Shown piece by piece: positions 1 to 64,000 of a DNA stretch of 64,000 bases (positions are counted from its first letter, which is position 1; every line of letters begins with the position of its first letter). This stretch comes from Terriglobales bacterium. GTDB lineage: Bacteria; Acidobacteriota; Terriglobia; Terriglobales; Acidobacteriaceae. Location: positions 62,001 through 126,000 of the forward strand of contig JASHOU010000216.1 in NCBI GenBank assembly GCA_030038475.1, read 5' to 3'. The notes under the pieces were generated by a model that was given only the letters and a program-made list of their open reading frames with translations, did no database searches and was not told where the DNA came from. A program made the position numbers and the translations under genes.

Positions 1-2400
1 CTCGAGCTGCTGGCTGCCGACCGCTACTACGGCGTGGAGCAGCGTTTCTCCCGCGTCGCCGATTTTGGCTACTCGAAAACGCCCGAAGAAACTTTCGAGA
101 AATGGCAGGGACACGATATCGCCCTCGCCGATATCGTCCGCGTCATCCGCACCTTTCGTCCCGACGTGCTGATTGCACGCTTCTCCGGAACCGACCGTGA
201 TGGCCACGGACATCATCAGGCTTCGGCCATTCTCACGCGCGAGGCGTTTCGCGACGCCGCCGACCCAAACCGTTTTCCCGAACAGATTGCCGAAGGTTTG
301 CAGCCTTGGCAGCCAAAGAAGCTCTACATCGGAAATGTCTGCGGGTTCGGCGCCTCAACCTGCGACCCGGCGAATTACACGGTCAAGCTGAACACGGGCA
401 AGGAAGACCCGCTGCTGGGAACGTCATACGTCCAATTTGCGCTGAAAGGCCTACACCACCAGGAATCGCAGGGCGCGGGAAATTTCACCATCCCGCCCGG
501 CGACCGCTTCACCTTCTACAAACTGGTCGATTCGGTTGTGGATTCGCCCAAAGATAAAGACGGCCACGAGCAGGATTTCTTTGACGGCATCGACACCACC
601 TTGCCCGGATTGGCTTCGCGCCTTGGCGACGCGGAGATGGAAAAAGAAGAAGCCAAAAATCTCCCCTGGTTGCGCCCCACGCTCGTCGACATCCAGGCGA
701 AGATCGATAGCGCCACAGCCGCCGCCGAGAAAGATCCGTCATCTGCCGGACCAATTCTCTACGAAGCCTACGGACTAGAGACAAGACTACTCAGCCGAAT
801 CCTGAGTTCCAGTCTTCCCGTTCCAGAAAAAAAAGACCTCCAGTTTCGGCTCCTGCAATCGAAAGGTGAACTTGAGCAGGCCTTGGCGCTCGCGTCTGGC
901 GTTAGCCTGCACGCGGCAGTCGACGCTCCTATCGGATCGAGCCCCAACGATGCGTTCATGGCCGTGCCCGGCCAGAGTTTCGAAGTCACCGCCAAGCTAT
1001 CTACGCCGAGCAAGTCACCGACCGCGGCCAATGTCGCATTGCTACTTCCGGAAGGCTGGAAATCGATTGTTTTATCGAAAGAGATTTCCGCTGACGCCGC
1101 CGTCGCGCGATTCAAAGTTACTGTTCCCGCCGACGCCGAAATCACCCGGCCCTACTGGCACCGCAACGATCCTCAGACTGAAGCTCTCAACATCATCGAT
1201 AATCCGAAGTATCAAACGCTCCCGTTTCCGTCGCCTCCGCTTAAGGTAACTGCGAGCATCGGCCGAATGCCTGTGCCTGCTGCAGTTTGCATGGTGAACT
1301 ACAAAGACGCATCGGGCGCCCTTTCCGAACGCCCCCTGGCCGTCGCCCCTGCATTTTCTATCCTGCTCGATCCCCACGAGCAGGTAATTCCCACCGCAGA
1401 CGGTCCGCAGCCGCAGGTCAAAGCCGACGTCTCGAGTAACCTTGATTTAAAAACACCACAGCAAGCGCGCTCCGGAGACCCCGCAAAGGATGAAGGCGTG
1501 TTGCAAGTTCACTCGCCAGAGAGCTGGCGCGTTGAGCCTGCGGACAAACAACTCAGTTTTCACGAACGCGGCGAGCGTGAAACCGCCGATTTCAGGGTTA
1601 CTCCCGAGAACCGCATGGAAGGGCGAAAGGAAGTTACCGCATCGCTCCGGAGCGGCGCGTTGAATTATACGCAAGGCTATTCGGTAGTAACTCGCGAAGA
1701 CCTCGGCACTTTTTATTATTATCAGCCCGCCATACAGCGCGTCAGCGTCGTCGACGTGAAGGTTCCCCGAGATCTTAAAATCGGCTACATCATGGGCGCA
1801 GGCGACGAGATTCCAACGGTGCTCCAGCAAATCGGAATGAATGTAACTCTGATCCCGACGGAGAAACTCGCCACGGAAGACCTGAGCCAATATCAAACCA
1901 TCGTGCTCGGCATTCGCGCCTACGATACGCAGAAAGATGTCGTTGCGAACAACAAACGGCTGCTCGATTTCGTGCAGGCCGGTGGCCGCCTGGTGGTGCA
2001 GTACAACACGCTCAACTCCGCCTCGGGCGATTTCAACAAGGGCAACTTCACGCCGTACTCCGCGACGCTCGGGCGTGACCGCGTTTCCGTGGAAGAAGCG
2101 CCGGTTGCGATTCTTGACCCGGACAACCCCATCTTTCATTCTCCCAACGAAATTACGCAGAAAGATTTCGCGGGCTGGGTGCAGGAACGCGGACTTTATT
2201 TCATGTCGCAGTGGGATCCGCAGTTTACCCCGCTCGTCGAATCGCACGATCCCAGCGAAAGCGACAAAAAGGGCGGACTGTTAGTCGCCCACTATGGCAA
2301 AGGCACTTATATCTACACCGGTTATGCATTCTTTCGTCAACTTCCGGCCGGAGTGCCCGGTGCTGTGCGGTTGTTTGTGAATCTGGTCGCCGGTCGTTAG
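1..2400 (+). CDS. PIG-L family deacetylase with C-terminal ThuA-like domain, 5' end cut by the window
   Basis: The reading frame is open from base 1, so the true start and the usual N-terminal AHPDDE metal-binding motif lie outside the window. The visible protein begins inside a PIG-L/LmbE domain; the segment GTDRDGHGHHQAS carries the second metal/catalytic histidine cluster. After about residue 300 comes a beta-sandwich region resembling NEW3 or other secreted-enzyme domains, and the last 190 residues (from KIGYIMGAGDEIP) look like a ThuA/glutamine-amidotransferase-like fold. PIG-L enzymes are zinc-dependent N-deacetylases of GlcNAc-type substrates; the substrate here is unknown. Large secreted versions with this architecture are common in Acidobacteriota. 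The gene ends in GGTCGTTAG, which is also the left edge of a repeat element. Confidence 0.8.
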   Translation, partial: LELLAADRYYGVEQRFSRVADFGYSKTPEETFEKWQGHDIALADIVRVIRTFRPDVLIARFSGTDRDGHGHHQASAILTREAFRDAADPNRFPEQIAEGLQPWQPKKLYIGNVCGFGASTCDPANYTVKLNTGKEDPLLGTSYVQFALKGLHHQESQGAGNFTIPPGDRFTFYKLVDSVVDSPKDKDGHEQDFFDGIDTTLPGLASRLGDAEMEKEEAKNLPWLRPTLVDIQAKIDSATAAAEKDPSSAGPILYEAYGLETRLLSRILSSSLPVPEKKDLQFRLLQSKGELEQALALASGVSLHAAVDAPIGSSPNDAFMAVPGQSFEVTAKLSTPSKSPTAANVALLLPEGWKSIVLSKEISADAAVARFKVTVPADAEITRPYWHRNDPQTEALNIIDNPKYQTLPFPSPPLKVTASIGRMPVPAAVCMVNYKDASGALSERPLAVAPAFSILLDPHEQVIPTADGPQPQVKADVSSNLDLKTPQQARSGDPAKDEGVLQVHSPESWRVEPADKQLSFHERGERETADFRVTPENRMEGRKEVTASLRSGALNYTQGYSVVTREDLGTFYYYQPAIQRVSVVDVKVPRDLKIGYIMGAGDEIPTVLQQIGMNVTLIPTEKLATEDLSQYQTIVLGIRAYDTQKDVVANNKRLLDFVQAGGRLVVQYNTLNSASGDFNKGNFTPYSATLGRDRVSVEEAPVAILDPDNPIFHSPNEITQKDFAGWVQERGLYFMSQWDPQFTPLVESHDPSESDKKGGLLVAHYGKGTYIYTGYAFFRQLPAGVPGAVRLFVNLVAGR

Positions 2401-2473
2401 TTGTCGGTCGTTATAGGTCGAGCATAGGCATCGACCGCGGCATGTAACTCCGAACGACCAGCGACTGACGACC
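2392..2473. repeat. REP-like inverted repeat element A
   Basis: Two arms of 21 bases (2392-2412 and 2453-2473) are inverted copies matching at 17 of 21 positions, separated by about 40 bases. The arms are built from GGTCGTT-type units. The left arm supplies the stop codon of the PIG-L gene and the right arm ends 6 bases before the next start codon. Element B at 3946-4034 has the same plan. Confidence 0.6.
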
Positions 2474-2479
2474 TACCTC

Positions 2480-3961
2480 ATGACAATTCCCTCCGAACCC
2501 GAAGCTAACTCCAAGCCGCAGCTTGTGCGTGGTATCAGCCTCGCCTCCGCTACCGCCCTCAACATGATCGACATGATCGGCGTTGGACCGTTCATCACCA
2601 TCCCGCTGATTATCAGTGCCATGGGCGGACCGCAAGCCATGCTGGGATGGATTCTCGGCGCGCTGCTCGCCATCTGCGATGGTCTGGTCTGGGCCGAACT
2701 CGGGGCTGCGCTGCCTGGGTCGGGTGGTTCCTATCGTTATTTGAAAGAAATCTATGGCCCGCAAACTCTCGGCCGCCTCATCTCATTTCTTTTTATCTGG
2801 CAACTATCCTTCAGCGCTCCGCTTTCCATCGCCTCTGGCGCCATCGGGCTTTCACAATACGCGGCTTTTTTCTGGCCAAGCCTTGAAGCCGTCTGGTCCG
2901 CCCGCACCTGGAGTCTGAATCTCCCACTGATCGGGCCGTTGCAGTTGACTTGGGTCGCAATGCCCGCAACCCTGCTGGCCATCGGCGTTTGCACCCTCAC
3001 CGCGTTTCTGCTCTACCGCAGAATCACCGCCATCTCGCGCCTCACCAAGTTCCTCTGGTTCGGCGTCATGGCAACAATCGGATGGATCATCCTCACCGGC
3101 CTCACCCATTTCAACGCCCATCAGGCCTTCGATCTGCCTCCCGGCGCATTCTCCTTCTCGCGCGACTTTTTTCGCGGCCTCGGCGGAGCCATGCTCATCG
3201 CCGCCTACGACATCGGCGGGTATTACAACGTCTGCTTCCTCGGTGACGAAGTCAAGGATCCGGGGCGAAACATTCCCCGCGCTCTCTTGCTATCCATTCT
3301 CGCCGTCGCGAGTCTTTATATCGTAATGAACGTGAGCATTCTGGGCGTGATCCCGTGGCGGGAACTGGCGCAGTCGGGCGCATCCGACAGCAAGCTCTAC
3401 GTAGTTTCGACCATGATGCAGCGTGTCTACGGTCACGGAGCGGCGTCGCTCATCTCGATCCTCGTCATGTGGACGGCCTTCGCCTCCGTTTTCTCGCTGA
3501 CCCTCGGCTATTCGCGCGTGCCCTATGCCGCCGCGCTCGATGGCAATTATTTTCGCGCCTTTGCCCGCGTGCATCCCGTGCACCGGTTTCCTTACGTTTC
3601 TTTGTTGGCGCTCGCCGGAGTCGCGGCGCTCTTCTGTTTTCTGCGCCTCGCCGACCTGATCGCCGCGCTGATCGTAATCCGCATCGTTCTGCAGTTTCTT
3701 GTGCAAAGCATCGGAGTCATCGTGCTACGCATCCGCCGGCCCGATCTGCCGCGCCCGTTTCGCATGTGGCTCTATCCAGTTCCGGCTTTGATCGCGGCGG
3801 CCAGCTTTACCTTCATCCTGATTTCGAGGAAAAATTTTCTGCGAGAAGTCCGGTACGCGGGAGTCATACTGGTCGTGGGGTTGGCAATTTACGTGGTTCG
3901 ATCGTGGCGACGCCGCGAGTGGCCGTTTGGGAATGAATCGTCGTTAGTCGTTAGTCGTTAG
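2480..3961 (+). CDS. APC-family amino acid permease
   Basis: A 493-residue integral membrane protein with about 12 hydrophobic segments. The N-terminal stretch ASATALNMIDMIGVGPFI, followed by a GG-containing helix and PGSGGSYRYL, is typical of the APC superfamily (first helix with the unwound substrate-binding GxG-like break, then the second helix). It probably imports or exchanges amino acids or related amines at the inner membrane; the substrate cannot be told. No strong Shine-Dalgarno sequence precedes the ATG because the upstream space is occupied by repeat element A. The C-terminal residues SSLVVSR are encoded by GTCGTTAG units belonging to repeat element B, so the repeat has supplied or altered the 3' end of the gene. 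Confidence 0.85.
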   Translation: MTIPSEPEANSKPQLVRGISLASATALNMIDMIGVGPFITIPLIISAMGGPQAMLGWILGALLAICDGLVWAELGAALPGSGGSYRYLKEIYGPQTLGRLISFLFIWQLSFSAPLSIASGAIGLSQYAAFFWPSLEAVWSARTWSLNLPLIGPLQLTWVAMPATLLAIGVCTLTAFLLYRRITAISRLTKFLWFGVMATIGWIILTGLTHFNAHQAFDLPPGAFSFSRDFFRGLGGAMLIAAYDIGGYYNVCFLGDEVKDPGRNIPRALLLSILAVASLYIVMNVSILGVIPWRELAQSGASDSKLYVVSTMMQRVYGHGAASLISILVMWTAFASVFSLTLGYSRVPYAAALDGNYFRAFARVHPVHRFPYVSLLALAGVAALFCFLRLADLIAALIVIRIVLQFLVQSIGVIVLRIRRPDLPRPFRMWLYPVPALIAAASFTFILISRKNFLREVRYAGVILVVGLAIYVVRSWRRREWPFGNESSLVVSR

Positions 3962-4034
3962 TCGTTCGGGATTGCGAGTGGAACCAACAGCGTGCGCTCT
4001 ACCGCGAAGAGCGAACGACAAACGATCAACGACC
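3946..4034. repeat. REP-like inverted repeat element B
   Basis: Left arm 3946-3968 is three tandem (A)GTCGTT units; right arm 4012-4034 is its inverted copy with 19 of 23 positions matching. A fourth GTCGTTAG unit lies just left. The spacer is about 43 bases. The element covers the 3' end of the permease gene and almost the whole gap to the MFS gene. Confidence 0.6.
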
Positions 4035-4051
4035 GGCTACCGGGAAATTTC

Positions 4052-5323
4052 ATGGCAGAGATGCTCAAAATGCGGCTAGCAGAGCCCATACTGCGGAAGC
4101 CTTCCGTTTCCGCATGGGCGCCGCTCGCACAGCCACTGTTTCGCTCGCTCTGGATTGCGTCGGTCATCTCCTACACCGGTACCTGGATGCAAAACGTCGG
4201 CGCGGGCTGGCTGATGACCCAATTGACCATGAATCCTCTCATGGTCGGCCTCGTCCAAGCCGCCGGAGCCGTTCCTGTATTTCTCGTGATTCTGCCCGCC
4301 GGCGCGCTCGCAGACATGGTCGATCGCCGCCGTTTCCTGCTGCTCACCCAGGGCTGGATGGTACTCGCCTCCGGCACGCTCGGCATTCTGACACTCACCA
4401 GTTGCGTCGGCCCGTGGATGCTCTTGCTCTTTACGTTTCTGCTTGGACTCGGCGCGGTCATGAACGACCCAGCCTGGCAGGCAATTACCCCCGAACTCGT
4501 CCCGCCAAAACAACACGCCGGCGCTGTCTCTCTGAACTCGGCGGGCTTCAACGTTGCACGAGCGGTGGGGCCGGCGCTTGGTGGCGTCGTGGTAGCCGCG
4601 GTCGGTTCTGGCACAACTTTTTTGTTGAACGCTTTTTCCTTCCTCGGCGTGATTCTTTTTCTTTATCGCTGGAAGCGGCCGATTGCGCCTCGCGTAAAGA
4701 ATCGTCGCGTGTGGCCGGCGATCGTAGATGGTTTCAACTACGTCCGCGACAGCGATCTGGCAAAGTCCGTCCTGCTGAGAACCGGAACCTTCAGCGTGGC
4801 GGCCGTGGCCATGCTGGCGCTGCTGCCGATTATCGCGCGACCGTACGGAGCAACCGGATATGGCGTGCTGCTTGGCTGTTTTGGCCTGGGTGCGCTGCTC
4901 GGAGCAATCGTGCTTCCACGAGTTCGCGAAGCCTTGTCGGTCGATGGCATTGTCGCGTGCGCCATCCTGATTTTTGCCGGCATGACTTTTGCCGCCGGCC
5001 GAGCTGCAAACTTTGCCCTTCTGTGTGCCGTGATGCTGACCGCCGGCGCAGCCTGGATCGGAATTCTCGCCTGCCTGAACGTCGCCGCGCAGACCATGTG
5101 CCCCGCCTACGTTCGCGCGCGTGCACTCTCGTTTTATCTGCTCGTGTTGCAGGGAGGCATGGCCATAGGAGCCACGCTGTGGGGCGCGCTGGCAAAGAAG
5201 ATCGGTGTTCCCGATGCTGTCGCCGTAGCAGCCGTTGTACTGGCTCTGGGAGTCTTCTCGCTGCGCGGCCATCGCATCACCGCAACCGAACTGGAGCTTT
5301 CGCCGGTCGTGGTCAGAGATTGA
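4052..5323 (+). CDS. MFS transporter, enterobactin-exporter (EntS)/DUF894-like
   Basis: A 423-residue major facilitator with about 11-12 membrane segments. The N-terminal pattern PLFRSLWIASVISYTGTWMQNVGAGWLM and the loop DMVDRRRFL (MFS motif A) match the EntS-like exporter branch. Likely role is export of a small molecule or drug; substrate unknown. The frame is open further upstream to a GTG at 3992, but that stretch is inside repeat element B, so the ATG at 4052 is preferred. It lies between a permease and a secreted DinB-like gene, which gives no functional hint. Confidence 0.8.
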   Translation: MAEMLKMRLAEPILRKPSVSAWAPLAQPLFRSLWIASVISYTGTWMQNVGAGWLMTQLTMNPLMVGLVQAAGAVPVFLVILPAGALADMVDRRRFLLLTQGWMVLASGTLGILTLTSCVGPWMLLLFTFLLGLGAVMNDPAWQAITPELVPPKQHAGAVSLNSAGFNVARAVGPALGGVVVAAVGSGTTFLLNAFSFLGVILFLYRWKRPIAPRVKNRRVWPAIVDGFNYVRDSDLAKSVLLRTGTFSVAAVAMLALLPIIARPYGATGYGVLLGCFGLGALLGAIVLPRVREALSVDGIVACAILIFAGMTFAAGRAANFALLCAVMLTAGAAWIGILACLNVAAQTMCPAYVRARALSFYLLVLQGGMAIGATLWGALAKKIGVPDAVAVAAVVLALGVFSLRGHRITATELELSPVVVRD

Positions 5324-5355
5324 TACGTTAACTTTACCGGGAGGAAAGAAGACAA

Positions 5356-5925
5356 ATGAAAACAAAAACGATCGCGGCAGTCTTCGCGACACTGCTCGTC
5401 CTATGCAGTTTTGGGCTGGCGCAAATGCAAACCAAAGACGGAAAGAAAACCATCAGCGAGGTGCTCGACAGCAGCCTTAAGAACCTGGAAAACGATTTTA
5501 TTCCCGCCGCTGAAGCCATGCCCGAGGAAAAATACAGCTTCGCGCCAACAAACGGAGAGTTTAAAGGCGTTCGCACATTTGCCGAACAGATTAAACATGT
5601 TGCCGCCAGCAACTACCTCATTGGCGCTCACGTTCTAGGTGAAAAACCGCCCGTCAATGCAGCCGACGAAAACGGACCGGCCAACGTCAAGTCGAAGGCC
5701 GAAATCCTCCAGTTCTTGAAAGACTCCTTCGCCTATGCCCACAAGGCAATCGCATCCATTACCGATGCCAACGCCCTGGAACCAATTCCATCCTCTGACG
5801 GCAAGTCAAAGACGACGCGGCTCAGCGTGGCGATGATCTTCGCGTGGCATGGTTTCGATCACTACGGACAAATGGTGGAATATCTGCGTATGAATGGCAT
5901 CGTGCCACCGGCCAGCCGGCAGTAA
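5356..5925 (+). CDS. Secreted DinB-family protein
   Basis: A 189-residue protein with an N-terminal signal peptide (hydrophobic core AVFATLLVLCSFGLA, cleavage expected near GLAQ). The rest is a four-helix DinB/YfiT-like bundle: an early VAASNYLIG helix and a late FAWHGFDHYGQMVEYLR helix carry histidines typical of the metal site. DinB-like proteins are often metal-dependent thiol transferases or damage-inducible proteins; the secreted acidobacterial versions have no known function. A strong Shine-Dalgarno (GGGAGG) lies 11 bases before the ATG. It starts 32 bases after the MFS gene, so the two may be co-transcribed. Confidence 0.8.
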   Translation: MKTKTIAAVFATLLVLCSFGLAQMQTKDGKKTISEVLDSSLKNLENDFIPAAEAMPEEKYSFAPTNGEFKGVRTFAEQIKHVAASNYLIGAHVLGEKPPVNAADENGPANVKSKAEILQFLKDSFAYAHKAIASITDANALEPIPSSDGKSKTTRLSVAMIFAWHGFDHYGQMVEYLRMNGIVPPASRQ

Positions 5926-6002
5926 GAAAGCTATTTCGCAGGACGACCGGCTGACGTACATAACCGCCCGCGCTCAAGACCCTTGGCTAACCGCAATGCA
6001 GA

Positions 6003-6182
6003 CTATTGGAGCGGACTCAAGCGTCGGTCGAGGGACATAGTGTCGAGCGAGTACTTGAAGGCGGCGCCACAGGCACAGCACACTCGGTAAGTCCGGCGGT
6101 CGATCGTAAAAACCCTGCTCAGTTCGCGATGATGGCAGCCGAAGACAAAATCGAAAGCTCTCAAGAACATTTCTCTTCTCAT
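6003..6182 (-). CDS. Small zinc-ribbon-like protein of 59 residues
   Basis: A 59-residue open frame on the - strand. It has an ATG at 6182, a good AGGAG (6189-6193) six bases upstream and a TAG stop at 6003-6005. The translation contains FGCHHRELSRVFTIDRR, then TYRVCCACGAAFKYSLDTM. The spaced C-H-H and C-C-x-C-G groups look like a zinc ribbon with a Y-x-V-C-x-x-C-G second knuckle. I recall similar short proteins, with a GCxH first half and a YxVCLxCG second half, from Acidobacteriota genomes, where their function is unknown. It may bind nucleic acid or protein. It stands alone, opposite to its neighbours, between the DinB and SYLF genes. Confidence 0.7.
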   Translation of the reverse strand: MRREMFLRAFDFVFGCHHRELSRVFTIDRRTYRVCCACGAAFKYSLDTMSLDRRLSPLQ

Positions 6183-6530
6183 AAGTTGCTCCTTGCTCGA
6201 ACATGTGCGGAGTGCGCGCCAGGTCCACGCTCACTTGCTAAGGTTGTGGTCTTTCTCGCTTTCCACGCAGCCACTATGCCGGTTCGCAACAGAACACGCA
6301 TCACACAATAGGAGGCTTTTTCATTACCGCTGGCTGGGCTATATAGAGATACCACTATAGTAGTAAGCCAGAAATCTCGAGCGATCCTGCGGCGAACTTG
6401 GGGCGCACGAATCTGGAACAGGCCTACGCGCCACTGTTCCGAGTTGACAACATTCGCCCAAGAGGAGTCGAATTTCATTCACGGATTGCTCAGGCATTTT
6501 GTCGCCAAGAGCTTCTGACGAGGAGAGCCT
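6183..6530. other. Divergent intergenic region between the zinc-ribbon gene and the SYLF gene
   Basis: 348 bases with no convincing gene. It must hold the promoters of both flanking genes. An AT-rich partly palindromic stretch (about 6337-6369, CTATATAG ... CTATAGTAG) and a TTGACA box are the only visible signals. Confidence 0.5.
6444..6473 (+). promoter_or_regulatory. Possible sigma-70-type promoter of the SYLF gene
   Basis: A perfect TTGACA at 6444-6449, 18 bases, then TCGAAT (4 of 6 matches to TATAAT) at 6468-6473, 57 bases before the SYLF start codon. The -10 match is weak, so this is only a candidate. Confidence 0.3.
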
Positions 6531-7229
6531 ATGAAGAGAGCGTGGGTTGGGGTAGTTCTGCTCGCAGTGATCAGTTTGCCCGCTTTTGGGCAGACGAAAG
6601 AAGAGGATCGGGTCGCAAATGCCGGACAGGTAATGAAGGAAATCCTGAATATCCCCGACGACATTCCGCAGAGTGTAATCGACAAAGCGGATTGCGTAGT
6701 GGTTTTGCCTTCCGTGCTCAAATTTGCCATTGGAATTGGAGGAAGTTACGGGCGTGGTGTAATGACCTGCCGTGGCGGCGAAGATTTTAAAGGCCATTGG
6801 GGTCCTCCCAGTATGATGGCGCTCGAAGGCGGCAGTTTTGGCCTGCAGTTGGGCGGGCAGGCGACCGATTTCGTACTGCTGCTGATGAGTCCGCGGTCGG
6901 CGAAGAGCATCCTCGTCAGCAAGGTCAAGTTGGGAGGCGACGCCTCCGCCGCAGCCGGGCCGGTGGGACGGAACGCATCGGCCGAAACCGATGTCACCAT
7001 GCGAGCCGAGATCCTTTCCTATTCTCGCGCCCGCGGGCTGTTTGCTGGAATTTCTCTGGCTGGATCGACGCTTCGCCCCGACAACGAGGCTAATAAGAGA
7101 CTGTATGGGAAAGAAGTGAGCGCGCAAGACATTGTCTTCAAGCACGCGGTAACGGCGCCTCCCTCTGCGAAGTTATTGCTGAGCGAGCTGCAAAGAAAAT
7201 CTCCGACGAATAAGTCCAGCAACCAGTAA
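6531..7229 (+). CDS. SYLF (YSC84-like) lipid-binding domain protein, secreted
   Basis: A 232-residue protein with signal peptide (VGVVLLAVISLPAFGQ) followed by a complete SYLF domain: the IPDDIPQSVIDKADCVVVLP entry, the glycine-rich GIGGSYGRGVMTCR, then DFVLLLMSPRSAKSIL and GPVGRNASAETD. SYLF domains bind phosphoinositides in eukaryotes; bacterial exported ones are of unknown role, probably membrane-associated. Translation start is set by GAGGAG six bases before the ATG. The C-terminal end is serine/lysine/asparagine rich and likely disordered. Confidence 0.85.
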   Translation: MKRAWVGVVLLAVISLPAFGQTKEEDRVANAGQVMKEILNIPDDIPQSVIDKADCVVVLPSVLKFAIGIGGSYGRGVMTCRGGEDFKGHWGPPSMMALEGGSFGLQLGGQATDFVLLLMSPRSAKSILVSKVKLGGDASAAAGPVGRNASAETDVTMRAEILSYSRARGLFAGISLAGSTLRPDNEANKRLYGKEVSAQDIVFKHAVTAPPSAKLLLSELQRKSPTNKSSNQ

Positions 7230-7383
7230 CTCGTGAAACAACGCCGAGGGCTGCACGATTCGTCGGTCCGTAGATTCAAACTCTCACGGTTCGGAAACGC
7301 GATGAAAGGCGGCTGATCCCCGATACTGCCCGCGAGTGAACCGTCCGCCGGCGGGAACCGAGCGACTGTCTTGAAGGAGGATT

Positions 7384-7806
7384 GTGACTCGCGAAGCCAG
7401 AATCATGTCCGGGATCATCCTCATTACCGTTCCCACGATCCAGTACGGTGGATACTTTCTGCTCACCTCGTTGATGAACAAAAGCAGCGGGTACATGGAT
7501 AACCCGCTACGCCAGAATTTCTTTCGCGCCGGCCATGCTCACGCCGGAGTAATCGTGATTCTTTCGCTGATTTGCCAGATGCTCGCAGACGGAGCACTGC
7601 TTCCCACTCCCCTGATCTGGCTGGTTCGAATTGGAGTGCCGCTCTCCGCGATTCTGATTTCGTCCGGGTTCTTCTTCTCGGTGCTGCCAGCGGACGCCAC
7701 TCAAGCCGGTGGAGCTGTCTCTCTGATTTACGCGGGCGTGCTCGTTCTGGCCGTTGCGGTCGTCACCCTGGGCATTGGACTGTTGCGCTCCCTGCCATCA
7801 AGTTAA
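7384..7806 (+). CDS. Small integral membrane protein, unknown function
   Basis: A 140-residue protein predicted to span the membrane four times (near residues 8-28, 48-66, 75-99 and 110-135). The start is GTG, preceded by AAGGAGG only three bases away; the next in-frame ATG (7405) has no suitable ribosome site. The loop NFFRAGHAHAGVIVIL holds two conserved-looking histidines in a membrane segment, which could bind metal or haem, but I do not recognise the family. Its stop codon overlaps the tail of a probable terminator for the opposing BNR gene. Confidence 0.65.
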   Translation: MTREARIMSGIILITVPTIQYGGYFLLTSLMNKSSGYMDNPLRQNFFRAGHAHAGVIVILSLICQMLADGALLPTPLIWLVRIGVPLSAILISSGFFFSVLPADATQAGGAVSLIYAGVLVLAVAVVTLGIGLLRSLPSS

Positions 7807-7846
7807 AAAGTGCCGTCATTGACGCTCATTGGCGCCGCATCGGCAC
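7805..7846 (-). terminator. Candidate rho-independent terminator of the BNR-repeat gene
   Basis: On the - strand, GTGCCG (7846-7841) pairs with CGGCAC (7815-7810) and is followed directly by five T residues (7809-7805). The 25-base loop can itself form a weaker inner hairpin. It begins four bases after the BNR gene's stop and lies in the convergent gap with the small membrane-protein gene. Confidence 0.4.
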
Positions 7847-7849
7847 AGG

Positions 7850-10800
7850 CTACTTCTGTTTCTTGTCCCAGTCCTCGCGTGACATCGCTTTGAGCGGTTG
7901 CAGACTCTTGCTTTGTAGCGCCGCATTGATCGGGGCCAACGAAGTAGTAATGGTTTGCAGCTTCACTCCGGCATCGTCTAGCTGTTTCTCGATTACGGTT
8001 GTGCTATCGATTTGCGATTGCGTCGGGCGTCCCGAGTAACCATTAACTGCGCCATAGAGATCGCCCATGTGCTCGCGCAATTTCAGTTCGCCCGTGATCA
8101 TTCCACCCTCTTTGACCGAAACGAGCGTAGAGCGAAAATCCTCGAGCTTCTGCACCAGGCCGTTGAGCTGCTCCTTCAACTGTGCGTCGTTCGCGGCTGC
8201 GGCGCGCTGTCGCGCCTGATCGCGCAAATCGTTGTTCGCATCCACAACATAAGTCAACTGCGCCAGCATGTTATAAAGCTGGGTCACGACTTTGTGCTGC
8301 AAGGCGCGGTCCGCCGCAGCGCTCTTGCTGCGTGGATCGGGCACCAGCTTGACCTCGGCGGTATAAGTTTCCTTACCCTTGGTCAGCTTGACCGTGTAAG
8401 TGCCTTCCTGCACCTGCGGCCCGAAGAAGACGAACTGATTCTCCACCAATCCGGCGGCGGGCGGAACCTTCGGAGGCTTGGCGCGCTCCGGCCATTCGAC
8501 GCGATTCAACCCGCGCCGCTTGTCGCCTTGAATCGATGTCAAAAGATTTCCTTTGTCGTCGTAGATTTCGACCTTCAAGTCGCCAAAGATGTGCCGCTTC
8601 TTCTGGTAGTAAACAATCGACGCCGCCTCGGGCAGCGTGCGTCCCATGAATTCCGAATCGCCATCGAATCTTTGCTCGCCGGCCGGCAACTCCAGCACCG
8701 ACGGGCGCGACGGGAGCATCACCAGATCCTTTGCCAGCATCTCGGGGGTCAGCGCGCGGATCGGCGTCAGGTCATCGAGAATGTAAATGCCGCGGCCGTG
8801 AGTCGCCAGAATCAAATCCGACTCGCGTGGATGAATCGCGATGTCGCGCACGGCTACGTTGGGAAGATTTCCTTTGAACTGCGCCCAATGCGCTCCGCCA
8901 TCGAGTGAAATGAAGAGCCCGAACTCGGTGCCCACAAACAGCAGATTGGCATTGACCAGGTCTTCGCGTACTACGTGGGCGTAGCCGTTGAGCTCGGGCG
9001 TGGAAAGAGATGTCCAGGTTTTTCCGTAGTCTTTCGTGCGATAGACATACGTCTTCATATCGCCCAGAGCATGGCCATCGAAAGTCGCATACGCGACAGC
9101 CGGATCGAAATGACTGGCTTCGATCATTGAGACCCATGTGTTCGCAGGCAGACCCGGAATGTTCTTTACGACATTCGTCCAGTGCTTGCCATCGTCGCGC
9201 GTGATCTGCACGTTGCCATCGTCGGTTCCGGCCCAAACCACAAGCCCATTCTTGGGAGATTCGGCAATCGTATAAATCGTTTCGTATTTCTCCGCGTCGG
9301 AATTGTCGATGGTCAATCCGCCCGACAACTCCTGATGCTGTCGCTCCGGATTATTCGTCGTGAGATCGGGCGAAATGCGCTCCCACGACTCGCCATGATC
9401 GCGCGAACGGAAAAGGAACTGTCCTCCAAGATAGATCGTTCCCGGGTGATTCGGACTCAGGTGAATCGGCGCATTCCAGTTGAAACGAAAATCCGGTTCT
9501 CCCGCCCGCGGCAACGGCTTGATGTCTTTCGATTCGCCGGTGCTTTTGCGGAAGCGCGAGATTTTTCCACCCTGATACTCCGCATAGGCGTAATCGGCAT
9601 CGGCCGGATCGGAGAACGCCCAGAAGCCGTCGCCGAAATCGATATTGCGCCACGCACGATTGGGAATTCCATCAACTCCGCGCGATGGCCCCATCCACGA
9701 GCCATTGTCTTGCAGACCGCCATACACGTTATACGGGTCGGCCATGTCGAAACTTACGTGGTAGAACTGCGAAATCGGCAGATTCGAAAGAAAGCGCCAA
9801 TGATTCGCTTGATCGAGCGATTTGTAAACACCGCCATCGGTTCCCACGAACATCTGATTAGGATTGTCGGGATCGATCCACAGCGCGTGCAGATCGCCGT
9901 GCACTCGTTCGCCCGGTCCTTCGCTCATGGAAATCGCGGCGCTGAAGCTCTTGCCGCCATCTTCGCTGATAGTGAGAAAGAATCCGGTTTTGTAGATGCG
10001 ATCGGCGTTCTTAGGATCGACGCTTAAACGCGCAAAATAAAACGGCCGCCCGCTGATGTTGAATGAATTGTTCACCTCCGCCCAGCTCTCGCCAGCATCG
10101 TCGGAGCGGAACAGAGCCGTGTGATTGCGGGCTTCGACCACAGCGTAAACGCGCGCGTGATTACTTGGCGCAACCGCAACGCCAATGCGGCCGAGATCGC
10201 CTTCCGGCAGACCCTTGCGCAGTTCATGCCATGTCGCCCCGCCGTCGGTCGACTTGAATAACCCGCTGCCCGGTCCGCCTGATCGAAAGTTCCATGGCTC
10301 GCGCCGCACATCCCACATGGCCGCGTAGAGCACGTTCGCATCCTGCGGATCCATCGCCATCTCGGCGCAGCCCGTGCCATCATTCCGGTAGAGAATCTTG
10401 TTCCACGTTTTCCCGCCGTCGGTGGTCTTGAAAACGCCGCGCTCCGTATTCGAGTTCCAAAGATGCCCCAGAGCGCATGCGTAAACTGTGTTGCTGTCTT
10501 TGGGATGAACCACGATTCGGCTGACATGCTCTGAGTCCGGCAACCCGACCGCATCCCAGTTGTCGCCGCCATCGCGCGAGCGATAGATGCCCGTGCCCAC
10601 AGACACGCTATTGCGCACCCACGACTCGCCCGTCCCGACCCACACCGTCTTGGGATTCGACGGATCGATAGCGATGGAACCGATGGACTGCGAGGGCTGC
10701 TTGTCGAAGATCGGCTTGAATGTGATGCCGCCATCCACGGATTTCCACACTCCACCACTCGCCGCTCCGATGTAGATCGTGAGCCGTTCACCCTCGTGCA

Positions 10801-10990
10801 CCGCATTGATATCGGCGACGCGGCCGCCCATCGCCGCCGGACCGATGGCGCGTATCGGCAATCCGCTGAGCGTATCCGAATCGAGAGTTACATCTTGCGC
10901 CGCGGCCGGCATCGCCACAACGAATGCCAGTGTCGCCGCCAGAGCGATGACAACCAGAACCATCCACAACGAACGCAAACTAGCAGCCAT
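7850..10990 (-). CDS. BNR/VPS10 (sortilin-like) repeat protein, secreted
   Basis: 1046 residues with an N-terminal signal sequence (LWMVLVVIALAATLAFVVAMPAAAQ). The body is a multi-bladed beta-propeller marked by at least ten Asp-box/BNR repeats of the form S-x-D-x-G-x-x-W (KSVDGGITF, RSRDGGDNW, KTTDGGKTW, RSDDAGESW, RTKDYGKTW and others), as in sortilin/VPS10 and xyloglucanase-type glycosyl hydrolases. The C-terminal 250 residues are a separate beta-domain (VEIYDDKGNL ... EVKLVPDPR) followed by a helical end. Such proteins are abundant in Acidobacteriota and are called 'glycosyl hydrolase' without proof. Start 10990 is chosen over an ATG at 11011 because GGAGG lies six bases upstream of it. 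Confidence 0.85.
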   Translation of the reverse strand: MAASLRSLWMVLVVIALAATLAFVVAMPAAAQDVTLDSDTLSGLPIRAIGPAAMGGRVADINAVHEGERLTIYIGAASGGVWKSVDGGITFKPIFDKQPSQSIGSIAIDPSNPKTVWVGTGESWVRNSVSVGTGIYRSRDGGDNWDAVGLPDSEHVSRIVVHPKDSNTVYACALGHLWNSNTERGVFKTTDGGKTWNKILYRNDGTGCAEMAMDPQDANVLYAAMWDVRREPWNFRSGGPGSGLFKSTDGGATWHELRKGLPEGDLGRIGVAVAPSNHARVYAVVEARNHTALFRSDDAGESWAEVNNSFNISGRPFYFARLSVDPKNADRIYKTGFFLTISEDGGKSFSAAISMSEGPGERVHGDLHALWIDPDNPNQMFVGTDGGVYKSLDQANHWRFLSNLPISQFYHVSFDMADPYNVYGGLQDNGSWMGPSRGVDGIPNRAWRNIDFGDGFWAFSDPADADYAYAEYQGGKISRFRKSTGESKDIKPLPRAGEPDFRFNWNAPIHLSPNHPGTIYLGGQFLFRSRDHGESWERISPDLTTNNPERQHQELSGGLTIDNSDAEKYETIYTIAESPKNGLVVWAGTDDGNVQITRDDGKHWTNVVKNIPGLPANTWVSMIEASHFDPAVAYATFDGHALGDMKTYVYRTKDYGKTWTSLSTPELNGYAHVVREDLVNANLLFVGTEFGLFISLDGGAHWAQFKGNLPNVAVRDIAIHPRESDLILATHGRGIYILDDLTPIRALTPEMLAKDLVMLPSRPSVLELPAGEQRFDGDSEFMGRTLPEAASIVYYQKKRHIFGDLKVEIYDDKGNLLTSIQGDKRRGLNRVEWPERAKPPKVPPAAGLVENQFVFFGPQVQEGTYTVKLTKGKETYTAEVKLVPDPRSKSAAADRALQHKVVTQLYNMLAQLTYVVDANNDLRDQARQRAAAANDAQLKEQLNGLVQKLEDFRSTLVSVKEGGMITGELKLREHMGDLYGAVNGYSGRPTQSQIDSTTVIEKQLDDAGVKLQTITTSLAPINAALQSKSLQPLKAMSREDWDKKQK

Positions 10991-11075
10991 GACCACCTCC
11001 GGGATGATCACACCGAGCGAAATCGCATGACTTCATTGCCATGCCGCATCATCAAATTATTGTCGTTGTAACGAA

Positions 11076-11885
11076 CTAGATATTGGGCGGATTCGACGGA
11101 TTCGCCTTCGGCGCGTCCGGTTTCGGCGGTTCCGCTTTTGGCGCCTCAGGCTTGGGAGGGGGCGGCGGCATCTTGAAGACTGAATCCTCCACCGGCACAT
11201 TCAGTTCGATCTTCGAAATAGTCAACTTCTCGGTCTCGGTACTTCCCTTTACTCCGCTCTCGATCGCAAATGGAAAAACAATCCCATCGACTTCCTTGTA
11301 ATCGCCGATCGACGACTCGACATCCCGCTCCGTTCCACGCACGGTGCGCTTGGTTTCCTCTTTGATCTCGAGGAACGAATCGGCATCGAGGTAAATCGTT
11401 TGCACGTCGCCGTTTTTCAGATTGACTTTCAGCTTGTAGGCATCGGTGCCTTCCAGCTTCTCTTTTCCCAAAAGCTCCACCTGGTTCCCTTTGCTTTTGT
11501 AATCCACCAGCGGACCATCGAGATCGGCCGTCTCTTGCATTTCCTTGGCTTCGTCGGCCGACATCAATTCCGGATCTTTCTTGCCCATGAACGGCATGAT
11601 CTGCCAGGCATTCGTGCTGTCATAAGCTTGCACGGCGGTCAATCCCTGAATGGTAAATTCCAGCCGCGCCATGTTGGGCCGCTTCTGAATCAGCGTCCCG
11701 GGCGCTTCCATGCCCGGCCCCATGGCAATCGTGGCGGTCGTTTTGATCGATTGCACGCTTTTCAGCTTGTCGGCGCCGCCGCGCGCCTGAATACTCTTCG
11801 CAATGATTTCGTCGACCGTTTGCGCGCACACGCATGGAATCAGCGCAATCAACGCAACCATCGCCAGAAAAACTTTTCTAACCAT
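11076..11885 (-). CDS. LolA/LolB-like outer-membrane lipoprotein-sorting family protein with proline-rich tail
   Basis: 269 residues: signal peptide (VFLAMVALIALIPCVCAQ), then the sequence DEIIAKSIQARGGADKLKSVQSIKTTATI typical of exported LolA-like half-barrels, with later strands KLKVNLKNGDVQTIYLDADSFL. LolA-type proteins shuttle lipids or lipoproteins in the periplasm; distant homologues are of unknown cargo. The last 35 residues are proline/alanine/lysine rich with a five-residue period (PKPEA, PKAEP, PKPDA, PKANP), encoded by a 15-bp DNA repeat. GAGGAG lies eight bases before the ATG. Confidence 0.75.
   Translation of the reverse strand: MVRKVFLAMVALIALIPCVCAQTVDEIIAKSIQARGGADKLKSVQSIKTTATIAMGPGMEAPGTLIQKRPNMARLEFTIQGLTAVQAYDSTNAWQIMPFMGKKDPELMSADEAKEMQETADLDGPLVDYKSKGNQVELLGKEKLEGTDAYKLKVNLKNGDVQTIYLDADSFLEIKEETKRTVRGTERDVESSIGDYKEVDGIVFPFAIESGVKGSTETEKLTISKIELNVPVEDSVFKMPPPPPKPEAPKAEPPKPDAPKANPSNPPNI
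11101..11160. repeat. 15-bp degenerate tandem repeat, about four copies, 3' end of the LolA-like gene
   Basis: Units start at 11101, 11116, 11131 and 11146 (TTCGCCTTCGGCGCG, TCCGGTTTCGGCGGT and so on). The repeat is in phase with the coding frame and encodes the PKxEx pentapeptides of the C-terminal tail. Confidence 0.65.
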
Positions 11886-12055
11886 GAGTGATCTCCTCAG
11901 ACTCCTCGGGACTTTTCATTTGCTCCGAAGACGCTTATTGTAACCTCCCATTCATGCTAGTAGTGCTGTTTTTTGGCGTTTGTCTCGTCTGAAGATGCAG
12001 TTTTGCAGGCAAACAACAACTGTTATGTCTTTCGTGATCGTCTTGGCGCGTGACG

Positions 12056-13384
12056 CTACTGCGGCAGCGGACGCCCGCGCGTCTCGGCACCCAGCGGAGT
12101 CAGCAACAGACCTATGGCAAAGGCGATAGCCGTGAGCGCAACCGGAGTCCCGATTGAACCGAAATGCCGCACCCCGGCTCCGACAAGAAAAGTAATTCCC
12201 GCACCCGCGAAGCGCGCAAAGGAAGTGGAAAACGCGAAGGCGCTGGCTCTGCACTCGGTGGGATACTGCTCTGGCAGCCACAGCGTGTAGACCGAGAAGT
12301 TCGCGCCGCCGAAGCCAAGAAAAAACAGGCAAACAAAAAACCACGGCAATCCGGCTCCGCCCAAATAGTAAATCTTGCCAAAGGTCAGCGCGATGAACAC
12401 CATCATCAAAGTGAAGAACACGGCCAGCGCGCCTCGACGGCCCAACCGTTCGGCAATCGTCGGCATCGCGAGACAGCCAAGAATCGTCGCAACCGCCACT
12501 AGCATGGTTGCGTAGGAGGCCATCTGCGCTGCCTGTGGCCCGACCCGGCCGCTCGCTTCCGAAAGCGTCGTCACCGCCGCCGGAACATAAACCGTTCCCG
12601 CCCACAATCCGGTAATCGAAACCAGCATGAAGATGGAATTCAGAATCGTTCGCCGTCGCCACATTGGACTAAACAGCGTCGCCAGCGGGCGCCACCAAGC
12701 CCAGCTATGCACGACTTTCTCCTTCTGCACCCAGCGCGACGGCTCGGTTACGCCATACCGGACCCACGCCAATAACAGAGCCGGTAATCCACCGAAGGCG
12801 AACATGGCACGCCAGCCAAAATGGCTTCCGATGCTGTAATTGGCCAGCGCCGCCAGGAAAAAGCCAACGTAGTATCCCGTGTGCATGAACCCCGCGCCAG
12901 AGATCCGCCGATGCTCGGGCCATTCTTCTGCCACAAACGTTCCGCCCATGGCCCACTCGCCGCCAATGCCGATTCCGGCCAGCAGACGCAGAGCCGCAAG
13001 CTGCCACACGTTGACGGCGAAGGCGCTCAGCAAAGTGAACGTGGAATAACACAGAATGGTCAGCATCAGAGTCCGCACGCGGCCAAACTTGTCTCCGATG
13101 GGCCCCCACAAAAACGCCAGACCCCAACCCACCAGAAACAGGGCAAACAACAGTCCGCCGTAATAGCCGATGTTTCCCTTGGTCGCGGCAATGCCCGAAC
13201 GCGGCAACAATTCCCGCAGCGACGGCACCAGCACCAGCGCATAGATCACCGAGTCCATGCCGTCAAGCGTCCATCCTCCCCACGACGCCCAGAAGCCGCG
13301 AATCTGATTGCGCGTCAGCGGCGCTCGGCCTGCATTGTTCGCCAGGTGAATCCCTGATTGTTTGATATTTGTTGAGGTCGCCAT
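12056..13384 (-). CDS. MFS transporter, sugar/aromatic-acid transporter family
   Basis: 442 residues with about 12 membrane segments. GPIGDKFGRVRTLM after the second helix and RLLAGIGIGGEWAMGGTFVAEEWP in the fourth-fifth helix region are typical of the metabolite:H+ symporter/sugar-porter branch (ShiA, MhbT, JEN1-like). It likely imports an organic acid. The ATG at 13384 is preferred to one at 13414 because an AGAGGGG sits just upstream. The gene stands alone between the RNase HI-like gene and the LolA-like gene, with sizeable gaps on both sides. Confidence 0.8.
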   Translation of the reverse strand: MATSTNIKQSGIHLANNAGRAPLTRNQIRGFWASWGGWTLDGMDSVIYALVLVPSLRELLPRSGIAATKGNIGYYGGLLFALFLVGWGLAFLWGPIGDKFGRVRTLMLTILCYSTFTLLSAFAVNVWQLAALRLLAGIGIGGEWAMGGTFVAEEWPEHRRISGAGFMHTGYYVGFFLAALANYSIGSHFGWRAMFAFGGLPALLLAWVRYGVTEPSRWVQKEKVVHSWAWWRPLATLFSPMWRRRTILNSIFMLVSITGLWAGTVYVPAAVTTLSEASGRVGPQAAQMASYATMLVAVATILGCLAMPTIAERLGRRGALAVFFTLMMVFIALTFGKIYYLGGAGLPWFFVCLFFLGFGGANFSVYTLWLPEQYPTECRASAFAFSTSFARFAGAGITFLVGAGVRHFGSIGTPVALTAIAFAIGLLLTPLGAETRGRPLPQ

Positions 13385-13560
13385 GCGCACCCCTCTTTTT
13401 CCGCATGGGAGCATACTCTGATCGCGGAGCCGACGCCAGCAGTGTTTTCGGGTAGTAAGCGGCCCGCAACAAGGCCGTTCGCTGGGTTTTGCGTAGCTTG
13501 CTTAAGAATAGAAAGGTTCAAGTTGGTGCCGCAGCCGCAAACTCAGCAGCTCGGCAACAG

Positions 13561-13605
13561 ATCAAGCTTCAACGAATCAAGGTTTAACGAAACCGGTTTC
13601 AACGA
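13561..13605. repeat. 15-bp tandem repeat, three copies, just 3' of the RNase HI-like gene
   Basis: Units at 13561, 13576 and 13591 each end in TTNAACGA (ATCAAGCTTCAACGA, ATCAAGGTTTAACGA, AACCGGTTTCAACGA). The array stops two bases before the stop codon of the RNase HI-like gene and lies in non-coding DNA. Confidence 0.7.
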
Positions 13606-13607
13606 AA

Positions 13608-14033
13608 TCAGGGACGGCTTTCTAGGCCAAGTCGGGCGGCTGAGCTGGCCAGACGATTCGCTTCGCGGTTGTTCTCCCGGCGCACGTGGGCGATTGAGAA
13701 ATCGAGCGACCGCGCCAGTTTTCGGCAGATCCAGTGCAACGAATACAACCGGTTGCTGCGGCAACTGTATTCGCCACTCATTTGCCGCACGACCACTTCC
13801 GAATCCGAAAATACGTGAAGTGCCTTGGCCTTCAACTCCAGGGCATACTGCAATGCTTCAAGCAGTGCAACGTACTCGGCAACATTATTGTCCTGCCGTC
13901 CAATCCAGCGGGCGATCCTGATGGTGCCGTCGTTCAGGCCGTCGATAACCACTCCAATCCCGGCCGAGCCGGGATTGCCGAGCGATCCGCCATCGACATA
14001 AGCCACCAGATCTGGCATTGCGCGGTCTGACAT
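13608..14033 (-). CDS. RNase HI-like (reverse-transcriptase-like RNase H fold) protein
   Basis: 141 residues covering a full RNase H fold. YVDGGSLGNPGSAGIGVVI carries the first catalytic Asp, NNVAEYVALLEAL the catalytic Glu, FSDSEVVVRQM the second Asp, and HVRRENNREANRLA the last acidic cluster (here N-N-R-E-A-N; the usual D-x-A-N/D Asp is replaced by Glu). This is the 'RNase HI/RVT_3' family, which removes RNA from RNA-DNA hybrids; many are accessory to the main RNase H. The ATG at 14033 is followed by a second ATG six codons in, either of which could be used. The 620 bases upstream hold no gene but a candidate RNA. Confidence 0.85.
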   Translation of the reverse strand: MSDRAMPDLVAYVDGGSLGNPGSAGIGVVIDGLNDGTIRIARWIGRQDNNVAEYVALLEALQYALELKAKALHVFSDSEVVVRQMSGEYSCRSNRLYSLHWICRKLARSLDFSIAHVRRENNREANRLASSAARLGLESRP

Positions 14034-14101
14034 TACCGAACTGAATCGACGCTAAACTGATTCGACCTTGCTGCCATGATGCGCGAGCCTGATACCGGCG
14101 T

Positions 14102-14147
14102 CAAGACGCTAGCGCGGTTCATTCGGACACGCCCGTCTTGCGAACCG
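14102..14147. other. Two overlapping inverted repeats upstream of the RNase HI-like gene
   Basis: CAAGACG (14102-14108) is complementary to CGTCTTG (14134-14140), and CGGTTC (14115-14120) to GAACCG (14142-14147). The two pairings interlock; with one base between the 3' halves they are more likely alternatives than a stable pseudoknot. Function unknown. Confidence 0.35.
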
Positions 14148-14283
14148 ATTTCTGTCGCTGTGGATGTTATTGTGGAAAAACGGAAATAATTTTAACCCGC
14201 CATTCATAAACACCCCCGATGCAATGATTTGGAATCGTGCATTTTCAGCTGCGGCAAGCGCACAATTGCACCGAAAAATGTCA

Positions 14284-14311
14284 TTGACAATTCTTAAACA
14301 AATCCTTAACT
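14284..14311 (+). promoter_or_regulatory. Weak candidate promoter for the structured RNA
   Basis: Perfect TTGACA at 14284-14289, 16 bases, then TTAACT at 14306-14311 (3 of 6 matches). It ends about 25 bases upstream of the first helix of the candidate RNA. Confidence 0.25.
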
Positions 14312-14336
14312 TGGCTCCCGTCGACGGCTGAAAGGG

Positions 14337-14551
14337 TTGGCTTAAATAAAACTTTGCCAGTCCGAAGTAAGCTGGGTGATCAGCTCCAAGGGAAACCGGA
14401 CGAGCAGCCAGACCTGAAAAAACCGACTGTACTTGCGAGAGGCAGTTGGGGTTTGGCACCGCGAAAGCGGTGATCGCATCAAGGGCTGTGACGGTGCATG
14501 TCTCCACGCTGTTGGCTTCCTCGCAGGAGCCGGCGGCTAGAGCATAACCAA
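14337..14551 (+). ncRNA. Candidate structured non-coding RNA of about 215 nt, family unknown
   Basis: Several helices can be read directly. They are: TTGG-C-TTA (14337-14344) with TAACCAA (14545-14551) as a closing stem with one bulge; GTCCG (14360-14364) with CGGAC (14397-14401); CAGCC (14405-14409) with GGCTG (14484-14488), enclosing CCGACTG (14423-14429) with CAGTTGG (14443-14449) and the perfect hairpin CACCGC-GAAA-GCGGTG (14457-14472); and GGCTTC (14514-14519) with GGAGCC (14526-14531). The GAAA tetraloop and G-U pairs exist only when the + strand is transcribed, which decides the strand. No + strand gene follows for 10 kb, so it is unlikely to be a riboswitch. I could not match it to RNase P, SRP, tmRNA, 6S, cobalamin or c-di-GMP RNAs. 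Confidence 0.4.
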
Positions 14552-14571
14552 TGTCACAGCCTTTACCTTTT

Positions 14572-14601
14572 CTGCACGTTTCTCAGCCGCACGTTTCTCG
14601 C
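14572..14601. repeat. 15-bp direct repeat, two copies
   Basis: CTGCACGTTTCTCAG (14572-14586) is followed directly by CCGCACGTTTCTCGC (14587-14601). It lies in the gap just 3' of the PilZ gene. Confidence 0.6.
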
Positions 14602-14656
14602 CTCACTGAAAAGTCCCGGCCTCAGTGTGCGCTACAAACCAAATTCGTTTTAAATT

Positions 14657-16621
14657 TCAGTTGTCAGATTTGGCGCGTTGAGCATGGTTGCGCAGCCAAG
14701 TTTCGGCCAACTGGCTGGCATCCGAAACCTGGGTGCGCGTCATCTGCGGAGTCAAGCCTTCGAGGCGCAGCTTGCTGTTTTCGTCTCCTTGTGCGAGCGC
14801 AATCGTCGACCAGAAGTAGGCTTTCGATAAATCCTGAGGAACTCCGCGGCCAGCCCAATAGTAGGCGCCGAGCGCGCTCTGCGCGGCCACATTGCCACCC
14901 TCGGCCGCGCGCTCGAACCATTGCATCGCCTGCACGTTATCGGGCGGAACGCGATCGATGCAGCGAACGCCCATCTGATATTGCGCGTCGGCGTCGCCCT
15001 GATCGGCGAGCCTTTGCAACTCTTCGAGAGATTGCGCCTGCGGTTTGTGAGCCACTGCACCTTGCGCGGAAACTGCGTTGGAAGCGGGCTGCTCTTGCGC
15101 TGCCTGGGTTGTGATCGTCAAATGCTTTTCGAGGATGGGGCTGATTAGGTAGCCGAGGACGAAGGCCACAACCAGGATGACCAGCCCTAACAACGACCGA
15201 TAAAGAAAACGAGATGGCTCTGCTGATGCGGGCTCTGCAGCGCCGTCCGGCCCTGGCTCGGAGGGTTGCTCGTCGATCGGCTTTGCAGCATGCTCCTGCA
15301 CGTTCGCCGCCGAAACGTCGCTTAGGATGCGCTCGTCGACTTCGGCGTGCCGCTCCCACAGCGCTTCGCGAACGGCGTGCATGTCCTCGTCGCCCGAGTC
15401 GGCAGTGACGACGGTTGTAGATTCGGTCGTCTTTGATCCGTCGATTTTCGCGCGCTCGATCTCGTCATCTTCAATCTTTGCATCGTCGACTTTCGGATCG
15501 GCAATCTTCGCAGCCTCGAGCATCGCCGTTTCGATTCTCGCTGCTTCGATTCTCATTGCTTCGATTTTCGCAGCGACGGTCTTCTCAGCGACTTTATTCG
15601 CGCTGGCGGTTTTGGGGATCATTTCGATCAGGCGTTCTAAAACCACTGCGTCCGCGTTGCTGAATGCGCGCGGATACGGAGAAAAAACTTCCAGCAGGCC
15701 GATCACGCGGAAATCGGAGACGATGGGAGCGGCCATAACAGAGACGATACCCAGAGCGCGACCGACTTCGGGATCGACACGCGGATCGTTTTCCATATCT
15801 TCGCAGTAGACGATCAGCCCGGTGCGAACACATTCGCCCGATAGACCCCGCTTCACATCCAACGGCGCTCCGAGCGGCGGAGCCGGGTCGCCGGCTCGGG
15901 CACGGCAGATCATCCGATCGTCGGTTAAAAAGGCCAGAGCTGCGCCGCTGGCTCCGGTTAGGCGAATGGAATACTCGGCAATAAGATCGAAAGCGGAATT
16001 GATATCGTCGGCGACCTCGGTGACTTTTAGGCGCACACTTTCGAGCGAAGCGGGTGCGGCGCCCTCCGCGAAGATCGGGACTACATTACTGGAGTTGGCG
16101 CTGTCGCCCGATGCATAGCTCTCTTCGAAGCGTGGCGTCGGCTCAGTTGGCTGCTCGTTATCCAGTCCCTTTTGATTCAGTTCCTCTTGCTCGCGCAGCG
16201 CAAGTTGCTGGTTCCGGGCAGCCTGGTTCGAACAACCGACGAGCAGGTTGGTAAAAAGCCATTCTTTCAAGATTTGGCGGGAGCTGTCGGGGAGCGCAGA
16301 AAACCGGATACCTCCGCGGCCGCGCTCGTCGCTCCAGATGACTTGGCCGTTGGCATGAATGAAGCTCTTGGTTTCCGGCAGATCGAGGAAAAGGGTCACG
16401 GCACGGTGCGTTTCCAGCCGTTCGCTGGTCTGCACGGCAAATCCATCCTCGTGCAGGTTGAGCAACTCGCTCAGGTCCACCACCATGCCGGTCTGCGGGA
16501 TATTGAAACTGGCGTAAACCGGCGTATTAAGTTTCTGACGAATACTGCGGCGCCGCTCCCGGCCAGGAGCTTGTGTAACTGGATCCGGCAATCGACCAGT
16601 GCTCCGATCCATGGGTTGCAC
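14657..16621 (-). CDS. PilZ-GAF-transmembrane-Sel1 repeat protein
   Basis: 654 residues with four parts. Residues 20-125 form a PilZ domain: the RERRRSIRQKLN arginine cluster and VDLSELLNLHEDGFAV, where the usual DxSxxG has an insertion. Residues 190-335 form a GAF-like domain (FDLIAEYSIRLTGASGAALA ... SGECVRTG ... GIVSVMAAPI). Residues 351-395 are nine pentapeptide units of the form A-x-I-E-x. One membrane helix (about 471-492) is followed by Sel1/TPR-like repeats (530-615: GDADAQYQMGVRC, GNVAAQSALGAYYWAGRGV). PilZ domains bind c-di-GMP, so this could link that signal to a periplasmic or cytoplasmic partner through Sel1 repeats; which side each half occupies is not certain. It borders the polysaccharide locus, a common setting for PilZ control. 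Confidence 0.8.
   Translation of the reverse strand: MQPMDRSTGRLPDPVTQAPGRERRRSIRQKLNTPVYASFNIPQTGMVVDLSELLNLHEDGFAVQTSERLETHRAVTLFLDLPETKSFIHANGQVIWSDERGRGGIRFSALPDSSRQILKEWLFTNLLVGCSNQAARNQQLALREQEELNQKGLDNEQPTEPTPRFEESYASGDSANSSNVVPIFAEGAAPASLESVRLKVTEVADDINSAFDLIAEYSIRLTGASGAALAFLTDDRMICRARAGDPAPPLGAPLDVKRGLSGECVRTGLIVYCEDMENDPRVDPEVGRALGIVSVMAAPIVSDFRVIGLLEVFSPYPRAFSNADAVVLERLIEMIPKTASANKVAEKTVAAKIEAMRIEAARIETAMLEAAKIADPKVDDAKIEDDEIERAKIDGSKTTESTTVVTADSGDEDMHAVREALWERHAEVDERILSDVSAANVQEHAAKPIDEQPSEPGPDGAAEPASAEPSRFLYRSLLGLVILVVAFVLGYLISPILEKHLTITTQAAQEQPASNAVSAQGAVAHKPQAQSLEELQRLADQGDADAQYQMGVRCIDRVPPDNVQAMQWFERAAEGGNVAAQSALGAYYWAGRGVPQDLSKAYFWSTIALAQGDENSKLRLEGLTPQMTRTQVSDASQLAETWLRNHAQRAKSDN
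15437..15571. repeat. 15-bp degenerate tandem repeat, nine copies, inside the PilZ-Sel1 gene
   Basis: Nine in-frame 15-base units encode AKIEA, MRIEA, ARIET, AMLEA, AKIAD, PKVDD, AKIED, DEIER and AKIDG. The units diverge in base sequence (TTCGATT cores on the + strand) but keep the period exactly. Confidence 0.75.
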
Positions 16622-16702
16622 TCCATATTAACTCAGGGATCAAAAGGAAGAAACAAGATCAATGATGGTCGTCAGTTTTTCGCTTTTCAATTTGGGCAAC
16701 CG

Positions 16703-18247
16703 CTAGAGGTTCGCGGCCATGAATGCAGTTTCGCTCTCGGCAACGGGCACGAAGATATCGGGTGTAGTGAGCGCCCGGTCCAGCGCATCGGCGAGGGCGG
16801 AGGGAAATTCGGAAGTGAGAAGGTTGACGTCAAGTTGCAGATCTCGCCGGCTGTAGATGCGATAGACAACGAGCGAGCCGCGGCGCCGGTTGGATTTTGT
16901 CACGAGATCGAGCGTCAGCTTCCATGAAGGCTCGTTGGAGATTGCGGTTATATGTGGAAACTTCTGCCAATGAAGATGATGATTGTTTTCGGCAGCCAGC
17001 GCTTGATCTCCGGGAAGCGGCCTGAGATGTAGTTCGAAGGCGTCGAAATCGTTGCTGGCGAAGGCCGCGGTAAGCACTCGACGCAGCTGATCGAAATCGC
17101 TGGCGGCTTTAAGTTCTTCCACCGCGCGACGCACGGAAAGATTGTTGATAACAATTTGCCGCTGGTCAATCGTGCGCTGCGCCACCCGCCGCAGTTCGCC
17201 AAACTCCAGGTAGTTGAGATGCTGAACGCCCAGCCAGATGCCGGTACCGACGACCGCCAGCACCAGTCCCAGCGTGCTGCCCGTGGGCCAAAGCAGGAAA
17301 AGGCTGAGCATGGCAAACAACGCGGAAACGGCGTAGAGAACGATGACGACCTGGCGATGCGAAAAACCCATCTGCAACAATTTGTGGTGGATGTGCTCGC
17401 GATCGGCGGTGAAAATCGGACGCCCCCCGATCAGCCGCCGCAGAATGGAAAGCGCAGTTTCAAGAATGGGCAACCCAAAGGAGACTACGGGTATGGCGAC
17501 GGCGATGAAAGTCGGCGCTTTTTGCGCTCCCGCCAGAGCTAGCGCGCTGAGCATGAAACCGATGAACAGGCTGCCTGAATCGCCCAGAAAGATCGTAGCG
17601 GGATTGAAGTTGAAACGAAGGAACCCAAGAATGGCACCAGCCAGAGTCACGCTCATCAGCGAAGCAAGCCCGGAATGAACGACCATCGAGACAACAAAAA
17701 AGACCATGGTCGAAAACAACGCCGACCCCGCAGCCAGACCATCGAGTCCATCAATGAGATTGAAGGCGTTGGTAACCGCAACCACCCACAGAATCGTGAG
17801 GGGAAGTCCGACAAACCACGGAAGAGATTGCGCGCCAAAGATCAACGGCAGATCAAGAACCCGCATTCCGCCGGCAAAGAGCATTGCTGCGGCAACCGCT
17901 TGCACAGCAAATTTCAGATACGGTCCCGCTCCATGCAGATCGTCATAAATGCCGAGGCAAAAAATCAGGCAGGCGGGAAGATAAATGCGGAGCAACGTTG
18001 CCGGGGCGAGCCCATCGAGCAGCTTAGGAAAAACGAGGGAGAGCCCCAGCCACACGCTCAAGCTGACTGAGAAGGCTAGAAAAATCGCGACGCCGCCCAA
18101 ACGCGGAAGTGGCGTTTGATGGACATGGCGCCCCTCTTGCGGCACGGAAACCCAGCCTTTGCGGGTTGCTATGTCCCGCACTTGCCGCGTGGCTACGAAC
18201 GACAGCACCAGGGAGAACGCAAACAGTCCCAAAAAAAGCAGCGTCAA
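16703..18247 (-). CDS. WecA/MraY-family undecaprenyl-phosphate sugar-1-phosphate transferase with C-terminal extension
   Basis: 514 residues. The first 345 are a polytopic PNPT enzyme: the DDLHGAGP aspartates on the first cytoplasmic loop, the catalytic NAFNLIDGLDGLAAG, FLGDSGSLFIGF, and the HIHHKLLQMGFSHRQVV histidine loop. It moves GlcNAc-1-P or a related sugar-phosphate onto undecaprenyl phosphate to begin a repeat unit at the inner membrane. About 165 further residues form a soluble domain without a recognised name; WecA itself is near 365 residues, so this is a fusion or lineage extension. The start is TTG; the leader upstream can fold (18268-18315). It is the last gene, in transcription order, of the 18501-25214 group. 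Confidence 0.85.
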   Translation of the reverse strand: MTLLFLGLFAFSLVLSFVATRQVRDIATRKGWVSVPQEGRHVHQTPLPRLGGVAIFLAFSVSLSVWLGLSLVFPKLLDGLAPATLLRIYLPACLIFCLGIYDDLHGAGPYLKFAVQAVAAAMLFAGGMRVLDLPLIFGAQSLPWFVGLPLTILWVVAVTNAFNLIDGLDGLAAGSALFSTMVFFVVSMVVHSGLASLMSVTLAGAILGFLRFNFNPATIFLGDSGSLFIGFMLSALALAGAQKAPTFIAVAIPVVSFGLPILETALSILRRLIGGRPIFTADREHIHHKLLQMGFSHRQVVIVLYAVSALFAMLSLFLLWPTGSTLGLVLAVVGTGIWLGVQHLNYLEFGELRRVAQRTIDQRQIVINNLSVRRAVEELKAASDFDQLRRVLTAAFASNDFDAFELHLRPLPGDQALAAENNHHLHWQKFPHITAISNEPSWKLTLDLVTKSNRRRGSLVVYRIYSRRDLQLDVNLLTSEFPSALADALDRALTTPDIFVPVAESETAFMAANL

Positions 18248-18267
18248 AATTGCGAATTCCCTTCTGG

Positions 18268-18315
18268 CTGGAACACTCGGGCCTCCCGATCACACGTGTG
18301 CTGCGGAGGTTCCAG
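18268..18315 (-). promoter_or_regulatory. Leader hairpin with embedded palindrome upstream of the WecA-like gene
   Basis: CTGGAA (18268-18273) pairs with TTCCAG (18310-18315), and inside it CCTCC (18282-18286) with GGAGG (18305-18309). The loop carries the perfect palindrome CACACGTGTG (18291-18300). It lies 20-68 bases upstream of the TTG start. It could be an mRNA leader structure or a protein operator; nothing indicates which ligand. Confidence 0.4.
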
Positions 18316-18500
18316 TCGGCCTTTCAGACAAGGTTTCCCCATTTTTGGCGCCATAGGATGAATTGATTGATTTCAGAAAACTATATAAATCTGCGTTTGT
18401 GGAGTGCCTTCGATGGTTCCGTGAGAAACGCCCATCCGTGATTAAAGGGAGAGAGTGGTTGAACGAAAAACGGTGGGAGCTGCGCAGATTTCAAATGCAA

Positions 18501-19436
18501 TTAGCTTGAATGCGGGTGCGTGGATTGTGCGGCGAGCGCATCTGTCAAGCGGGAGCGCAAGCGCCGTCTTTTGCGTCCCCACAATGCGTCCGCAAGTCCC
18601 GAGTACATGAAGCGAAAATCCGCCGGCGGATAGTCGACTTCTACTTCTATGCGCCAGATCAGGGAAGGTGTATCGGTGCGACAGTCGACGGAGCCGGGAC
18701 AGGGTGCAAAGCAGAAACGGTGGTGCTGCTGGATCAGCTTCCAGGCGGCGGGAGTAATCGAATCCCAGGAAAAAGTCCATGCAAAAGCATTTACGGGCTG
18801 GCCCGCCCATGCGGCAATCTGTTCGGCGCTGTCGACAATTTCATGATGTAACTGGCTTCCGGGCAAGGTTCGCAGGTTCACATGCGAGTAAGTGTGGTTG
18901 CCAATGGCGTGGCCGCGGCGCGCCAAATCGGCGATCTGATCGGGGGTCATGGAACGCGTTTCTTCGTCGGGAAGGGATGGCGGAAACTCGCGGATATCGA
19001 TGCGAGAGTAATAGAACTGCCGCGCTTCCTGCGGGCTGCATTGCACAAATTGCGGAACCACGAAGAAGACGCCATGCGTTCCGAAGGATTCGAGCAGTGG
19101 TGCGGCAACGGTGTAGTTGTTTTGGCGCCCATCGTCAAATGTGAACAGCAACGGAGGCTTGGTTATCTTCCACAACCGCGGGTTGACACGATACTCCTGC
19201 CATAAGTTGGCAAAACCAGAGAGGTCGACGAACTGAAAATGACGCGCTGCCCACTCCAACTGCCGGCGCAGTTGTGCCGCATCGCGCTCCGGCGTCTCAT
19301 GCATCTCAACCGCCAATAGTCTGGGAGATAGCCCCGAGCGGACCAGCCATCGACGCAAAACGAGTGTCAGCTTATCCGCGCGAAGGGCCGCGGCGCTTCT
19401 GATTAAGGCGGAACGGGCGACAGTCCTGATTGTCAA
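18501..19436 (-). CDS. Polysaccharide deacetylase (NodB-like, carbohydrate esterase 4 family)
   Basis: 311 residues. LLFTFDDGRQ holds the catalytic and metal-binding aspartates (101, 102) and GNHTYSHVNL the H-x-x-x-H metal histidines (181, 185). Family members remove N-acetyl groups from polymer or lipid-linked sugars. No clear signal peptide, so it may act on a cytoplasmic or membrane-bound intermediate. The start is TTG with AAGGGA upstream; it follows the GNAT-like gene by 40 bases and precedes the WecA-like gene by 253, suggesting membership of the same unit. Deacetylation would free an amino group that the neighbouring acyl-carrier system could re-acylate (inference). Confidence 0.8.
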   Translation of the reverse strand: MTIRTVARSALIRSAAALRADKLTLVLRRWLVRSGLSPRLLAVEMHETPERDAAQLRRQLEWAARHFQFVDLSGFANLWQEYRVNPRLWKITKPPLLFTFDDGRQNNYTVAAPLLESFGTHGVFFVVPQFVQCSPQEARQFYYSRIDIREFPPSLPDEETRSMTPDQIADLARRGHAIGNHTYSHVNLRTLPGSQLHHEIVDSAEQIAAWAGQPVNAFAWTFSWDSITPAAWKLIQQHHRFCFAPCPGSVDCRTDTPSLIWRIEVEVDYPPADFRFMYSGLADALWGRKRRRLRSRLTDALAAQSTHPHSS

Positions 19437-19476
19437 AGTCTTTATCCCTTAAAATCACACGCGCTCAAATTGTGGC

Positions 19477-20580
19477 TTACAAAAACATATCGCCATCGGC
19501 AGGCACGAAATACCAATCGCGCGATGGAAGCAATCGATACTTGTCGATGCACCAGGCAATGGGCGCTTCAAAAGAGCGGACCTTGAAACCTTGCATGGTT
19601 AGAGCCTGTTCCGCAGCCGCATCCAGGCAGCGGAATACGAGCGCATCGATCTCATGAGCATAATCGCGCCACAGGCAGGCGGCGATTGCGAGACATGTTT
19701 TGGGGTCCGGTTCGCCCCATATGTCCAATACATGCAAGGCTCTGATCTGCTGTTTGTACCCGCGATTCTGCAAGCGGACGGCAACGAGAAATTGGTTTTG
19801 CCTGGCGTCGGTCGGGCCAAAGGCAAACAGACGAGTCTCGCCGCTGACGCTCGAAAAATAGCGCCATTTGAGGAACTCGAGGTCGCGGCGACTTGTGATC
19901 TTGTCGCTGTGGTTTTGCGCGCAGAGGTTAGCCGCTTCTTCGGGAGTGCTGATTTGCAGAGATTCTCCCGCCGCACTGTCACCCGACAAGTTGCGCCCGG
20001 CGCGGAAGAATGGCGACGTGAGAACGGATACAAGCCTAGCCACGAGATCGCTTCCGGTTTTGCGATACGCGTTTTCCGCCAGCAGCGGCGGCCAGCGCAC
20101 TATGCCAAGAACTTCGTGGTCCGAATTCGCCAATGAGAATCCCCCGAGTCTTCGCCACATTTCTGCCACGATTGCATTGGCAGAACTCACAAATAACGGA
20201 TACCGGCGGCCGAGCTGCAAAAATTTCAGAAAGAGCGACGCGCCCGATCCTCGATATTCATCGGCCACATAAAAAGAATTCGCCATCATCAGCAAAAATG
20301 TTCTCTCGCCGAAACAGAACTTCTGCGGAGCGCAACATAAACACCCGACAATTTCTCCTGAAGAAGCACGCAGAACCCAGCCCAAAGGATCGCCGGACTG
20401 GCGCGCCGGATTATTCAAGAGAATCCACGAAAATCTCTCCACTGCCTGGAAAATCGGCGTTTCGGATCCTGAGACACCGTTGATGAATCTCGCGATCTCC
20501 TCCAGGTCAGAAACGGCGATCTCGTGCAGGTGCGCGCCTTTGCCTTTTCCCGGCATGTCGCTTTCGCAATCGTTTCTCAC
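19477..20580 (-). CDS. GNAT-fold acyltransferase-like protein
   Basis: 367 residues (GTG start; an ATG at 20556 gives 359). The pattern WVLRASSGEIVGCLCCAPQKFCF, then MANSFYVADEYRGSGASLFLKFLQLGRRYPLFVSSANAIVAEMWRRLG, has the order of a GNAT fold, with Y-R-G-S-G-A in the place of the R/Q-x-x-G-x-G/A acyl-cofactor loop. The second half (RDLEFLKWRYFSS ... RALHVLDIWGE) looks like a duplicated, degenerate GNAT half as in FemAB/double-GNAT proteins. It sits directly downstream of the FkbH-ACP-MaoC/SDR genes and is the obvious candidate for moving an ACP-bound acyl group onto an amino sugar (inference). Not assigned to a named family. Confidence 0.6.
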   Translation of the reverse strand: MRNDCESDMPGKGKGAHLHEIAVSDLEEIARFINGVSGSETPIFQAVERFSWILLNNPARQSGDPLGWVLRASSGEIVGCLCCAPQKFCFGERTFLLMMANSFYVADEYRGSGASLFLKFLQLGRRYPLFVSSANAIVAEMWRRLGGFSLANSDHEVLGIVRWPPLLAENAYRKTGSDLVARLVSVLTSPFFRAGRNLSGDSAAGESLQISTPEEAANLCAQNHSDKITSRRDLEFLKWRYFSSVSGETRLFAFGPTDARQNQFLVAVRLQNRGYKQQIRALHVLDIWGEPDPKTCLAIAACLWRDYAHEIDALVFRCLDAAAEQALTMQGFKVRSFEAPIAWCIDKYRLLPSRDWYFVPADGDMFL

Positions 20581-20638
20581 TCTACAGTGGGCAACTCACC
20601 GCTCTTGCTTGCAAACCGAGAAACTGGGAAACCGTTCA

Positions 20639-21856
20639 CTACAGCTGCGCTCCAGAGAGCACGATCGATTGTCCTGAAATGAATGACGCTGTGGGCGAGA
20701 GAAGATAGCGAACCACGCCAACGATATCCTCAATCTCACAACTCCGGCCCATCGGGATCAGCGCTTGTTCGCGCTTGATCTGCAGGTCATCGGCATGCGC
20801 ATTCATGCCTGTGGGCACGAAATTCGGGCACACGGCATTGATGCTGATTTTTTTTCGCGCCATCTCGGGAGCCAGCAATTTCACGGTGTCTTCCAAGGCA
20901 GACTTCGCGAGAGAATACGCGCCCAAGGCCAGGGACGGCTTATGCTGGCCTGCAGTTGAGCCGAGCGCCACCATGCGTCCACCGCTGGAGCCAACGAGAT
21001 TGAATAGCATGCGCGCCAGACATACGACGTGCGTAGTTCCGAAGGCGAGCTGTTGCTCGATCAGCCGAGGGTCGCTTTGCAGCAGCCCGCCCTTGGGCAT
21101 GCCGGCCCATGCGCAATGCACAACGCCGTAAAGAGAACGGCCATCGAGCCGCTCGGCGATAATTTGCTCCCATGCCGCAGCATTGATATCGGCTTGAATT
21201 TCCACCGTATGATCTGGCCTTTCACGCAATGGACGACGATGCACCAGGGCGAGGACGGAGAACTGTTCGGCCAGAGCGGGTAACAGAGCCGCGCCGATCC
21301 CTCCGGAAGCTCCAGTGAGAAGCACGATTTTTCTATCGCCGTCTTCTTTTTCTTTTCGGCTAGAGAAAAATGGCGTTTCCAACGGCCTCGACGGCGGCGC
21401 AGGCACTGCGAGTTTCTCCGCTTCTGTCGTTTGCAGCGTGAATGCCATCGTGATTTCCGATGCGGGCGCGAGCGATGCCAAATCACTCACGGTGACCCGG
21501 AGATTGCCGGCACGAGAGCCAGTGTTCCATGCGGTGATTTCTCCGCTGACCCTGACCCGGGATGGAAAGTAGAGAGGCGCGATAAAATGCGCATTCACCG
21601 AGCCAAGCAGCGCGTCACGCCCCGGCAAGTGCATGCCGATGAGAGCCGAAGCTAAGCCAATTTGAAAAGCGCCGTGAACAATGCGCTGCGAATAGCGGCT
21701 GTGCGCGGCGAAATCGGAATCCACGTGCAGAGGATTGAAGTCGCCGGAGTTGGCGGCAAAGGCGAGCACGTCCGACTCTGCGATTTCGCGCTCGTACTCC
21801 GCCGTGAGTCCTACGCGGAGATCGGCCTCCGCTACAACTTTAGGCGCCTGCGTCAC
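20639..21856 (-). CDS. Fusion of MaoC-like dehydratase and short-chain dehydrogenase/reductase
   Basis: 405 residues. Residues 1-150 are a hot-dog MaoC/R-hydratase domain with the intact DFNPLHVD motif (39-46). Residues 175-405 are an SDR domain with TGASGGIG (181-188), the catalytic Ser in LGSTAG (300), and Tyr314/Lys318 in YSLAK, so both halves appear active. MaoC domains remove or add water across C2-C3 of thioester-bound acyl groups; this SDR class (FabG-like) interconverts hydroxy- and keto-acyl groups. GTG start with GGAG seven bases upstream, overlapping the ACP gene by 17 bases, so the two are surely co-translated. The obvious reading is that both halves work on the ACP-bound group. 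Confidence 0.85.
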   Translation of the reverse strand: MTQAPKVVAEADLRVGLTAEYEREIAESDVLAFAANSGDFNPLHVDSDFAAHSRYSQRIVHGAFQIGLASALIGMHLPGRDALLGSVNAHFIAPLYFPSRVRVSGEITAWNTGSRAGNLRVTVSDLASLAPASEITMAFTLQTTEAEKLAVPAPPSRPLETPFFSSRKEKEDGDRKIVLLTGASGGIGAALLPALAEQFSVLALVHRRPLRERPDHTVEIQADINAAAWEQIIAERLDGRSLYGVVHCAWAGMPKGGLLQSDPRLIEQQLAFGTTHVVCLARMLFNLVGSSGGRMVALGSTAGQHKPSLALGAYSLAKSALEDTVKLLAPEMARKKISINAVCPNFVPTGMNAHADDLQIKREQALIPMGRSCEIEDIVGVVRYLLSPTASFISGQSIVLSGAQL

Positions 21857-22100
21857 GCGAGATCTCCGGAGATACTCTGCGCAGATAATGCAGGATCAAA
21901 TCGAATGAAATGAGATCGGGAACATCTTCTGGCGATACGTTGAGACTGAACTCCTCCTCGACAAGAGCGATCAAGGTGATGCCGGTAAGCGAATTCCAAC
22001 TCGCCAGCGAGGCTGTCGACGCCGAAGAAATCTCCCGCCGATCAAGCTCGGGAAACGCAAGAGCAAAACATTTCGTCAAACGGCTTTCGAGGTCAGCCAT
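21840..22100 (-). CDS. Acyl carrier protein paired with FkbH (first copy)
   Basis: 86 residues. The phosphopantetheine site is in SLASWNSLTGITLIALVEEEF, where the usual D-S-L is N-S-L; the modified residue is the Ser of NSL. Acidic helix III (VSPEDVPDLISFDLILHYL) completes the four-helix bundle. The real start is the ATG at 22098-22100, which overlaps the end of the FkbH gene by eight bases; the frame is open further upstream but that is inside FkbH. FkbH proteins load D-glyceryl from 1,3-bisphosphoglycerate onto such discrete ACPs. No phosphopantetheinyl transferase is in the window. Confidence 0.85.
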   Translation of the reverse strand: MADLESRLTKCFALAFPELDRREISSASTASLASWNSLTGITLIALVEEEFSLNVSPEDVPDLISFDLILHYLRRVSPEISRDAGA

Positions 22101-23940
22101 TCGGCGATTCCTCGACGATGTGGCTTGGAGCGGGGCAAGTCTCAGCGAATTGCTCGCGCGACAGCCGGCAGTGCGGCCCGGCAGGCGCGTTACGAACCTG
22201 CTGCAGGAAATTTTGCATGGGTGTGTTACGCGCTGTGGGCAAGAAATCGAATTCAAGTTCATCGACGTCGAATTTGGCAAACAACCAGCGGGCGCACTCA
22301 TATTCGATCAAACGAGAAAACGCGCGGCAACTCATGACCCAGGTGCGTATGCAGAGCCGGCGTTTGGCGGAAGAGTTGCCATTACTCGCGCCATTCACGA
22401 GATCGCCGCCAATCACAGCTATTTTGCCCAGTGGTCCGTATTTATCGCGATAACTCGCGGCGACCAGCACGGATTCCGGCGCGGTCAGCCAATTTTGCCA
22501 CTCCGATTCCTGAAAGCGGCGGCCGTTCAGGTTGAACTGATTGGTCTTATTCACCAGTTCTAGCGATCTCGGATCGAGCGGTTGTTTCTTCGAGTTGAGC
22601 GTCAATCTGCCGTCGATGAAGCGCAGAAAATCGGCCGCAGCCTCGGGCGAAGCTTGCTGCGCATCGTACTGCAATTGCGCCCGGTTTCGCAGGCTGGCCG
22701 CGCGGAGATCATCCTCCTCCGATATTCTGTCTTTACCAAACAAATCCCGCAGCCGTTCCAGCAGTTCGTAAGCTTCCTGCGGATTATCGCGTGGAAACAG
22801 CAGACACTCCGCCGCGGGATGCCGTGATTTGATCTCTGCCAAATCCATCGTGCTGTCGTCGACACAGACTACATCGTCGGCGGAAATGTTCCACGCGGCG
22901 AGAATGCGTGCCACGGACTCGGACTTCGGACCCCAGTGCACCTCAAAGGGAAAAACGTCTTTCTCACGCAGGATGGGTTCCCGCGAGGCGAACGCTTCTG
23001 CGACCAGTGAGCGGTCATTCTTGCTGGCGACAGCTATCAGCGTTCCGGTTGCCACGAGGGAGCGAAGTAACTGCTGATACAAGCCATGAATTTGACTCTG
23101 GCTCTCCAAATCCCACGAAATTCCCTGTACTCCGACTTCGCCGACAATGCCTCGCCAAACAGTATCGTCGAGATCGGTGATCAGACCTTTCTTGGGATGC
23201 CTGTTTACAACCAATTCCGCCAGTAACTCAGCCAGCGCCGAAGCGTGAGCCAGAGTATAAGGAAAACCCGACGCGAGATCGGAGTTGACATCCTGCCGCT
23301 GAAATGACGAGAGCGAATCGAGTCGCTGAGGATCGACAATTCGGACACCGGCAATATGCGATAGTGCGGCGCCGAGCAAAGCGATGCGGCTGCGAAGTTC
23401 AAGCGCGAACTCGCTCGCGCGAGCCGGACGACTGAATGAGACTGGAACCAGCGGAAGTGTTGGGAAGCCGACGACAATCGGAATATTGCGTGCCAGCGCG
23501 GCCATGGCGTTCTGCAGAAGATCGCAGCTGCGCGTTACTTCCGCCAGAATATCGGGCAACTGGGATGGTTCCCAGCTGCCAAGACGGCGAAGCCCGAGCC
23601 TGGGATCGAGATCCGGCCATTCGATCACCACCACCGCGACAGAAATATCCGTCGCGCGCTGCAGATTGCCAAGCAAGTCGCCGTACAACCCCGTCTGCAC
23701 AACGGGAGAACGATCGGGAAATAATTTGCAGAGGTGCGCACGAAGGAAAGTTTCCAGATGCAGTGGAGTAAATCCACACAGAAGCGCTACCCGCAGTTGA
23801 GGACCATCAACTGGAGCTGAATGAATAATACTCAGCGCTTCGGCCAGCTTCATTTCATCGTCGAAATCTGGCAGTGACGGTTGCTGCGAGCAATCATCCG
23901 CGCCTGCCGAAAAAAGTATATCCCACACGGCGAGAGCCAT
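22093..23940 (-). CDS. FkbH-like HAD-IIIC phosphatase/glyceryl transferase (first copy)
   Basis: 615 residues: an N-terminal domain of about 240 residues, then the HAD domain with the nucleophile motif LITDLDDTVWRGIVGE (Asp256, Asp258), followed by ASKND and VCVDDSTMDLAEI, and a C-terminal GNAT-like domain (TNQFNLNGRRFQESEW ... SCRAFSRLIEYECARWLF) that in characterised members carries the glyceryl group through to the ACP. Family reaction: 1,3-bisphosphoglycerate plus holo-ACP to glyceryl-S-ACP plus phosphate. Start overlaps the AT3 stop as TAATG, and the stop overlaps the ACP start. The C-terminus is unusually rich in Pro and Cys. Confidence 0.85.
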   Translation of the reverse strand: MALAVWDILFSAGADDCSQQPSLPDFDDEMKLAEALSIIHSAPVDGPQLRVALLCGFTPLHLETFLRAHLCKLFPDRSPVVQTGLYGDLLGNLQRATDISVAVVVIEWPDLDPRLGLRRLGSWEPSQLPDILAEVTRSCDLLQNAMAALARNIPIVVGFPTLPLVPVSFSRPARASEFALELRSRIALLGAALSHIAGVRIVDPQRLDSLSSFQRQDVNSDLASGFPYTLAHASALAELLAELVVNRHPKKGLITDLDDTVWRGIVGEVGVQGISWDLESQSQIHGLYQQLLRSLVATGTLIAVASKNDRSLVAEAFASREPILREKDVFPFEVHWGPKSESVARILAAWNISADDVVCVDDSTMDLAEIKSRHPAAECLLFPRDNPQEAYELLERLRDLFGKDRISEEDDLRAASLRNRAQLQYDAQQASPEAAADFLRFIDGRLTLNSKKQPLDPRSLELVNKTNQFNLNGRRFQESEWQNWLTAPESVLVAASYRDKYGPLGKIAVIGGDLVNGASNGNSSAKRRLCIRTWVMSCRAFSRLIEYECARWLFAKFDVDELEFDFLPTARNTPMQNFLQQVRNAPAGPHCRLSREQFAETCPAPSHIVEESPNG

Positions 23941-25214
23941 TAGAACGACTCGGAGACTTCAGTTGCCGCTATTGATGCCGGGGCGGATACCACGACGCGC
24001 ACATGCGGTTCGTCAGGCGACTGTTTTGCAGCTTGCTCGGGTCGCACCGCACCCCGCTCCTTCAGTTGCAGGAACCACTCCTCATAGTATTTGCGCGAAA
24101 CGAATGCCACGCCAGTCGAAACAGCAGCCACAATCGCGAACCGAAGCACGATCAGGTCAAAATGTGCAGCTGAGGGCTGCAGGGAAGGCCAGAATGCGGC
24201 CGTGAATTTGTCGTAGATGCGAAAGATCATGAGATGGACCAGATAAAGCCCGTAGCTGATGTAGCCGAAGAATCCCAGGATTGAACTGTTGATCAGCGTC
24301 CTGCGGGAGCCACTGCCGACGACGAGAAAAAGCAGAAGCAAGCCGGCGAAGAAAGTGTTCACCAGCGTCAACTGCACAGAAGCGCCGAGTGCAGTTTGCC
24401 GCGACAAGATGCCGAAGGGAACTCCGGCGATCAAACCTAGCATTGCGATCATCAGGAGAGACACGGCCGCAATCGCCGCGTACTTGCGGCCGACCAGACC
24501 TTTAATCGAACTTCCAGCGGAACTGTCTACCGACGTCCCCACCGAACTGCGGATCGAGCTGCGCAGCATGATCGCTAAAAGACTGCCTTCGGCCAGACCA
24601 TCGGCGTTAAACCATGTGTACCATTCGCTGCCCTGGAAATGGCCGTAGTGAAACGAGACTGCTCGCGCGACAGGAATCAGGATGCAGAGCGCGAAAGAAA
24701 ACATCGCCAGAAAACGCGGGCCCAGATTGCGCACGACCGACGGCCAAGCAATGTAGTAGTGCTCTTCGACCGCCAGCGACCAGAGCGGATGATAATCCAT
24801 GAACACGCCGAAAAGACCGGCGACGTTCGAGAGATAAACAAAGCTAAGCCCGAGAAACGCGGCGGAGGCCTGATGCAGCAGCGCTAGGGCAATTAAGAGC
24901 GAATAGTATGCCGGGAGAATTCGCAGGGCTCGCCGCTTATAAAAGCGGCGGTAGTAGTCAGGACGATTGCGCGAGTCGAGAAGAATTCCAGTAATCAGAA
25001 ATCCCGATAAAACGAAGAACAGATTTACGCCGAGCACTCCAGCCTGAGTGGCGAGCAGGAAAACTTTGCGTGCACCGGTAAACGGCAAGTCTCCAAATTC
25101 CACTCGAAAGCCGTGGAAGAGGAGTACACCGAGAACCGCGATTCCGCGCAGAACATCCAGTTCGGGCATGAAACGACGGATGAGTGGTTCCGGCGCGGGC
25201 AAATCTGTTTTCAC
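23940..25214 (-). CDS. Acyltransferase 3 (OafA/YrhL-like) membrane protein
   Basis: 424 residues with ten or so membrane segments. FMPELDVLRGIAVLGVLLFHG carries the conserved R and H of AT3 enzymes, and FFVLSGFLITGIL, FYKRRALRILPAYY and HPLWSLAVEEHYYIAWP are hallmark blocks. AT3 proteins O-acylate lipid-linked sugars or polysaccharides at the membrane. GTG at 25214 is preferred to the upstream start at 25256 because GGAGG lies seven bases away. Between helices is a low-complexity stretch SSIR-SSVG-TSVD-SSAG encoded by a 12-bp repeat. Coupled to FkbH by TAATG. Confidence 0.85.
   Translation of the reverse strand: MKTDLPAPEPLIRRFMPELDVLRGIAVLGVLLFHGFRVEFGDLPFTGARKVFLLATQAGVLGVNLFFVLSGFLITGILLDSRNRPDYYRRFYKRRALRILPAYYSLLIALALLHQASAAFLGLSFVYLSNVAGLFGVFMDYHPLWSLAVEEHYYIAWPSVVRNLGPRFLAMFSFALCILIPVARAVSFHYGHFQGSEWYTWFNADGLAEGSLLAIMLRSSIRSSVGTSVDSSAGSSIKGLVGRKYAAIAAVSLLMIAMLGLIAGVPFGILSRQTALGASVQLTLVNTFFAGLLLLFLVVGSGSRRTLINSSILGFFGYISYGLYLVHLMIFRIYDKFTAAFWPSLQPSAAHFDLIVLRFAIVAAVSTGVAFVSRKYYEEWFLQLKERGAVRPEQAAKQSPDEPHVRVVVSAPASIAATEVSESF
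24507..24566. repeat. 12-bp degenerate tandem repeat, five copies, inside the AT3 gene
   Basis: Units at 24507, 24519, 24531, 24543 and 24555 (CGAACTTCCAGC, GGAACTGTCTAC, CGACGTCCCCAC, CGAACTGCGGAT, CGAGCTGCGCAG). They encode a four-residue period of S-[IVA]-x-[ST] in a loop between membrane helices. Confidence 0.65.
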
Positions 25215-25291
25215 GCTACGTCCTCCGTTGGAGCGGCATAATAGAGCCCGGACCAACGCTTAGAAAATTCAGCTCGTAGTGATTTTGGCAA

Positions 25292-25297
25292 ATTATA
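25292..25297 (-). promoter_or_regulatory. Perfect -10 box upstream of the AT3-FkbH unit
   Basis: The - strand reads TATAAT at 25297-25292, 78 bases upstream of the GTG start. No good -35 box is seen 16-18 bases further out, so this is a lone -10 match in the divergent gap. Confidence 0.3.
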
Positions 25298-25412
25298 CCT
25301 TCGTGCCCGTTAACTCTTGGGCTTCCGCGCACGCTTGAAGATTGTTCTGGAGCAAGCGCAGCCGAAAGCCTGTGGTAGACTCGACCCACACATTAATCCC
25401 AGGAGTCTCGGC

Positions 25413-26438
25413 ATGGTGGGGCGGAATCGCCGCTACGTTTTGCGAAGCTTGCACCTGTTTGTGGTTGGTTTATGCAGTTTCCAACTTTTCGCCCAAACGC
25501 CCGTCGCGCCGCAGCCGGCGAACGCAACCAATCCGGCTCAATCGTCTTCGGCCCAGTCGTCTCTGACGCAACCACCTTCATCCCCATCCCAGCATCTGCT
25601 CGCCAATTCCAACGTCAAGCTGGGTGTCGGCGATCTGATTGAGATCGGCGTTTTTGGAGTGCCGGATCTCGCCACCAAGACGCGCATCGGCGGTTCGGGA
25701 GACGTCTACCTTCCTTTGATCGATTATGTTCACGTTGCCGACCTGACTACCGATGAAGCCCAAGCCGTAATTGAAAAGCGGCTGGTGGATGGAGGTTTTG
25801 TGCGCGACCCGCACGTTTCCATTTTTGTCGATGAGTCAGCCTCGCAGGCGATCACGTTGGTGGGTGAGGTGAATCGCCCGGGGCCTTATCCTGCCATCGG
25901 CGAGCGTCGGCTATTCGATTTGATCTCGGCTGCCGGAGGACTCACCGACAAAGCGGGACGCAACGTGACCATCGAACGTCGCGGAGATCCGGGGCAGGGA
26001 GATCACGATCAGAAGATCGATCTCCAGTTGTCGTCGAATCTGGCCGACGACACAAAAAACAATGTCGATGTTTATCCCGGAGACACGATTATTGTTTCGC
26101 GCGCCGGCATCGTTTACGTGGTGGGAGACGTAAATCATCCAAGCGGCTTCATGATTGAGGACAATGGCATCAGCGTGCTGAAAGCCCTGGCTCTGGCCGG
26201 TGGCAGCACGCGCACATCAGCCTTGAGCAAGACCAAGATTTTGCGGCAGACGGCGAGCGGAACTCAGGAAATCCCTATCAACCTCAAGAAGGTTCTTTAT
26301 GCCAAAGCGCCGGATGTACCGATGGTAAAGGGCGACATTTTGTTCATTCCCGGAAGTTCCGCTAAAGCGGCGGCATATCGCACGGCGGATGCGGCTGTCT
26401 CAATGTCAACCGCCCTGGCCGTCGTCGCGGTTCATTAG
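25413..26438 (+). CDS. Wza-like polysaccharide export protein with SLBB domains
   Basis: 341 residues. Signal peptide SLHLFVVGLCSFQLFAQ, a Pro/Ser/Gln-rich spacer, then the Poly_export domain (LGVGDLIEIGVFGVPDLATKT ... YLPLIDYVHVADLT) and two SLBB repeats (ITLVGEVNRPGPYPA; VYVVGDVNHPSGFMIEDNG). It should form the periplasmic/outer-membrane exit of the capsule or exopolysaccharide. No lipobox cysteine with the right neighbours is seen, unlike E. coli Wza. ATG at 25413 is chosen because AGGAG lies seven bases upstream; the frame is open to 25317. It is one of only two + strand genes in the locus and converges with the WcaI-like gene, overlapping it by four bases. No Wzc-type co-polymerase is in the window. 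Confidence 0.85.
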   Translation: MVGRNRRYVLRSLHLFVVGLCSFQLFAQTPVAPQPANATNPAQSSSAQSSLTQPPSSPSQHLLANSNVKLGVGDLIEIGVFGVPDLATKTRIGGSGDVYLPLIDYVHVADLTTDEAQAVIEKRLVDGGFVRDPHVSIFVDESASQAITLVGEVNRPGPYPAIGERRLFDLISAAGGLTDKAGRNVTIERRGDPGQGDHDQKIDLQLSSNLADDTKNNVDVYPGDTIIVSRAGIVYVVGDVNHPSGFMIEDNGISVLKALALAGGSTRTSALSKTKILRQTASGTQEIPINLKKVLYAKAPDVPMVKGDILFIPGSSAKAAAYRTADAAVSMSTALAVVAVH

Positions 26439-27709
26439 TTTGGCGCATCGCAGTGTGGCGCGATGAGCTGTTCGAGCAACTGAATATAGCGCTCCGCCGA
26501 TCGTTCGCGGGAATAGCTGTTTAGGATGCACTTTCGGCCATTAACCCCCATCTGCCGCCGGTCATCGGCTCTCGATTTCAGGTCCACAATCGCATTCACC
26601 AGGGCTTGACTGTTCTCGGGCTCGATAAAAACACCCGCGCCGGCTCCCTCGACAATCTGCCGCGCCAGCCCGTCGACTGCAATGATGACCGCCCGCTCGC
26701 ACGCCATGTATTCGAGTAGTTTGGTCGGAATCACAGTCTTGAAGAGTTCAGTCTTTTTCAGCATGACGAGGCAGAGGTCCGACGCGGAGATGTAAAGGGA
26801 TATGCGCTCCCGCGGTTGCTGCCCCAGAAATTGAACATTCTTGACTCCGCGCGATGAAGCAAGATTGACAAGCTGTTCTTTCTCGGCGCCTTCGCCAATC
26901 AATAAAAAACTCGCACTCGGCAAAGCAGTCTGCAATTGTTCTGCGGCGGCAATCAGCGTTTCCAATCCGTGAGCATTGCCCATGGTGCCGATGTAGCAGA
27001 TCAGAAAACGATCTTCGCCCTGCAACCCAGGGAGCTGCAATTGTCGCCGCACTTCGTCTGCCGCGGGATTCGGACGGAACAGATCCGTTTCCACTCCATT
27101 CTCGACGATGAAAATTTTGTTCGGGGGAACGTTCCAGTGGCGGATCAAGTGGTCGTTGAAAGCTGGTGAGACGACAACAATGCGATCGGCACGACGGTAA
27201 AGAAATCTAGCGATGGCGCTGAGCGTGCGATGAAGCGGACTCCCTTCGCGTGCGGCTCCCACGGCGGCCAGCGACTCCGGCCAAAGATCACGCACTTCGA
27301 AGACAAATGGCGCACGCTTCCAGAACGCGATCCACCATCCGGCGAGCGCGCAGAGCAGTTGCGGTGACGTGGCGATCACCACATCCGGAGTGCGTACCGC
27401 CGTCCCGGTAATCGACGCAGAGACGCAGAATGATGCGTAGTTGCGAATTCGCTCGTGAGCTTTTATGTTTGGCAGCGGCCACAGCCACGTGCGCTCGACG
27501 CGGACGCCATCGATATTTTCTGTGTATCGCAATTGGCGCAGCCGCGGCCGCCAATCCTCCGGCACGACTCCGGTCGGATGATTAGGAAAACCTGTCAGCA
27601 CGGTCGTCTCGTGGCCCATCCGCGCCCAATGCCGCGACAGCTCAGCCGCGCGCGCCGCCGGCGCTCCCATTTCTGGCGGAAAGTATTGCGAGACGTAGAG
27701 AATTTTCAC
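26435..27709 (-). CDS. WcaI-like family 4 glycosyltransferase
   Basis: 424 residues, GT-B fold. The N-terminus MKILYVSQYFPPEMGAPAAR followed by LSRHWARMGHETTVLTGFPNHPTG is the WcaI (colanic acid) signature, and the C-terminal half has EYMACERAVIIAVDGLARQIVE...GVFIEPENS, the nucleotide-sugar E-x7-E region. It transfers a sugar from a nucleotide donor to a lipid-linked intermediate at the inner face of the membrane. It follows the bi-domain oxidoreductase by 77 bases. Confidence 0.85.
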   Translation of the reverse strand: MKILYVSQYFPPEMGAPAARAAELSRHWARMGHETTVLTGFPNHPTGVVPEDWRPRLRQLRYTENIDGVRVERTWLWPLPNIKAHERIRNYASFCVSASITGTAVRTPDVVIATSPQLLCALAGWWIAFWKRAPFVFEVRDLWPESLAAVGAAREGSPLHRTLSAIARFLYRRADRIVVVSPAFNDHLIRHWNVPPNKIFIVENGVETDLFRPNPAADEVRRQLQLPGLQGEDRFLICYIGTMGNAHGLETLIAAAEQLQTALPSASFLLIGEGAEKEQLVNLASSRGVKNVQFLGQQPRERISLYISASDLCLVMLKKTELFKTVIPTKLLEYMACERAVIIAVDGLARQIVEGAGAGVFIEPENSQALVNAIVDLKSRADDRRQMGVNGRKCILNSYSRERSAERYIQLLEQLIAPHCDAPN

Positions 27710-27786
27710 GGCTGCTTTTCACGGACCAAGACGAGAAACTTTGACAGTCACGGTTAAGAAGCAATTCTGTTGCTCGAAAAACTGCT

Positions 27787-29970
27787 CTAAAATCCCCCGA
27801 CGGAAACAGGCTGGCCTGACGAACGCGACTCCTCTAACGCAAATGTAGCGAGCATCGTGGTCACAATTTCCGTGAGGGGCAGCGGCGAGTCGCCGCCGGT
27901 GCGAACGGTCGCGGCAAATGTTTTCCATTCGCCGCGATGGCCTTTATCCTGGCGCAAAGACCGAAACACCCGCTTCCGCCCGCGGATCACGGTCTCCAGC
28001 CGGCGAAAATCTTCGAGCACCGCGACCGCCCCGCCGCCAAACACTTCGATCCGTTCTTTCGAATAAGCCCTGTCGCCGTTCGCCAGATAGCTGATCGTGC
28101 CCTGCGAACCATCGGCAAAATGAAGCGAGCAGATGACGTTATCGTTGCTGTATTGGCCCGGATTGGCTACGCTGCGCGCTTGCACCTCGACCGGCCGATC
28201 GCCCACCAGAAAACTCAGGAAGTCGACGAAATGGCAGACTTCTCCGATAACCCGTCCCCCGCCTTGCTCTTGATCGTTGAGCCAGTGATCGCCGGGAATG
28301 AAGCCCGCGTTCACGCGGTAATGTAGCGCCAAAGGCTCGCGAATTCCGTGCAGAAAACTTTTCATCCGCAGCGCGAGAGGAGCAAACCGCCGGTTGAAAC
28401 CAACCATCAGAACTGGCTTTGCAATCGATGCCGCGTCTTCATAAATGTTCACAATGTTCCGTAATTCATTTTCGTTCAGGCACAACGGTTTTTCGCAGAA
28501 GACGTGCTTGCCCGCCGCGACCGCCGCGGCCACCTGCCTGGCATGCAAGTGATGGCGCGTAGCGATCACAATTGTGTTGATCGCCGGATCGGCGATCAAC
28601 CGCTCTTCATCGGTGGAACTGTAGTGAAAGCCGAATTTCTTTGCGGCGTGGTGGGCATGAGAACCATTAGCCGCGCACACTCCAACCAAAGTCGAAGCGC
28701 CTGACCGTTGGATTGCCGGCAATAGCGTGCTGGTCGCGAAATTCCCCGCGCCCAGCAGGCCGATAGCAATGGCATCCGCGGCAACGATCGGCCGCCCGCT
28801 TCGGCCGATTTCTATGGTCGAGCAACGGGCTTCGTCGGCATCTTCCGGATAAGTAATCAGCACGCCGACGAATCGTTCTTCGGATTCGCCGGCGATAAGG
28901 TCATATGCCAACCGCGCCTCATGGATCGAAAATCTGTGCGTGATCAGAGGGTCGACATCTACCTTGCCCTCGGCCAGCAGACTCAGAAAAGCCTCCATGT
29001 TCCGCGTCTCCGTCCAGCGCACATAGCCAATCGGATAATCGACGCCTTTCTGTTCGTAGGCTGCGTCGTAACGCCCAGGCCCGTAAGAGCGCGAAACACG
29101 AAAGTCGAGCTCCTTCTCGTAAAACATTCTGCGGTCGAGGGCCATGCCTACGGTGCCGACCGCGACGACGATGGCGCGATCGCGCGCCGCTTCGGCAGCC
29201 AGATTGACAGGTTCGCTATCGGCAGTCTGCGCCGCAATCAGGATTGCATCCACTCCGCGCCCACCGGAGTGATTCATGCAAGCGTCGAGGAAAGCAGTCG
29301 AATCGCCGGCGGCGGCATCCGCTCCCATGCGCAACGCAAGCTCGACGCGCTCGCGGTCGATGTCCATGCCAATAACACGACAACCCGCAGCTTTCAGAAT
29401 CTGCACCGTCAGTTGTCCGAGAAGGCCGAGTCCAATCACGCCGACAATATCGCCCAGCTTCGCGTCGGCCGTGCGCACGCCATGCAATGCGACCGCGCCA
29501 ACTGTGGTTGCAGCGGCATGTTCGAAACTGATTTGCGAGTCTGGAGGAATCTTTGCCAGCAGCAATCGCGGGATGCACGCGAATTCCGCGTGCACGGCGT
29601 GGCCGGCTCCTGCGCAGGCTACGCGGTCGCCGGGGCAAATGTCAGTGACACCTTCGCCCACGGCAATCACAGTTCCAGCGCTGCTGTAACCCGGAGTGCT
29701 CGGCTGATCCATGCGGCTGCGCACCGCGGAGATCGTCGACACCACCCCGTCGCGCCGAACCTTATTCCACACTTCACGCACCAGGTCGGGGCGCATCTTT
29801 GCTTTCTGCAGCAGATTCTTGCGGGCAAATTCCGATGACGCACGCTCCGTACCTACAGAAACCAGCGAGGCAGCCGTGCGAATCAGCACGCAACCTGCGA
29901 GCAATTTCGGCGCCGGAACTTCGACGACTTCAATCTCGCCGCCATTCACCTGTTGAAGAACTTGTCTCAT
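27787..29970 (-). CDS. Bi-domain oxidoreductase: zinc-type alcohol dehydrogenase plus Gfo/Idh/MocA domain
   Basis: 727 residues. Residues 1-360 are a medium-chain dehydrogenase (GVIGLGLLGQLTVQILKAAGCRVIGMD nucleotide loop; GYSSAGTVIAVGEGV; structural zinc cysteines not obvious). Residues 385-727 are a Gfo/Idh/MocA oxidoreductase (IGLLGAGNFATSTLLPAIQ, EKPLCLNENE, NRRFAPLALRMK). Such fusions occur beside heparinase II/III and asparagine-synthase genes in exopolysaccharide clusters and probably oxidise or epimerise a nucleotide sugar or sugar acid. ATG at 29970 fits the family N-terminus MRQVLQ...VEVPAP better than the upstream one at 30021. Confidence 0.85.
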   Translation of the reverse strand: MRQVLQQVNGGEIEVVEVPAPKLLAGCVLIRTAASLVSVGTERASSEFARKNLLQKAKMRPDLVREVWNKVRRDGVVSTISAVRSRMDQPSTPGYSSAGTVIAVGEGVTDICPGDRVACAGAGHAVHAEFACIPRLLLAKIPPDSQISFEHAAATTVGAVALHGVRTADAKLGDIVGVIGLGLLGQLTVQILKAAGCRVIGMDIDRERVELALRMGADAAAGDSTAFLDACMNHSGGRGVDAILIAAQTADSEPVNLAAEAARDRAIVVAVGTVGMALDRRMFYEKELDFRVSRSYGPGRYDAAYEQKGVDYPIGYVRWTETRNMEAFLSLLAEGKVDVDPLITHRFSIHEARLAYDLIAGESEERFVGVLITYPEDADEARCSTIEIGRSGRPIVAADAIAIGLLGAGNFATSTLLPAIQRSGASTLVGVCAANGSHAHHAAKKFGFHYSSTDEERLIADPAINTIVIATRHHLHARQVAAAVAAGKHVFCEKPLCLNENELRNIVNIYEDAASIAKPVLMVGFNRRFAPLALRMKSFLHGIREPLALHYRVNAGFIPGDHWLNDQEQGGGRVIGEVCHFVDFLSFLVGDRPVEVQARSVANPGQYSNDNVICSLHFADGSQGTISYLANGDRAYSKERIEVFGGGAVAVLEDFRRLETVIRGRKRVFRSLRQDKGHRGEWKTFAATVRTGGDSPLPLTEIVTTMLATFALEESRSSGQPVSVGGF

Positions 29971-30064
29971 ATCGTTCTGCCAGAATAACGCGCAGCCGCT
30001 GCGAATATAAAGTATCCTCAATTGTTCGACGGTTAAGCATCGGGTCTCGAAGGTTGCCCCGGTT

Positions 30065-30120
30065 CGAGACTCACGTACCGAGACTCACTTGCCGAGGCTT
30101 ACTTGCTGAGACTGACTTGA
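30065..30120. repeat. 14-bp tandem repeat, four copies, at the 3' end of the heparinase II/III gene
   Basis: Units at 30065, 30079, 30093 and 30107 (CGAGACTCACGTAC, CGAGACTCACTTGC, CGAGGCTTACTTGC, TGAGACTGACTTGA). The array covers the last six to seven codons and the stop of the heparinase gene and runs on into the gap. Confidence 0.75.
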
Positions 30121-32324
30121 AAGATTGGCGACGCATCGCGTGATAAAACCAATTGGCCTTCGCTCTCGCGAACCGTGAGCTGTTCATCGGCGAGTATCAC
30201 CGTGACCATTCGCACCGGCACCGGCGCGTGCACACGGTAGAGAATCGAAATTGCCGGACAAAGTTCGCCATAAGTCGGCGATTCCCAACCCAGCAGTTCC
30301 TCGCCCGAGCGAGCGCTTTCGCCGGCCAGATTTTTCCTGCCGCGAATTACGGCTGCCCTTCCCGGCGAACTCGAGAAGATGTTCCAGCGAATGCGTGCTT
30401 TTTCGGCCGAGAGGGCTGCGCAGAAGGGCGAATTCTCGATCACCGTAAACGGCAGATCCGGCAGCAGCCAGTGCAAACGCAATTCGTGTTCACCGTTGCC
30501 TTCGAGATCATCGACACGCAGGTCATCGACAACGACCCATGCGTCTTCGCTCACGCAGTGAACGCTCCGCCGATGATTGACTCCGAGCCGGCGATATCCG
30601 TTGTGCTCGCCCTCAAAAGAATCGGGATAACCGGCGCCCTTTGCGGAAAAAGATCTGCCCGATGCTTGAGCCCAATCGAGCCACAGAAAGCGTCCGGCGC
30701 GGCGCATCTGATCGCGGCCATCGACCATGACCGTGTTGTGAACAGCGGTGCCGGTGAGTCCGTTGTTCCAGGGAACCGGACCGTTGTAAAGATACGTGCC
30801 GGCATCGCGTGCGACATTAAGGCCGTGCCACCACAGATCCACATGCATTTGATCGGCTTGAAACGGACGCCGCGTATAACGGCCCGCCCTTATCAGCGCC
30901 CAGGATCTTTTCGCGCCGATGCGGTGATAACCAGTGGAATTGTTTTCAGACTCGCGAACCGATCCACAAGAGAATGATTCGCAAGAAACGGATTCGCGTT
31001 CCGCATTTGCCGTCTGACGGCAAAACCCCGGCGCAGCGCCAAACTCCGAAGCGCTAATCCCTGAACTGTCAAACCAAATTCCGGCCTCGTCCCACGGCCC
31101 ATCCGCGAGCGCCGTCGGGCGATTGAGAACGCACCCTCCCAGGCGCAACAGCGGACGATAGTCATCATAATCGCAGGCGGACAACGGAAATAGATAGCTC
31201 CCGTCGTTCGACCCATGATTGGGCGCATGTCCCGAGTCGGAGTCTATAAATCTGGCGAGGAACTCAAAGGCCGCGACTGTGCGCGCGCGAATCTCACGGT
31301 CAAGTTCGACTCCGTACAATTCGGCTAGGCGAAGCGTCCAAAGAAGCAGATCCACAACCATCCTCTGATAGTTGAACGAATCCTGCAGATAAGCGCCCTC
31401 GGGGGTAATCTGATCGAGAACGGCTTCGCGCAAAAACCGCGCACCCCATCCCTGGAACAGAGCTGCATCGTTGAGTTCAGGATACAGCGTTCCAGCGGTA
31501 AACAAGCCGACAGCCTCGCTGAACAGATGATTGCTGCGTTGCGATCGAGCGTAGCTTACGGTTTGCAGCGTGCGCCAGGCGTGAGCCGCAATCATGGAGA
31601 GCAGTAGTGCCGCCCGTTCCGGCGTCGTGGCCGGTGAATCAAGAAACGCATACAGCGCGAAAGACCAAGCCAGAATCCGCAAAGAAGATTCCTGTCCGCA
31701 GATCCATAGTGGACCGGACATGGGCGGGCTTTGTGCAGCCCAGTCCTCAATTGCAGTCCAGAACGCTTTCGCGAATCGCTCGTCGCCGCTGATTGCGTAT
31801 GCACGAGCCAAGGGATAGACGAACAGGAAACGCGACGGTTCGAGAATGAACTTGAAGTCGCCGTAGTCGTCAGAAGCAAAGCGCATTTTTGTCCACGGGC
31901 GATTGGGCGAGATACGCTGGCCGGTGGCCGGGTTCTCGAACCATTTGGGAGGAAAACTACAGGCGAACGACAATCGCCCAAAGAAAGGCAGGTTGCCCTC
32001 AAGGATTCGGTTCGCTTCGGCAAGAAGAGATTCTTCGCCGCGAGCGCCAAGAATTTGCTTGAGCCCAACGGCCAAGCGGCGAGACTCTCCGAAGAAGAAA
32101 GGCCGACTGCCCTGCCGGCGAACGCTTAGAAAATCTGCGGGCGAAATCCCAGAAGCGATGTGTTTCAGGTCCCAGCGGTCCCAGCCGCTGGCCGATGCCA
32201 TGCGGCGCGACATGAGTCCGCTGCTGCGTTGCAGTTCGTAGTCAAGGCGCAGGTACCCGGCGCGCGCGCCAAATGTTCGAGCGATCTGAAGCGCGGTGGC
32301 CAAGTTAACGGTAAAGTTAACCAT
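30099..32324 (-). CDS. Heparinase II/III family protein
   Basis: 741 residues. An N-terminal alpha/alpha toroid (residues about 60-390: RPWTKMRFASDDYGDFKFILEPSRF, RSNHLFSEAVGLFTAG, GAYLQDSFNYQRMVVDLLLW with likely catalytic N/H/Y residues) and a C-terminal beta-sandwich (MHVDLWWHGLNVARDAGTYL, TAVHNTVMVDGRDQMRRAG). Family members are uronate-containing polysaccharide lyases; those inside biosynthesis clusters may trim or remodel the polymer. No signal peptide is evident, so a cytoplasmic role is possible. ATG 32324 preceded by GTGGGGG is chosen over 32369; it overlaps the formyltransferase gene by eight bases. Its last codons are part of the 14-bp repeat. Confidence 0.85.
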   Translation of the reverse strand: MVNFTVNLATALQIARTFGARAGYLRLDYELQRSSGLMSRRMASASGWDRWDLKHIASGISPADFLSVRRQGSRPFFFGESRRLAVGLKQILGARGEESLLAEANRILEGNLPFFGRLSFACSFPPKWFENPATGQRISPNRPWTKMRFASDDYGDFKFILEPSRFLFVYPLARAYAISGDERFAKAFWTAIEDWAAQSPPMSGPLWICGQESSLRILAWSFALYAFLDSPATTPERAALLLSMIAAHAWRTLQTVSYARSQRSNHLFSEAVGLFTAGTLYPELNDAALFQGWGARFLREAVLDQITPEGAYLQDSFNYQRMVVDLLLWTLRLAELYGVELDREIRARTVAAFEFLARFIDSDSGHAPNHGSNDGSYLFPLSACDYDDYRPLLRLGGCVLNRPTALADGPWDEAGIWFDSSGISASEFGAAPGFCRQTANAERESVSCESFSCGSVRESENNSTGYHRIGAKRSWALIRAGRYTRRPFQADQMHVDLWWHGLNVARDAGTYLYNGPVPWNNGLTGTAVHNTVMVDGRDQMRRAGRFLWLDWAQASGRSFSAKGAGYPDSFEGEHNGYRRLGVNHRRSVHCVSEDAWVVVDDLRVDDLEGNGEHELRLHWLLPDLPFTVIENSPFCAALSAEKARIRWNIFSSSPGRAAVIRGRKNLAGESARSGEELLGWESPTYGELCPAISILYRVHAPVPVRMVTVILADEQLTVRESEGQLVLSRDASPIFQVSLSK

Positions 32325-33177
32325 TGCCCCCACCGTAACCGCCAAGGCTGACTGATTCGGCGCAGGCACCAGCCAGACTCAAGCGCCGCTGCTCCAGTCG
32401 GCGCGAAGCGGCAACCTTCAAGCGCTCGTGCATCACAAAAAATTGATTGTCTTTCTCGCGATCATTCTGCGCGACGGGCGATATCGTGCCACGCTCGAGC
32501 CCGCAGACTGCTTCGGCAATTAACTCGACACCCTCGGCGATCATTCTATTTCGCAGATCTTCCAGCGATTCGTAATCGCTGGCTCCCGCAAATTCGCGCC
32601 GCAACAGGATCGGGCCAGTATCAATCCCGCTGTCTATGAAATGAATCGTGACGCCCAGGGGAACTCCACAAAGCAACGACCACTCCGGGCTGCTCATGCC
32701 GCGGATTTCGGGCAGCAGAGCAAGATGCGCATTGAGAACTCCGAGGCGAGGAACTTCGAGCAGCTTCCTCCGAAGTATGTTTCCGCCGGTAAAGATGGCT
32801 AAATCGGGCGACCACTGCTTCATTTGGGCGATGGCACGCCTCGAATTCTGATTGGCACATGTCACGACGGGAAATTTGTATGCGGCGCCCACCTCACGCA
32901 AATTGCGAAATGCTCCTCGCTCGTGGCGCAATGCCGCTTTCAGATGGGGATTACGAATCGCCTTGCAAGCGGATGTTTTCGCCGGTCGCAACTTGGCAAC
33001 GGCGTAACCGACGGAATCGCGCAGCCCCCATTGCCCAAGTTTGCGCAACAGCGTGCCCGAATCCCAGGATCGCAGCGTCAGCGCGCCCACGGGAATGTAC
33101 CCGAGTTGCGCCAGCCGCGAAGCGACAGCGCAGCCCGTTTCACTGTACGCGCTCGAGCACAGCATCGCTATGTGCAT
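32317..33177 (-). CDS. Formyltransferase-family protein
   Basis: 286 residues with the core of methionyl-tRNA/GART formyltransferases: NAHLALLPEIRGMSSPEWSLLCG and the catalytic Asp region VTIHFIDSGIDTGPIL. The usual N-H-D triad is represented by N (NAHLALLP), H (of the same motif) and D (GIDTG). It lacks the C-terminal tRNA-binding domain, so a sugar N-formyltransferase (as for Qui4N or Fuc4N) is likely; the donor would be N10-formyl-THF. The gene overlaps both neighbours by 8-10 bases, placing it firmly within the polysaccharide operon. WecE further along makes a 4-amino sugar that could be a substrate (inference). Confidence 0.75.
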   Translation of the reverse strand: MHIAMLCSSAYSETGCAVASRLAQLGYIPVGALTLRSWDSGTLLRKLGQWGLRDSVGYAVAKLRPAKTSACKAIRNPHLKAALRHERGAFRNLREVGAAYKFPVVTCANQNSRRAIAQMKQWSPDLAIFTGGNILRRKLLEVPRLGVLNAHLALLPEIRGMSSPEWSLLCGVPLGVTIHFIDSGIDTGPILLRREFAGASDYESLEDLRNRMIAEGVELIAEAVCGLERGTISPVAQNDREKDNQFFVMHERLKVAASRRLEQRRLSLAGACAESVSLGGYGGGNG

Positions 33178-34487
33178 TGGGCTGCCTCAATCTTGTTCGA
33201 GGTCTTCTCGTCGAAACTCTCCTCGAATTCCCGCGTGAGACGCTGCTCCAGCATGAGCGCGTCGGCCAGAAACTTACATCCCCAGCTGATGAAGCGCATC
33301 GGCTGGTAGGGTCCCCAAATCGGAAATGATCCAGCTACGCCGCCAGCAATCCCACGACCGCCCTTCAACGCAATCGATTGCTTCAGCATTTCGTTCATCT
33401 TGAGAGCCGCATTCAGATAGCGCAAATCGCGCGTCACTTCGAACAAACGCAGCCAGACGCACGACATTTGTGCATTGCCGGTGAGACAGCTGAAGCGTCG
33501 TCCGGCCTTGAAGTCCGCTTCGTAGCTTCCGAGCAGGCGCTTATGAATCTCAAACTTCTGCAGCAAAACCCACGCCGACTTCGCGGCTGCCTCGATGGCA
33601 TCGTCGCGCCGTCGCGCGATTCCGCACTCCAGCACTCCCTGAATCGCATAAGCGATGAAGTGCAAGTAAGCAGGATGTTCATGTAAGTTGATGCCGTCAA
33701 TCCAGCCGCTGGGCTTGAAGTGCGCGATCTCCCAAACGATATTTTTGTCGGCGGCCACAGCGTGGCGCGAACTATTGGAAACGGCCGCCAACTGCGCTAA
33801 AGCCCACGCAACCATGCTGTAGTACGTATGAGCGACGCCCTGATAGGCAGCGGGACCGCTCCATGAGCCGTCCGATTGCTGGATTGCAGCCAACCAATCG
33901 CCTGCCGCTACGGCTTGTCGCAAAATCTGCGTCTCTCCAGTTTCCGCGTGGGCGCGAACCAGTCCTTGCAAGATCTGGCCGGTATTAAACACCGAGGGTT
34001 GCGCGATGACGTCGGGTTCGCCGTGGGAGCGATGGAGTCCTGCGGGAAAAGCACCCGATGGCATTTGCAGCGCAAGCAGCCACTGGGTCGCGCGTTCTGC
34101 GATCTGCAACAGGCAGGAGTCCTGCGACAAGCGCGCAACATCGTAGAGCGTGGGAATGATGTACCCGGTGACTTCGGGATAAGACTCCGAATAACCGGTG
34201 AGCAGACTGTAATACGCTGCAATGCCGCCGTCACGACGTTGCGCGGCAAGAATCCAGGCGATTACAGATTGCAGCGCGTCGGACCTAGGGATAGTGGTGG
34301 ACGAGTATGAGTAGAGATGGCGATATTCGAACGTCGTGCGTCGTCGGTCCGAGGCGAGCCTCGAAACCAAAGGGAGAACACGTTGCGGCGCCCGCAGCAG
34401 ACAAGCGGCTTCTTTAAACGCGCGAATGGCTCTCGAGCCCATGAAAGTCGACGTCATGAAACTTCGCCTGGATTCGGAAGTGTTCAT
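33168..34487 (-). CDS. Alpha/alpha-toroid protein, family not recognised
   Basis: 439 residues made of helical hairpins with repeated LAAQRRDGGI, LLALQMPSGAFPAG and LAAIQQSDGSWSGP motifs, which resemble terpene-cyclase/prenyltransferase (QW-like) repeats and six-hairpin glycosidases. A catalytic site cannot be named. Being between a formyltransferase and an asparagine-synthase homologue, it probably acts on the polysaccharide or a precursor (for example as a lyase or epimerase). ATG at 34487, 16 bases after the AsnB stop, is chosen; the frame extends into asnB to 34721 but that part is a shadow. ATGs at 34457 or 34442 are alternatives. Confidence 0.6.
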   Translation of the reverse strand: MNTSESRRSFMTSTFMGSRAIRAFKEAACLLRAPQRVLPLVSRLASDRRRTTFEYRHLYSYSSTTIPRSDALQSVIAWILAAQRRDGGIAAYYSLLTGYSESYPEVTGYIIPTLYDVARLSQDSCLLQIAERATQWLLALQMPSGAFPAGLHRSHGEPDVIAQPSVFNTGQILQGLVRAHAETGETQILRQAVAAGDWLAAIQQSDGSWSGPAAYQGVAHTYYSMVAWALAQLAAVSNSSRHAVAADKNIVWEIAHFKPSGWIDGINLHEHPAYLHFIAYAIQGVLECGIARRRDDAIEAAAKSAWVLLQKFEIHKRLLGSYEADFKAGRRFSCLTGNAQMSCVWLRLFEVTRDLRYLNAALKMNEMLKQSIALKGGRGIAGGVAGSFPIWGPYQPMRFISWGCKFLADALMLEQRLTREFEESFDEKTSNKIEAAQCT

Positions 34488-34503
34488 CGAGTTCCGCGTC
34501 ACC

Positions 34504-36525
34504 TCACGCCGTAGCCAACTGCTGTTCGCCGATGTGGCGCTCAGCAAATGCACGCGCTCCGCCATCGAGAAAAAGCTGCGCCCATATCTCCAGCGTAAGA
34601 AATTGCCAAATCTGCATGGACCAGTCTTCCGCGCCGCGGCGATGTTCGTCGACGTACCGTCGCACTGCTTCCGGCTGAAACAATCCACGCCTGCGGATTT
34701 GGCTTTCCGAAAGCAGATCATCGGTCATGGAACGCAGGTCGTGCGCTAACCAGTAATCGATCGGCGCGGCAAACCCGGCTTTCGGTTGGCGCATTACTTC
34801 ATCGGGCAGCATGTTACGCATGGCTTCGCGAAAAACATATTTCGTCACCGGACGCCATTTTCCCTTCAGCTTCCACTCGGGCGGCACGTTCCAGGCCGCG
34901 AATTCAGCCAACTCGCGGTCGAGGAAAGGCACACGCACCTCGACCGACGACGCCATGCTCATTTTGTCGTTATAAGTCAGATTCAGCGTCGGCATGAAAA
35001 TCTTGCTGTCGAGATAAAGCATCTGGTTGAGAAAATCGGCGTGCTGCACCTTGTCGAATGCTGCCAGGTGCCGATCCGCGGGCTCGCTCTCTGCACCCTG
35101 CCGCGATTTCAAGCTGTCTAAATCTCGCCGCTGCTGTACATCAAGATAAGTACAGTTTCGTATGAATGCTTCGGCCGGACTAAATTTCAGGCTGCGCGCC
35201 GCTTTCTTGGCCAGACGCACTGGGCCTTTCCAACGAGTTCCGCGCAGCGATGGCAATGCAAAAACGAGCCGCTCCGCGGCGGAGCGGGCAAAGCGTGGAA
35301 TGCGCCGGTAGTGTCGCGCCCACCCGTATGCTACGTGCTTTCGATACCCCGCAAAAAGCTCGTCGCCACCGACTCCTGAAAGAAGCACCGTCGATTGTTT
35401 TCGCGCCTCGCGACACACGAGGTATGCCATGATGATTGCCGGATCGGCTGTAGGCTCATCCATGTGCCAGGCGAGCTTCGGCAACAGAGAGACCACGTCG
35501 GGCTCGACCACGATCTCATGATGCTCGATCTCACGATGCTCGCAGCTCAACTTGCGCGCGAACCGCATCGGAACGGTGGGATCGTCAATGGCCGTCTCGC
35601 CCACGCGATATTTTCCGGGAAAGGTAATCGTGTAGGTTCGCACGGGTTGTTTGCGCGCCATCGCCGCCACAATGCTCGACGAATCGAGCCCCGCGCTGAG
35701 AAATGCTGCGATCGGAACGTCGCTCACCATCTGCCGCTCGACCGACGCGCAGAAGCGTGTGCAAATTTCATCGGCCACATCCGCTTCAGATTTTTCAAAT
35801 CGGTGATCGGCTGGAGGAAACGTCAAGTCCCAGTATTGTTTGATCTGAAGCTCGCCGCGTTGCCATACTGCGTAGTGTCCCGCCGGAAGCTTGTAGATGC
35901 CCTCAAACATCGTCAGCGGATCCGGCACCCAGAGGAAGGTCAGATATTTCTCGAGCGCTTCGAAGCTCATGCGCGCTTCGATTCCCGGCACTTCGAGCAG
36001 CGCTTTCACTTCGGAAGCGAAAGCGAGTTTTCCGCCGCGCTCGCAATAATAAAGAGGCTTGATTCCGAAATGATCGCGCGCCAAAAACAGCTTTGGAGAA
36101 GCGCTGCGCAAATCCCCGCGCAAATCGACGATGGCGAGTGCAAACATGCCGTTCAGCCGATTCAGGCAGTCTTTGAGGCGATCGGGTCCGTATTCTTCGT
36201 AGAGATGAACTACAACTTCGGTATCGGTGTGCGAGCGGAAACGATGACCCTTGCTTTCGAGCTCCGTCCGCAGATCGGCGAAATTGTAGACCTCGCCGTT
36301 GTAGGTGATCCACACTGTGCCATCTTCGTTCGCCATCGGCATGTGGCCGCTGGCGGAAAGATCGAGAATGGCAAGACGGCGGCTTCCCAGTCCTATGTAT
36401 CCGCCATCGGGGAAATGCCGCTGCCAGAGTCCGAAGTCATCGGGACCGCGGTGCGACTGCACGCTCGTCATGCGGCTAAGCGTCTCCGTGTCTCCGCAGT
36501 TCACCAGTCCGCTGATGCCGCACAC
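34504..36525 (-). CDS. asnB: Asparagine synthase-like glutamine amidotransferase (first copy)
   Basis: 673 residues. Cys2 nucleophile in MCGISGLVN, glutaminase motifs SHRGPDD, RLAILDLS and YNGEVYNF, then the synthetase domain with FLSAGLDSSSIVA (PP-loop, SGGxDS with one G to A change), and GVGGDELFAGYRKH. In exopolysaccharide clusters such enzymes are thought to amidate sugar carboxyl groups rather than make asparagine. It is about 40 residues longer than the other copy (37653-39560) and only about a third to half alike by eye, so the two probably act on different substrates. Start lies three bases from the stop of the glycosyltransferase before it. Confidence 0.85.
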   Translation of the reverse strand: MCGISGLVNCGDTETLSRMTSVQSHRGPDDFGLWQRHFPDGGYIGLGSRRLAILDLSASGHMPMANEDGTVWITYNGEVYNFADLRTELESKGHRFRSHTDTEVVVHLYEEYGPDRLKDCLNRLNGMFALAIVDLRGDLRSASPKLFLARDHFGIKPLYYCERGGKLAFASEVKALLEVPGIEARMSFEALEKYLTFLWVPDPLTMFEGIYKLPAGHYAVWQRGELQIKQYWDLTFPPADHRFEKSEADVADEICTRFCASVERQMVSDVPIAAFLSAGLDSSSIVAAMARKQPVRTYTITFPGKYRVGETAIDDPTVPMRFARKLSCEHREIEHHEIVVEPDVVSLLPKLAWHMDEPTADPAIIMAYLVCREARKQSTVLLSGVGGDELFAGYRKHVAYGWARHYRRIPRFARSAAERLVFALPSLRGTRWKGPVRLAKKAARSLKFSPAEAFIRNCTYLDVQQRRDLDSLKSRQGAESEPADRHLAAFDKVQHADFLNQMLYLDSKIFMPTLNLTYNDKMSMASSVEVRVPFLDRELAEFAAWNVPPEWKLKGKWRPVTKYVFREAMRNMLPDEVMRQPKAGFAAPIDYWLAHDLRSMTDDLLSESQIRRRGLFQPEAVRRYVDEHRRGAEDWSMQIWQFLTLEIWAQLFLDGGARAFAERHIGEQQLATA

Positions 36526-36528
36526 GAG

Positions 36529-37521
36529 TTAATTCCTCCCTACGCGCAGTTCGTAGATTTTGGCTTTGGAATGGAACATTTGCACCGCTTGAAAGCCGCA
36601 ATAGAGCAGGCCAGGTACGCCATCGAGAAATCCCAGCCGCAAAACGTAGCGATACAAAAAGAGCAGCACAGGAGAACCGGGCAACCGATAAACTTTTCGC
36701 TTAAGCCATCTGCGGCGCTGCGCCTGAGTGCCGAACAACTTCGCGTCCATTTCCTCCGGATTGCCTCCCGGCTGCAGAAGTACGCGTGCCTCCCAGTTCG
36801 AGTATTCGTTGTGCTTCAGGATGTAACGCGATAGCGAATCGACATTGCGATGAATCAGAGCATTGCGTAGGGCCGCCGTAGATCCGTCGACGACCACGTG
36901 CTCGTGGATTTCGATATCGGCCATTGACGTATCCTGATCTTTCAACCGGCACTCAAAACGTCCGTGGCCCTTGCGGAACAACGACAGCTTCCAAAAGTTC
37001 GCATCACAATGCCGTAAAATTCTTCCGAGAAAATACAGCTGCAGGCAGATGTAATATCCGTCGGCTTCAGGGTTTTCGATCGCGCGCCGAATTTCCCGAA
37101 TCAGTTCCGGCGTCAGGGCCTCGTCGGCATCGAGCAGCAGAACCCAGTCATAGGCAAGCGGCAGCGTATCCATCGCCCACTGGCGCTTTTTGGGCCAGCC
37201 ACCGGAGTAGTAGAACTGAACAACCTTGGCGCCGCGAGACTTAGCTATAGCAGCGGTTTCATCCGTGCTCTGCGAATCGATGACGTAGACTTCGCCGGCC
37301 TCTGCGAGCGAGTCGAGACAAAAGGGCAGGTTGCGCGCCTCGTTGCGGACCGGAATAATCACGCTCACCGGCAATATCGGCACGCTCGCGCTGCGCCCCG
37401 GCAGACCTGTCGCAGACACGCGTGGTTCGGAGACAGCAAGCTCGGACAGGCCATTACTTGACAGGCGATGGTTTAACACGCCGCCTTTTGACACACCGCG
37501 CCCTGACTTTGTTTCGATCAA
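36529..37521 (-). CDS. Family 2 glycosyltransferase (WaaE/KdtX-like) with repeat-encoded N-terminal extension
   Basis: 330 residues. The GT-A domain begins near residue 50 (VSVIIPVRNEARNLPFCLDSL; YVIDSQSTDETAAIA; the DxD equivalent LLLDADEALTPELI) and continues to EIHEHVVVDG and a C-terminal hydrophobic region. It resembles KDO/heptose-adding WaaE-type enzymes. The first 47 residues are low complexity with a five-residue period ending in V-S or L-S, encoded by the 15-bp repeat at 37411-37515. The start TTG at 37521 is supported by GGAG five bases upstream, so the repeat is probably translated; an internal GTG start cannot be excluded. Confidence 0.8.
   Translation of the reverse strand: MIETKSGRGVSKGGVLNHRLSSNGLSELAVSEPRVSATGLPGRSASVPILPVSVIIPVRNEARNLPFCLDSLAEAGEVYVIDSQSTDETAAIAKSRGAKVVQFYYSGGWPKKRQWAMDTLPLAYDWVLLLDADEALTPELIREIRRAIENPEADGYYICLQLYFLGRILRHCDANFWKLSLFRKGHGRFECRLKDQDTSMADIEIHEHVVVDGSTAALRNALIHRNVDSLSRYILKHNEYSNWEARVLLQPGGNPEEMDAKLFGTQAQRRRWLKRKVYRLPGSPVLLFLYRYVLRLGFLDGVPGLLYCGFQAVQMFHSKAKIYELRVGRN
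37411..37515. repeat. 15-bp degenerate tandem repeat, seven copies, 5' end of the GT2 gene
   Basis: Units at 37411, 37426, 37441, 37456, 37471, 37486 and 37501; most have GACA or a one-base variant at unit positions 5-8 (CTCGGACAGGCCATT, ACTTGACAGGCGATG, TTTTGACACACCGCG). In frame they encode xxx[VL]S. Confidence 0.75.
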
Positions 37522-37652
37522 ATCTACTCCGTTGGCGGCTGGTAGGTCTCACCATGTTAACTGAAGTGAGCATGTTCTGAAGCGAAGATCGCTGAGGCAG
37601 AATCAGCGCGTGCAAGGCCTGGGGGACGGCCGATTCACAGATGCTGGGCGAA

Positions 37653-39560
37653 TTACGCCGGCAAATTATGTTCACACCACCGCGACAACACGAACAGCGA
37701 CCACGGACGCGACCACGAAGTTTTGCCTGCCAGAAAGCGATTCCACATTTCTCGCACGGCAGCGGTGTTGATGGAAATCCGATCCCAATCGCTTTTCAGC
37801 AGCGCGTCTTCGACCACCGGCCGCATCTCGCCGCGCAGCCATCGCTCGAACGGCAGCGTGAATCCACGCTTGGGACGGTTCACCACCTGGCTTGGCAAGT
37901 CGACTTTCAGACTCGCCAGCAGCAGACCCTTAGGCGAGTTGCTTTCTAGTTTTCGTTTTCCCGGAATTCGGACGCACGCCTCAACCAAAGCTCGATCAAG
38001 AAAGGGCACGCGCAACTCCAGGCCATGCGCCATGCTCATAAAGTCGGAATCGCGCAACAGCGTGTTGCGCATGTAGAAACGCGATTCGAGATAAGAAACC
38101 CGATTCACGGGATCGAGAGATTCGCTGGCGATCATGGACTCCTGCAGCACATGATCAAGCGATTTTTGCCAGCACTCGGAATTGGATTTCGAAAAAAGCG
38201 CTTCGCGCTCCGCCGGCCCAAACAACGTACGCGCCAGAAAGTAAGGATGAACGACAGAATTCTCGCCCGTGATCAACTCGGTGATTTTACGCCTGCGATC
38301 GCCCCCGCCGCCAAACAGCGCCATGGAAGCGAAGATCGGCTGGCGCGCCAGCTTGGGCAAGCGCCCAAACCGCTTGAACAACATCTCCATCTTTTCCATC
38401 CTGGGCACGCGGCGGAAATTCGAATAACCCGCGAACATCTCGTCGGCGCCAAGACCGGTCAGCGCGACCTTCACCCCCGCCGCGCGCGTCCTCGCCGATA
38501 CGATGTACGTATTGACACCGTCGATGGTTGGCTGGTCCATCGCGCAGAGAGCATCGGGTAGCATTTCCAGCGTGTCTTGCTGTGAAACTGGAATCTCATG
38601 ATGTTCGGTGTCGAAGTAACGGGCTATTGCGCGCGAATACTGCGCTTCGTTGAACTCCTCCTCGTCGAAAACCAGCGAGAAAGTACTCGCGCGCACACCA
38701 TTGTTGCTAAGCACGGCAACCAGCGCGCTCGAATCAACTCCGCCGGAAAGAAACACCCCGACCGGCACGTCGCTGACAAGATGCGACATTACAGCATCGC
38801 GCAATATTGTGGTCAACTGACCGGCTGCACTCCCGTTCCCTGAATGGGGTTCTGGCGCTGGAGAGGCGTCAAGCGGATTCCAGTATTCCCGGCTGGTCAC
38901 CGATCCGCTTTCCACCCTAAGCATATGTCCCGGCGGAACGGCCTTCACTCCTTCGACCATCGTCCAAGGCTCGTAGACAGAGCCGAACATCAGATAACTC
39001 AAAAGCCCCGTCGGATCGGTTTTTTGCGGCACGAGGCCCGTCTGCAAAAGCGTTCGGATCTCCGAAGCAAAAATGAAAATCTGCTCGGACTGGTGGTAAT
39101 ACAGCGGCTTGATCCCCATGGGATCGCGCGCCAACACCAGTCGCTTTCGCGGCGCATCCCAGAGCGCGAACGCGAACATACCGGCCAACCGCTTCAGGCA
39201 GTCATCGCCCCAAACGCGATAGGCGGCAAGAATCACCTCCGTATCGGAATGACTTTTGAATTCGGCCCCGGCTTTTTCCAACTCCCTGCGCAATTCGCGA
39301 AAGTTGTAGATCTCTCCGTTGAAGACAATCCAGCTCCCGGAAACGGGATCCTGCATCGGCTGGCGGCCAAGCGGAGAAAGATCGAGAATCGCCAATCGCC
39401 GGTGGCCTAGACCGATCTCCATCGGCTCCGGCTGCGTTTCTCGCAGCAGCACAATGCCGGAGTCATCCGGTCCGCGGTGCGCGAGCGAAAGCGTGGCTCG
39501 CTCCAGAACCGCGGGAGCGACCCGGCCATTGCGCATCACAATGCCGACGATGCCGCACAT
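37653..39560 (-). CDS. asnB: Asparagine synthase-like glutamine amidotransferase (second copy)
   Basis: 635 residues. Cys2 of MCGIVGIVM, LAHRGPDDSG, HRRLAILDLSP, FNGEIYNFRELR for the glutaminase; then the canonical FLSGGVDSSALVAVLS PP-loop and GLGADEMFAGYSNF for the synthetase. This is the type found in XrtA/exosortase-linked exopolysaccharide clusters, though no exosortase lies in the window. Predicted reaction: glutamine- and ATP-dependent amidation of a carboxylate, likely a uronic-acid unit or precursor. It is the first gene of the leftward run 39560-26435 and is divergent from the beta-helix gene, so the 180-base gap at 39561-39739 must hold two promoters. Confidence 0.85.
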   Translation of the reverse strand: MCGIVGIVMRNGRVAPAVLERATLSLAHRGPDDSGIVLLRETQPEPMEIGLGHRRLAILDLSPLGRQPMQDPVSGSWIVFNGEIYNFRELRRELEKAGAEFKSHSDTEVILAAYRVWGDDCLKRLAGMFAFALWDAPRKRLVLARDPMGIKPLYYHQSEQIFIFASEIRTLLQTGLVPQKTDPTGLLSYLMFGSVYEPWTMVEGVKAVPPGHMLRVESGSVTSREYWNPLDASPAPEPHSGNGSAAGQLTTILRDAVMSHLVSDVPVGVFLSGGVDSSALVAVLSNNGVRASTFSLVFDEEEFNEAQYSRAIARYFDTEHHEIPVSQQDTLEMLPDALCAMDQPTIDGVNTYIVSARTRAAGVKVALTGLGADEMFAGYSNFRRVPRMEKMEMLFKRFGRLPKLARQPIFASMALFGGGGDRRRKITELITGENSVVHPYFLARTLFGPAEREALFSKSNSECWQKSLDHVLQESMIASESLDPVNRVSYLESRFYMRNTLLRDSDFMSMAHGLELRVPFLDRALVEACVRIPGKRKLESNSPKGLLLASLKVDLPSQVVNRPKRGFTLPFERWLRGEMRPVVEDALLKSDWDRISINTAAVREMWNRFLAGKTSWSRPWSLFVLSRWCEHNLPA

Positions 39561-39739
39561 TTTTTGATTCTGCTCGCTTCCCGCTGTCGTTCCATCTTAT
39601 CGGAACGTGAGCCGCAACTTCTTCGCTGATTTCATTCCTGCGCCATGGCGAGCACTTCTCCGCGCTTTTTCTGCATATCTTCTGTACTATCGACACGGTA
39701 ATTCCCTATCGCTTCGGATTCTGAGAAGGAGTAATGCCG

Positions 39740-42403
39740 ATGGTTCACCCGTCAATGGTACGCCTTGGTTTTGCGGTGCTCCTGCTGTCGTTGAACGTTG
39801 ACGGACAGACTTCCGTTTCCAGCGCAAGCAACTGGACACAAACGATTCCCGTCGAACTAACCGCGCACACGGCCGCGACCGTCACGCTGACTCCTTGCCC
39901 AATCGGCGTCGACACCACGAGCGGCGTTGGCTATCAGGTTTTCATCTCCGGTCGCGGAAACAGCGAAGCAGTCAATGTGACGTCCGGCAGTTGCCGATCG
40001 GGAGCTGCATCGGGAACGATTATGTTCACTCCCTTTTTTTCCTATCCCGCGGGATCGAAAATTGGCTCAGCCTCGTCGGGCATTCAGGAAACGCTGAACG
40101 CAGCCTGTGGCGTCGATCCGACTGCGTGGAAAAATTCGCAGTGCAAAGTCATCATCCCGCCGAACGGGCCCGGCTATCCGCACTCAATGAACACTTATAG
40201 CGTTCCGGGAACGATTTATCTGCACTCGAACCAATCGGTATTGAGCGGCTATGGAGCTTCACTCGACTGCACCGGCCGCAGCGCTTGCCTGCAGATCGGC
40301 AATCTGACCAATTCCAATTCGTTCGTCAACAATACCGTGCAGGGTCTAACTTTCCGTACGCCGGTGAATTACTCATACAGCCCCGCATATTCTGGAGTGG
40401 CGATTGTAAAGACCGAACGATCGTCGCAACTGGCAACGATCACCACGGCGAGCCCGCATGGTTTTCGCACCGGCGACATGGTGACGATCCTTTTCACCGA
40501 CAATAGTGCCTACTGGGGCGATGCCGTTGTCACGGCGGCGCCGACGAATACGACATTCCAGTATGCGCACCCTGGACAAGACATTCCTGCGCAATCCACT
40601 CCTGGCGTCGTGGCCTTGGCTTATGTTGCCGTACTCGACAACGGTGTCAACAGCCATTTCACTGACATTTCCTATGACGAAGTCGGAGAAAAAGGAAGCT
40701 TCAACAACTTTTTCGATCTCTGGGACGACGAAAACGCTACCATCGACCACTTCAACAACAACGCCGTCTCCTTGAACTTTGGCGCGAACTGGACCGGATC
40801 GTTTGTATTTTCGGCGGGAAATCAGGGACGAAATCAGATGGCCTCTCTCATTACGCTACGCGATTCGACGATCACGGCCAATTACTCCAATGGCGTAACG
40901 GTTTACAACTCCAATGGTGTTTATGTCGAGAACACCGTGCTCCAGGCTACCGGACCCTGGCAGGTATACGCGTCGAACTCGACGGGAAATTATCAGGGCG
41001 CGTACTTGAAGAATATTTACTCCGAAAGCTCTGCCGACTTGAATCCGATTTCCCCGGTGCATTCTCCATTCGCGGGAACGGGAATCGCAGGCTTGATCGC
41101 GGGCGCAACCAGCGCGGTGGGAAATTTTGCCGTCGTTGGAACTGGCGGAGTGCTGGGAGCGTTTCCCTCAGCGGGAATCGGAAGCACGCGCTATTCATAT
41201 TTTATTGTGGCGAACGATACGACGGCTGGCACTCATACTTCGCCGATGCAGATTTTGAATTACCGCTCGACCGGAAGCGATTCCATCCCCGTGCGCTGGC
41301 CGCGCGTAGCCAACGGCGCAGACATAATCACATACGATGTGATTCGCGCAACAACTCCATCGGAAATCGGAGCGGCATATCCAGCGTATGGGAACTGCAA
41401 CGGCGGAACTACGACTTCATGCGGAGAGGTCGCACACGACCTGCCGCAATGCGCCGGACTGGTTTGTACCTATACCGACACCGGCAACGCGGTTCCACGG
41501 ACCTACAAAATCCAACAGGGGAATTACGCCGGAAACCTGATCTTTTGGCCTGGATCGATTGTCTCGGTGAACAAGAGTGTCGCGGTCGATATCGAGCATT
41601 CGAATGTGGTCGGCGTCGGACTCAATGGCAATCCTCTGCAGGTTGCGAGCCGATGCACGGGATACGGCCAGGCATCGCCGGGAGGCTACACCGTTTGCAC
41701 GGCCAGTAACACCACGGCGAACAACAGCGTGCCCAATCAAGCCGCTACGCTGATGACAGATGGAGCAGCGGCGGGTGGAGGCGAAACTCTTTCGAAGGGC
41801 CGTTTGAACTTTGGCAGTTCGCCGTGGGCTACGCTGCAACCGCATCACATCATCACGCTCGTAGACTCGCAGCCGGCTTTGACGCGCGCGACCATCGGCT
41901 ACCGTCCGCCGGCAAACACAAACGATGTGTGGATCGGCACGGATGTGGCTACCAGTGGAGTCGCTTTGAACCAAGGGCAGCTAGCGTTTGGTGCGCCAGT
42001 CACCATCTCCAACTATATCGGCAGCACCGGCGACGGCATGCATGGAAACTGGCTGGAGCGGTTGAGCGCGAAACAGAAAACGTTTGCCGTGCCGGTGGAT
42101 ATTAAAGAAGGAAACAGTTTCACGCTGGGAGATGGCTCGCCGCTAACGCAGATGAAAATTTACGCCGTCAGCGTCCCTGCGAGCCACACGGCTTCTCAGA
42201 GTTGCGTGGATGTAGTTGAGGAAGCAAAGGGCCTCGAAAAATCCGATCAAATCACCGGCATCACTCCGCCCGGCAAGTTGGGGAATCTGTCGCTGAATGC
42301 TTATGTGGCGGGCGCGGATGCGATCCTGTTGCACTTCTGCAATGCGAGCACCAGCGAAGCGACCACCCCGTCGGGGAAATACTCCTTTCTGGCCATACGA
42401 TGA
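39740..42403 (+). CDS. Secreted right-handed beta-helix protein
   Basis: 887 residues. Signal peptide MVRLGFAVLLLSLNVDGQ, then a long Ser/Thr/Asn/Gly-rich protein with stacked short strands (ATIDHFNNNAVSLNF, STITANYSNGVTVYNSNGVY, VENTVLQATG) as in pectate-lyase/tail-spike parallel beta-helices. Cys pairs occur in the N-terminal and central loops. It could be a polysaccharide lyase or depolymerase, or an adhesin that binds the polymer; no catalytic residues can be named. An ATG at 39734 is only two bases from AAGGAG, so the next ATG at 39740 (spacing eight) is the better start. It lies alone on the + strand inside a - strand polysaccharide locus. Confidence 0.75.
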   Translation: MVHPSMVRLGFAVLLLSLNVDGQTSVSSASNWTQTIPVELTAHTAATVTLTPCPIGVDTTSGVGYQVFISGRGNSEAVNVTSGSCRSGAASGTIMFTPFFSYPAGSKIGSASSGIQETLNAACGVDPTAWKNSQCKVIIPPNGPGYPHSMNTYSVPGTIYLHSNQSVLSGYGASLDCTGRSACLQIGNLTNSNSFVNNTVQGLTFRTPVNYSYSPAYSGVAIVKTERSSQLATITTASPHGFRTGDMVTILFTDNSAYWGDAVVTAAPTNTTFQYAHPGQDIPAQSTPGVVALAYVAVLDNGVNSHFTDISYDEVGEKGSFNNFFDLWDDENATIDHFNNNAVSLNFGANWTGSFVFSAGNQGRNQMASLITLRDSTITANYSNGVTVYNSNGVYVENTVLQATGPWQVYASNSTGNYQGAYLKNIYSESSADLNPISPVHSPFAGTGIAGLIAGATSAVGNFAVVGTGGVLGAFPSAGIGSTRYSYFIVANDTTAGTHTSPMQILNYRSTGSDSIPVRWPRVANGADIITYDVIRATTPSEIGAAYPAYGNCNGGTTTSCGEVAHDLPQCAGLVCTYTDTGNAVPRTYKIQQGNYAGNLIFWPGSIVSVNKSVAVDIEHSNVVGVGLNGNPLQVASRCTGYGQASPGGYTVCTASNTTANNSVPNQAATLMTDGAAAGGGETLSKGRLNFGSSPWATLQPHHIITLVDSQPALTRATIGYRPPANTNDVWIGTDVATSGVALNQGQLAFGAPVTISNYIGSTGDGMHGNWLERLSAKQKTFAVPVDIKEGNSFTLGDGSPLTQMKIYAVSVPASHTASQSCVDVVEEAKGLEKSDQITGITPPGKLGNLSLNAYVAGADAILLHFCNASTSEATTPSGKYSFLAIR

Positions 42404-42482
42404 ATGTCCAATGTCCGAAAAAAAGCATGAACCACAGAGACACGGATCACAGAGGACCACACCATATTTAGTCAGAGTTTCC

Positions 42483-43643
42483 CTACACGGCTTGGCGGGT
42501 CAAGGCCTGAAAGCGCGAGCTTCTTATGGCGCCGGTTACCTCGTCCTGGTCGCTCTCAGTCAGGTCGTTGTAAAAGGGCAGGCGCAACAGGCGGCCGCTT
42601 ACATCTTCGGTGACCGGACAGTGGGAGGGACCGGCGGCAAATCTTCGCCCCGCTTCTGAAAGATGCAGCGGTGTGTAGTGGAAGACGCTGAGAATGCTGC
42701 GGGCTTTGAGTTGTGAGATTAACAATTCGCGGTGCTCGAGCGACGGCAGAAGCAGGTAAAACATGTGATAGGCCTGCTCGCACTCGGGCGGAATCTCGGG
42801 CAGCTTGACATCATTGAGCACGGCCCAATCGGCCAGCGATTCGTAATATCGATTCCAGACGCGGTGGCGTTTTTCCTGAATGGCGTCTCTCGCCTCGAGC
42901 TGCGCGTAAAGGAATGCGGCCAAAAGATCGGATGGCAAATAGCTCGATCCGAGGTCGACCCAGGTGTATTTATCGACTTCGCCGCGGAAGAAGCGGGCAC
43001 GGTTGGTTCCCTTTTCGCGGAGCACTAGCGCTCGCTCTATCAACTCAGGTTCGTTGACGATCAACGCGCCGCCTTCGCCGCAGATGAAATTCTTGGTCTC
43101 ATGGAAGCTTTGCGTGGCGAGGCAGCCCAGCGTGCCGGTGTAGGCGCCCTTGTAACGAGAAAACAGGCCATGGGCGTTGTCCTCGACGACGCGAACGCCG
43201 TGACGCGATGCGATGGCCAAGATCGAATCCATTTCGCAGGAGACCCCCGCATAGTGGACGACAACGACCGCCTTGGTGCGCGGCGTGATCAGCGATTCGA
43301 GGCAGATCTCGTCAAGATTTAATGTATCGGGACGAATGTCAGCAAAAACCAGACGTGCTCCGCGCAGAGCAAAGGCATTGGCGGTAGAGACAAAAGTAAA
43401 CGAAGGCACAATGACTTCGTCGCCGGGGCCGCAATCGAGAAGCAATGCAGCCATCTCCAGGGCGTCGGTGCAAGAAGTAGTGAGCAACACGCGCGGAACA
43501 CCGAGTTCAGTTTCGAGAAGTTCGTGGCACTTGCGGGTAAAGGGACCATCGCCGGAGGCGTGTCCGTTGGCGATAGCCTGCGCGATGTACTTGTATTCAT
43601 TGCCGGCCAGGCACGGACGATTAAATGGGATGCGATAACTCAT
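42483..43643 (-). CDS. wecE: dTDP-4-amino-4,6-dideoxygalactose transaminase (WecE/RffA-like)
   Basis: 386 residues, DegT/DnrJ/EryC1 family. The N-terminus YRIPFNRPCLAGNEYKYI and SGDGPFTRKCHELLE is the WecE/RffA signature; VVEDNAHGLFSRYKG holds the PLP-contacting Asp, and SFHETKNFICGEGGALIVN the PLP lysine (HETKN). It moves an amino group from glutamate to dTDP-4-keto-6-deoxyglucose to give dTDP-Fuc4N. The ATG at 43643 is chosen; the frame runs on upstream to 43754 without family similarity. The WecD-like gene lies just upstream in the same direction. RmlA and RmlB, needed for the substrate, are not in the window. Confidence 0.85.
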   Translation of the reverse strand: MSYRIPFNRPCLAGNEYKYIAQAIANGHASGDGPFTRKCHELLETELGVPRVLLTTSCTDALEMAALLLDCGPGDEVIVPSFTFVSTANAFALRGARLVFADIRPDTLNLDEICLESLITPRTKAVVVVHYAGVSCEMDSILAIASRHGVRVVEDNAHGLFSRYKGAYTGTLGCLATQSFHETKNFICGEGGALIVNEPELIERALVLREKGTNRARFFRGEVDKYTWVDLGSSYLPSDLLAAFLYAQLEARDAIQEKRHRVWNRYYESLADWAVLNDVKLPEIPPECEQAYHMFYLLLPSLEHRELLISQLKARSILSVFHYTPLHLSEAGRRFAAGPSHCPVTEDVSGRLLRLPFYNDLTESDQDEVTGAIRSSRFQALTRQAV

Positions 43644-43763
43644 TTCCGAAGTAAGTGTAAACGAGGATGAGTGATCAGGGCGTTCATTTCTTTGGTACGG
43701 GCACGAGTTGACGTGCAGACGGCCAAAAGGCGCGACGATTACGACGACAACCAAGTGGCAGGG

Positions 43764-44522
43764 CTAGCCTCGGTTTTCGGGTTTGAACCACTTGTGGAAG
43801 GTGTAATAAGAGTGGCTGGGCTCGAAACCAATGCGGCACCAAACCTTCTGCATGGAGACGTTAGTCACCTGGGTGGAAATTATCATGCGCTTTGCTCCTT
43901 GATTGCGAGACCATTGCAGGCTCGCGATCATTAACAAGGGGCAAATGCCCTTGGCTTGCGATTCAGGCGCCACAGCGAAGAGCAGGCCCTCAACTTCATC
44001 GGGAGAATTCAATCGCAAAGTGCCAAACCCCGCTACTTTTCCGCCGACCTCAGCCACAAGGACCTGGTCGGCGGCCTCGCGCGTGGTGCATGAGCGTTCG
44101 GCCCAGGAACGGTATGCTTCGTCGCATTCTCGCAAGTCCAGTCGAGGATCGGCGTGATAATGGCCCATGTAGCCTTGGAATGCGGCCGACGCAATTCTGG
44201 GGATTTCCACCTCATCTCCCGGTTGAAGCGGGCGCACGCGGCCATCGCTGCCGGCTTCGGGAATGCTTTTCCGGGTCAGATCGAAGCTGTAGTAGAGAAG
44301 AGTATCCATCAACAGAAATCCGTTGGATTCCATCGCCTGCGCGGCTTCGAGGTTAGTGGTGTTACAACGCGCCACCAGCAGGTCGATACGCTCAGCGGCG
44401 CAAGAATCCAGGAGATTTGGCAGACGATCGCAGACGACATGGGCGCGGGCGACGCGCACGCCAAAACGTCGGCTGTCAATTTCTGAGAATGTTACTTTTT
44501 CGCGATCAGCGACAGCGCTCAT
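43764..44522 (-). CDS. wecD: GNAT acetyltransferase, WecD/RffC-like
   Basis: 252 residues. The C-terminal half is a GNAT domain with VEGLLFAVAPESQAKGICPLLMIASLQWSR (acetyl-CoA loop Q-A-K-G-I-C) and the last strand QKVWCRIGFEPSHSYYTFHKWF, as in WecD, which N-acetylates dTDP-Fuc4N. The N-terminal half (RVARAHVVCDRLPNLLDSCAAERIDLLVARCN) is the WecD-type lead domain. With WecE downstream, the pair should make dTDP-Fuc4NAc, a component of enterobacterial common antigen and other surface glycans. Confidence 0.75.
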   Translation of the reverse strand: MSAVADREKVTFSEIDSRRFGVRVARAHVVCDRLPNLLDSCAAERIDLLVARCNTTNLEAAQAMESNGFLLMDTLLYYSFDLTRKSIPEAGSDGRVRPLQPGDEVEIPRIASAAFQGYMGHYHADPRLDLRECDEAYRSWAERSCTTREAADQVLVAEVGGKVAGFGTLRLNSPDEVEGLLFAVAPESQAKGICPLLMIASLQWSRNQGAKRMIISTQVTNVSMQKVWCRIGFEPSHSYYTFHKWFKPENRG

Positions 44523-44608
44523 GCTTTATTCCTCACCATTCTCTCTATCGCTCGACTCTCGTCGTTGCTGCAATGATCGTTCTCACCGGGCGGCGATGCC
44601 GCGAGAGG

Positions 44609-45643
44609 TTACGACGCACTTCGAGTCGGTTGTTCGATGGCGGATTCTCTCGGCAGAATGTTCTCACGAACGACATAGGGAGGCTTCTGCATGCTGCGAA
44701 AATGCATACGAGCCAGGTATTCTCCGATAATACCCAAAGCGAAGAGTTGCGCTCCAGAAAATAAGGCGATAACGGAGGCGAGGAATGGGAAGCCGGGCAC
44801 GGGATCGCCATGAATGAAGAATCGGCCAATTACATAGACGAGAATAAAGAGTCCAAATAAAGTAAAGACAAAACCGATCAGGCTAGCCAACTGCAAAGGC
44901 ATGGTGCTGAAGCCGGTCATCATGTTCATGGCATGGGTCATCAACTTGCGAAAAGTGTAGCCCGAAGCGCCTTGCTGTCGCGGTTTGTGAGCAACGGGGA
45001 TGGCGGCGAAGCGGTTGGTTCCCCAGGTGAGGAGCACATCGATGGAAACAAAAGAGCCTTCGTAATGGGCAAAGGCCTTGGTGACCTGGGAGCGAAAGGC
45101 GCGGAAAGCCGAGACTTGGCGCGCTATCTCCGCGCCCATTACATTTTGCAAAGTCAGTTTGGTCACCAGGGAAGCAATGTCGCGGCCAAAGCCGTGTTGC
45201 TCCTGCTGCGGCGTTCCGTAGACAACATCGGAACCGCCGGCCAGAACGGCAACCAGTTTCGGAATTTCTTCAGGAGGATGCTGTAGATCGTCATCCATCG
45301 TGACGACGATGTCGTAGCGAGCCGCGCGGATGCCACACAGCAGCGCGTTGTGCTGGCCGTAATTGCGCATCAGGTTGATGGGGTGAATCCAGGGATATTG
45401 CGCGGCTAGATTGGAGATCATATCCCAGCTGCGATCGGGACTGCAGTCGTTGACGAGGATAAGCTCGAAATTCTCGGCCAACTCTAGAAGCACAGGTTCC
45501 AGGCGGCGCACCAACTCGGGCAGGATGGGTTCGCTGCGGTAGACGGGAACGACCACGGAAATTCGCACAGGCAGCTGACCGGTTTTCTCGGATTCGCCGA
45601 TTCTACGCATTCGCATGTACAGACTCTCGACGTTCTGACTCAC
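44609..45643 (-). CDS. GtrB/ArnC-like polyprenyl-phosphate glycosyltransferase
   Basis: 344 residues. GT-A domain with RISVVVPVYRSEPILPELVRRL, LILVNDCSPDRSW, and the metal-binding VVTMDDDLQHPPEEIPKL; two C-terminal membrane helices (ASLIGFVFTLFGLFILVYVI and FPFLASVIALFSGAQLFALGIIG). Enzymes of this type load a sugar onto undecaprenyl phosphate for use on the outer face of the membrane. The 706-residue GT-C-like membrane protein (46598-48718) could be the user of this lipid-linked sugar. GTG start; internal ATGs at codons 10 and 12 are alternatives. Confidence 0.85.
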   Translation of the reverse strand: MSQNVESLYMRMRRIGESEKTGQLPVRISVVVPVYRSEPILPELVRRLEPVLLELAENFELILVNDCSPDRSWDMISNLAAQYPWIHPINLMRNYGQHNALLCGIRAARYDIVVTMDDDLQHPPEEIPKLVAVLAGGSDVVYGTPQQEQHGFGRDIASLVTKLTLQNVMGAEIARQVSAFRAFRSQVTKAFAHYEGSFVSIDVLLTWGTNRFAAIPVAHKPRQQGASGYTFRKLMTHAMNMMTGFSTMPLQLASLIGFVFTLFGLFILVYVIGRFFIHGDPVPGFPFLASVIALFSGAQLFALGIIGEYLARMHFRSMQKPPYVVRENILPRESAIEQPTRSAS

Positions 45644-45716
45644 TCGGCTCGCAATGGCTGTTGTGAATCATCACCATCATTGCCATGAATCATCTTCACT
45701 CATCATCACGGCTGGA

Positions 45717-46322
45717 TCAGCGAACACATTCGAGAATCAGATGAGAGTACGGTATGCGAATGAGATCGTGGCGAACACTGGCCGTGACCTTGGTGAACAC
45801 CTGAGAAGCAATTTTCACATATTGTGCCTCATTTCTCACGTATTCTCCGCGATCTCGCGCCAATAACCAGCGAGCGGCGGGCGATTGATCGGGCGTGAAT
45901 ACGCCGTCGCAGGTAATCAGCTTTCCGCCAGATTTTAACGCGTCATAGGCGATTTGAAATAACTGTCTTGCTTCCTGGTCGTCGAGATGATGCACGATGC
46001 CGAGCGCCAGGACCGTGTCGAAACTCTGTTGTTTGGTCAACGAGAATTGGCTCACTCGTTCGCAGACAAACTGCGCTTTGGGGAAGCGCTTTCGCGCCAT
46101 TTCGATGTACCTGGGGCTAAGATCGAAGCCCACGTACTGCGAGTCTGGCAGATAGCCGGTGATGGTTCCGGGGCCACAGCCTATTTCGAGGATTCTGGTG
46201 CCTGCTTTGGGCTGAATGTATTGGCCAACGAGCACACCGGCCCAGGCAGGACCTCCAACCGCTTTCCACCATAAGTTATATGCGGCCGGGATTGCCAAGA
46301 CTGAACGAATGGATTGAAGCAT
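45717..46322 (-). CDS. SAM-dependent methyltransferase, class I
   Basis: 201 residues. SAM-binding motif I ILEIGCGPGTITGYL, then GFDLSPRYIEMARKR and VLALGIVHHLDDQEA. The short size and lack of a substrate domain fit small-sugar or lipid methyltransferases. It lies between the GtrB-like gene and a 275-base gap. Confidence 0.8.
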   Translation of the reverse strand: MLQSIRSVLAIPAAYNLWWKAVGGPAWAGVLVGQYIQPKAGTRILEIGCGPGTITGYLPDSQYVGFDLSPRYIEMARKRFPKAQFVCERVSQFSLTKQQSFDTVLALGIVHHLDDQEARQLFQIAYDALKSGGKLITCDGVFTPDQSPAARWLLARDRGEYVRNEAQYVKIASQVFTKVTASVRHDLIRIPYSHLILECVR

Positions 46323-46361
46323 ACGCGCTACCTCTTAAAGCTGAAGCGTCACGATCTGTTT

Positions 46362-46400
46362 TTTACCAGTTCACTTTACCAGTTCACTTTATCGATCACT
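46362..46400. repeat. 13-bp tandem repeat, two exact copies and one diverged
   Basis: TTTACCAGTTCAC at 46362-46374 and again at 46375-46387, then TTTATCGATCACT. Lies 40 bases upstream of the methyltransferase start in the gap 46323-46597, where nothing else is evident. Confidence 0.65.
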
Positions 46401-46597
46401 CTGCTTGTTCGTGTTTAGAAAGCGGGACGAGCCGCCGCGAGCAGCGCCGCAAGTGCCAGGCGCAGTCTCTGGATCGGTGGAAACAGCTCCCTGCGTGTGT
46501 GGGTCAAATCCGATCGTGAAGCCGCTTGCAATTCCCACAATCTATCACAACCGTCGCCGCCCGGATTATGGGCCGCTGCGCTCGTTGATCGACATGG

Positions 46598-48718
46598 TTA
46601 CGGGGACAATCTATAAACCGCCATGTCGTGAGTCTTCCTCCATGGCGTCGCGGAGGAAGAAATGCTCTGCAAGGCATCGCCGGAGACGACAATCCATCGC
46701 ACATTGTCCTCTGCTAGACGCGCGGAGGCGGCGGGTGTTATGTCGCCTTTGAGAAAGGAGTCAATGTCGTCACGTCTCTGCTCATAGAGGTGTTCAGCTT
46801 CTGCCATGATTGCCGCGGGATTCGGACCGCTGAGCCCGGGAACGGCGGAAGGAATGGAGTATGACTCGTTCGAGAAATAACCGTCGAGACCGGTCATGGC
46901 CATGATCGCGAAATTCGTCGATACGTGGCTCGCTCCGTAGACGGGCTCCTCGGTGAGATCACCCGGCAGATAGGCGATTACGTCGTCAGGCGCAGCCGCA
47001 GAGCGAAGTTCGCGCAACGTATTTGCCGTATCGTGTTCGAACACAGCCCGCGAGGAGAAATTGAATGCACCCAAGGCCTGTACCCAGGTGAGTCCGAACA
47101 TTCCCCAGACGGCGAGCGGGCGCCAGTTCGCTCGATTGCGTTGCAGCCATGAATAAATGGGGCGCAGCGAAAAAAGGCCGAGAATCCAGAGTGTCGGTTG
47201 AAGAAAAACGACGGCAATGCCTAGCCCCTGATACGGGAAAAACGTACCGATTACAAATGAGACAACGCAAACGATGGCCAGCACCAGGGCGATTCCGCGC
47301 AGACGCTCCGCGCCCAGATCGAGCCGCATCATGGGGCCAATGCCGAAGAGTTTGACTCCATAGGCGACAACCGGAAACAAGAGCAGAGAAACCCATGGAA
47401 CAAGCGCTGCGGGCGTGATGCGGCTGAGCAATTCCGTCCAGACCGAGACAGGGAATTCCAGGTTCGGCCCGCGAAAGGGAAAACCGGGCGCCGCCATGTT
47501 GTGAAATCCCGAGAGAAGCATCATGGTAGTCACGGGCAGGCTGCCGATGAAGATGAACAGAGCAAGCCATGCAAGCCGGCCAGCTTCGTGGTTGCTGCGC
47601 CGTAAGAGGAACAGCAAGCTGGCGAGCACAGTAGCGACGCCGAAGGTGGCAGCCAGCGTGAAATTGAATCCTGCCATCATCCCGAGCAGCAGCCCGGCAA
47701 CCAACCAGTTGCGCCGGGAAGTTTCTGAGGGCAGAAGCAGGTTGATGGCGGCGAGACAAATCAGCAGGCTGTGGTAATGGGCAGGACGATGAACCAGCGG
47801 CAGAATCGAATCGACACCTTCCCACGCAGTCCAGCCGGTAAATAACGATGCCCGCATCGCGGCGAAATGGGTTGTGTGGACCACAGCCTGAAGAAAACCG
47901 AAGCACCAGCCAAGACCGCCCCCGCCGAGCAGCAATAGAACGCTGAGAATGCCGCCCGTGGCCGCGCCCAGCAATTGCCTTCCGGCGCGATAAGCCAACG
48001 CGCCGAGCAAAAAATAAACGACGATGGGATAACACCGGTAATACAAATCGAAAAGATCCGTGGACCCGAGATGTAGGGCTTGCTGCGCACGCAACATAAC
48101 GGCAAGCGTGAGGTCGTCGAAATAGTGATAGACAGTGGGCCTTAGCCCCGACACCATAAAGTTGTCGGGCGGCACATGATGCAACAGCCGCTGCAGCAGC
48201 GTCACATGATAAAGATGATCCTGGCCGGCGGGTCCGTAGAAAACGAACCGATTGTCGGAGAATCGTCCGCTTCTCCAAAAGACGGGAGCAACACCCAGCG
48301 CCACCAGGCTGCCCGCCATGACAATCTCGCGACCTTCCGGAGAGCACTTCGTCAGCGCCTCGCCGCGGCTGGCTTGCCGAGCCAGCAGAATCATTCCCGC
48401 GACCGAAAGCACAACCATCGCATACGGGAAAGGTCCGGCTAGCGACGCGCTCGCGAAAACGTTATAAGCAGTGGTGATGGTTACAATGCCGAAAATGGGA
48501 CTTAGAAGAAGGCGCACATCGAGTGGGACATTCGTCATCAATGTCAGCAGGAAATAGCCAGGAAAGAAAAATACGACCGCAAAGACCAAAATGCCGGATA
48601 TGGCGCTCGCTGGATGGTTGCACAATGCTGTCGGAATCAGCAGAACCAGCAATACGAAGATGAGCGCCAAATATTGAGTGAATGCCCTGGCACGAGCCGG
48701 ATCAATATTTTTCACCAT
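46598..48718 (-). CDS. Large polytopic membrane protein, GT-C glycosyltransferase-like
   Basis: 706 residues with about 13 hydrophobic helices and a C-terminal soluble domain of about 160 residues (FEHDTANTLRELRSAAAPDD ... DIDSFLKGDITPAA). The periplasmic loop after helix 4 reads FYGPAGQDHLYHVTLLQRLL, with D-H and Y-H placed as in GT-C enzymes whose first loop carries the catalytic Asp. It would use a polyprenyl-phosphate sugar on the outer face; the GtrB-like gene nearby fits as the donor-maker. No named family is certain. Confidence 0.65.
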   Translation of the reverse strand: MVKNIDPARARAFTQYLALIFVLLVLLIPTALCNHPASAISGILVFAVVFFFPGYFLLTLMTNVPLDVRLLLSPIFGIVTITTAYNVFASASLAGPFPYAMVVLSVAGMILLARQASRGEALTKCSPEGREIVMAGSLVALGVAPVFWRSGRFSDNRFVFYGPAGQDHLYHVTLLQRLLHHVPPDNFMVSGLRPTVYHYFDDLTLAVMLRAQQALHLGSTDLFDLYYRCYPIVVYFLLGALAYRAGRQLLGAATGGILSVLLLLGGGGLGWCFGFLQAVVHTTHFAAMRASLFTGWTAWEGVDSILPLVHRPAHYHSLLICLAAINLLLPSETSRRNWLVAGLLLGMMAGFNFTLAATFGVATVLASLLFLLRRSNHEAGRLAWLALFIFIGSLPVTTMMLLSGFHNMAAPGFPFRGPNLEFPVSVWTELLSRITPAALVPWVSLLLFPVVAYGVKLFGIGPMMRLDLGAERLRGIALVLAIVCVVSFVIGTFFPYQGLGIAVVFLQPTLWILGLFSLRPIYSWLQRNRANWRPLAVWGMFGLTWVQALGAFNFSSRAVFEHDTANTLRELRSAAAPDDVIAYLPGDLTEEPVYGASHVSTNFAIMAMTGLDGYFSNESYSIPSAVPGLSGPNPAAIMAEAEHLYEQRRDDIDSFLKGDITPAASARLAEDNVRWIVVSGDALQSISSSATPWRKTHDMAVYRLSP

Positions 48719-48820
48719 TGGAATAGGAGACTATAGCAAAGGACGGCAACGGATTCGACGGCTGCGAAAGAAATGCCTCTAGTCGAGCAAGTAGCATCAC
48801 AGCAAAAAAAAGGTGAAGCA

Positions 48821-49474
48821 CTATTTGAACGCTTCAACGTAGAGAGAGTGCGGCAAATCTTTCAGGTCCCCCGGTTCATACGGAGGAACGTCCATTCCAT
48901 ACAGGCGGCTCTTGCCTTCGGCAGATTTTTCCACCTCGTGAAAGCCCGCTTCCCGCAACACCTCGCTGAGATAACCGAAATCGAAAGCAGTACGGTGTTG
49001 ACCATCGCAGAAAACAAAATTGGAAAATCTGCCGCCGATCGAATCCAAATGCTGCGGGAACGGGTCGAACCAGTCGTTGCGCTGCTGAGTATATGCGGCA
49101 ATCGCGCTCTCCAGGCTGGGCACGATCAGGCGCACTCCCCCGCCGCTCTTGAGTACGCGCGCACATTCCCGCAGCAGCCGCTTCAGCTCATCGGCATAAA
49201 AATGCTCAAACATGTGGGTGGAATAGATGGAATCGACCGACTCCGAACGAAACGGGAGCCCGTTTCTTACATCGAGCCAGACATCGATTTTGTTGAAAAT
49301 GTTGCCGTCAATATTCAAAAAATCCGGGAGATACTTTGTGCCGCAACCGAGATGGAGATGACAGGCGCCGTTGCGAGCGCGCGGTGCGATCACATAACGG
49401 CGCAGCAGGTAATTGGGAACCGTGGCCTTGGCAATGCCCCAAAATACGATGTCTTTGTAGCGCTGATGAAGCAA
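48821..49474 (-). CDS. SAM-dependent methyltransferase, type 11
   Basis: 217 residues. CHLHLGCGTKYLPDFLNIDG (motif I and acidic post-I), LPFRSESVDSIYSTHMFEHF and RECARVLKSGGGVRLIVPSL are the Methyltransf_11 blocks. Probably O-methylates a sugar residue or chain end, which can also stop chain growth. TTG start with GGAG seven bases upstream. Follows the GT4 gene by 18 bases. Confidence 0.8.
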   Translation of the reverse strand: MLHQRYKDIVFWGIAKATVPNYLLRRYVIAPRARNGACHLHLGCGTKYLPDFLNIDGNIFNKIDVWLDVRNGLPFRSESVDSIYSTHMFEHFYADELKRLLRECARVLKSGGGVRLIVPSLESAIAAYTQQRNDWFDPFPQHLDSIGGRFSNFVFCDGQHRTAFDFGYLSEVLREAGFHEVEKSAEGKSRLYGMDVPPYEPGDLKDLPHSLYVEAFK

Positions 49475-49492
49475 CTCGTTCTCCGGTTGCGG

Positions 49493-50776
49493 CTATTGTA
49501 AATGAGTGGCTTGCGCCAGCGCGGATGAAGCGTTCACGCCTGCGGCCTGCCGGTAAATCGCGGCCAGCTGCGCCGTCTGGTGCGACAAAGTCAATCTTTC
49601 CAGGATCGTCTGGCGCGCCGCCTTTCCTATGCGTACGCGCATTTCGCGCGATGCAAGTAAGGCGGAAATCCCCTGCGAAAGTTGTTCTGCGTCGTTCACA
49701 GGAATCAGCCAGCCGTTGGTCCCATGCTCAATCACTTCGTCAATTCCCTGCCCGCGACAGGCGATTACCGGCTTGGCACAGGACATGGCTTCCAGGTAGA
49801 CGCAGCCGAGCGCTTCGTTCGAACTGGGCAGCACGAAGATCGAGCAGTGCCGCATGGCCTCTGCTACACCTGCGCGGCTGAGCCGGCCCACAAACATCAC
49901 TTGCCGTCCAATACCCAGGGCGAGCGCGAGCGCGACAAATTGGTCGCGATTCGGACCCTCTCCAACGATTCGGCAGCGAAGTTGGGGAAAAACAGATTTA
50001 AGATTCGCGAGAGCTCGCAAAACTAGTTCGTGGCCTTTGCTGGGCAGCAGAGTCCCCACTACCAGAATCTCCGCATCGGACGGCTCTTCGCGCGGGGGAT
50101 TAGGAGAAAAAAGGATTGGATTTACGCCATTGCAGACGATGGTGCTGCGATTTATTGTGTTGTAAGTTTCGGACCGCATCTCATTTTTCAGAATCCGCTG
50201 CACCTTGTCGCTGATGCAGATTGTGGTGTGCGCCGCACTGTAGACATCGAGGGAGACCTTTTTGCGCCAAGCCGCTGAAATTCCAGCCGAGGAGTGCCTG
50301 TCGAAGATCACCGAGCAGTTGTTGAAGACATCCAAACCGTGAACGGTCACCACAAAGGGAATCTGCAAGCGTCTGCCAAGCAAGGCGGCGGCATGTCCGC
50401 AGGGCAGAGCGGCGTGAGCATGGATAACATCAATCGGCTTCGCGCGGTGCAGTCGGCGCACACGACCGAGCAGGCGGGCCGCGAGCAGCTTTCCTGCACT
50501 GGAGAGCCCAAAGGTTCCAGGAAGTTGAGGGTATCGCAGCCAATCTGCGGGAGCCGACGAAATGGAATGTCTTTGAGAATAGTGAATTGGCGCAACCGCC
50601 ATCACGCTGCAGCGGAAGCCGGATTCCCCGAGTTGCTCAACTGGCTCGGCAACAAAGCATCCGGTCACTTCGTTTTCGCGCGACGGGAAAAATGGCGTGA
50701 GAGTTAAAACGTGCAGCGGCCTCGAGTGCCCTGGCTTCCCGTGTCCCGTCTTCCGAAGATGCGCGGCTTCCGTCAT
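49493..50776 (-). CDS. Family 4 glycosyltransferase
   Basis: 427 residues, GT-B fold. HVLTLTPFFPSRENEVTGCFV starts the acceptor-side domain; donor-side motifs include ILVVGTLLPSKGHELVLRAL, FVLPSSNEALGCVYLEAMSCAKPVIAC (E-x7-E) and GWLIPVNDAEQL. Start and the stop of the preceding gene share the sequence TGATG (1-base overlap). Confidence 0.85.
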   Translation of the reverse strand: MTEAAHLRKTGHGKPGHSRPLHVLTLTPFFPSRENEVTGCFVAEPVEQLGESGFRCSVMAVAPIHYSQRHSISSAPADWLRYPQLPGTFGLSSAGKLLAARLLGRVRRLHRAKPIDVIHAHAALPCGHAAALLGRRLQIPFVVTVHGLDVFNNCSVIFDRHSSAGISAAWRKKVSLDVYSAAHTTICISDKVQRILKNEMRSETYNTINRSTIVCNGVNPILFSPNPPREEPSDAEILVVGTLLPSKGHELVLRALANLKSVFPQLRCRIVGEGPNRDQFVALALALGIGRQVMFVGRLSRAGVAEAMRHCSIFVLPSSNEALGCVYLEAMSCAKPVIACRGQGIDEVIEHGTNGWLIPVNDAEQLSQGISALLASREMRVRIGKAARQTILERLTLSHQTAQLAAIYRQAAGVNASSALAQATHLQ

Positions 50777-51972
50777 CAGTTTTGTTCCCGTCTGGCGTCC
50801 GCTAATTCCCGAGCCAGCGCGACCAGTCGTTCAACATGCTGGCTCCAGCTGAAGTCCGAAGCGCGGCGGAGGCCGTGGGTCGACAGTTTTTCTGACAGCC
50901 CCGGCGATTCGTGAATCTGTAAGACTCGCTCTGCGAGAGCCTCCGGAGAGAAACGCGGAAAATAGATTGCCGCTTCCTGACATATTTCATGATGCACAGG
51001 CAAATCGGATGCGACGACGGGCAAGGCGCTCGACATCGCCTCGATCAGCGGATGAGCGAAGGATTCGGCGTAGGCCGGGGTTATATAAATGTGGCACGCG
51101 CGATAGAGGTGGTGCAGAGAGCGATAGGGGGTGGCGCCGAGTTCGACGATGTCCTGGCTGGCATCAAGATTGTTGGCACCAAGATGGTTGCTCAGCGCCG
51201 CAGCCGCGCCGGTGCGATAGTTTCCCGGATTCTGGCCGGATCGCAGTTGGCAGGTGAGAAAGAGCTTTATTTTTTTCCCTTGGAGACGGCGGCTTAAGAT
51301 CGGCATTGCGCGCAATAAGGTTTCGAAGTTGCGGTAATAATTGTAGTGGCTTACAAAGAGCAGGCGAAGAGCACCATTTGCCTGCTCCAGTTGGTTTTTC
51401 GTGGGCACGGGCAAAGGTGTGGGGTCACGAGTAAAAGCATCCGGGTCAAAGCCGTGGTGGACGCACAGTACCTTTTTCCCGCTCCATTCGCTCAGTTCCA
51501 GTGCGAATGCTTCGCTGGGAGCTACGGTCATGGTGGCGCGATGAATCGACAAACGCGCCAACCAACCCTTGACAAGAGTATCGGCCCAGATCGCGTAATC
51601 TCCGCGCGCGCGTACATCGCGGAGAAAATCGGCGGAGGTGTAAAGCGAATTGCGAGACAGCAGTATTTGCGGGACGGGAGAGTTCCAGAGGGCGAAGTTG
51701 CCGGCAGAGATTAATACCTGCGCTCCGTTCTGGCGGATCAGTTTCGGCAACGCCATCTGTTCGCGGAGAAAACGGCGAAACACAGCGCGAGGTTCTGTGG
51801 TTTCGGCAAAGGAGATGTTTGGAAGATTTGTAAGCTCCGCGCGGAGAGTGGAGTTCAATAACACCGTCGCTTCCACATCGCCTCGTTGTGCCAGATGAGG
51901 GATCACGTTGCGCAGATATGTCAGACCTCCGCCCGCACTCGCGGCAAGGCCATTGATAAACAATCTGATCAT
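50776..51972 (-). CDS. Family 4 glycosyltransferase
   Basis: 398 residues. IRLFINGLAASAGGGLTYLRN is the N-terminal loop typical of mannosyl/rhamnosyl GT4 enzymes; RLLFVSHYNYYRNFETLLRAM, YITPAYAESFAHPLIEAMSSALPVVASDL form the donor domain. ATG at 51972 overlaps the stop of the polymerase gene as ATGA, so the two are co-translated; a TTG nine bases further up is the only alternative. Confidence 0.85.
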   Translation of the reverse strand: MIRLFINGLAASAGGGLTYLRNVIPHLAQRGDVEATVLLNSTLRAELTNLPNISFAETTEPRAVFRRFLREQMALPKLIRQNGAQVLISAGNFALWNSPVPQILLSRNSLYTSADFLRDVRARGDYAIWADTLVKGWLARLSIHRATMTVAPSEAFALELSEWSGKKVLCVHHGFDPDAFTRDPTPLPVPTKNQLEQANGALRLLFVSHYNYYRNFETLLRAMPILSRRLQGKKIKLFLTCQLRSGQNPGNYRTGAAAALSNHLGANNLDASQDIVELGATPYRSLHHLYRACHIYITPAYAESFAHPLIEAMSSALPVVASDLPVHHEICQEAAIYFPRFSPEALAERVLQIHESPGLSEKLSTHGLRRASDFSWSQHVERLVALARELADARREQN

Positions 51973-53423
51973 CGATTGCAAAGAGCGGAGTTGGAAACAG
52001 CGGGGTGGGGCGCTGCGGGCGCGAATCCGACCGAGAACGGACGGGGAACTGGAGCCAATGCGCGCGTTTCGGGAACTGCAACCCCTTCAGGTACAAGATC
52101 GGCGAGGACAAATGCCAGAACCCAGAAATACACGGAAAGATAGGAACCGACGGCAAAAAGCCAATCCTCAAAGCCGGCATGGACAAGTCCGGCCAACGTC
52201 ACCATGGCCAATGGAATGGAGTAATGCGTGGGATCGGCGTTGCGTCTCATCCAGGCACAAACTCTCCACACGTTTGACACCGTTACCGCCAACAGCGCAA
52301 CAAAGGGCAATACGCCCATCAGCCCCACCCATTCGGCTATCGTCATGTAGCTGCTTCCATGCTCCCGCACGGTTTCGGAGGTTGAATAATAAGTGCCAAA
52401 AAGCAATCCCGGATCTTCGCCAGTCGGGCTGGTGCCATATCCGGTGCCAAAGAAAGGATGTTCTTTAATGGTGGCGATCGACTGATCCCAAGGCGAACGC
52501 CGTGAACCGAGCATGCCTTCTTCCTTATGCCCCTTGTAGAGCAAGGCATCTTTAAGGTCCACGATTTGATCGTGTAAGCTCTGCGGGGCCAGCACTCCGC
52601 CGATTGAGACTGCGAGCAGAACCAGCGCCGTTACCTTCACCAACAATTTGTATTGATGCAACGAAACACAAAGAACGGCAGCAACGAATGCCGCCGTAAT
52701 TAGCCCGGCACGCTCCAGGCTGAAACGAATCAGGTATGTGCAAAGCAGCAAAGCGAGCAGCCGGCGCACTTTCAATGTGGGACCATCGGCCGTCAGCCAG
52801 GCCCAAAACAGAATGGGAAACACTCCTATGCTCATGGCTGCGCCAAGAGAATTGGGATTGCCCCAAATGTTGTCGCCTAATCCGAAATAACATAACGCTG
52901 TAAGATAGACCGTCAGCTCGGTCCCCAAGATCAGACCATTGAAAAAGCGGCGCTCGCGATCGAGAACCGCCAGGCGAGCTCCCGAAACACAATAAAGAAA
53001 CAGAAGCGACAAGCTTAAAGCCTTGAACGACGCCATTTGCACGTATGAGGAAACGGTAGCGGAAACAAACGCGGCGCAGCCACAAAAGAACGCAATCAGA
53101 TGTATCGATTGAAAAGGTCGGCGGGCGCCCCGGGTCCAGATAATAAAACCGACCAAAGCACCCGCACCAAGCACGAACCAACGCCCTATGAAACCGGCGC
53201 GTTGCAGAGGAACGCCCACCCCAGCCCAAAGAAACATGATCACCAGCAGAACGAAAAAACGCTCGTTATATTTCCACAGGCAAGCGATAAGAATCTCCAG
53301 CAGTAAGACCGCGCCCAGGAAAGAAATATCGCCGAAGTAGTCCAATCGCGAATAAAGCAAATACGCGGCCAGGATCAAGCCCAGCGCTATGCCCAACCAC
53401 TGCCAGGTCTTCGATGGTTTCAT
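51969..53423 (-). CDS. O-antigen ligase/polymerase-like membrane protein (Wzy/WaaL family)
   Basis: 484 residues with about 11 membrane helices. The large periplasmic loop and the segment TVREHGSSYMTIAEWVGLMGVLPFVALL match the H-(N/S)-x-(Y/F)-L...E-x-G-x-x-G block of Wzy_C proteins. It either polymerises repeat units on undecaprenyl-PP or ligates chains to an acceptor. With the flippase at 59378 and the WecA-like enzyme at 16703 it completes a Wzx/Wzy-type pathway. The ATG at 53423 overlaps the previous stop as ATGA. Confidence 0.8.
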   Translation of the reverse strand: MKPSKTWQWLGIALGLILAAYLLYSRLDYFGDISFLGAVLLLEILIACLWKYNERFFVLLVIMFLWAGVGVPLQRAGFIGRWFVLGAGALVGFIIWTRGARRPFQSIHLIAFFCGCAAFVSATVSSYVQMASFKALSLSLLFLYCVSGARLAVLDRERRFFNGLILGTELTVYLTALCYFGLGDNIWGNPNSLGAAMSIGVFPILFWAWLTADGPTLKVRRLLALLLCTYLIRFSLERAGLITAAFVAAVLCVSLHQYKLLVKVTALVLLAVSIGGVLAPQSLHDQIVDLKDALLYKGHKEEGMLGSRRSPWDQSIATIKEHPFFGTGYGTSPTGEDPGLLFGTYYSTSETVREHGSSYMTIAEWVGLMGVLPFVALLAVTVSNVWRVCAWMRRNADPTHYSIPLAMVTLAGLVHAGFEDWLFAVGSYLSVYFWVLAFVLADLVPEGVAVPETRALAPVPRPFSVGFAPAAPHPAVSNSALCNR

Positions 53424-54616
53424 CGCGCCTCCCGGGCGGCGCGAATTGCCGCCGCAGCCAGACCATCGGCGCACGCCTCTGGCGAGTAGCTTCGGATTCG
53501 TTCCAGGCTGCAAGCGCTCATTTGCCGCCGAAGCTCCGGTTGGCGGGCAACCAAAGTAATCGCTGAGCTCAGTTTCTCCGCGTCGCGCGGAGGAACCACA
53601 TACCCGTTCCCTCCGTCTTCAACGAGATCGGCCGAACATCCGGCAACGCTGCTCACGATAATGGGAAGCCCACACGCCATTGCTTCGTTCACCACCAATC
53701 CCCAAGTGTCGCTGTGCGTCGGAAGGATCAACACTTCCGCCAGCGCATACAGACCAGCCAGATCGTCCCGCTGCGCGAAACCCGGAAAAGAAATCGTCCC
53801 TGGGCTGATGCCTTGTGTGCGCCGCGTGAGTTCGTCTTTACAGACGCCCTCGCCGGCAAAAACCAAACCCAGCTGCGATCGCAGGTCGCCTTCCAGTTTG
53901 GCATAGGCTTCGAGCAGATCAAAGATACCTTTCTCGGCAACCAGGCGGCCCACGAAGAGAACATACCGCTGGGGCAGTTTCAGTTTCTGCCGAATTTCGT
54001 CGGCGTGCGCCCGAATCTTCGCAGCCTGATGCGCATAGAAATCGTTATCGACGGCGTTGGGCGCGATCACAATGCCCGTTTCCGGAGAGCCCAGCGACTT
54101 CAGATACGCGAAGGAGGCCTTCCCCGGCACGACAAATCCGTTACAGTGCTGCAAGAAATAGGCCTTCAGCCATTCCACTCCGGCTCGCTCGGAACGAGCA
54201 TCCTGGCCGTTGCTCTCCGACCACAACACAAAAGCTGCGTCATGGCGACGTGCCCAGACAAGCGCCTCCCACGACGCGGCATAGTTATATCCGCCGCAAA
54301 TGATGACCCGCGGATTGATCTTGTTCAATGCGGACCACAATCCTCGATTGAAGAGCAAATTGTTCCGCCCGATGCGCCATCGCCACGACGGCAAGACCTG
54401 ATAGGAAAAACGGATTTCGTTCTTATAAACAAGCCACTGTCGAAGTTTTTCATCCGTCTCGGCCAGGAATATCACGTGCAGAGCTAGATCTTCGTTGCGT
54501 GATAGCGCGTTGAAAACCGGGATGCGATAGGGCGCGATAATCTCGGTCAGAAGCACAACCCGCTGCCTTATAGGCGATACCGGAACGGAGTTCTGAAGGA
54601 ACGCGCTGGCATTCAT
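53420..54616 (-). CDS. Family 4 glycosyltransferase
   Basis: 398 residues. VVLLTEIIAPYRIPVFNALSRN is the acceptor-domain start of the GT4 group that acts on lipid-linked oligosaccharides; YVLFVGRLVAEKGIFDLLEAY, LILPTHSDTWGLVVNEAMACGLPIIVS and NGYVVPPRDAEKL form the donor-binding half. Overlaps both neighbours by four bases (ATGA). Confidence 0.85.
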   Translation of the reverse strand: MNASAFLQNSVPVSPIRQRVVLLTEIIAPYRIPVFNALSRNEDLALHVIFLAETDEKLRQWLVYKNEIRFSYQVLPSWRWRIGRNNLLFNRGLWSALNKINPRVIICGGYNYAASWEALVWARRHDAAFVLWSESNGQDARSERAGVEWLKAYFLQHCNGFVVPGKASFAYLKSLGSPETGIVIAPNAVDNDFYAHQAAKIRAHADEIRQKLKLPQRYVLFVGRLVAEKGIFDLLEAYAKLEGDLRSQLGLVFAGEGVCKDELTRRTQGISPGTISFPGFAQRDDLAGLYALAEVLILPTHSDTWGLVVNEAMACGLPIIVSSVAGCSADLVEDGGNGYVVPPRDAEKLSSAITLVARQPELRRQMSACSLERIRSYSPEACADGLAAAAIRAAREAR

Positions 54617-55704
54617 GCAATTCTGGTGTCTCGTTTCTGCGCCCTATTATGGTGCGCCCTATTATGGATGGTTACGGACAATTCCAGAAGTTGCTGCCAT
54701 TGCTCTGTGATGTCATCCCAATCAAATTTCTCCGCATGTCGGATGGCAGCTGACGACATTTCCGCGGTCAGGTGCGGGTTGCGGATCAAACGGCTCAGCG
54801 CGTCGCTCAGCTCTTCATCGGAAGACGCCAACAGGCCCGTAGTTCCATCGACGACGTAATCGGGTTCATAGGAGCGCCGTGCGATGCAAACCAGACCACA
54901 CGCCGCAGCCTGCCCCAAGACTTGAGGATGACCTTCAATCTCGCTCGGAAAAAAGAATATACGAGCGCGGCGCATTTCCTCGCCCAGTTGGGCGGCATTG
55001 AGGTGACCGAGAAACACCACATTGCTGCACTTGAGATTTTGCGCTAGCTGCTGGCACGCGCTGTGTTCTTCACCGATTCCAGCCAGACGGAATTCCCATT
55101 GCGGATGCTGAACCGCCTCGCGCACAACCAGGTCGGCGCGTTTATAGGGACGAAAAGAACCGGCAAACAAAACGCGTGGACGCTCACCGTCGTCTTCGCA
55201 TCGTTGCTGAGAATAGTAATACCGCCGGTCGATGCCGTCATAAACCGTTTGCACGTTTCGGCCGCCAAGTCTCCGCGCCGCCTCGGACATGTGACAGCTA
55301 TTCCCGGCAACCACATCGCCCTCCCGAATGGCGCGGCGTAGAAACCGGCTATTGTCACCGTTAAGGCCTCCGGAAACGACATAGGTCACGAGCGCCGAGT
55401 TCCAATGCAGTTTGGCGCGGGCGGAAAGAAAAGCGGCATCAAGCGGGCCCCCACGCGGAAAAAAGTAAACATCTGGAACGTTGCGGAACATGTGCCACAG
55501 AATTCGCGCGGTATTTCCGCGTTTCTCCCAGCGAAGAATAGTGGTGTTCGTCCGGGCGGAGATTCTTGGATCGGCCGCGCCCTCGCCAAACATGATCACT
55601 CGAAAACGAGATGGGTCCATGCGTGCCACCACTTCTTTCACCGTAAGGTTCTGGGCGTTCGTGTTGTTTTCGTCGGCGAAAGAAGGAGTGAAAACCGTAA
55701 TCAT
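54613..55704 (-). CDS. Family 4 glycosyltransferase
   Basis: 363 residues. RPRVLFAGSFRPYKRADLVV, FFFPSEIEGHPQVLGQAAACGLVCIAR and GTTGLLASSDEELSDAL are the donor-domain motifs; the N-terminal domain (TVFTPSFADENNTNAQNLTV) is short. ATG at 55704 is taken; a TTG at 55728 is possible but has its AGG almost touching it. The C-terminal residues HNRAH-HNRAQ come from a 15-bp direct repeat. Confidence 0.8.
   Translation of the reverse strand: MITVFTPSFADENNTNAQNLTVKEVVARMDPSRFRVIMFGEGAADPRISARTNTTILRWEKRGNTARILWHMFRNVPDVYFFPRGGPLDAAFLSARAKLHWNSALVTYVVSGGLNGDNSRFLRRAIREGDVVAGNSCHMSEAARRLGGRNVQTVYDGIDRRYYYSQQRCEDDGERPRVLFAGSFRPYKRADLVVREAVQHPQWEFRLAGIGEEHSACQQLAQNLKCSNVVFLGHLNAAQLGEEMRRARIFFFPSEIEGHPQVLGQAAACGLVCIARRSYEPDYVVDGTTGLLASSDEELSDALSRLIRNPHLTAEMSSAAIRHAEKFDWDDITEQWQQLLELSVTIHNRAHHNRAQKRDTRIA
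54638..54667. repeat. 15-bp perfect direct repeat, two copies, 3' end of a GT4 gene
   Basis: TGCGCCCTATTATGG occurs at 54638-54652 and again at 54653-54667 without a mismatch. In frame it duplicates five residues close to the C-terminus. Confidence 0.8.
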
Positions 55705-55754
55705 TCGGTTGGCGAGAATCTGCGACAAACCTCACGTACCTGATCGTTTGTGTT

Positions 55755-57293
55755 TCATTCTAGCCGAAGTTCTTCTCGGCGAAGATTGTCACATTGATAC
55801 CGGAGGTCGCGCAGACGCGCTCTCAGCCATAGTTCAGAATTTCGGTCGGAATCTCGGCCTGAAACCACCTTCTCCATGTGTTCATAGGCCAATTCGAGCA
55901 GCCGTTTTCGAGTCTCGAATTCCACCGTGGTATCGGAACGTGTTTCCGCCGGATCGGTTTCTAGATCGTAGATTTCCTCTTTCGCGCCGGCTTCCAACCG
56001 TATGACCAGTTTGAAGCGCGCATCGCGAACTCCGAGCAGCCGCGGGGCGTTCCGGCTTTCTGCGCGAAACGGGTTTGTGCAACCGTAGGCGCATTCGATG
56101 ATCGCAGGCTCGTCCCAGCTCGTCCCTTGCCGCAGGTTTGCAAAAAAACTTCGGCCGTGGAACGAAGCCGGAGTGGTCTGGCCGATTGTTTCGAGCAACG
56201 TCGGCGCCAGATGCAGATGGCTCACGGCTGACGCGGGGAATTTCACCGCTCGCTCCCGGGGAACGCGAATCAGAAGGGGGACGCGAACGATCTCTTCGCG
56301 TAGCGCCACGGGCGCATGATAGCGCCCGCCGTATTCGAGAAACTCTTCCCCGTGATCGGCAGTTACGGCCAGCACACAGTCGTCCCAGCGGGACGTTTGT
56401 CTCAAACCCTGCACCAGGCGGCCAATCTGGCGGTCCACCCAGAGAATGCCCGCGTCGTACAACTCCAAAACCTCATCCCGTGTTGCGCGCAAGCCGGCAA
56501 GCGGAGGATCGGCCCGATTCCAGTATTCATTCAGGTAGCACGCGCGCCCGGCGTCGATGTCTCTTCCTGTCAGTTCGCGAAACGCCTGATTGGGCGGATA
56601 GTACGGAGAATGCGGATCCATGAAATGAAGCCAGAGGAAAAATGGACGCTCGCGGAGCGACGCGAGCCACGACAACGCATGGTCTAACAGAATGTCCGCG
56701 GAGGGATATCTTCTCAGAGCATCGACGCTCTCGACCGCAGGCGCAATCTTCATGCAGTACTGAAAGTAGAGCTCGTTATAGAGACGGCCTAGTCCGAGCG
56801 CTGCCGCCATGCTCGCTATCGATTGATTCAGCTTTCCGCGAACAGAAGCATCGAACCGCGTTTCCGAAGAATCTGCATTTTGAGTCGACGACGGATCCAA
56901 CTCGAGAAAATCGTGGAAAACGTCGAATCCCTGCTCATAGCCAAAGCGCGACGAAATGTATGGGTTCGCCGCGGAAAACGCAGCGGTGGCATAGCCGGAT
57001 GCTTGCAACACGGTGGCCAATGTGGTTTCGCCCGGAGCTAGTCCGATCACATCGCGGCCTAACGCCATCGGCATGCGCGAGGCGAGAATCGCAGGAAGCG
57101 AATAATAGGTTGGCGCCCCGGCAACAATCGCCGAAGGTACCGCGAAGGATTCGGACGCCAGGGAATCCAGAAAGGGCGTACTGCGACGGGGATAGCCGTT
57201 CCATCCGCAGTGATCGGCGCGCAGGCAGTCGACCGTGATCAATACCAGCGATCGCTTGTTCTGAACCGGGTTCCGATCCGAGATCCCGCCCAC
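55755..57293 (-). CDS. Sulfatase/alkaline-phosphatase-superfamily hydrolase or transferase
   Basis: 512 residues. Metal ligands are visible in LVLITVDCLRADHCGWNGY (Asp22) and VTADHGEEFLEYGGRYH (D-H-G-E). The sulfatase C/S-x-P-x-R formylglycine site is absent; the aligned segment is GAPTYYSLPAI, so a Thr may be the nucleophile, as in phosphoethanolamine or phosphoglycerol transferases. It has no signal peptide. Predicted to hydrolyse or transfer a sulfate/phosphate-type group on the polysaccharide. GTG at 57293 is chosen because it begins one base after the stop of the preceding gene. Confidence 0.75.
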   Translation of the reverse strand: MGGISDRNPVQNKRSLVLITVDCLRADHCGWNGYPRRSTPFLDSLASESFAVPSAIVAGAPTYYSLPAILASRMPMALGRDVIGLAPGETTLATVLQASGYATAAFSAANPYISSRFGYEQGFDVFHDFLELDPSSTQNADSSETRFDASVRGKLNQSIASMAAALGLGRLYNELYFQYCMKIAPAVESVDALRRYPSADILLDHALSWLASLRERPFFLWLHFMDPHSPYYPPNQAFRELTGRDIDAGRACYLNEYWNRADPPLAGLRATRDEVLELYDAGILWVDRQIGRLVQGLRQTSRWDDCVLAVTADHGEEFLEYGGRYHAPVALREEIVRVPLLIRVPRERAVKFPASAVSHLHLAPTLLETIGQTTPASFHGRSFFANLRQGTSWDEPAIIECAYGCTNPFRAESRNAPRLLGVRDARFKLVIRLEAGAKEEIYDLETDPAETRSDTTVEFETRKRLLELAYEHMEKVVSGRDSDRNSELWLRARLRDLRYQCDNLRREELRLE

Positions 57294-57294
57294 G

Positions 57295-58473
57295 CTACCT
57301 GTCCGCTTCTGCAATAGTCACACGCACCCGCACTCGTCCGCTGTCTGCGCTATAGGAGCCTTCGGTCGCAATCGAGAATAGATCCGCGTCATGCAGGTAG
57401 AGCAAGTCGGGCCATCTTTTTTCGAGTGCGGTCAGAAATTCGTCCATCAGCTTCAGCGATGGCGTGCGGAAGTCTTTGATGGTGGAATGAAAATTAATGG
57501 CATGAATCGAAATCACCGCTGGCGACCCGCCCGCGAAACATTGCGCGGCCTGCGCCAGCAGCTTCTCCAGGCCGCACGACTCCAAGGCGGGTTCCATCTC
57601 GATCGTGCGAAACGTGGAGAGCATTCCATTTTCGTCCAGATAGGGCCCGCTCTGCTGACCGGTCTTCTGAACCGTCCGTACGCCGGCCTCGAGCCAGAGA
57701 TTTCGCGAATCCTCATTGGCACGATAGCCCGGCGCGCACGCGCTGAACGGCGCCGTTCGAAACGACTTCTGGAAAAGTTCTACAGCGCGGGTGATAGAAA
57801 CCCGCTGCTCGTTCTCCGTGAGGAAGCGATTCGACGGCGTCATCTCCGGATCCCAATATTCATAGCCGACCCAGGGCATGCGCCAATGAATGTAGGGAGT
57901 CGAGGCTCGCCACAACGTCTGCAGCAGTTCGGCGCGCTGACCGCCGGCATTCCATTCCCGGACAATAGCTCGCTCGCAAAAATGCGTCAGGCCGTGCAGT
58001 GCAGGAAAGATCAATCGCTCGCGAATGCCCTGCTGATATGCCTCAAGCAGCTGCGGACGACGCCACCTCCTCGGCAATCCTTCGCTCAAGGGCCACAACG
58101 GAATCTGTTTTTGCCCAGGCCCGAGACAGCGATCGAAATCCAGGTTGGCCATGATGAAGTTCATCACCATGGATGGGTTATGCCCCGTTGAATCGCGATG
58201 GTTTCTTAGCACCTCGCAAAGCTCATGCACATCTTCGGCAGTCTCGAGGCTATAAAAGTCGTATGGCCTCTCGCCCAGATTCAACCCGGCCGCGCAAAGC
58301 TGTTCCCATCCCTCGCGATCGCGTACTCCGACGCGCCCCCAATCGTCGCTCTGAAACAAAACCAGCGGCCGGTCGAAGCGCAAGGTGGGATAAACCGGCG
58401 ATGTCACACGCCGGAAAATTTTGGCCAATCGCTTGATCATTGGAATTTCATCGTCACCTGTACTGCAACGCAT
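57295..58473 (-). CDS. Polysaccharide-deacetylase-like protein
   Basis: 392 residues. LVLFQSDDWGRVGV resembles the NodB TFDDG motif with an altered context, LHGLTHFCERAI the H-x-x-x-H metal pair, PFSACAPGYRANEDSRNLWLEAG the third block, and AVISIHAINFHSTIKDF the C-terminal catalytic His. Suggests a diverged carbohydrate esterase 4 fold acting on the same polymer as the adjacent sulfatase-like enzyme. ATG at 58473 shares TAATG with the stop of the methyltransferase gene; ATG at 58440 is an alternative. Confidence 0.65.
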   Translation of the reverse strand: MRCSTGDDEIPMIKRLAKIFRRVTSPVYPTLRFDRPLVLFQSDDWGRVGVRDREGWEQLCAAGLNLGERPYDFYSLETAEDVHELCEVLRNHRDSTGHNPSMVMNFIMANLDFDRCLGPGQKQIPLWPLSEGLPRRWRRPQLLEAYQQGIRERLIFPALHGLTHFCERAIVREWNAGGQRAELLQTLWRASTPYIHWRMPWVGYEYWDPEMTPSNRFLTENEQRVSITRAVELFQKSFRTAPFSACAPGYRANEDSRNLWLEAGVRTVQKTGQQSGPYLDENGMLSTFRTIEMEPALESCGLEKLLAQAAQCFAGGSPAVISIHAINFHSTIKDFRTPSLKLMDEFLTALEKRWPDLLYLHDADLFSIATEGSYSADSGRVRVRVTIAEADR

Positions 58474-59174
58474 TACTTCCGCACCCAGACACTGTAATTG
58501 GCGGTGAAGTCTTCGTTCTGTCCTGCAATATCCTCCAACATATATCCAACCACATTCAGCAAAGGGACAGCCGACCACTGCCACAGAGAAGCTAGAGCCC
58601 TGGGACGGAAAAACGACAACAGGAAAACGTTGCAGGTTCGAAAAAACCCGGTAAGGCTATTGCCCTCGGGAGTAACCTCAATGCTGCTGAATTCGCGCAG
58701 CAGGTGATGCAACCCATGTGGCAGAAAACGCCAGCACTCCTGTGGGTTGTCGCGCAAAAAAATCGACGGCGCGCTCAGAAAGAGAAACCCTCCACTGCGC
58801 AGCACACGTTTGATTTCTGCAACCGCTAGCGCGGGTTCCGGCAAATACTCGAAAACCTGGGTGCAGATAACGAAATCGAACTGCTCGTCGCGAAAAGGCA
58901 GAGCCTCAGCCGCGGCGCAAACATTTACCAGTAGAGTCATGCGCAAATCAATCGCCAGGTAGAATTTTGCGCGCGCACCGAGCAGCGGGCGATAAGGTTG
59001 CAGACGGCCACCGATATCGAGCACGCGCAGATCGTTGCCGGGTAAGCGCTCAAGCCCGCTTTGGAAAATCTTCCGCCGCCGGCGCAGGATCAGCCAGTTC
59101 GGATCCCTCAGCGAGGGGTAGAGGCGGGCACGGCTCTCGTCTTGAATCTGTTGCAACGTCGAACGAAGTGGCAT
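58473..59174 (-). CDS. SAM-dependent methyltransferase, type 11
   Basis: 233 residues. LRVLDIGGRLQPYRPLLGARAK, LPFRDEQFDFVICTQVFEYL and IKRVLRSGGFLFLSAPSIFL are the class I blocks; the C-terminal part is hydrophobic with a possible membrane-associated helix. Possibly O-methylates a lipid-linked sugar. It is coupled to the deacetylase-like gene. Confidence 0.8.
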   Translation of the reverse strand: MPLRSTLQQIQDESRARLYPSLRDPNWLILRRRRKIFQSGLERLPGNDLRVLDIGGRLQPYRPLLGARAKFYLAIDLRMTLLVNVCAAAEALPFRDEQFDFVICTQVFEYLPEPALAVAEIKRVLRSGGFLFLSAPSIFLRDNPQECWRFLPHGLHHLLREFSSIEVTPEGNSLTGFFRTCNVFLLSFFRPRALASLWQWSAVPLLNVVGYMLEDIAGQNEDFTANYSVWVRK

Positions 59175-59183
59175 GATAAAAAG

Positions 59184-59381
59184 TTAGAGGTATCCTAAAT
59201 CCCGCAGACGTTTTTCCAGCACTTTCTGTTCGGCTTCATCCAGCGCCCAGGCATCGCGGCGAACAAGTTCCTGCAGCACAAATTCCAGGAATGCCTCGAT
59301 GCCTTCGAAGCGCGCGGCAAATTGCCGTTCCGCCGACGCGCACAATTCCTCCGGCAAGCTGATTTGTCGTCGAGCGTTCAT
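59184..59381 (-). CDS. Small ribbon-helix-helix-like protein of the sulfatase/Wzx-associated type
   Basis: 65 residues. ARRQISLPEELCASAERQFA is a beta-strand plus helix as in RHH (CopG/Arc) proteins, then FEGIEAFLEFVLQELVRRD; the C-terminus ends KVLEKRLRDLGYL, the same ending used by many sulfatases (R-L-R-x-L-G-Y). Short proteins with this build occur next to sulfatase- or phosphotransferase-like genes in surface-glycan loci; function is unknown, and DNA binding is not shown. Overlaps the flippase gene by four bases (ATGA) and lies nine bases before the methyltransferase gene. Confidence 0.7.
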   Translation of the reverse strand: MNARRQISLPEELCASAERQFAARFEGIEAFLEFVLQELVRRDAWALDEAEQKVLEKRLRDLGYL

Positions 59382-61021
59382 TGCGCAATCGACCCCGTCC
59401 TTGCAGTTGCTCCGAAAATGCGATCGCGAATTGCTGAAACGATCATTTTGTCGTCATCGTCCAATCCCGTCAGCAGCGCCAATCCACAAAACGATGCGTA
59501 GGATGCCACGAGTGCAATTCCAATCCAGACCCACTGCCAATGCAAAGCCAGATGCGATGAACGGGCCAACAGCCTTACACCGGCGGTCACAACCAGGCTG
59601 GCAACACAAGGCACGAGCAATCGAAGATACGTGCGATTGTAGGGCCACAGATGCAACACGTCCCGCACCTGCCGGAGATTCAGATAGTTGCTCAGGACAT
59701 TGCTCAAAGCGGCAGCGAGCGCCACGCCAACCATTCCCAGAGGCCGGATGAACGCCAAGGTAGCGAGGGTCATGAACGCTGCTGTAACCATCTGCACGCG
59801 GATCAGGCGGATCTGGTTGCCAGACATGAGCAGCAGATAGCCAACCGATCCCACCCCGGCATTCACCAGTTGCCCCAGAGTGCCCAGGATCAATACCAGC
59901 CAGCCTGCTTCAAATGCCGGTCCAAACAGGCGCATCAGCGGCTTGGAAAAAACGATCATCACGAATGCGAGCGGCACGGTCAATCCCAGAATCCATTTGG
60001 TCAACGTTTGAAAAAGCCGGCCCAACAATCCTTGCTGCGCTCGGGCGTGCAGATCGGCGATTATGGGGGAGAAAATCTGATTGACCGACTGCAATGCCAC
60101 CACAACGAACGCCACCAGCGATGCGGTGACGGTATAGATTCCCACTTGCCGGACGTCGAGGAAAACTCCCAGCATGATCTTGTCGATCTGGTTCAGCAGA
60201 AACTCTAGAGAACTCGCGCCGAACAGCGCCGCGGAAAACCAAAACACCTCCGATTCCACGGGAGGAACAGCCGCTATTTTCAAACGCCGCGCCGCCATCG
60301 GCATTAAGCGCCAGGATGCCGCCGACAGCAGACAAACCACAATCGCGCCAGCGACCACCTGCGCCAGGATATAGCCGCGAAGTCCCAATCCGCCGGCGAG
60401 CAAAATAACGCCGAAAACAATATTCAGCGAACTGCCAATAAGACTCGTAATTACCGTACGACGGGCAATGTCTTTGTATCCGGCAAGGACTTGGCCCAGA
60501 AACGCACTCAAAGCTCCGAGCACAAGGATTATGGCGAAAAGGTGCAGATAGGGCGCCAACTCGGGTGTGTGATACACGGTCCGAGCCAGCCACGGGCCAA
60601 CCAGCATCATGATCCCGGCCAGAACAATGTTTGCCGCAGTCAGCAGCGCGATGGCATAGCGAAGGAAGGCGTGGAGACGTTCGTACTGACGCGTCGCCGA
60701 ATAGGCGGCCACAAAACGTACAGCCGCTTGCGGAAGTCCCAGACCGCTGAAGAGGCCGAAGAACCCGACAATTGTCATGCCCAGCGCGTAGATACCGAGG
60801 GCAGCAGCGCCGAGCATTCGTGCCACATAGATTTTGAAAAGATACCCAGAGACAGCTGTGAATAAGGTGCCGGAAAAAAATACCGCAGACTGCCGCGAGA
60901 TTTGACCCATCTCGCTGCGGAAGTTGGCTTCCGGTGCGCCGCGGGGCGACGATGACGGCGTGATGACTCTCTGGGGGAGGCTCAAGAATCTACCTTGCGT
61001 GCTTTCGTGGCTGTTCCGCAA
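59378..61021 (-). CDS. Wzx-like polysaccharide flippase (MATE/MOP superfamily)
   Basis: 547 residues (TTG start; an ATG at 60910 would give 510). About 14 membrane helices. FFSGTLFTAVSGYLFKIYVARMLGAAALGIYALGM, then FFGLFSGLGLPQAAVRFVAAY and the later LEFLLNQIDKIMLGVFLDVRQVGIYTVTASL are the classic Wzx blocks. It flips the lipid-linked repeat unit to the outer face of the inner membrane. The N-terminal 37 residues before MGQISRQS are poorly conserved-looking. Confidence 0.85.
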   Translation of the reverse strand: MRNSHESTQGRFLSLPQRVITPSSSPRGAPEANFRSEMGQISRQSAVFFSGTLFTAVSGYLFKIYVARMLGAAALGIYALGMTIVGFFGLFSGLGLPQAAVRFVAAYSATRQYERLHAFLRYAIALLTAANIVLAGIMMLVGPWLARTVYHTPELAPYLHLFAIILVLGALSAFLGQVLAGYKDIARRTVITSLIGSSLNIVFGVILLAGGLGLRGYILAQVVAGAIVVCLLSAASWRLMPMAARRLKIAAVPPVESEVFWFSAALFGASSLEFLLNQIDKIMLGVFLDVRQVGIYTVTASLVAFVVVALQSVNQIFSPIIADLHARAQQGLLGRLFQTLTKWILGLTVPLAFVMIVFSKPLMRLFGPAFEAGWLVLILGTLGQLVNAGVGSVGYLLLMSGNQIRLIRVQMVTAAFMTLATLAFIRPLGMVGVALAAALSNVLSNYLNLRQVRDVLHLWPYNRTYLRLLVPCVASLVVTAGVRLLARSSHLALHWQWVWIGIALVASYASFCGLALLTGLDDDDKMIVSAIRDRIFGATARTGSIAQ

Positions 61022-61120
61022 CCAGACCAGTTACCTGTCGCCTGGACTCCAAATAAAATCCACGCTCTCACCAGCACGGGCGAAGCTACAACCATCGACT
61101 TAAGCCCTGAATGGTCAACG

Positions 61121-61372
61121 TTAACTCGGTGTAGAGTGAAGTTTCGATTCTAGCATCGCACTAATCTGGCCCAGACTGCGCATTTGCTCCATTTCTTCCG
61201 GAGACAATTGGAAACCAAATTTCTCTTCCAATGCGAGGATCAGATTAAGGTGCTGCATGGAGTCCCAGGCTGATATGGTATCGGGCGAAGAATCCGCCCC
61301 AATTTTCTGCACGGGAACGGCGAATATATCCGCTGCGAGTTGCCGCACCTGCTCGAAGATCGCGGCGTTCAA
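61121..61372 (-). CDS. Acyl carrier protein paired with FkbH (second copy)
   Basis: 83 residues. Canonical phosphopantetheine site in SAWDSMQHLNLILALEEKFGF (Ser of DSM), acidic helices on both sides. TTG start three bases after GGAGG, overlapping the FkbH stop as TTGA. Followed by about 100 bases without a gene before the flippase gene. Confidence 0.85.
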   Translation of the reverse strand: MNAAIFEQVRQLAADIFAVPVQKIGADSSPDTISAWDSMQHLNLILALEEKFGFQLSPEEMEQMRSLGQISAMLESKLHSTPS

Positions 61373-63378
61373 GAGCCTCCTCCATTGACAATGTTAGCCG
61401 TGACAATGTTAGGCGTGACGTTGTTAAGCCTGACGTTGTTAGGTCCGACGTTGTCAGGCCCGACAACGTTAAGCCGAATCCAGTCTGGACAAGTCACCTG
61501 CTGCTTCTGCAAGTCTAAAACCCATAGCGAACCATTACCGTTTTGCGCCTGACATTCGAAACCGTTATGGCGATAGAAATCCTTGACCAGCGAATTCTTT
61601 TTCGTAGACAGAAACCAACCGACCAGCCGTTTGCAGCCTCGAGCCTTGGCGTTTCGCGCCACGTGTGACAACAGTACTTCCTCAACCGACCTTCCGATTA
61701 CCCGGCAACTTAGCAGAAAAGTGTCGATTGCACAGGTATCTTCTTCGTCACAGGTGATGGCAACGCCAACTAATCCATGGTCCCCGAACCGGTCTTTCAC
61801 TCGGATGGAAAGCACCTGGCAACCGGGGTTAGCCGCCAGTTCGGCGATTTGCTGCTCGCTGTAGCGCCGAGTGGTGAGATTGAACTGATTGGTTTTCTGC
61901 GTCAGTTGGGAAATACGGGCTAAAGTTATGGGCACAAGCGGCGCAATTTCAGCCTCCTGCCGAAGATGACGGCAAAAATCCTCTTTCGACGAAAAACTGT
62001 TCTCGGCGCGGGCGCGTTCGCGCTGTTCTGCGTAGAACATGGTGCGCTGCCGGTCTTCGATCGACAGAGTCAGCCGTTCGAACGCGGGACAATCGCGTAC
62101 CAGAGCGGCATATTGCATCGGATCAGCCTTCATCGACTCGTATTGCTTCGGATCTTCGGGAAGATCCAGGACCAACACTTCTGGAAGTGCGGCCCGAACC
62201 TGCTCCCGCTCGAAAGGATTGTCATCGAGAAAGGCGAGGCTATCCAGACCTATATTCAATTCTGCGGCGATCTCTCGCAGACCTTGAGGCTTGTCGTTCC
62301 AGTTGATGCGCATCGCGGCAAAGTTCGCGGGTCGCAGCAACATGCCAGGATGCTTTTCCAGCACCTCTATCGCGTCATCCGCATTGTTTTTGCTACAAAT
62401 GGCGAGCAGAATACCCTTGCGCGAAAGGTCCAGCAAGGCCCGTTGTAAGAGTTGATAAGCCGCGCCGGGATACTCTATGCCGAGTTGAATGCTGTTCATT
62501 CCGTCTTCACCGATGACTCCACCCCAAAGCGTGTTATCGAGATCGACCACCAGTGCTTTGGCCGTCTTTCCACTGAGTGGAATCAGCAACCGTAACCATT
62601 CGTTGGCGAGGTGAATCAGCTGCGGCGCTGCAATCGGTAGGCCGACGGAGAGAAGCTTGCGCTCGTCCTGCCAACGCAGGCGTCCATGGCGTGCAATCAA
62701 AGCATCGTAGTCGAGAATGTAGACTCCGCGGTGTTCGCGGGCGATGCGGCGGAGCTCCCGATTCATGGTTTGTATTGCATCCGACTGCCCGATCTCCACT
62801 TGAGAATCGAGCACCCCGAATGCGGCACGGGGCGGTTGTTCGAGAGTATGCACGATAAGCGTCGCTTCGCTATGCTCACGGAACGACGCGATGAGTTGTG
62901 CCAAAGTGCTGCACACGCGTTGGGTTGCGTCGTGAATTGCGGAGGATACAAGATCGGAGGATGCAAGCCCGGAATACTCCTGCCACAAATCGCCAGCAAT
63001 ATCGACGGTTCGCACTGCGAGGATGACAACGTCAGGTACGAAGCGGTAAAGAGAGCTTCCCTTATCGAGAATCTCCTGCGCGTAGGCGTTGAAGTCGCCG
63101 ATGTGAACCTGAAGGTCGATCCGATAGCGAAACGCCGCAGCTCGCAAAAGTGGAATGGCTGGCTCGAGCGTAAAAGAGCGAACAACCGCGATGCGAAGAG
63201 GTAACAGGTTGAGTCGATCGCGCAGCTTTTCTATCCGCGAGACTATAAACGCAGCAGATGCCGGACTGGTCTCATGCCGCCAAAGTTCGTCGATTGCAGC
63301 AGCCGCGGCGTCGACGCTCGACGACGAAATCAGGCGGTTAATTTCGCCGCGAAGATCCGAAATCTTATTTTCTGCCAT
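61369..63378 (-). CDS. FkbH-like HAD-IIIC phosphatase/glyceryl transferase (second copy), with repeat-encoded tail
   Basis: 669 residues: N-terminal SGNH-like domain (about 1-260), the HAD domain with KALVVDLDNTLWGGVIGEDG (Asp279, Asp281), CSKNNADDAIEVL and FLDDNPFEREQVR, then a GNAT-like domain (TNQFNLTTRRYSEQQI ... SCRVIGRSVEEVLLSHVARN). This matches full-length FkbH proteins that make glyceryl-ACP from 1,3-bisphosphoglycerate. The last 35 residues are an added tail of five-residue units (VGPDN, VGPNN, VRLNN, VTPNI), encoded by the repeat at 61386-61475. ACP is next in the operon. Confidence 0.85.
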   Translation of the reverse strand: MAENKISDLRGEINRLISSSSVDAAAAAIDELWRHETSPASAAFIVSRIEKLRDRLNLLPLRIAVVRSFTLEPAIPLLRAAAFRYRIDLQVHIGDFNAYAQEILDKGSSLYRFVPDVVILAVRTVDIAGDLWQEYSGLASSDLVSSAIHDATQRVCSTLAQLIASFREHSEATLIVHTLEQPPRAAFGVLDSQVEIGQSDAIQTMNRELRRIAREHRGVYILDYDALIARHGRLRWQDERKLLSVGLPIAAPQLIHLANEWLRLLIPLSGKTAKALVVDLDNTLWGGVIGEDGMNSIQLGIEYPGAAYQLLQRALLDLSRKGILLAICSKNNADDAIEVLEKHPGMLLRPANFAAMRINWNDKPQGLREIAAELNIGLDSLAFLDDNPFEREQVRAALPEVLVLDLPEDPKQYESMKADPMQYAALVRDCPAFERLTLSIEDRQRTMFYAEQRERARAENSFSSKEDFCRHLRQEAEIAPLVPITLARISQLTQKTNQFNLTTRRYSEQQIAELAANPGCQVLSIRVKDRFGDHGLVGVAITCDEEDTCAIDTFLLSCRVIGRSVEEVLLSHVARNAKARGCKRLVGWFLSTKKNSLVKDFYRHNGFECQAQNGNGSLWVLDLQKQQVTCPDWIRLNVVGPDNVGPNNVRLNNVTPNIVTANIVNGGGS
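61386..61475. repeat. 15-bp tandem repeat, six copies, 3' end of the second FkbH gene
   Basis: Units at 61386, 61401, 61416, 61431, 61446 and 61461 (TGACAATGTTAGCCG, TGACAATGTTAGGCG, TGACGTTGTTAAGCC, TGACGTTGTTAGGTC, CGACGTTGTCAGGCC, CGACAACGTTAAGCC). In frame it encodes the C-terminal pentapeptides. Confidence 0.85.
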
Positions 63379-63471
63379 CGTCTCTCAACGTTCGTAATAC
63401 TCGCCGATAGTGAGCTAATAGCGTAACTGTGCCCAAGAGCGCGCTAAGCGGCCTGTTCTTTCAGTCCGAGT

Positions 63472-64000
63472 TTATCCGATCTGGGCAAAAGAAATAGCGG
63501 AAGCAAAGGGGCAGCGCTCGATGCGATAGTCGCGCAGATTTAGAGTTTCAAGCACGGCAATGGATTCGCCACGCCAGTCTTTAAGATTCAATTCGTCGAA
63601 TCCAATGACCGCGCCCTTGGGCATGCGCGGTAGGAAATGCTTGAGAGCGGCAAGGGTGGGTTCGTAGATGTCGAAATCCAGATACAAGAGGCTGACGATA
63701 AGCTGCGGATTCTCCCGCAAATATTGCGGGATTGTCTTGGTTGCATCGCCACGAACGAGTTCGACTTTCGGGACGTGGCCAACGAACCGGTTGCTATCGA
63801 AAAGGGCAACGCATTCTTTGAGATGATCGTAGGAATCAACCGCAAGTCCGCCGGGACGCGCCTCTGCCGACTCACTCGACCGATCCCGTTCCGAAAGCTG
63901 CGGAAAACCGCTGAAAGTGTCAACACCGATAACCCGGCGCTGATGGTTCGCGGGCTCAAAGATGGCGCTGAACTGCGCCCAAGCCATCAATCCGCTGCCG
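63472..64000 (-). CDS. TylF/MycF-like methyltransferase, 5' end cut by the window
   Basis: The frame is open through the last bases of the window (upstream codons read G-S-G-L), so the N-terminus is outside. Visible are RRVIGVDTFSGFPQL (SAM/acidic loop region), VELVRGDATKTIPQYL, LYLDFDIYEPTLAALKHFLPRM and AVIGFDELNLKDW, typical of TylF-family sugar O-methyltransferases with two metal-binding aspartates. It should O-methylate a sugar hydroxyl. Gap to the FkbH gene is 93 bases with no signal seen. Confidence 0.75.
   Translation of the reverse strand, partial: GSGLMAWAQFSAIFEPANHQRRVIGVDTFSGFPQLSERDRSSESAEARPGGLAVDSYDHLKECVALFDSNRFVGHVPKVELVRGDATKTIPQYLRENPQLIVSLLYLDFDIYEPTLAALKHFLPRMPKGAVIGFDELNLKDWRGESIAVLETLNLRDYRIERCPFASAISFAQIG

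Follow-up and report, generated by a model that had tools for sequence, protein, structure and literature searches.

A candidate FkbH-linked carrier-protein pathway predicted to supply a C3 hydroxyacyl group to a polysaccharide in a Terriglobales bacterium

A group of genes in the Terriglobales window (the whole 64,000-nucleotide stretch of DNA that was analyzed, from a soil bacterium) appears to encode a dedicated carrier-protein pathway that supplies a C3 hydroxyacyl group, predicted to be lactyl, to a polysaccharide under construction, and we assign this reading a probability of about 0.5. The gene content, the catalytic residues and the recurrent linkage of the genes were observed directly, and the recurrence of FkbH, ACP and MaoC-SDR together fits one pathway that starts from glyceryl-ACP. 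The substrates, products and acceptor are predicted. FkbH would, as its family membership suggests, take glyceryl from 1,3-bisphosphoglycerate and load it onto the small ACP; the MaoC half of the fusion would then remove water to give enolpyruvyl- or pyruvyl-ACP, and the SDR half would reduce the 2-keto group to give lactyl-ACP, lactyl being the simplest predicted end product. The pairing of the neighboring genes suggests that the deacetylase would free an amine on a sugar of a cytoplasmic, probably lipid-linked glycan and that the GNAT-fold enzyme would acylate this amine from the ACP. A separate O-acyl group may come from AT3.

Table 1. Genes of the candidate acylation unit and its neighborhood, in window coordinates.
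Gene product	Coordinates	Strand	Evidence and features
AT3, membrane acyltransferase	23940..25214	-	PF01757 E 1e-22; GTG start, as in the first-pass annotation
FkbH	22093..23853	-	SGNH-like, HAD phosphatase and GNAT-like domains; TIGR01686
ACP, 86 aa	21840..22100	-	carrier Ser in W-N-S-L
MaoC-SDR fusion	20639..21856	-	hydratase/dehydratase half and ketoreductase-type half; PF01575, PF13561
GNAT-fold acyltransferase, tandem-GNAT length	19477..20580	-	fold of predicted model; homologues adjoin other FkbH genes
CE4 polysaccharide deacetylase	18501..19436	-	PF01522 E 5e-20; motifs TFDD, HTYSH
WecA-like GlcNAc-phosphate transferase	16703..18247	-	PF00953 E 3.9e-39; WecA model below cut-off

The order AT3, FkbH, ACP, MaoC-SDR and GNAT-like, with all five genes on one strand, is as the first-pass annotation had claimed, and so are the 8-nt overlap of FkbH with ACP, the 17-nt overlap of ACP with MaoC-SDR, and the 58-nt distance to the GNAT gene. 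The claimed coupling of AT3 to FkbH through a TAATG overlap did not hold up. Although the FkbH reading frame is open to 23940, a start there is probably wrong, and the most likely start is the ATG at 23853 (Met30 of the longer window protein), which leaves an 86-nt gap after AT3, so that the overlap is probably spurious. This position is reached by 43 of the 45 FkbH subfamily rows, and all 43 carry a start codon there (ATG in the window; 28 ATG, 12 GTG and 2 TTG in the others). Residues 1-23 of the upstream-start version were modeled with a pLDDT below 50. The AT3 reading frame is also open to an alternative TTG start at 25256. The operon extends beyond the GNAT gene to the polysaccharide deacetylase gene, 40 nt downstream, and the WecA-like gene, whose product may start the acceptor lipid-linked glycan, lies 253 nt beyond that.

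The window FkbH clears the NCBIfam cut-off for its family (180.8 bits vs. 146.65 for TIGR01686) and is a member of a distinct FkbH subfamily. In an alignment of 58 rows, one canonical protein being entered twice, the HAD DxD residues Asp256 and Asp258 were present in all 58, and the family-wide cysteine (Cys538, in S-C-R) was present in all 57 rows that reach its position. A catalytic cysteine in the SKN motif was rejected, because 38 of the 45 subfamily rows have Ala at this position. The FkbH model (pLDDT 87) matched the structure 3slr with a Z score of 23.4 and showed a GNAT-fold match at residues 444-608. The window ACP scored below the Pfam cut-off for PF00550 (E 0.053; 14.2 bits vs. 20.8), and it is 47% identical to the ACP of locus L039, which clears that cut-off. 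The carrier Ser was found in 48 of 48 aligned ACP rows, including E. coli AcpP, and the residue before it is Asp in 46 of these rows and Asn in the window. No ACP was matched by tblastn in four of the 13 loci with a canonical FkbH (L064, L068, L092 and L094).

The lactyl-ACP pathway that had been proposed survived its main test, which was the linkage of these genes across genomes. A genome scan found six MaoC-SDR fusions with an identity of 32% or more, from five phyla, and every one of them lay directly after FkbH-ACP, but weaker matches without FkbH also exist. Among seven weaker full-span matches (22-28% identity; L048, L052, L055, L076, L087, L103 and L110), only L052 and L087 were linked to FkbH and four were unlinked, and L048 lies on a 4.6-kb contig. 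A further scan of 1,025 genomes yielded three more places, two of them FkbH-linked; the third (L207) had no FkbH, and its contig is as long as that of L076, one of the unlinked weaker matches. FkbH was located within 1.1 kb of MaoC in 19 of 80 kept loci. On the MaoC tree the FkbH-linked rows cluster, with 1 change compared to a shuffled mean of 19, and this claim is limited to the clustering of the label, as the branch that parts these rows has a support of only 31. The proposed five-gene order recurs in part, as FkbH-ACP-MaoC-SDR-GNAT plus the deacetylase but without AT3: L036, from the same genus, has FkbH-ACP-MaoC-SDR-GNAT-deacetylase, and L042, from the Planctomycetota, has deacetylase-FkbH-ACP-MaoC-SDR-GNAT, the GNAT here being detected by a custom profile only and not by Pfam. 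The expectation that such steps as separate small proteins would be new was too narrow, since separate FkbH, MaoC and SDR genes occur in other phyla, with an ACP identified in several.

MaoC-SDR was present in 5 of the 42 loci chosen by FkbH, and its label requires 9 changes on the FkbH tree; it is thus optional, as an enzyme that converts a shared product should be. It was absent from 37 of 47 subfamily loci, some of them truncated where the contig ends, a pattern that would be predicted with glyceryl-ACP as the base product. The same absence is consistent with an alternative that we consider unlikely, in which the ACP carries plain glyceryl, GNAT or AT3 passes glyceryl to the sugar, and MaoC-SDR acts elsewhere or as a side activity. 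A hexapeptide-type acyltransferase gene directly after the ACP gene in seven subfamily loci also points this way, but the ACP and fusion genes overlap in the window and the six closest fusions all follow FkbH-ACP, which counts against this alternative. On the FkbH tree, 75 of 500 shuffles clustered the MaoC-SDR label at least as strongly as the real data did, and the two deepest subfamily rows (L046 and L047) carry MaoC-SDR, so the fusion could equally well have been lost or gained repeatedly. A tendency of VOC and MaoC-SDR to exclude each other was considered and rejected. The two occurred together in 0 of 47 loci, but the nominal p value of 0.035 was not relied on because MaoC-SDR itself was the reason for including five of these loci; among the 42 chosen by FkbH (5 with MaoC-SDR and 12 with VOC) the p value was 0.17, which is not significant.

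Within the fusion, the MaoC and SDR domains lie in one protein (PF01575, E 3.4e-17; PF13561, E 1.9e-24), and both halves keep their catalytic residues, as had been claimed. Asp39 and His44 of the MaoC half are kept in 12 of 12 aligned fusions, and the SDR half of the window protein has TGASGGIG (TGxxxGIG) and YSLAK (YxxxK), with Tyr314 and Lys318 present. The best PDB profile matches of the SDR half were FabG enzymes. The usual substrates of FabG-type SDRs are 3-keto and not 2-keto groups, which counts against the lactyl reading. Rather improbably, the unit could instead make a short 3-hydroxyacyl group, such as 3-hydroxybutyryl, from the fatty-acid or CoA pool, with FkbH giving a distinct second acyl group. 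The similarity to FabG is consistent with this, as are the match of the FkbH GNAT-like domain to FdhC, a structure with a 3-hydroxybutanoylamino sugar, and a FabH-like gene that neighbors the unit in L176. Set against it are the single ACP, shared with FkbH, and the 64 of 65 stretches with no ketosynthase-like match. Ordinary chain elongation was rejected as unlikely, since FabF-like genes were found in none of the 65 stretches (a few overlap one another) and a FabH-like gene only in L176, in a search that could miss distant ketosynthases. The L176 gene was also counted against the lactyl reading.

Among 24 FkbH-linked MaoCs, 19 are accompanied by an SDR that retains Tyr and Lys, the window included. 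In one acidobacterial lineage the reductase Tyr, or the whole SDR half, is lost. The Tyr is missing from the SDR half in L087 and L089, and MaoC has no neighboring SDR in L118, L073 and L061. A reductase is therefore not always present where MaoC is, which was counted against the lactyl reading. These five loci suit a reading in which MaoC makes pyruvyl-ACP, pyruvyl or another C3 acid is transferred, and the SDR tunes or reverses the step, but the Tyr- and Lys-bearing SDR in the large share of FkbH-linked MaoCs just given makes it very unlikely.

Tentatively, and at odds that fall short of even, glycans across bacteria and archaea may be decorated according to a modular "C3 acyl code". FkbH-ACP would make glyceryl-ACP, and swap-in genes would set the group: glyceryl with none, epimerized glyceryl with a methylmalonyl-CoA-epimerase-like VOC protein, pyruvyl with MaoC alone, and lactyl with MaoC-SDR. 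Delivery would be by GNAT and deacetylase, a hexapeptide transferase, AT3 or a Dlt-like MBOAT. If the proposed pathway holds, polyketide glyceryl-ACP chemistry would be carried into cell-surface glycans, lactyl, glyceryl or pyruvyl decorations could be predicted from gene content alone, and a glycolysis-derived acyl donor would be available for glycan engineering. A bare "FkbH-like" label in polysaccharide loci would thereby be turned into testable product predictions.

The label "GNAT-like" drew no Pfam match, but the N-terminal half of the predicted model has a GNAT fold (Z 13.1, rmsd 2.5, 138 aligned; mean pLDDT of the model only 60). FkbH has both a GNAT and a deacetylase gene next to it in 8 of 48 subfamily loci (nominal p 0.0008) and in 3 of 13 other FkbH loci, several of the FkbH-linked loci having also seeded both search profiles. 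The pair was found in 0 of 60 MaoC loci without FkbH, a comparison that tests specificity only because these control loci come from other taxa and were not picked as glycan loci. The occurrence of the pair in a minority of subfamily loci and the low confidence of the GNAT model were counted against the best explanation. The earlier proposal had let either GNAT or AT3 pass the acyl group to the sugar. GNAT with the deacetylase is the best candidate route to the acceptor, and of the two enzymes GNAT is more likely to acylate the sugar. A main transfer role for AT3 is demoted rather than excluded, AT3 being unmatched in other MaoC-SDR loci. Among the loci searched by tblastn (E 1e-3), which could miss other AT3 branches, the window AT3 matched L180 only, where it lies further downstream of FkbH.

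Reports on tetronate and methoxymalonyl-ACP pathways (PMC7489565, PMC3679948, PMC4979870) describe glyceryl loading by FkbH-ACP. The window unit is similar in having an FkbH-like protein, a stand-alone ACP, a predicted 1,3-bisphosphoglycerate-derived unit and further enzymes to change or use the ACP-bound group. The described systems lie in polyketide clusters with FabH-like condensation or with two dehydrogenases and a methyltransferase, whereas the window has a polysaccharide cluster with MaoC-SDR, GNAT and deacetylase. No methyltransferase or acyl-CoA dehydrogenase of a methoxymalonyl-ACP operon was found among the operon genes scanned with Pfam and NCBIfam, and the FabH-like enzyme of a tetronate glycerate-utilization operon was absent from the window in a search with E. 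coli FabH at E 1e-4. A search of open-licence PMC papers found no description of FkbH with MaoC-SDR in glycan loci and no test of what related enzyme sets make.

Three known glycan systems share part of the predicted logic. Nod factor synthesis uses a CE4 deacetylase, an N-acyltransferase and a dedicated acyl carrier protein (NodB/NodA/NodF). The likeness is one of working only: an N-acetyl group is removed, followed by re-acylation from a carrier protein, but the predicted group here is a C3 hydroxyacyl and not a fatty acyl, the window unit has no ketosynthase match, and the window deacetylase scored 31.4 bits against the NodB model TIGR04243 (cut-off 240). The Caulobacter holdfast polysaccharide pathway has a deacetylase and a GNAT-type enzyme (HfsH/HfsK) and, to our knowledge, no FkbH-ACP, which the window adds to a similar pair; the deacetylase scored 40.2 bits against the HfsH model NF050820 (cut-off 400). 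In D-alanylation (DltA/DltC/DltB), DltC is paired with DltB and the acyl group is activated by an adenylating enzyme. Activation in the window unit would be by FkbH, and its operon has AT3 and not an MBOAT. A Dlt-like arrangement was seen in L052, L100, L121 and L206, where FkbH, ACP, MaoC and SDR lie near an MBOAT acyltransferase.

The surroundings of the FkbH unit are, judged from gene content, a polysaccharide locus, with a polysaccharide exporter, glycosyltransferases, a DegT aminotransferase, a formyltransferase and two asparagine-synthase-like proteins encoded in the flanks (contig C89 of a 4.46-Mb genome). The last four genes also hint at N-acylated amino sugars. The minus-strand gene order is AT3, FkbH, ACP, MaoC-SDR fusion, GNAT-like protein and CE4 polysaccharide deacetylase, with a WecA-like transferase 253 nt further, and the unit boundary should be widened to the deacetylase. 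The first-pass annotation had joined the first four genes by overlaps. The 8-nt FkbH/ACP and 17-nt ACP/MaoC-SDR overlaps were borne out by the coordinates. FkbH most likely starts at 23853, 86 nt after AT3, because a start codon stands at the position of residue 30 in all 43 subfamily rows reaching it (45 aligned; ATG in the window, 28 ATG, 12 GTG and 2 TTG in the others) and residues 1-23 of the frame are poorly modelled in the structure prediction. With this start, the TAATG thought to link AT3 and FkbH is no junction.

Alignments and structure predictions indicate that the putative enzymes look active. FkbH scores above the NCBIfam cut-off, and its HAD aspartates are kept in 58/58 aligned rows and Cys538 in 57/57 rows extending that far, distinct counts being one lower since the window's second FkbH is aligned twice. 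The predicted structure (pLDDT 87) comprises an SGNH-like region and a HAD domain, through which it best matches 3slr (Z 23.4, rmsd 4.1, 362 aligned). Its C-terminal domain is GNAT-like and matches the sugar N-acyltransferase FdhC (5ktc; Z 11.7, rmsd 3.1, 150 aligned). The ACP falls under the Pfam cut-off (14.2 bits versus 20.8); its carrier Ser is present in 48/48 rows, E. coli AcpP among them, and is preceded by Asn in the window and by Asp in 46 of the 48. As had been claimed, both halves of the fusion keep their catalytic residues: MaoC Asp39 and His44 occur in 12/12 fusions, and the SDR Tyr is missing only in locus L087. The GNAT-like protein had no match in a Pfam search and adopts a GNAT fold in a predicted structure of low confidence.

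The acyl-ACP unit for glycans is real and recurrent. A MaoC-SDR profile was scanned against GTDB species genomes, and the best 80 matches were kept. Among these, six fusions are full-length with 32% identity or more, and every one of them stands directly after FkbH and an ACP match. The weaker matches over the full span, seven in number (22-28%), comprise FkbH-linked L052 and L087, the short contig L048, and L055, L076, L103 and L110, where FkbH linkage is absent. Overall, FkbH lies within 1.1 kb of MaoC in 19 of the best 80 loci, 36 have no FkbH although their flanks reach 4 kb or more on either side, and 25 fall in neither class. FkbH is of the canonical type in 13 of the 19, which span Acidobacteriota, Pseudomonadota, Myxococcota, Melainabacteria, Nomurabacteria and Nitrososphaerota; MaoC and SDR are separate genes in eight of them. 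An ACP was found at canonical-type loci by Pfam (L052, L061, L062, L073, L087, L100, L121) or tblastn (L087, L089, L118), and tblastn found none at L064, L068, L092 and L094. In the MaoC tree the FkbH-linked proteins cluster with one change (0/500 shuffles as low; 24 labelled rows, four fetched via FkbH, separating branch support only 31). A further scan of 1,025 genomes in three phyla (E 1e-45) passed three places outside the centre genomes: L205 (fusion-FkbH-ACP, ACP under the Pfam cut-off), L206 (FkbH-ACP-MBOAT, one more gene, MaoC, SDR) and L207, which has no FkbH linkage and seems to be the same contig as L076. The fusion is rare, occurring in 3/61 relatives, own genome included, and in a phylum sample of 396 only in the own genome.

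Features of the window and of the compared loci (L-numbers, other genomes)
Feature	Location	Remark
CE4 polysaccharide deacetylase	window 18501-19436	to be counted in the unit
Formyltransferase, two asparagine-synthase-like genes, DegT aminotransferase (jointly)	window 32317-33177, 34504-36525, 37653-39560, 42483-43754	
Second FkbH, canonical type	window 61369-63378 (minus strand)	
ACP-like match of second FkbH	window 61142-61324 (minus strand)	
Six closest fusions	L042; L043; L044; L045, L047; L046	Planctomycetota; Myxococcota; Acidobacteriota; Verrucomicrobiota; Elusimicrobiota
Thaumarchaeal FkbH-ACP-MaoC, then phosphopantetheinyl transferase	L073:7979-10765; L061:3-1331	no adjoining SDR
SDR half without catalytic Tyr (Phe, Ala) or missing	L087:9956-11164; L089:9845-11200; L118:3447-3884	one acidobacterial lineage
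FabH-like gene and extra SDR directly upstream of FkbH-ACP-MaoC-SDR	L176:3050-4728	sole ketosynthase-like match in set
VOC gene near FkbH	L037, L159, L160, L162, L164, L166, L169, L174, L179, L180, L181, L185	directly after ACP in several; glyoxalase/methylmalonyl-CoA-epimerase-like where tested
Conserved hexapeptide acyltransferase family after FkbH-ACP	L153, L154, L158, L159, L161, L163, L170	54-80% identity among the seven

We put the probability that the unit is dedicated to supplying a glycan with a C3 acyl group from ACP at roughly three in four. Loading of glyceryl by FkbH onto an ACP has been established or proposed for polyketide and peptide pathways (PMC7489565, PMC3679948, PMC4979870, PMC4552970), including that to suomilide (PMC10143770). 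For glycans, cj1302 of Campylobacter jejuni, a gene with an fkbH domain, is named among gene differences linked to glycosylation of the flagella (PMC7099621). The bryostatin lactate precedent suggested earlier was not found in the literature search. Loss of water from a 2,3-dihydroxypropionyl thioester would give an enolpyruvyl and then a pyruvyl thioester, and reduction of the latter would give lactyl. Reduction of a 2-keto thioester by SDR-type domains is known in depsipeptide synthetases. An SDR with Tyr and Lys lies beside or fused to 19 of 24 FkbH-linked MaoCs; the Tyr is lacking in two (L087, L089), and three have no adjoining SDR, namely L118, whose MaoC lies between the NeuB and FkbH genes, and two loci with a phosphopantetheinyl transferase gene next after MaoC, L073 and L061 (a short contig). 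Lactyl is the best single guess for the group made, and we regard it as evenly balanced between right and wrong. Chain elongation appears unlikely because 65 stretches yielded no FabF-like gene and one FabH-like gene (L176).

For transfer, the best single route is N-acylation after deacetylation, to which we give slightly less than even odds. Using profiles built partly from the compared loci, a deacetylase was found on the same strand within 4.5 kb of FkbH in 11/48 loci, a GNAT in 14/48 and both in 8/48 (nominal hypergeometric p 0.0008, kinship ignored); both occur in 3/13 canonical-type loci, and neither in any of 60 FkbH-less MaoC loci (within 5.5 kb of MaoC). By analogy with NodB, NodA and NodF, the pairing would suit a scheme in which an N-acetyl group is first removed and the amine is then acylated anew from a carrier protein. 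The window deacetylase scores as neither NodB nor the holdfast enzyme HfsH, and the resemblance to Nod factor synthesis is therefore a likeness, not membership. An MBOAT enzyme lies near FkbH, ACP, MaoC and SDR in L052, L100, L121 and L206, a placement that recalls DltC/DltB. The acceptor at L089 and L118 may be a nonulosonic acid, since a NeuB-family gene lies upstream there.

FkbH of the window's subfamily occurs in 38/399 class genomes, own genome included. The window was compared with 47 further loci, 42 of them found via FkbH and five through the MaoC-SDR scan. FkbH has a nearby ACP match in 42 of the 47, once on the other strand, and MaoC-SDR nearby in 10, or 5/42 when FkbH-chosen loci alone are counted. 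A glyoxalase/VOC gene occurs in 12/47 and a hexapeptide-type match in 13/47; VOC and MaoC-SDR never occur together (0/47), which is not significant once the five MaoC-SDR-chosen loci are dropped. Carriers of MaoC-SDR are spread over the FkbH tree (nine changes, at least five forced by starred branches; 75/500 shuffles as low). The simplest reading is a common glyceryl-ACP product with optional tailoring. The hexapeptide acyltransferase behind FkbH-ACP is likely a glyceryl transferase, and the VOC protein, because it resembles glyoxalases and methylmalonyl-CoA epimerases, could be a candidate 2-carbon epimerase of glyceryl-ACP.

The gene upstream of the window's second FkbH encodes a TylF-like methyltransferase (L188:5473-6330), and the nearest relatives of this FkbH (L087, L089, L118) have MaoC at that place instead.
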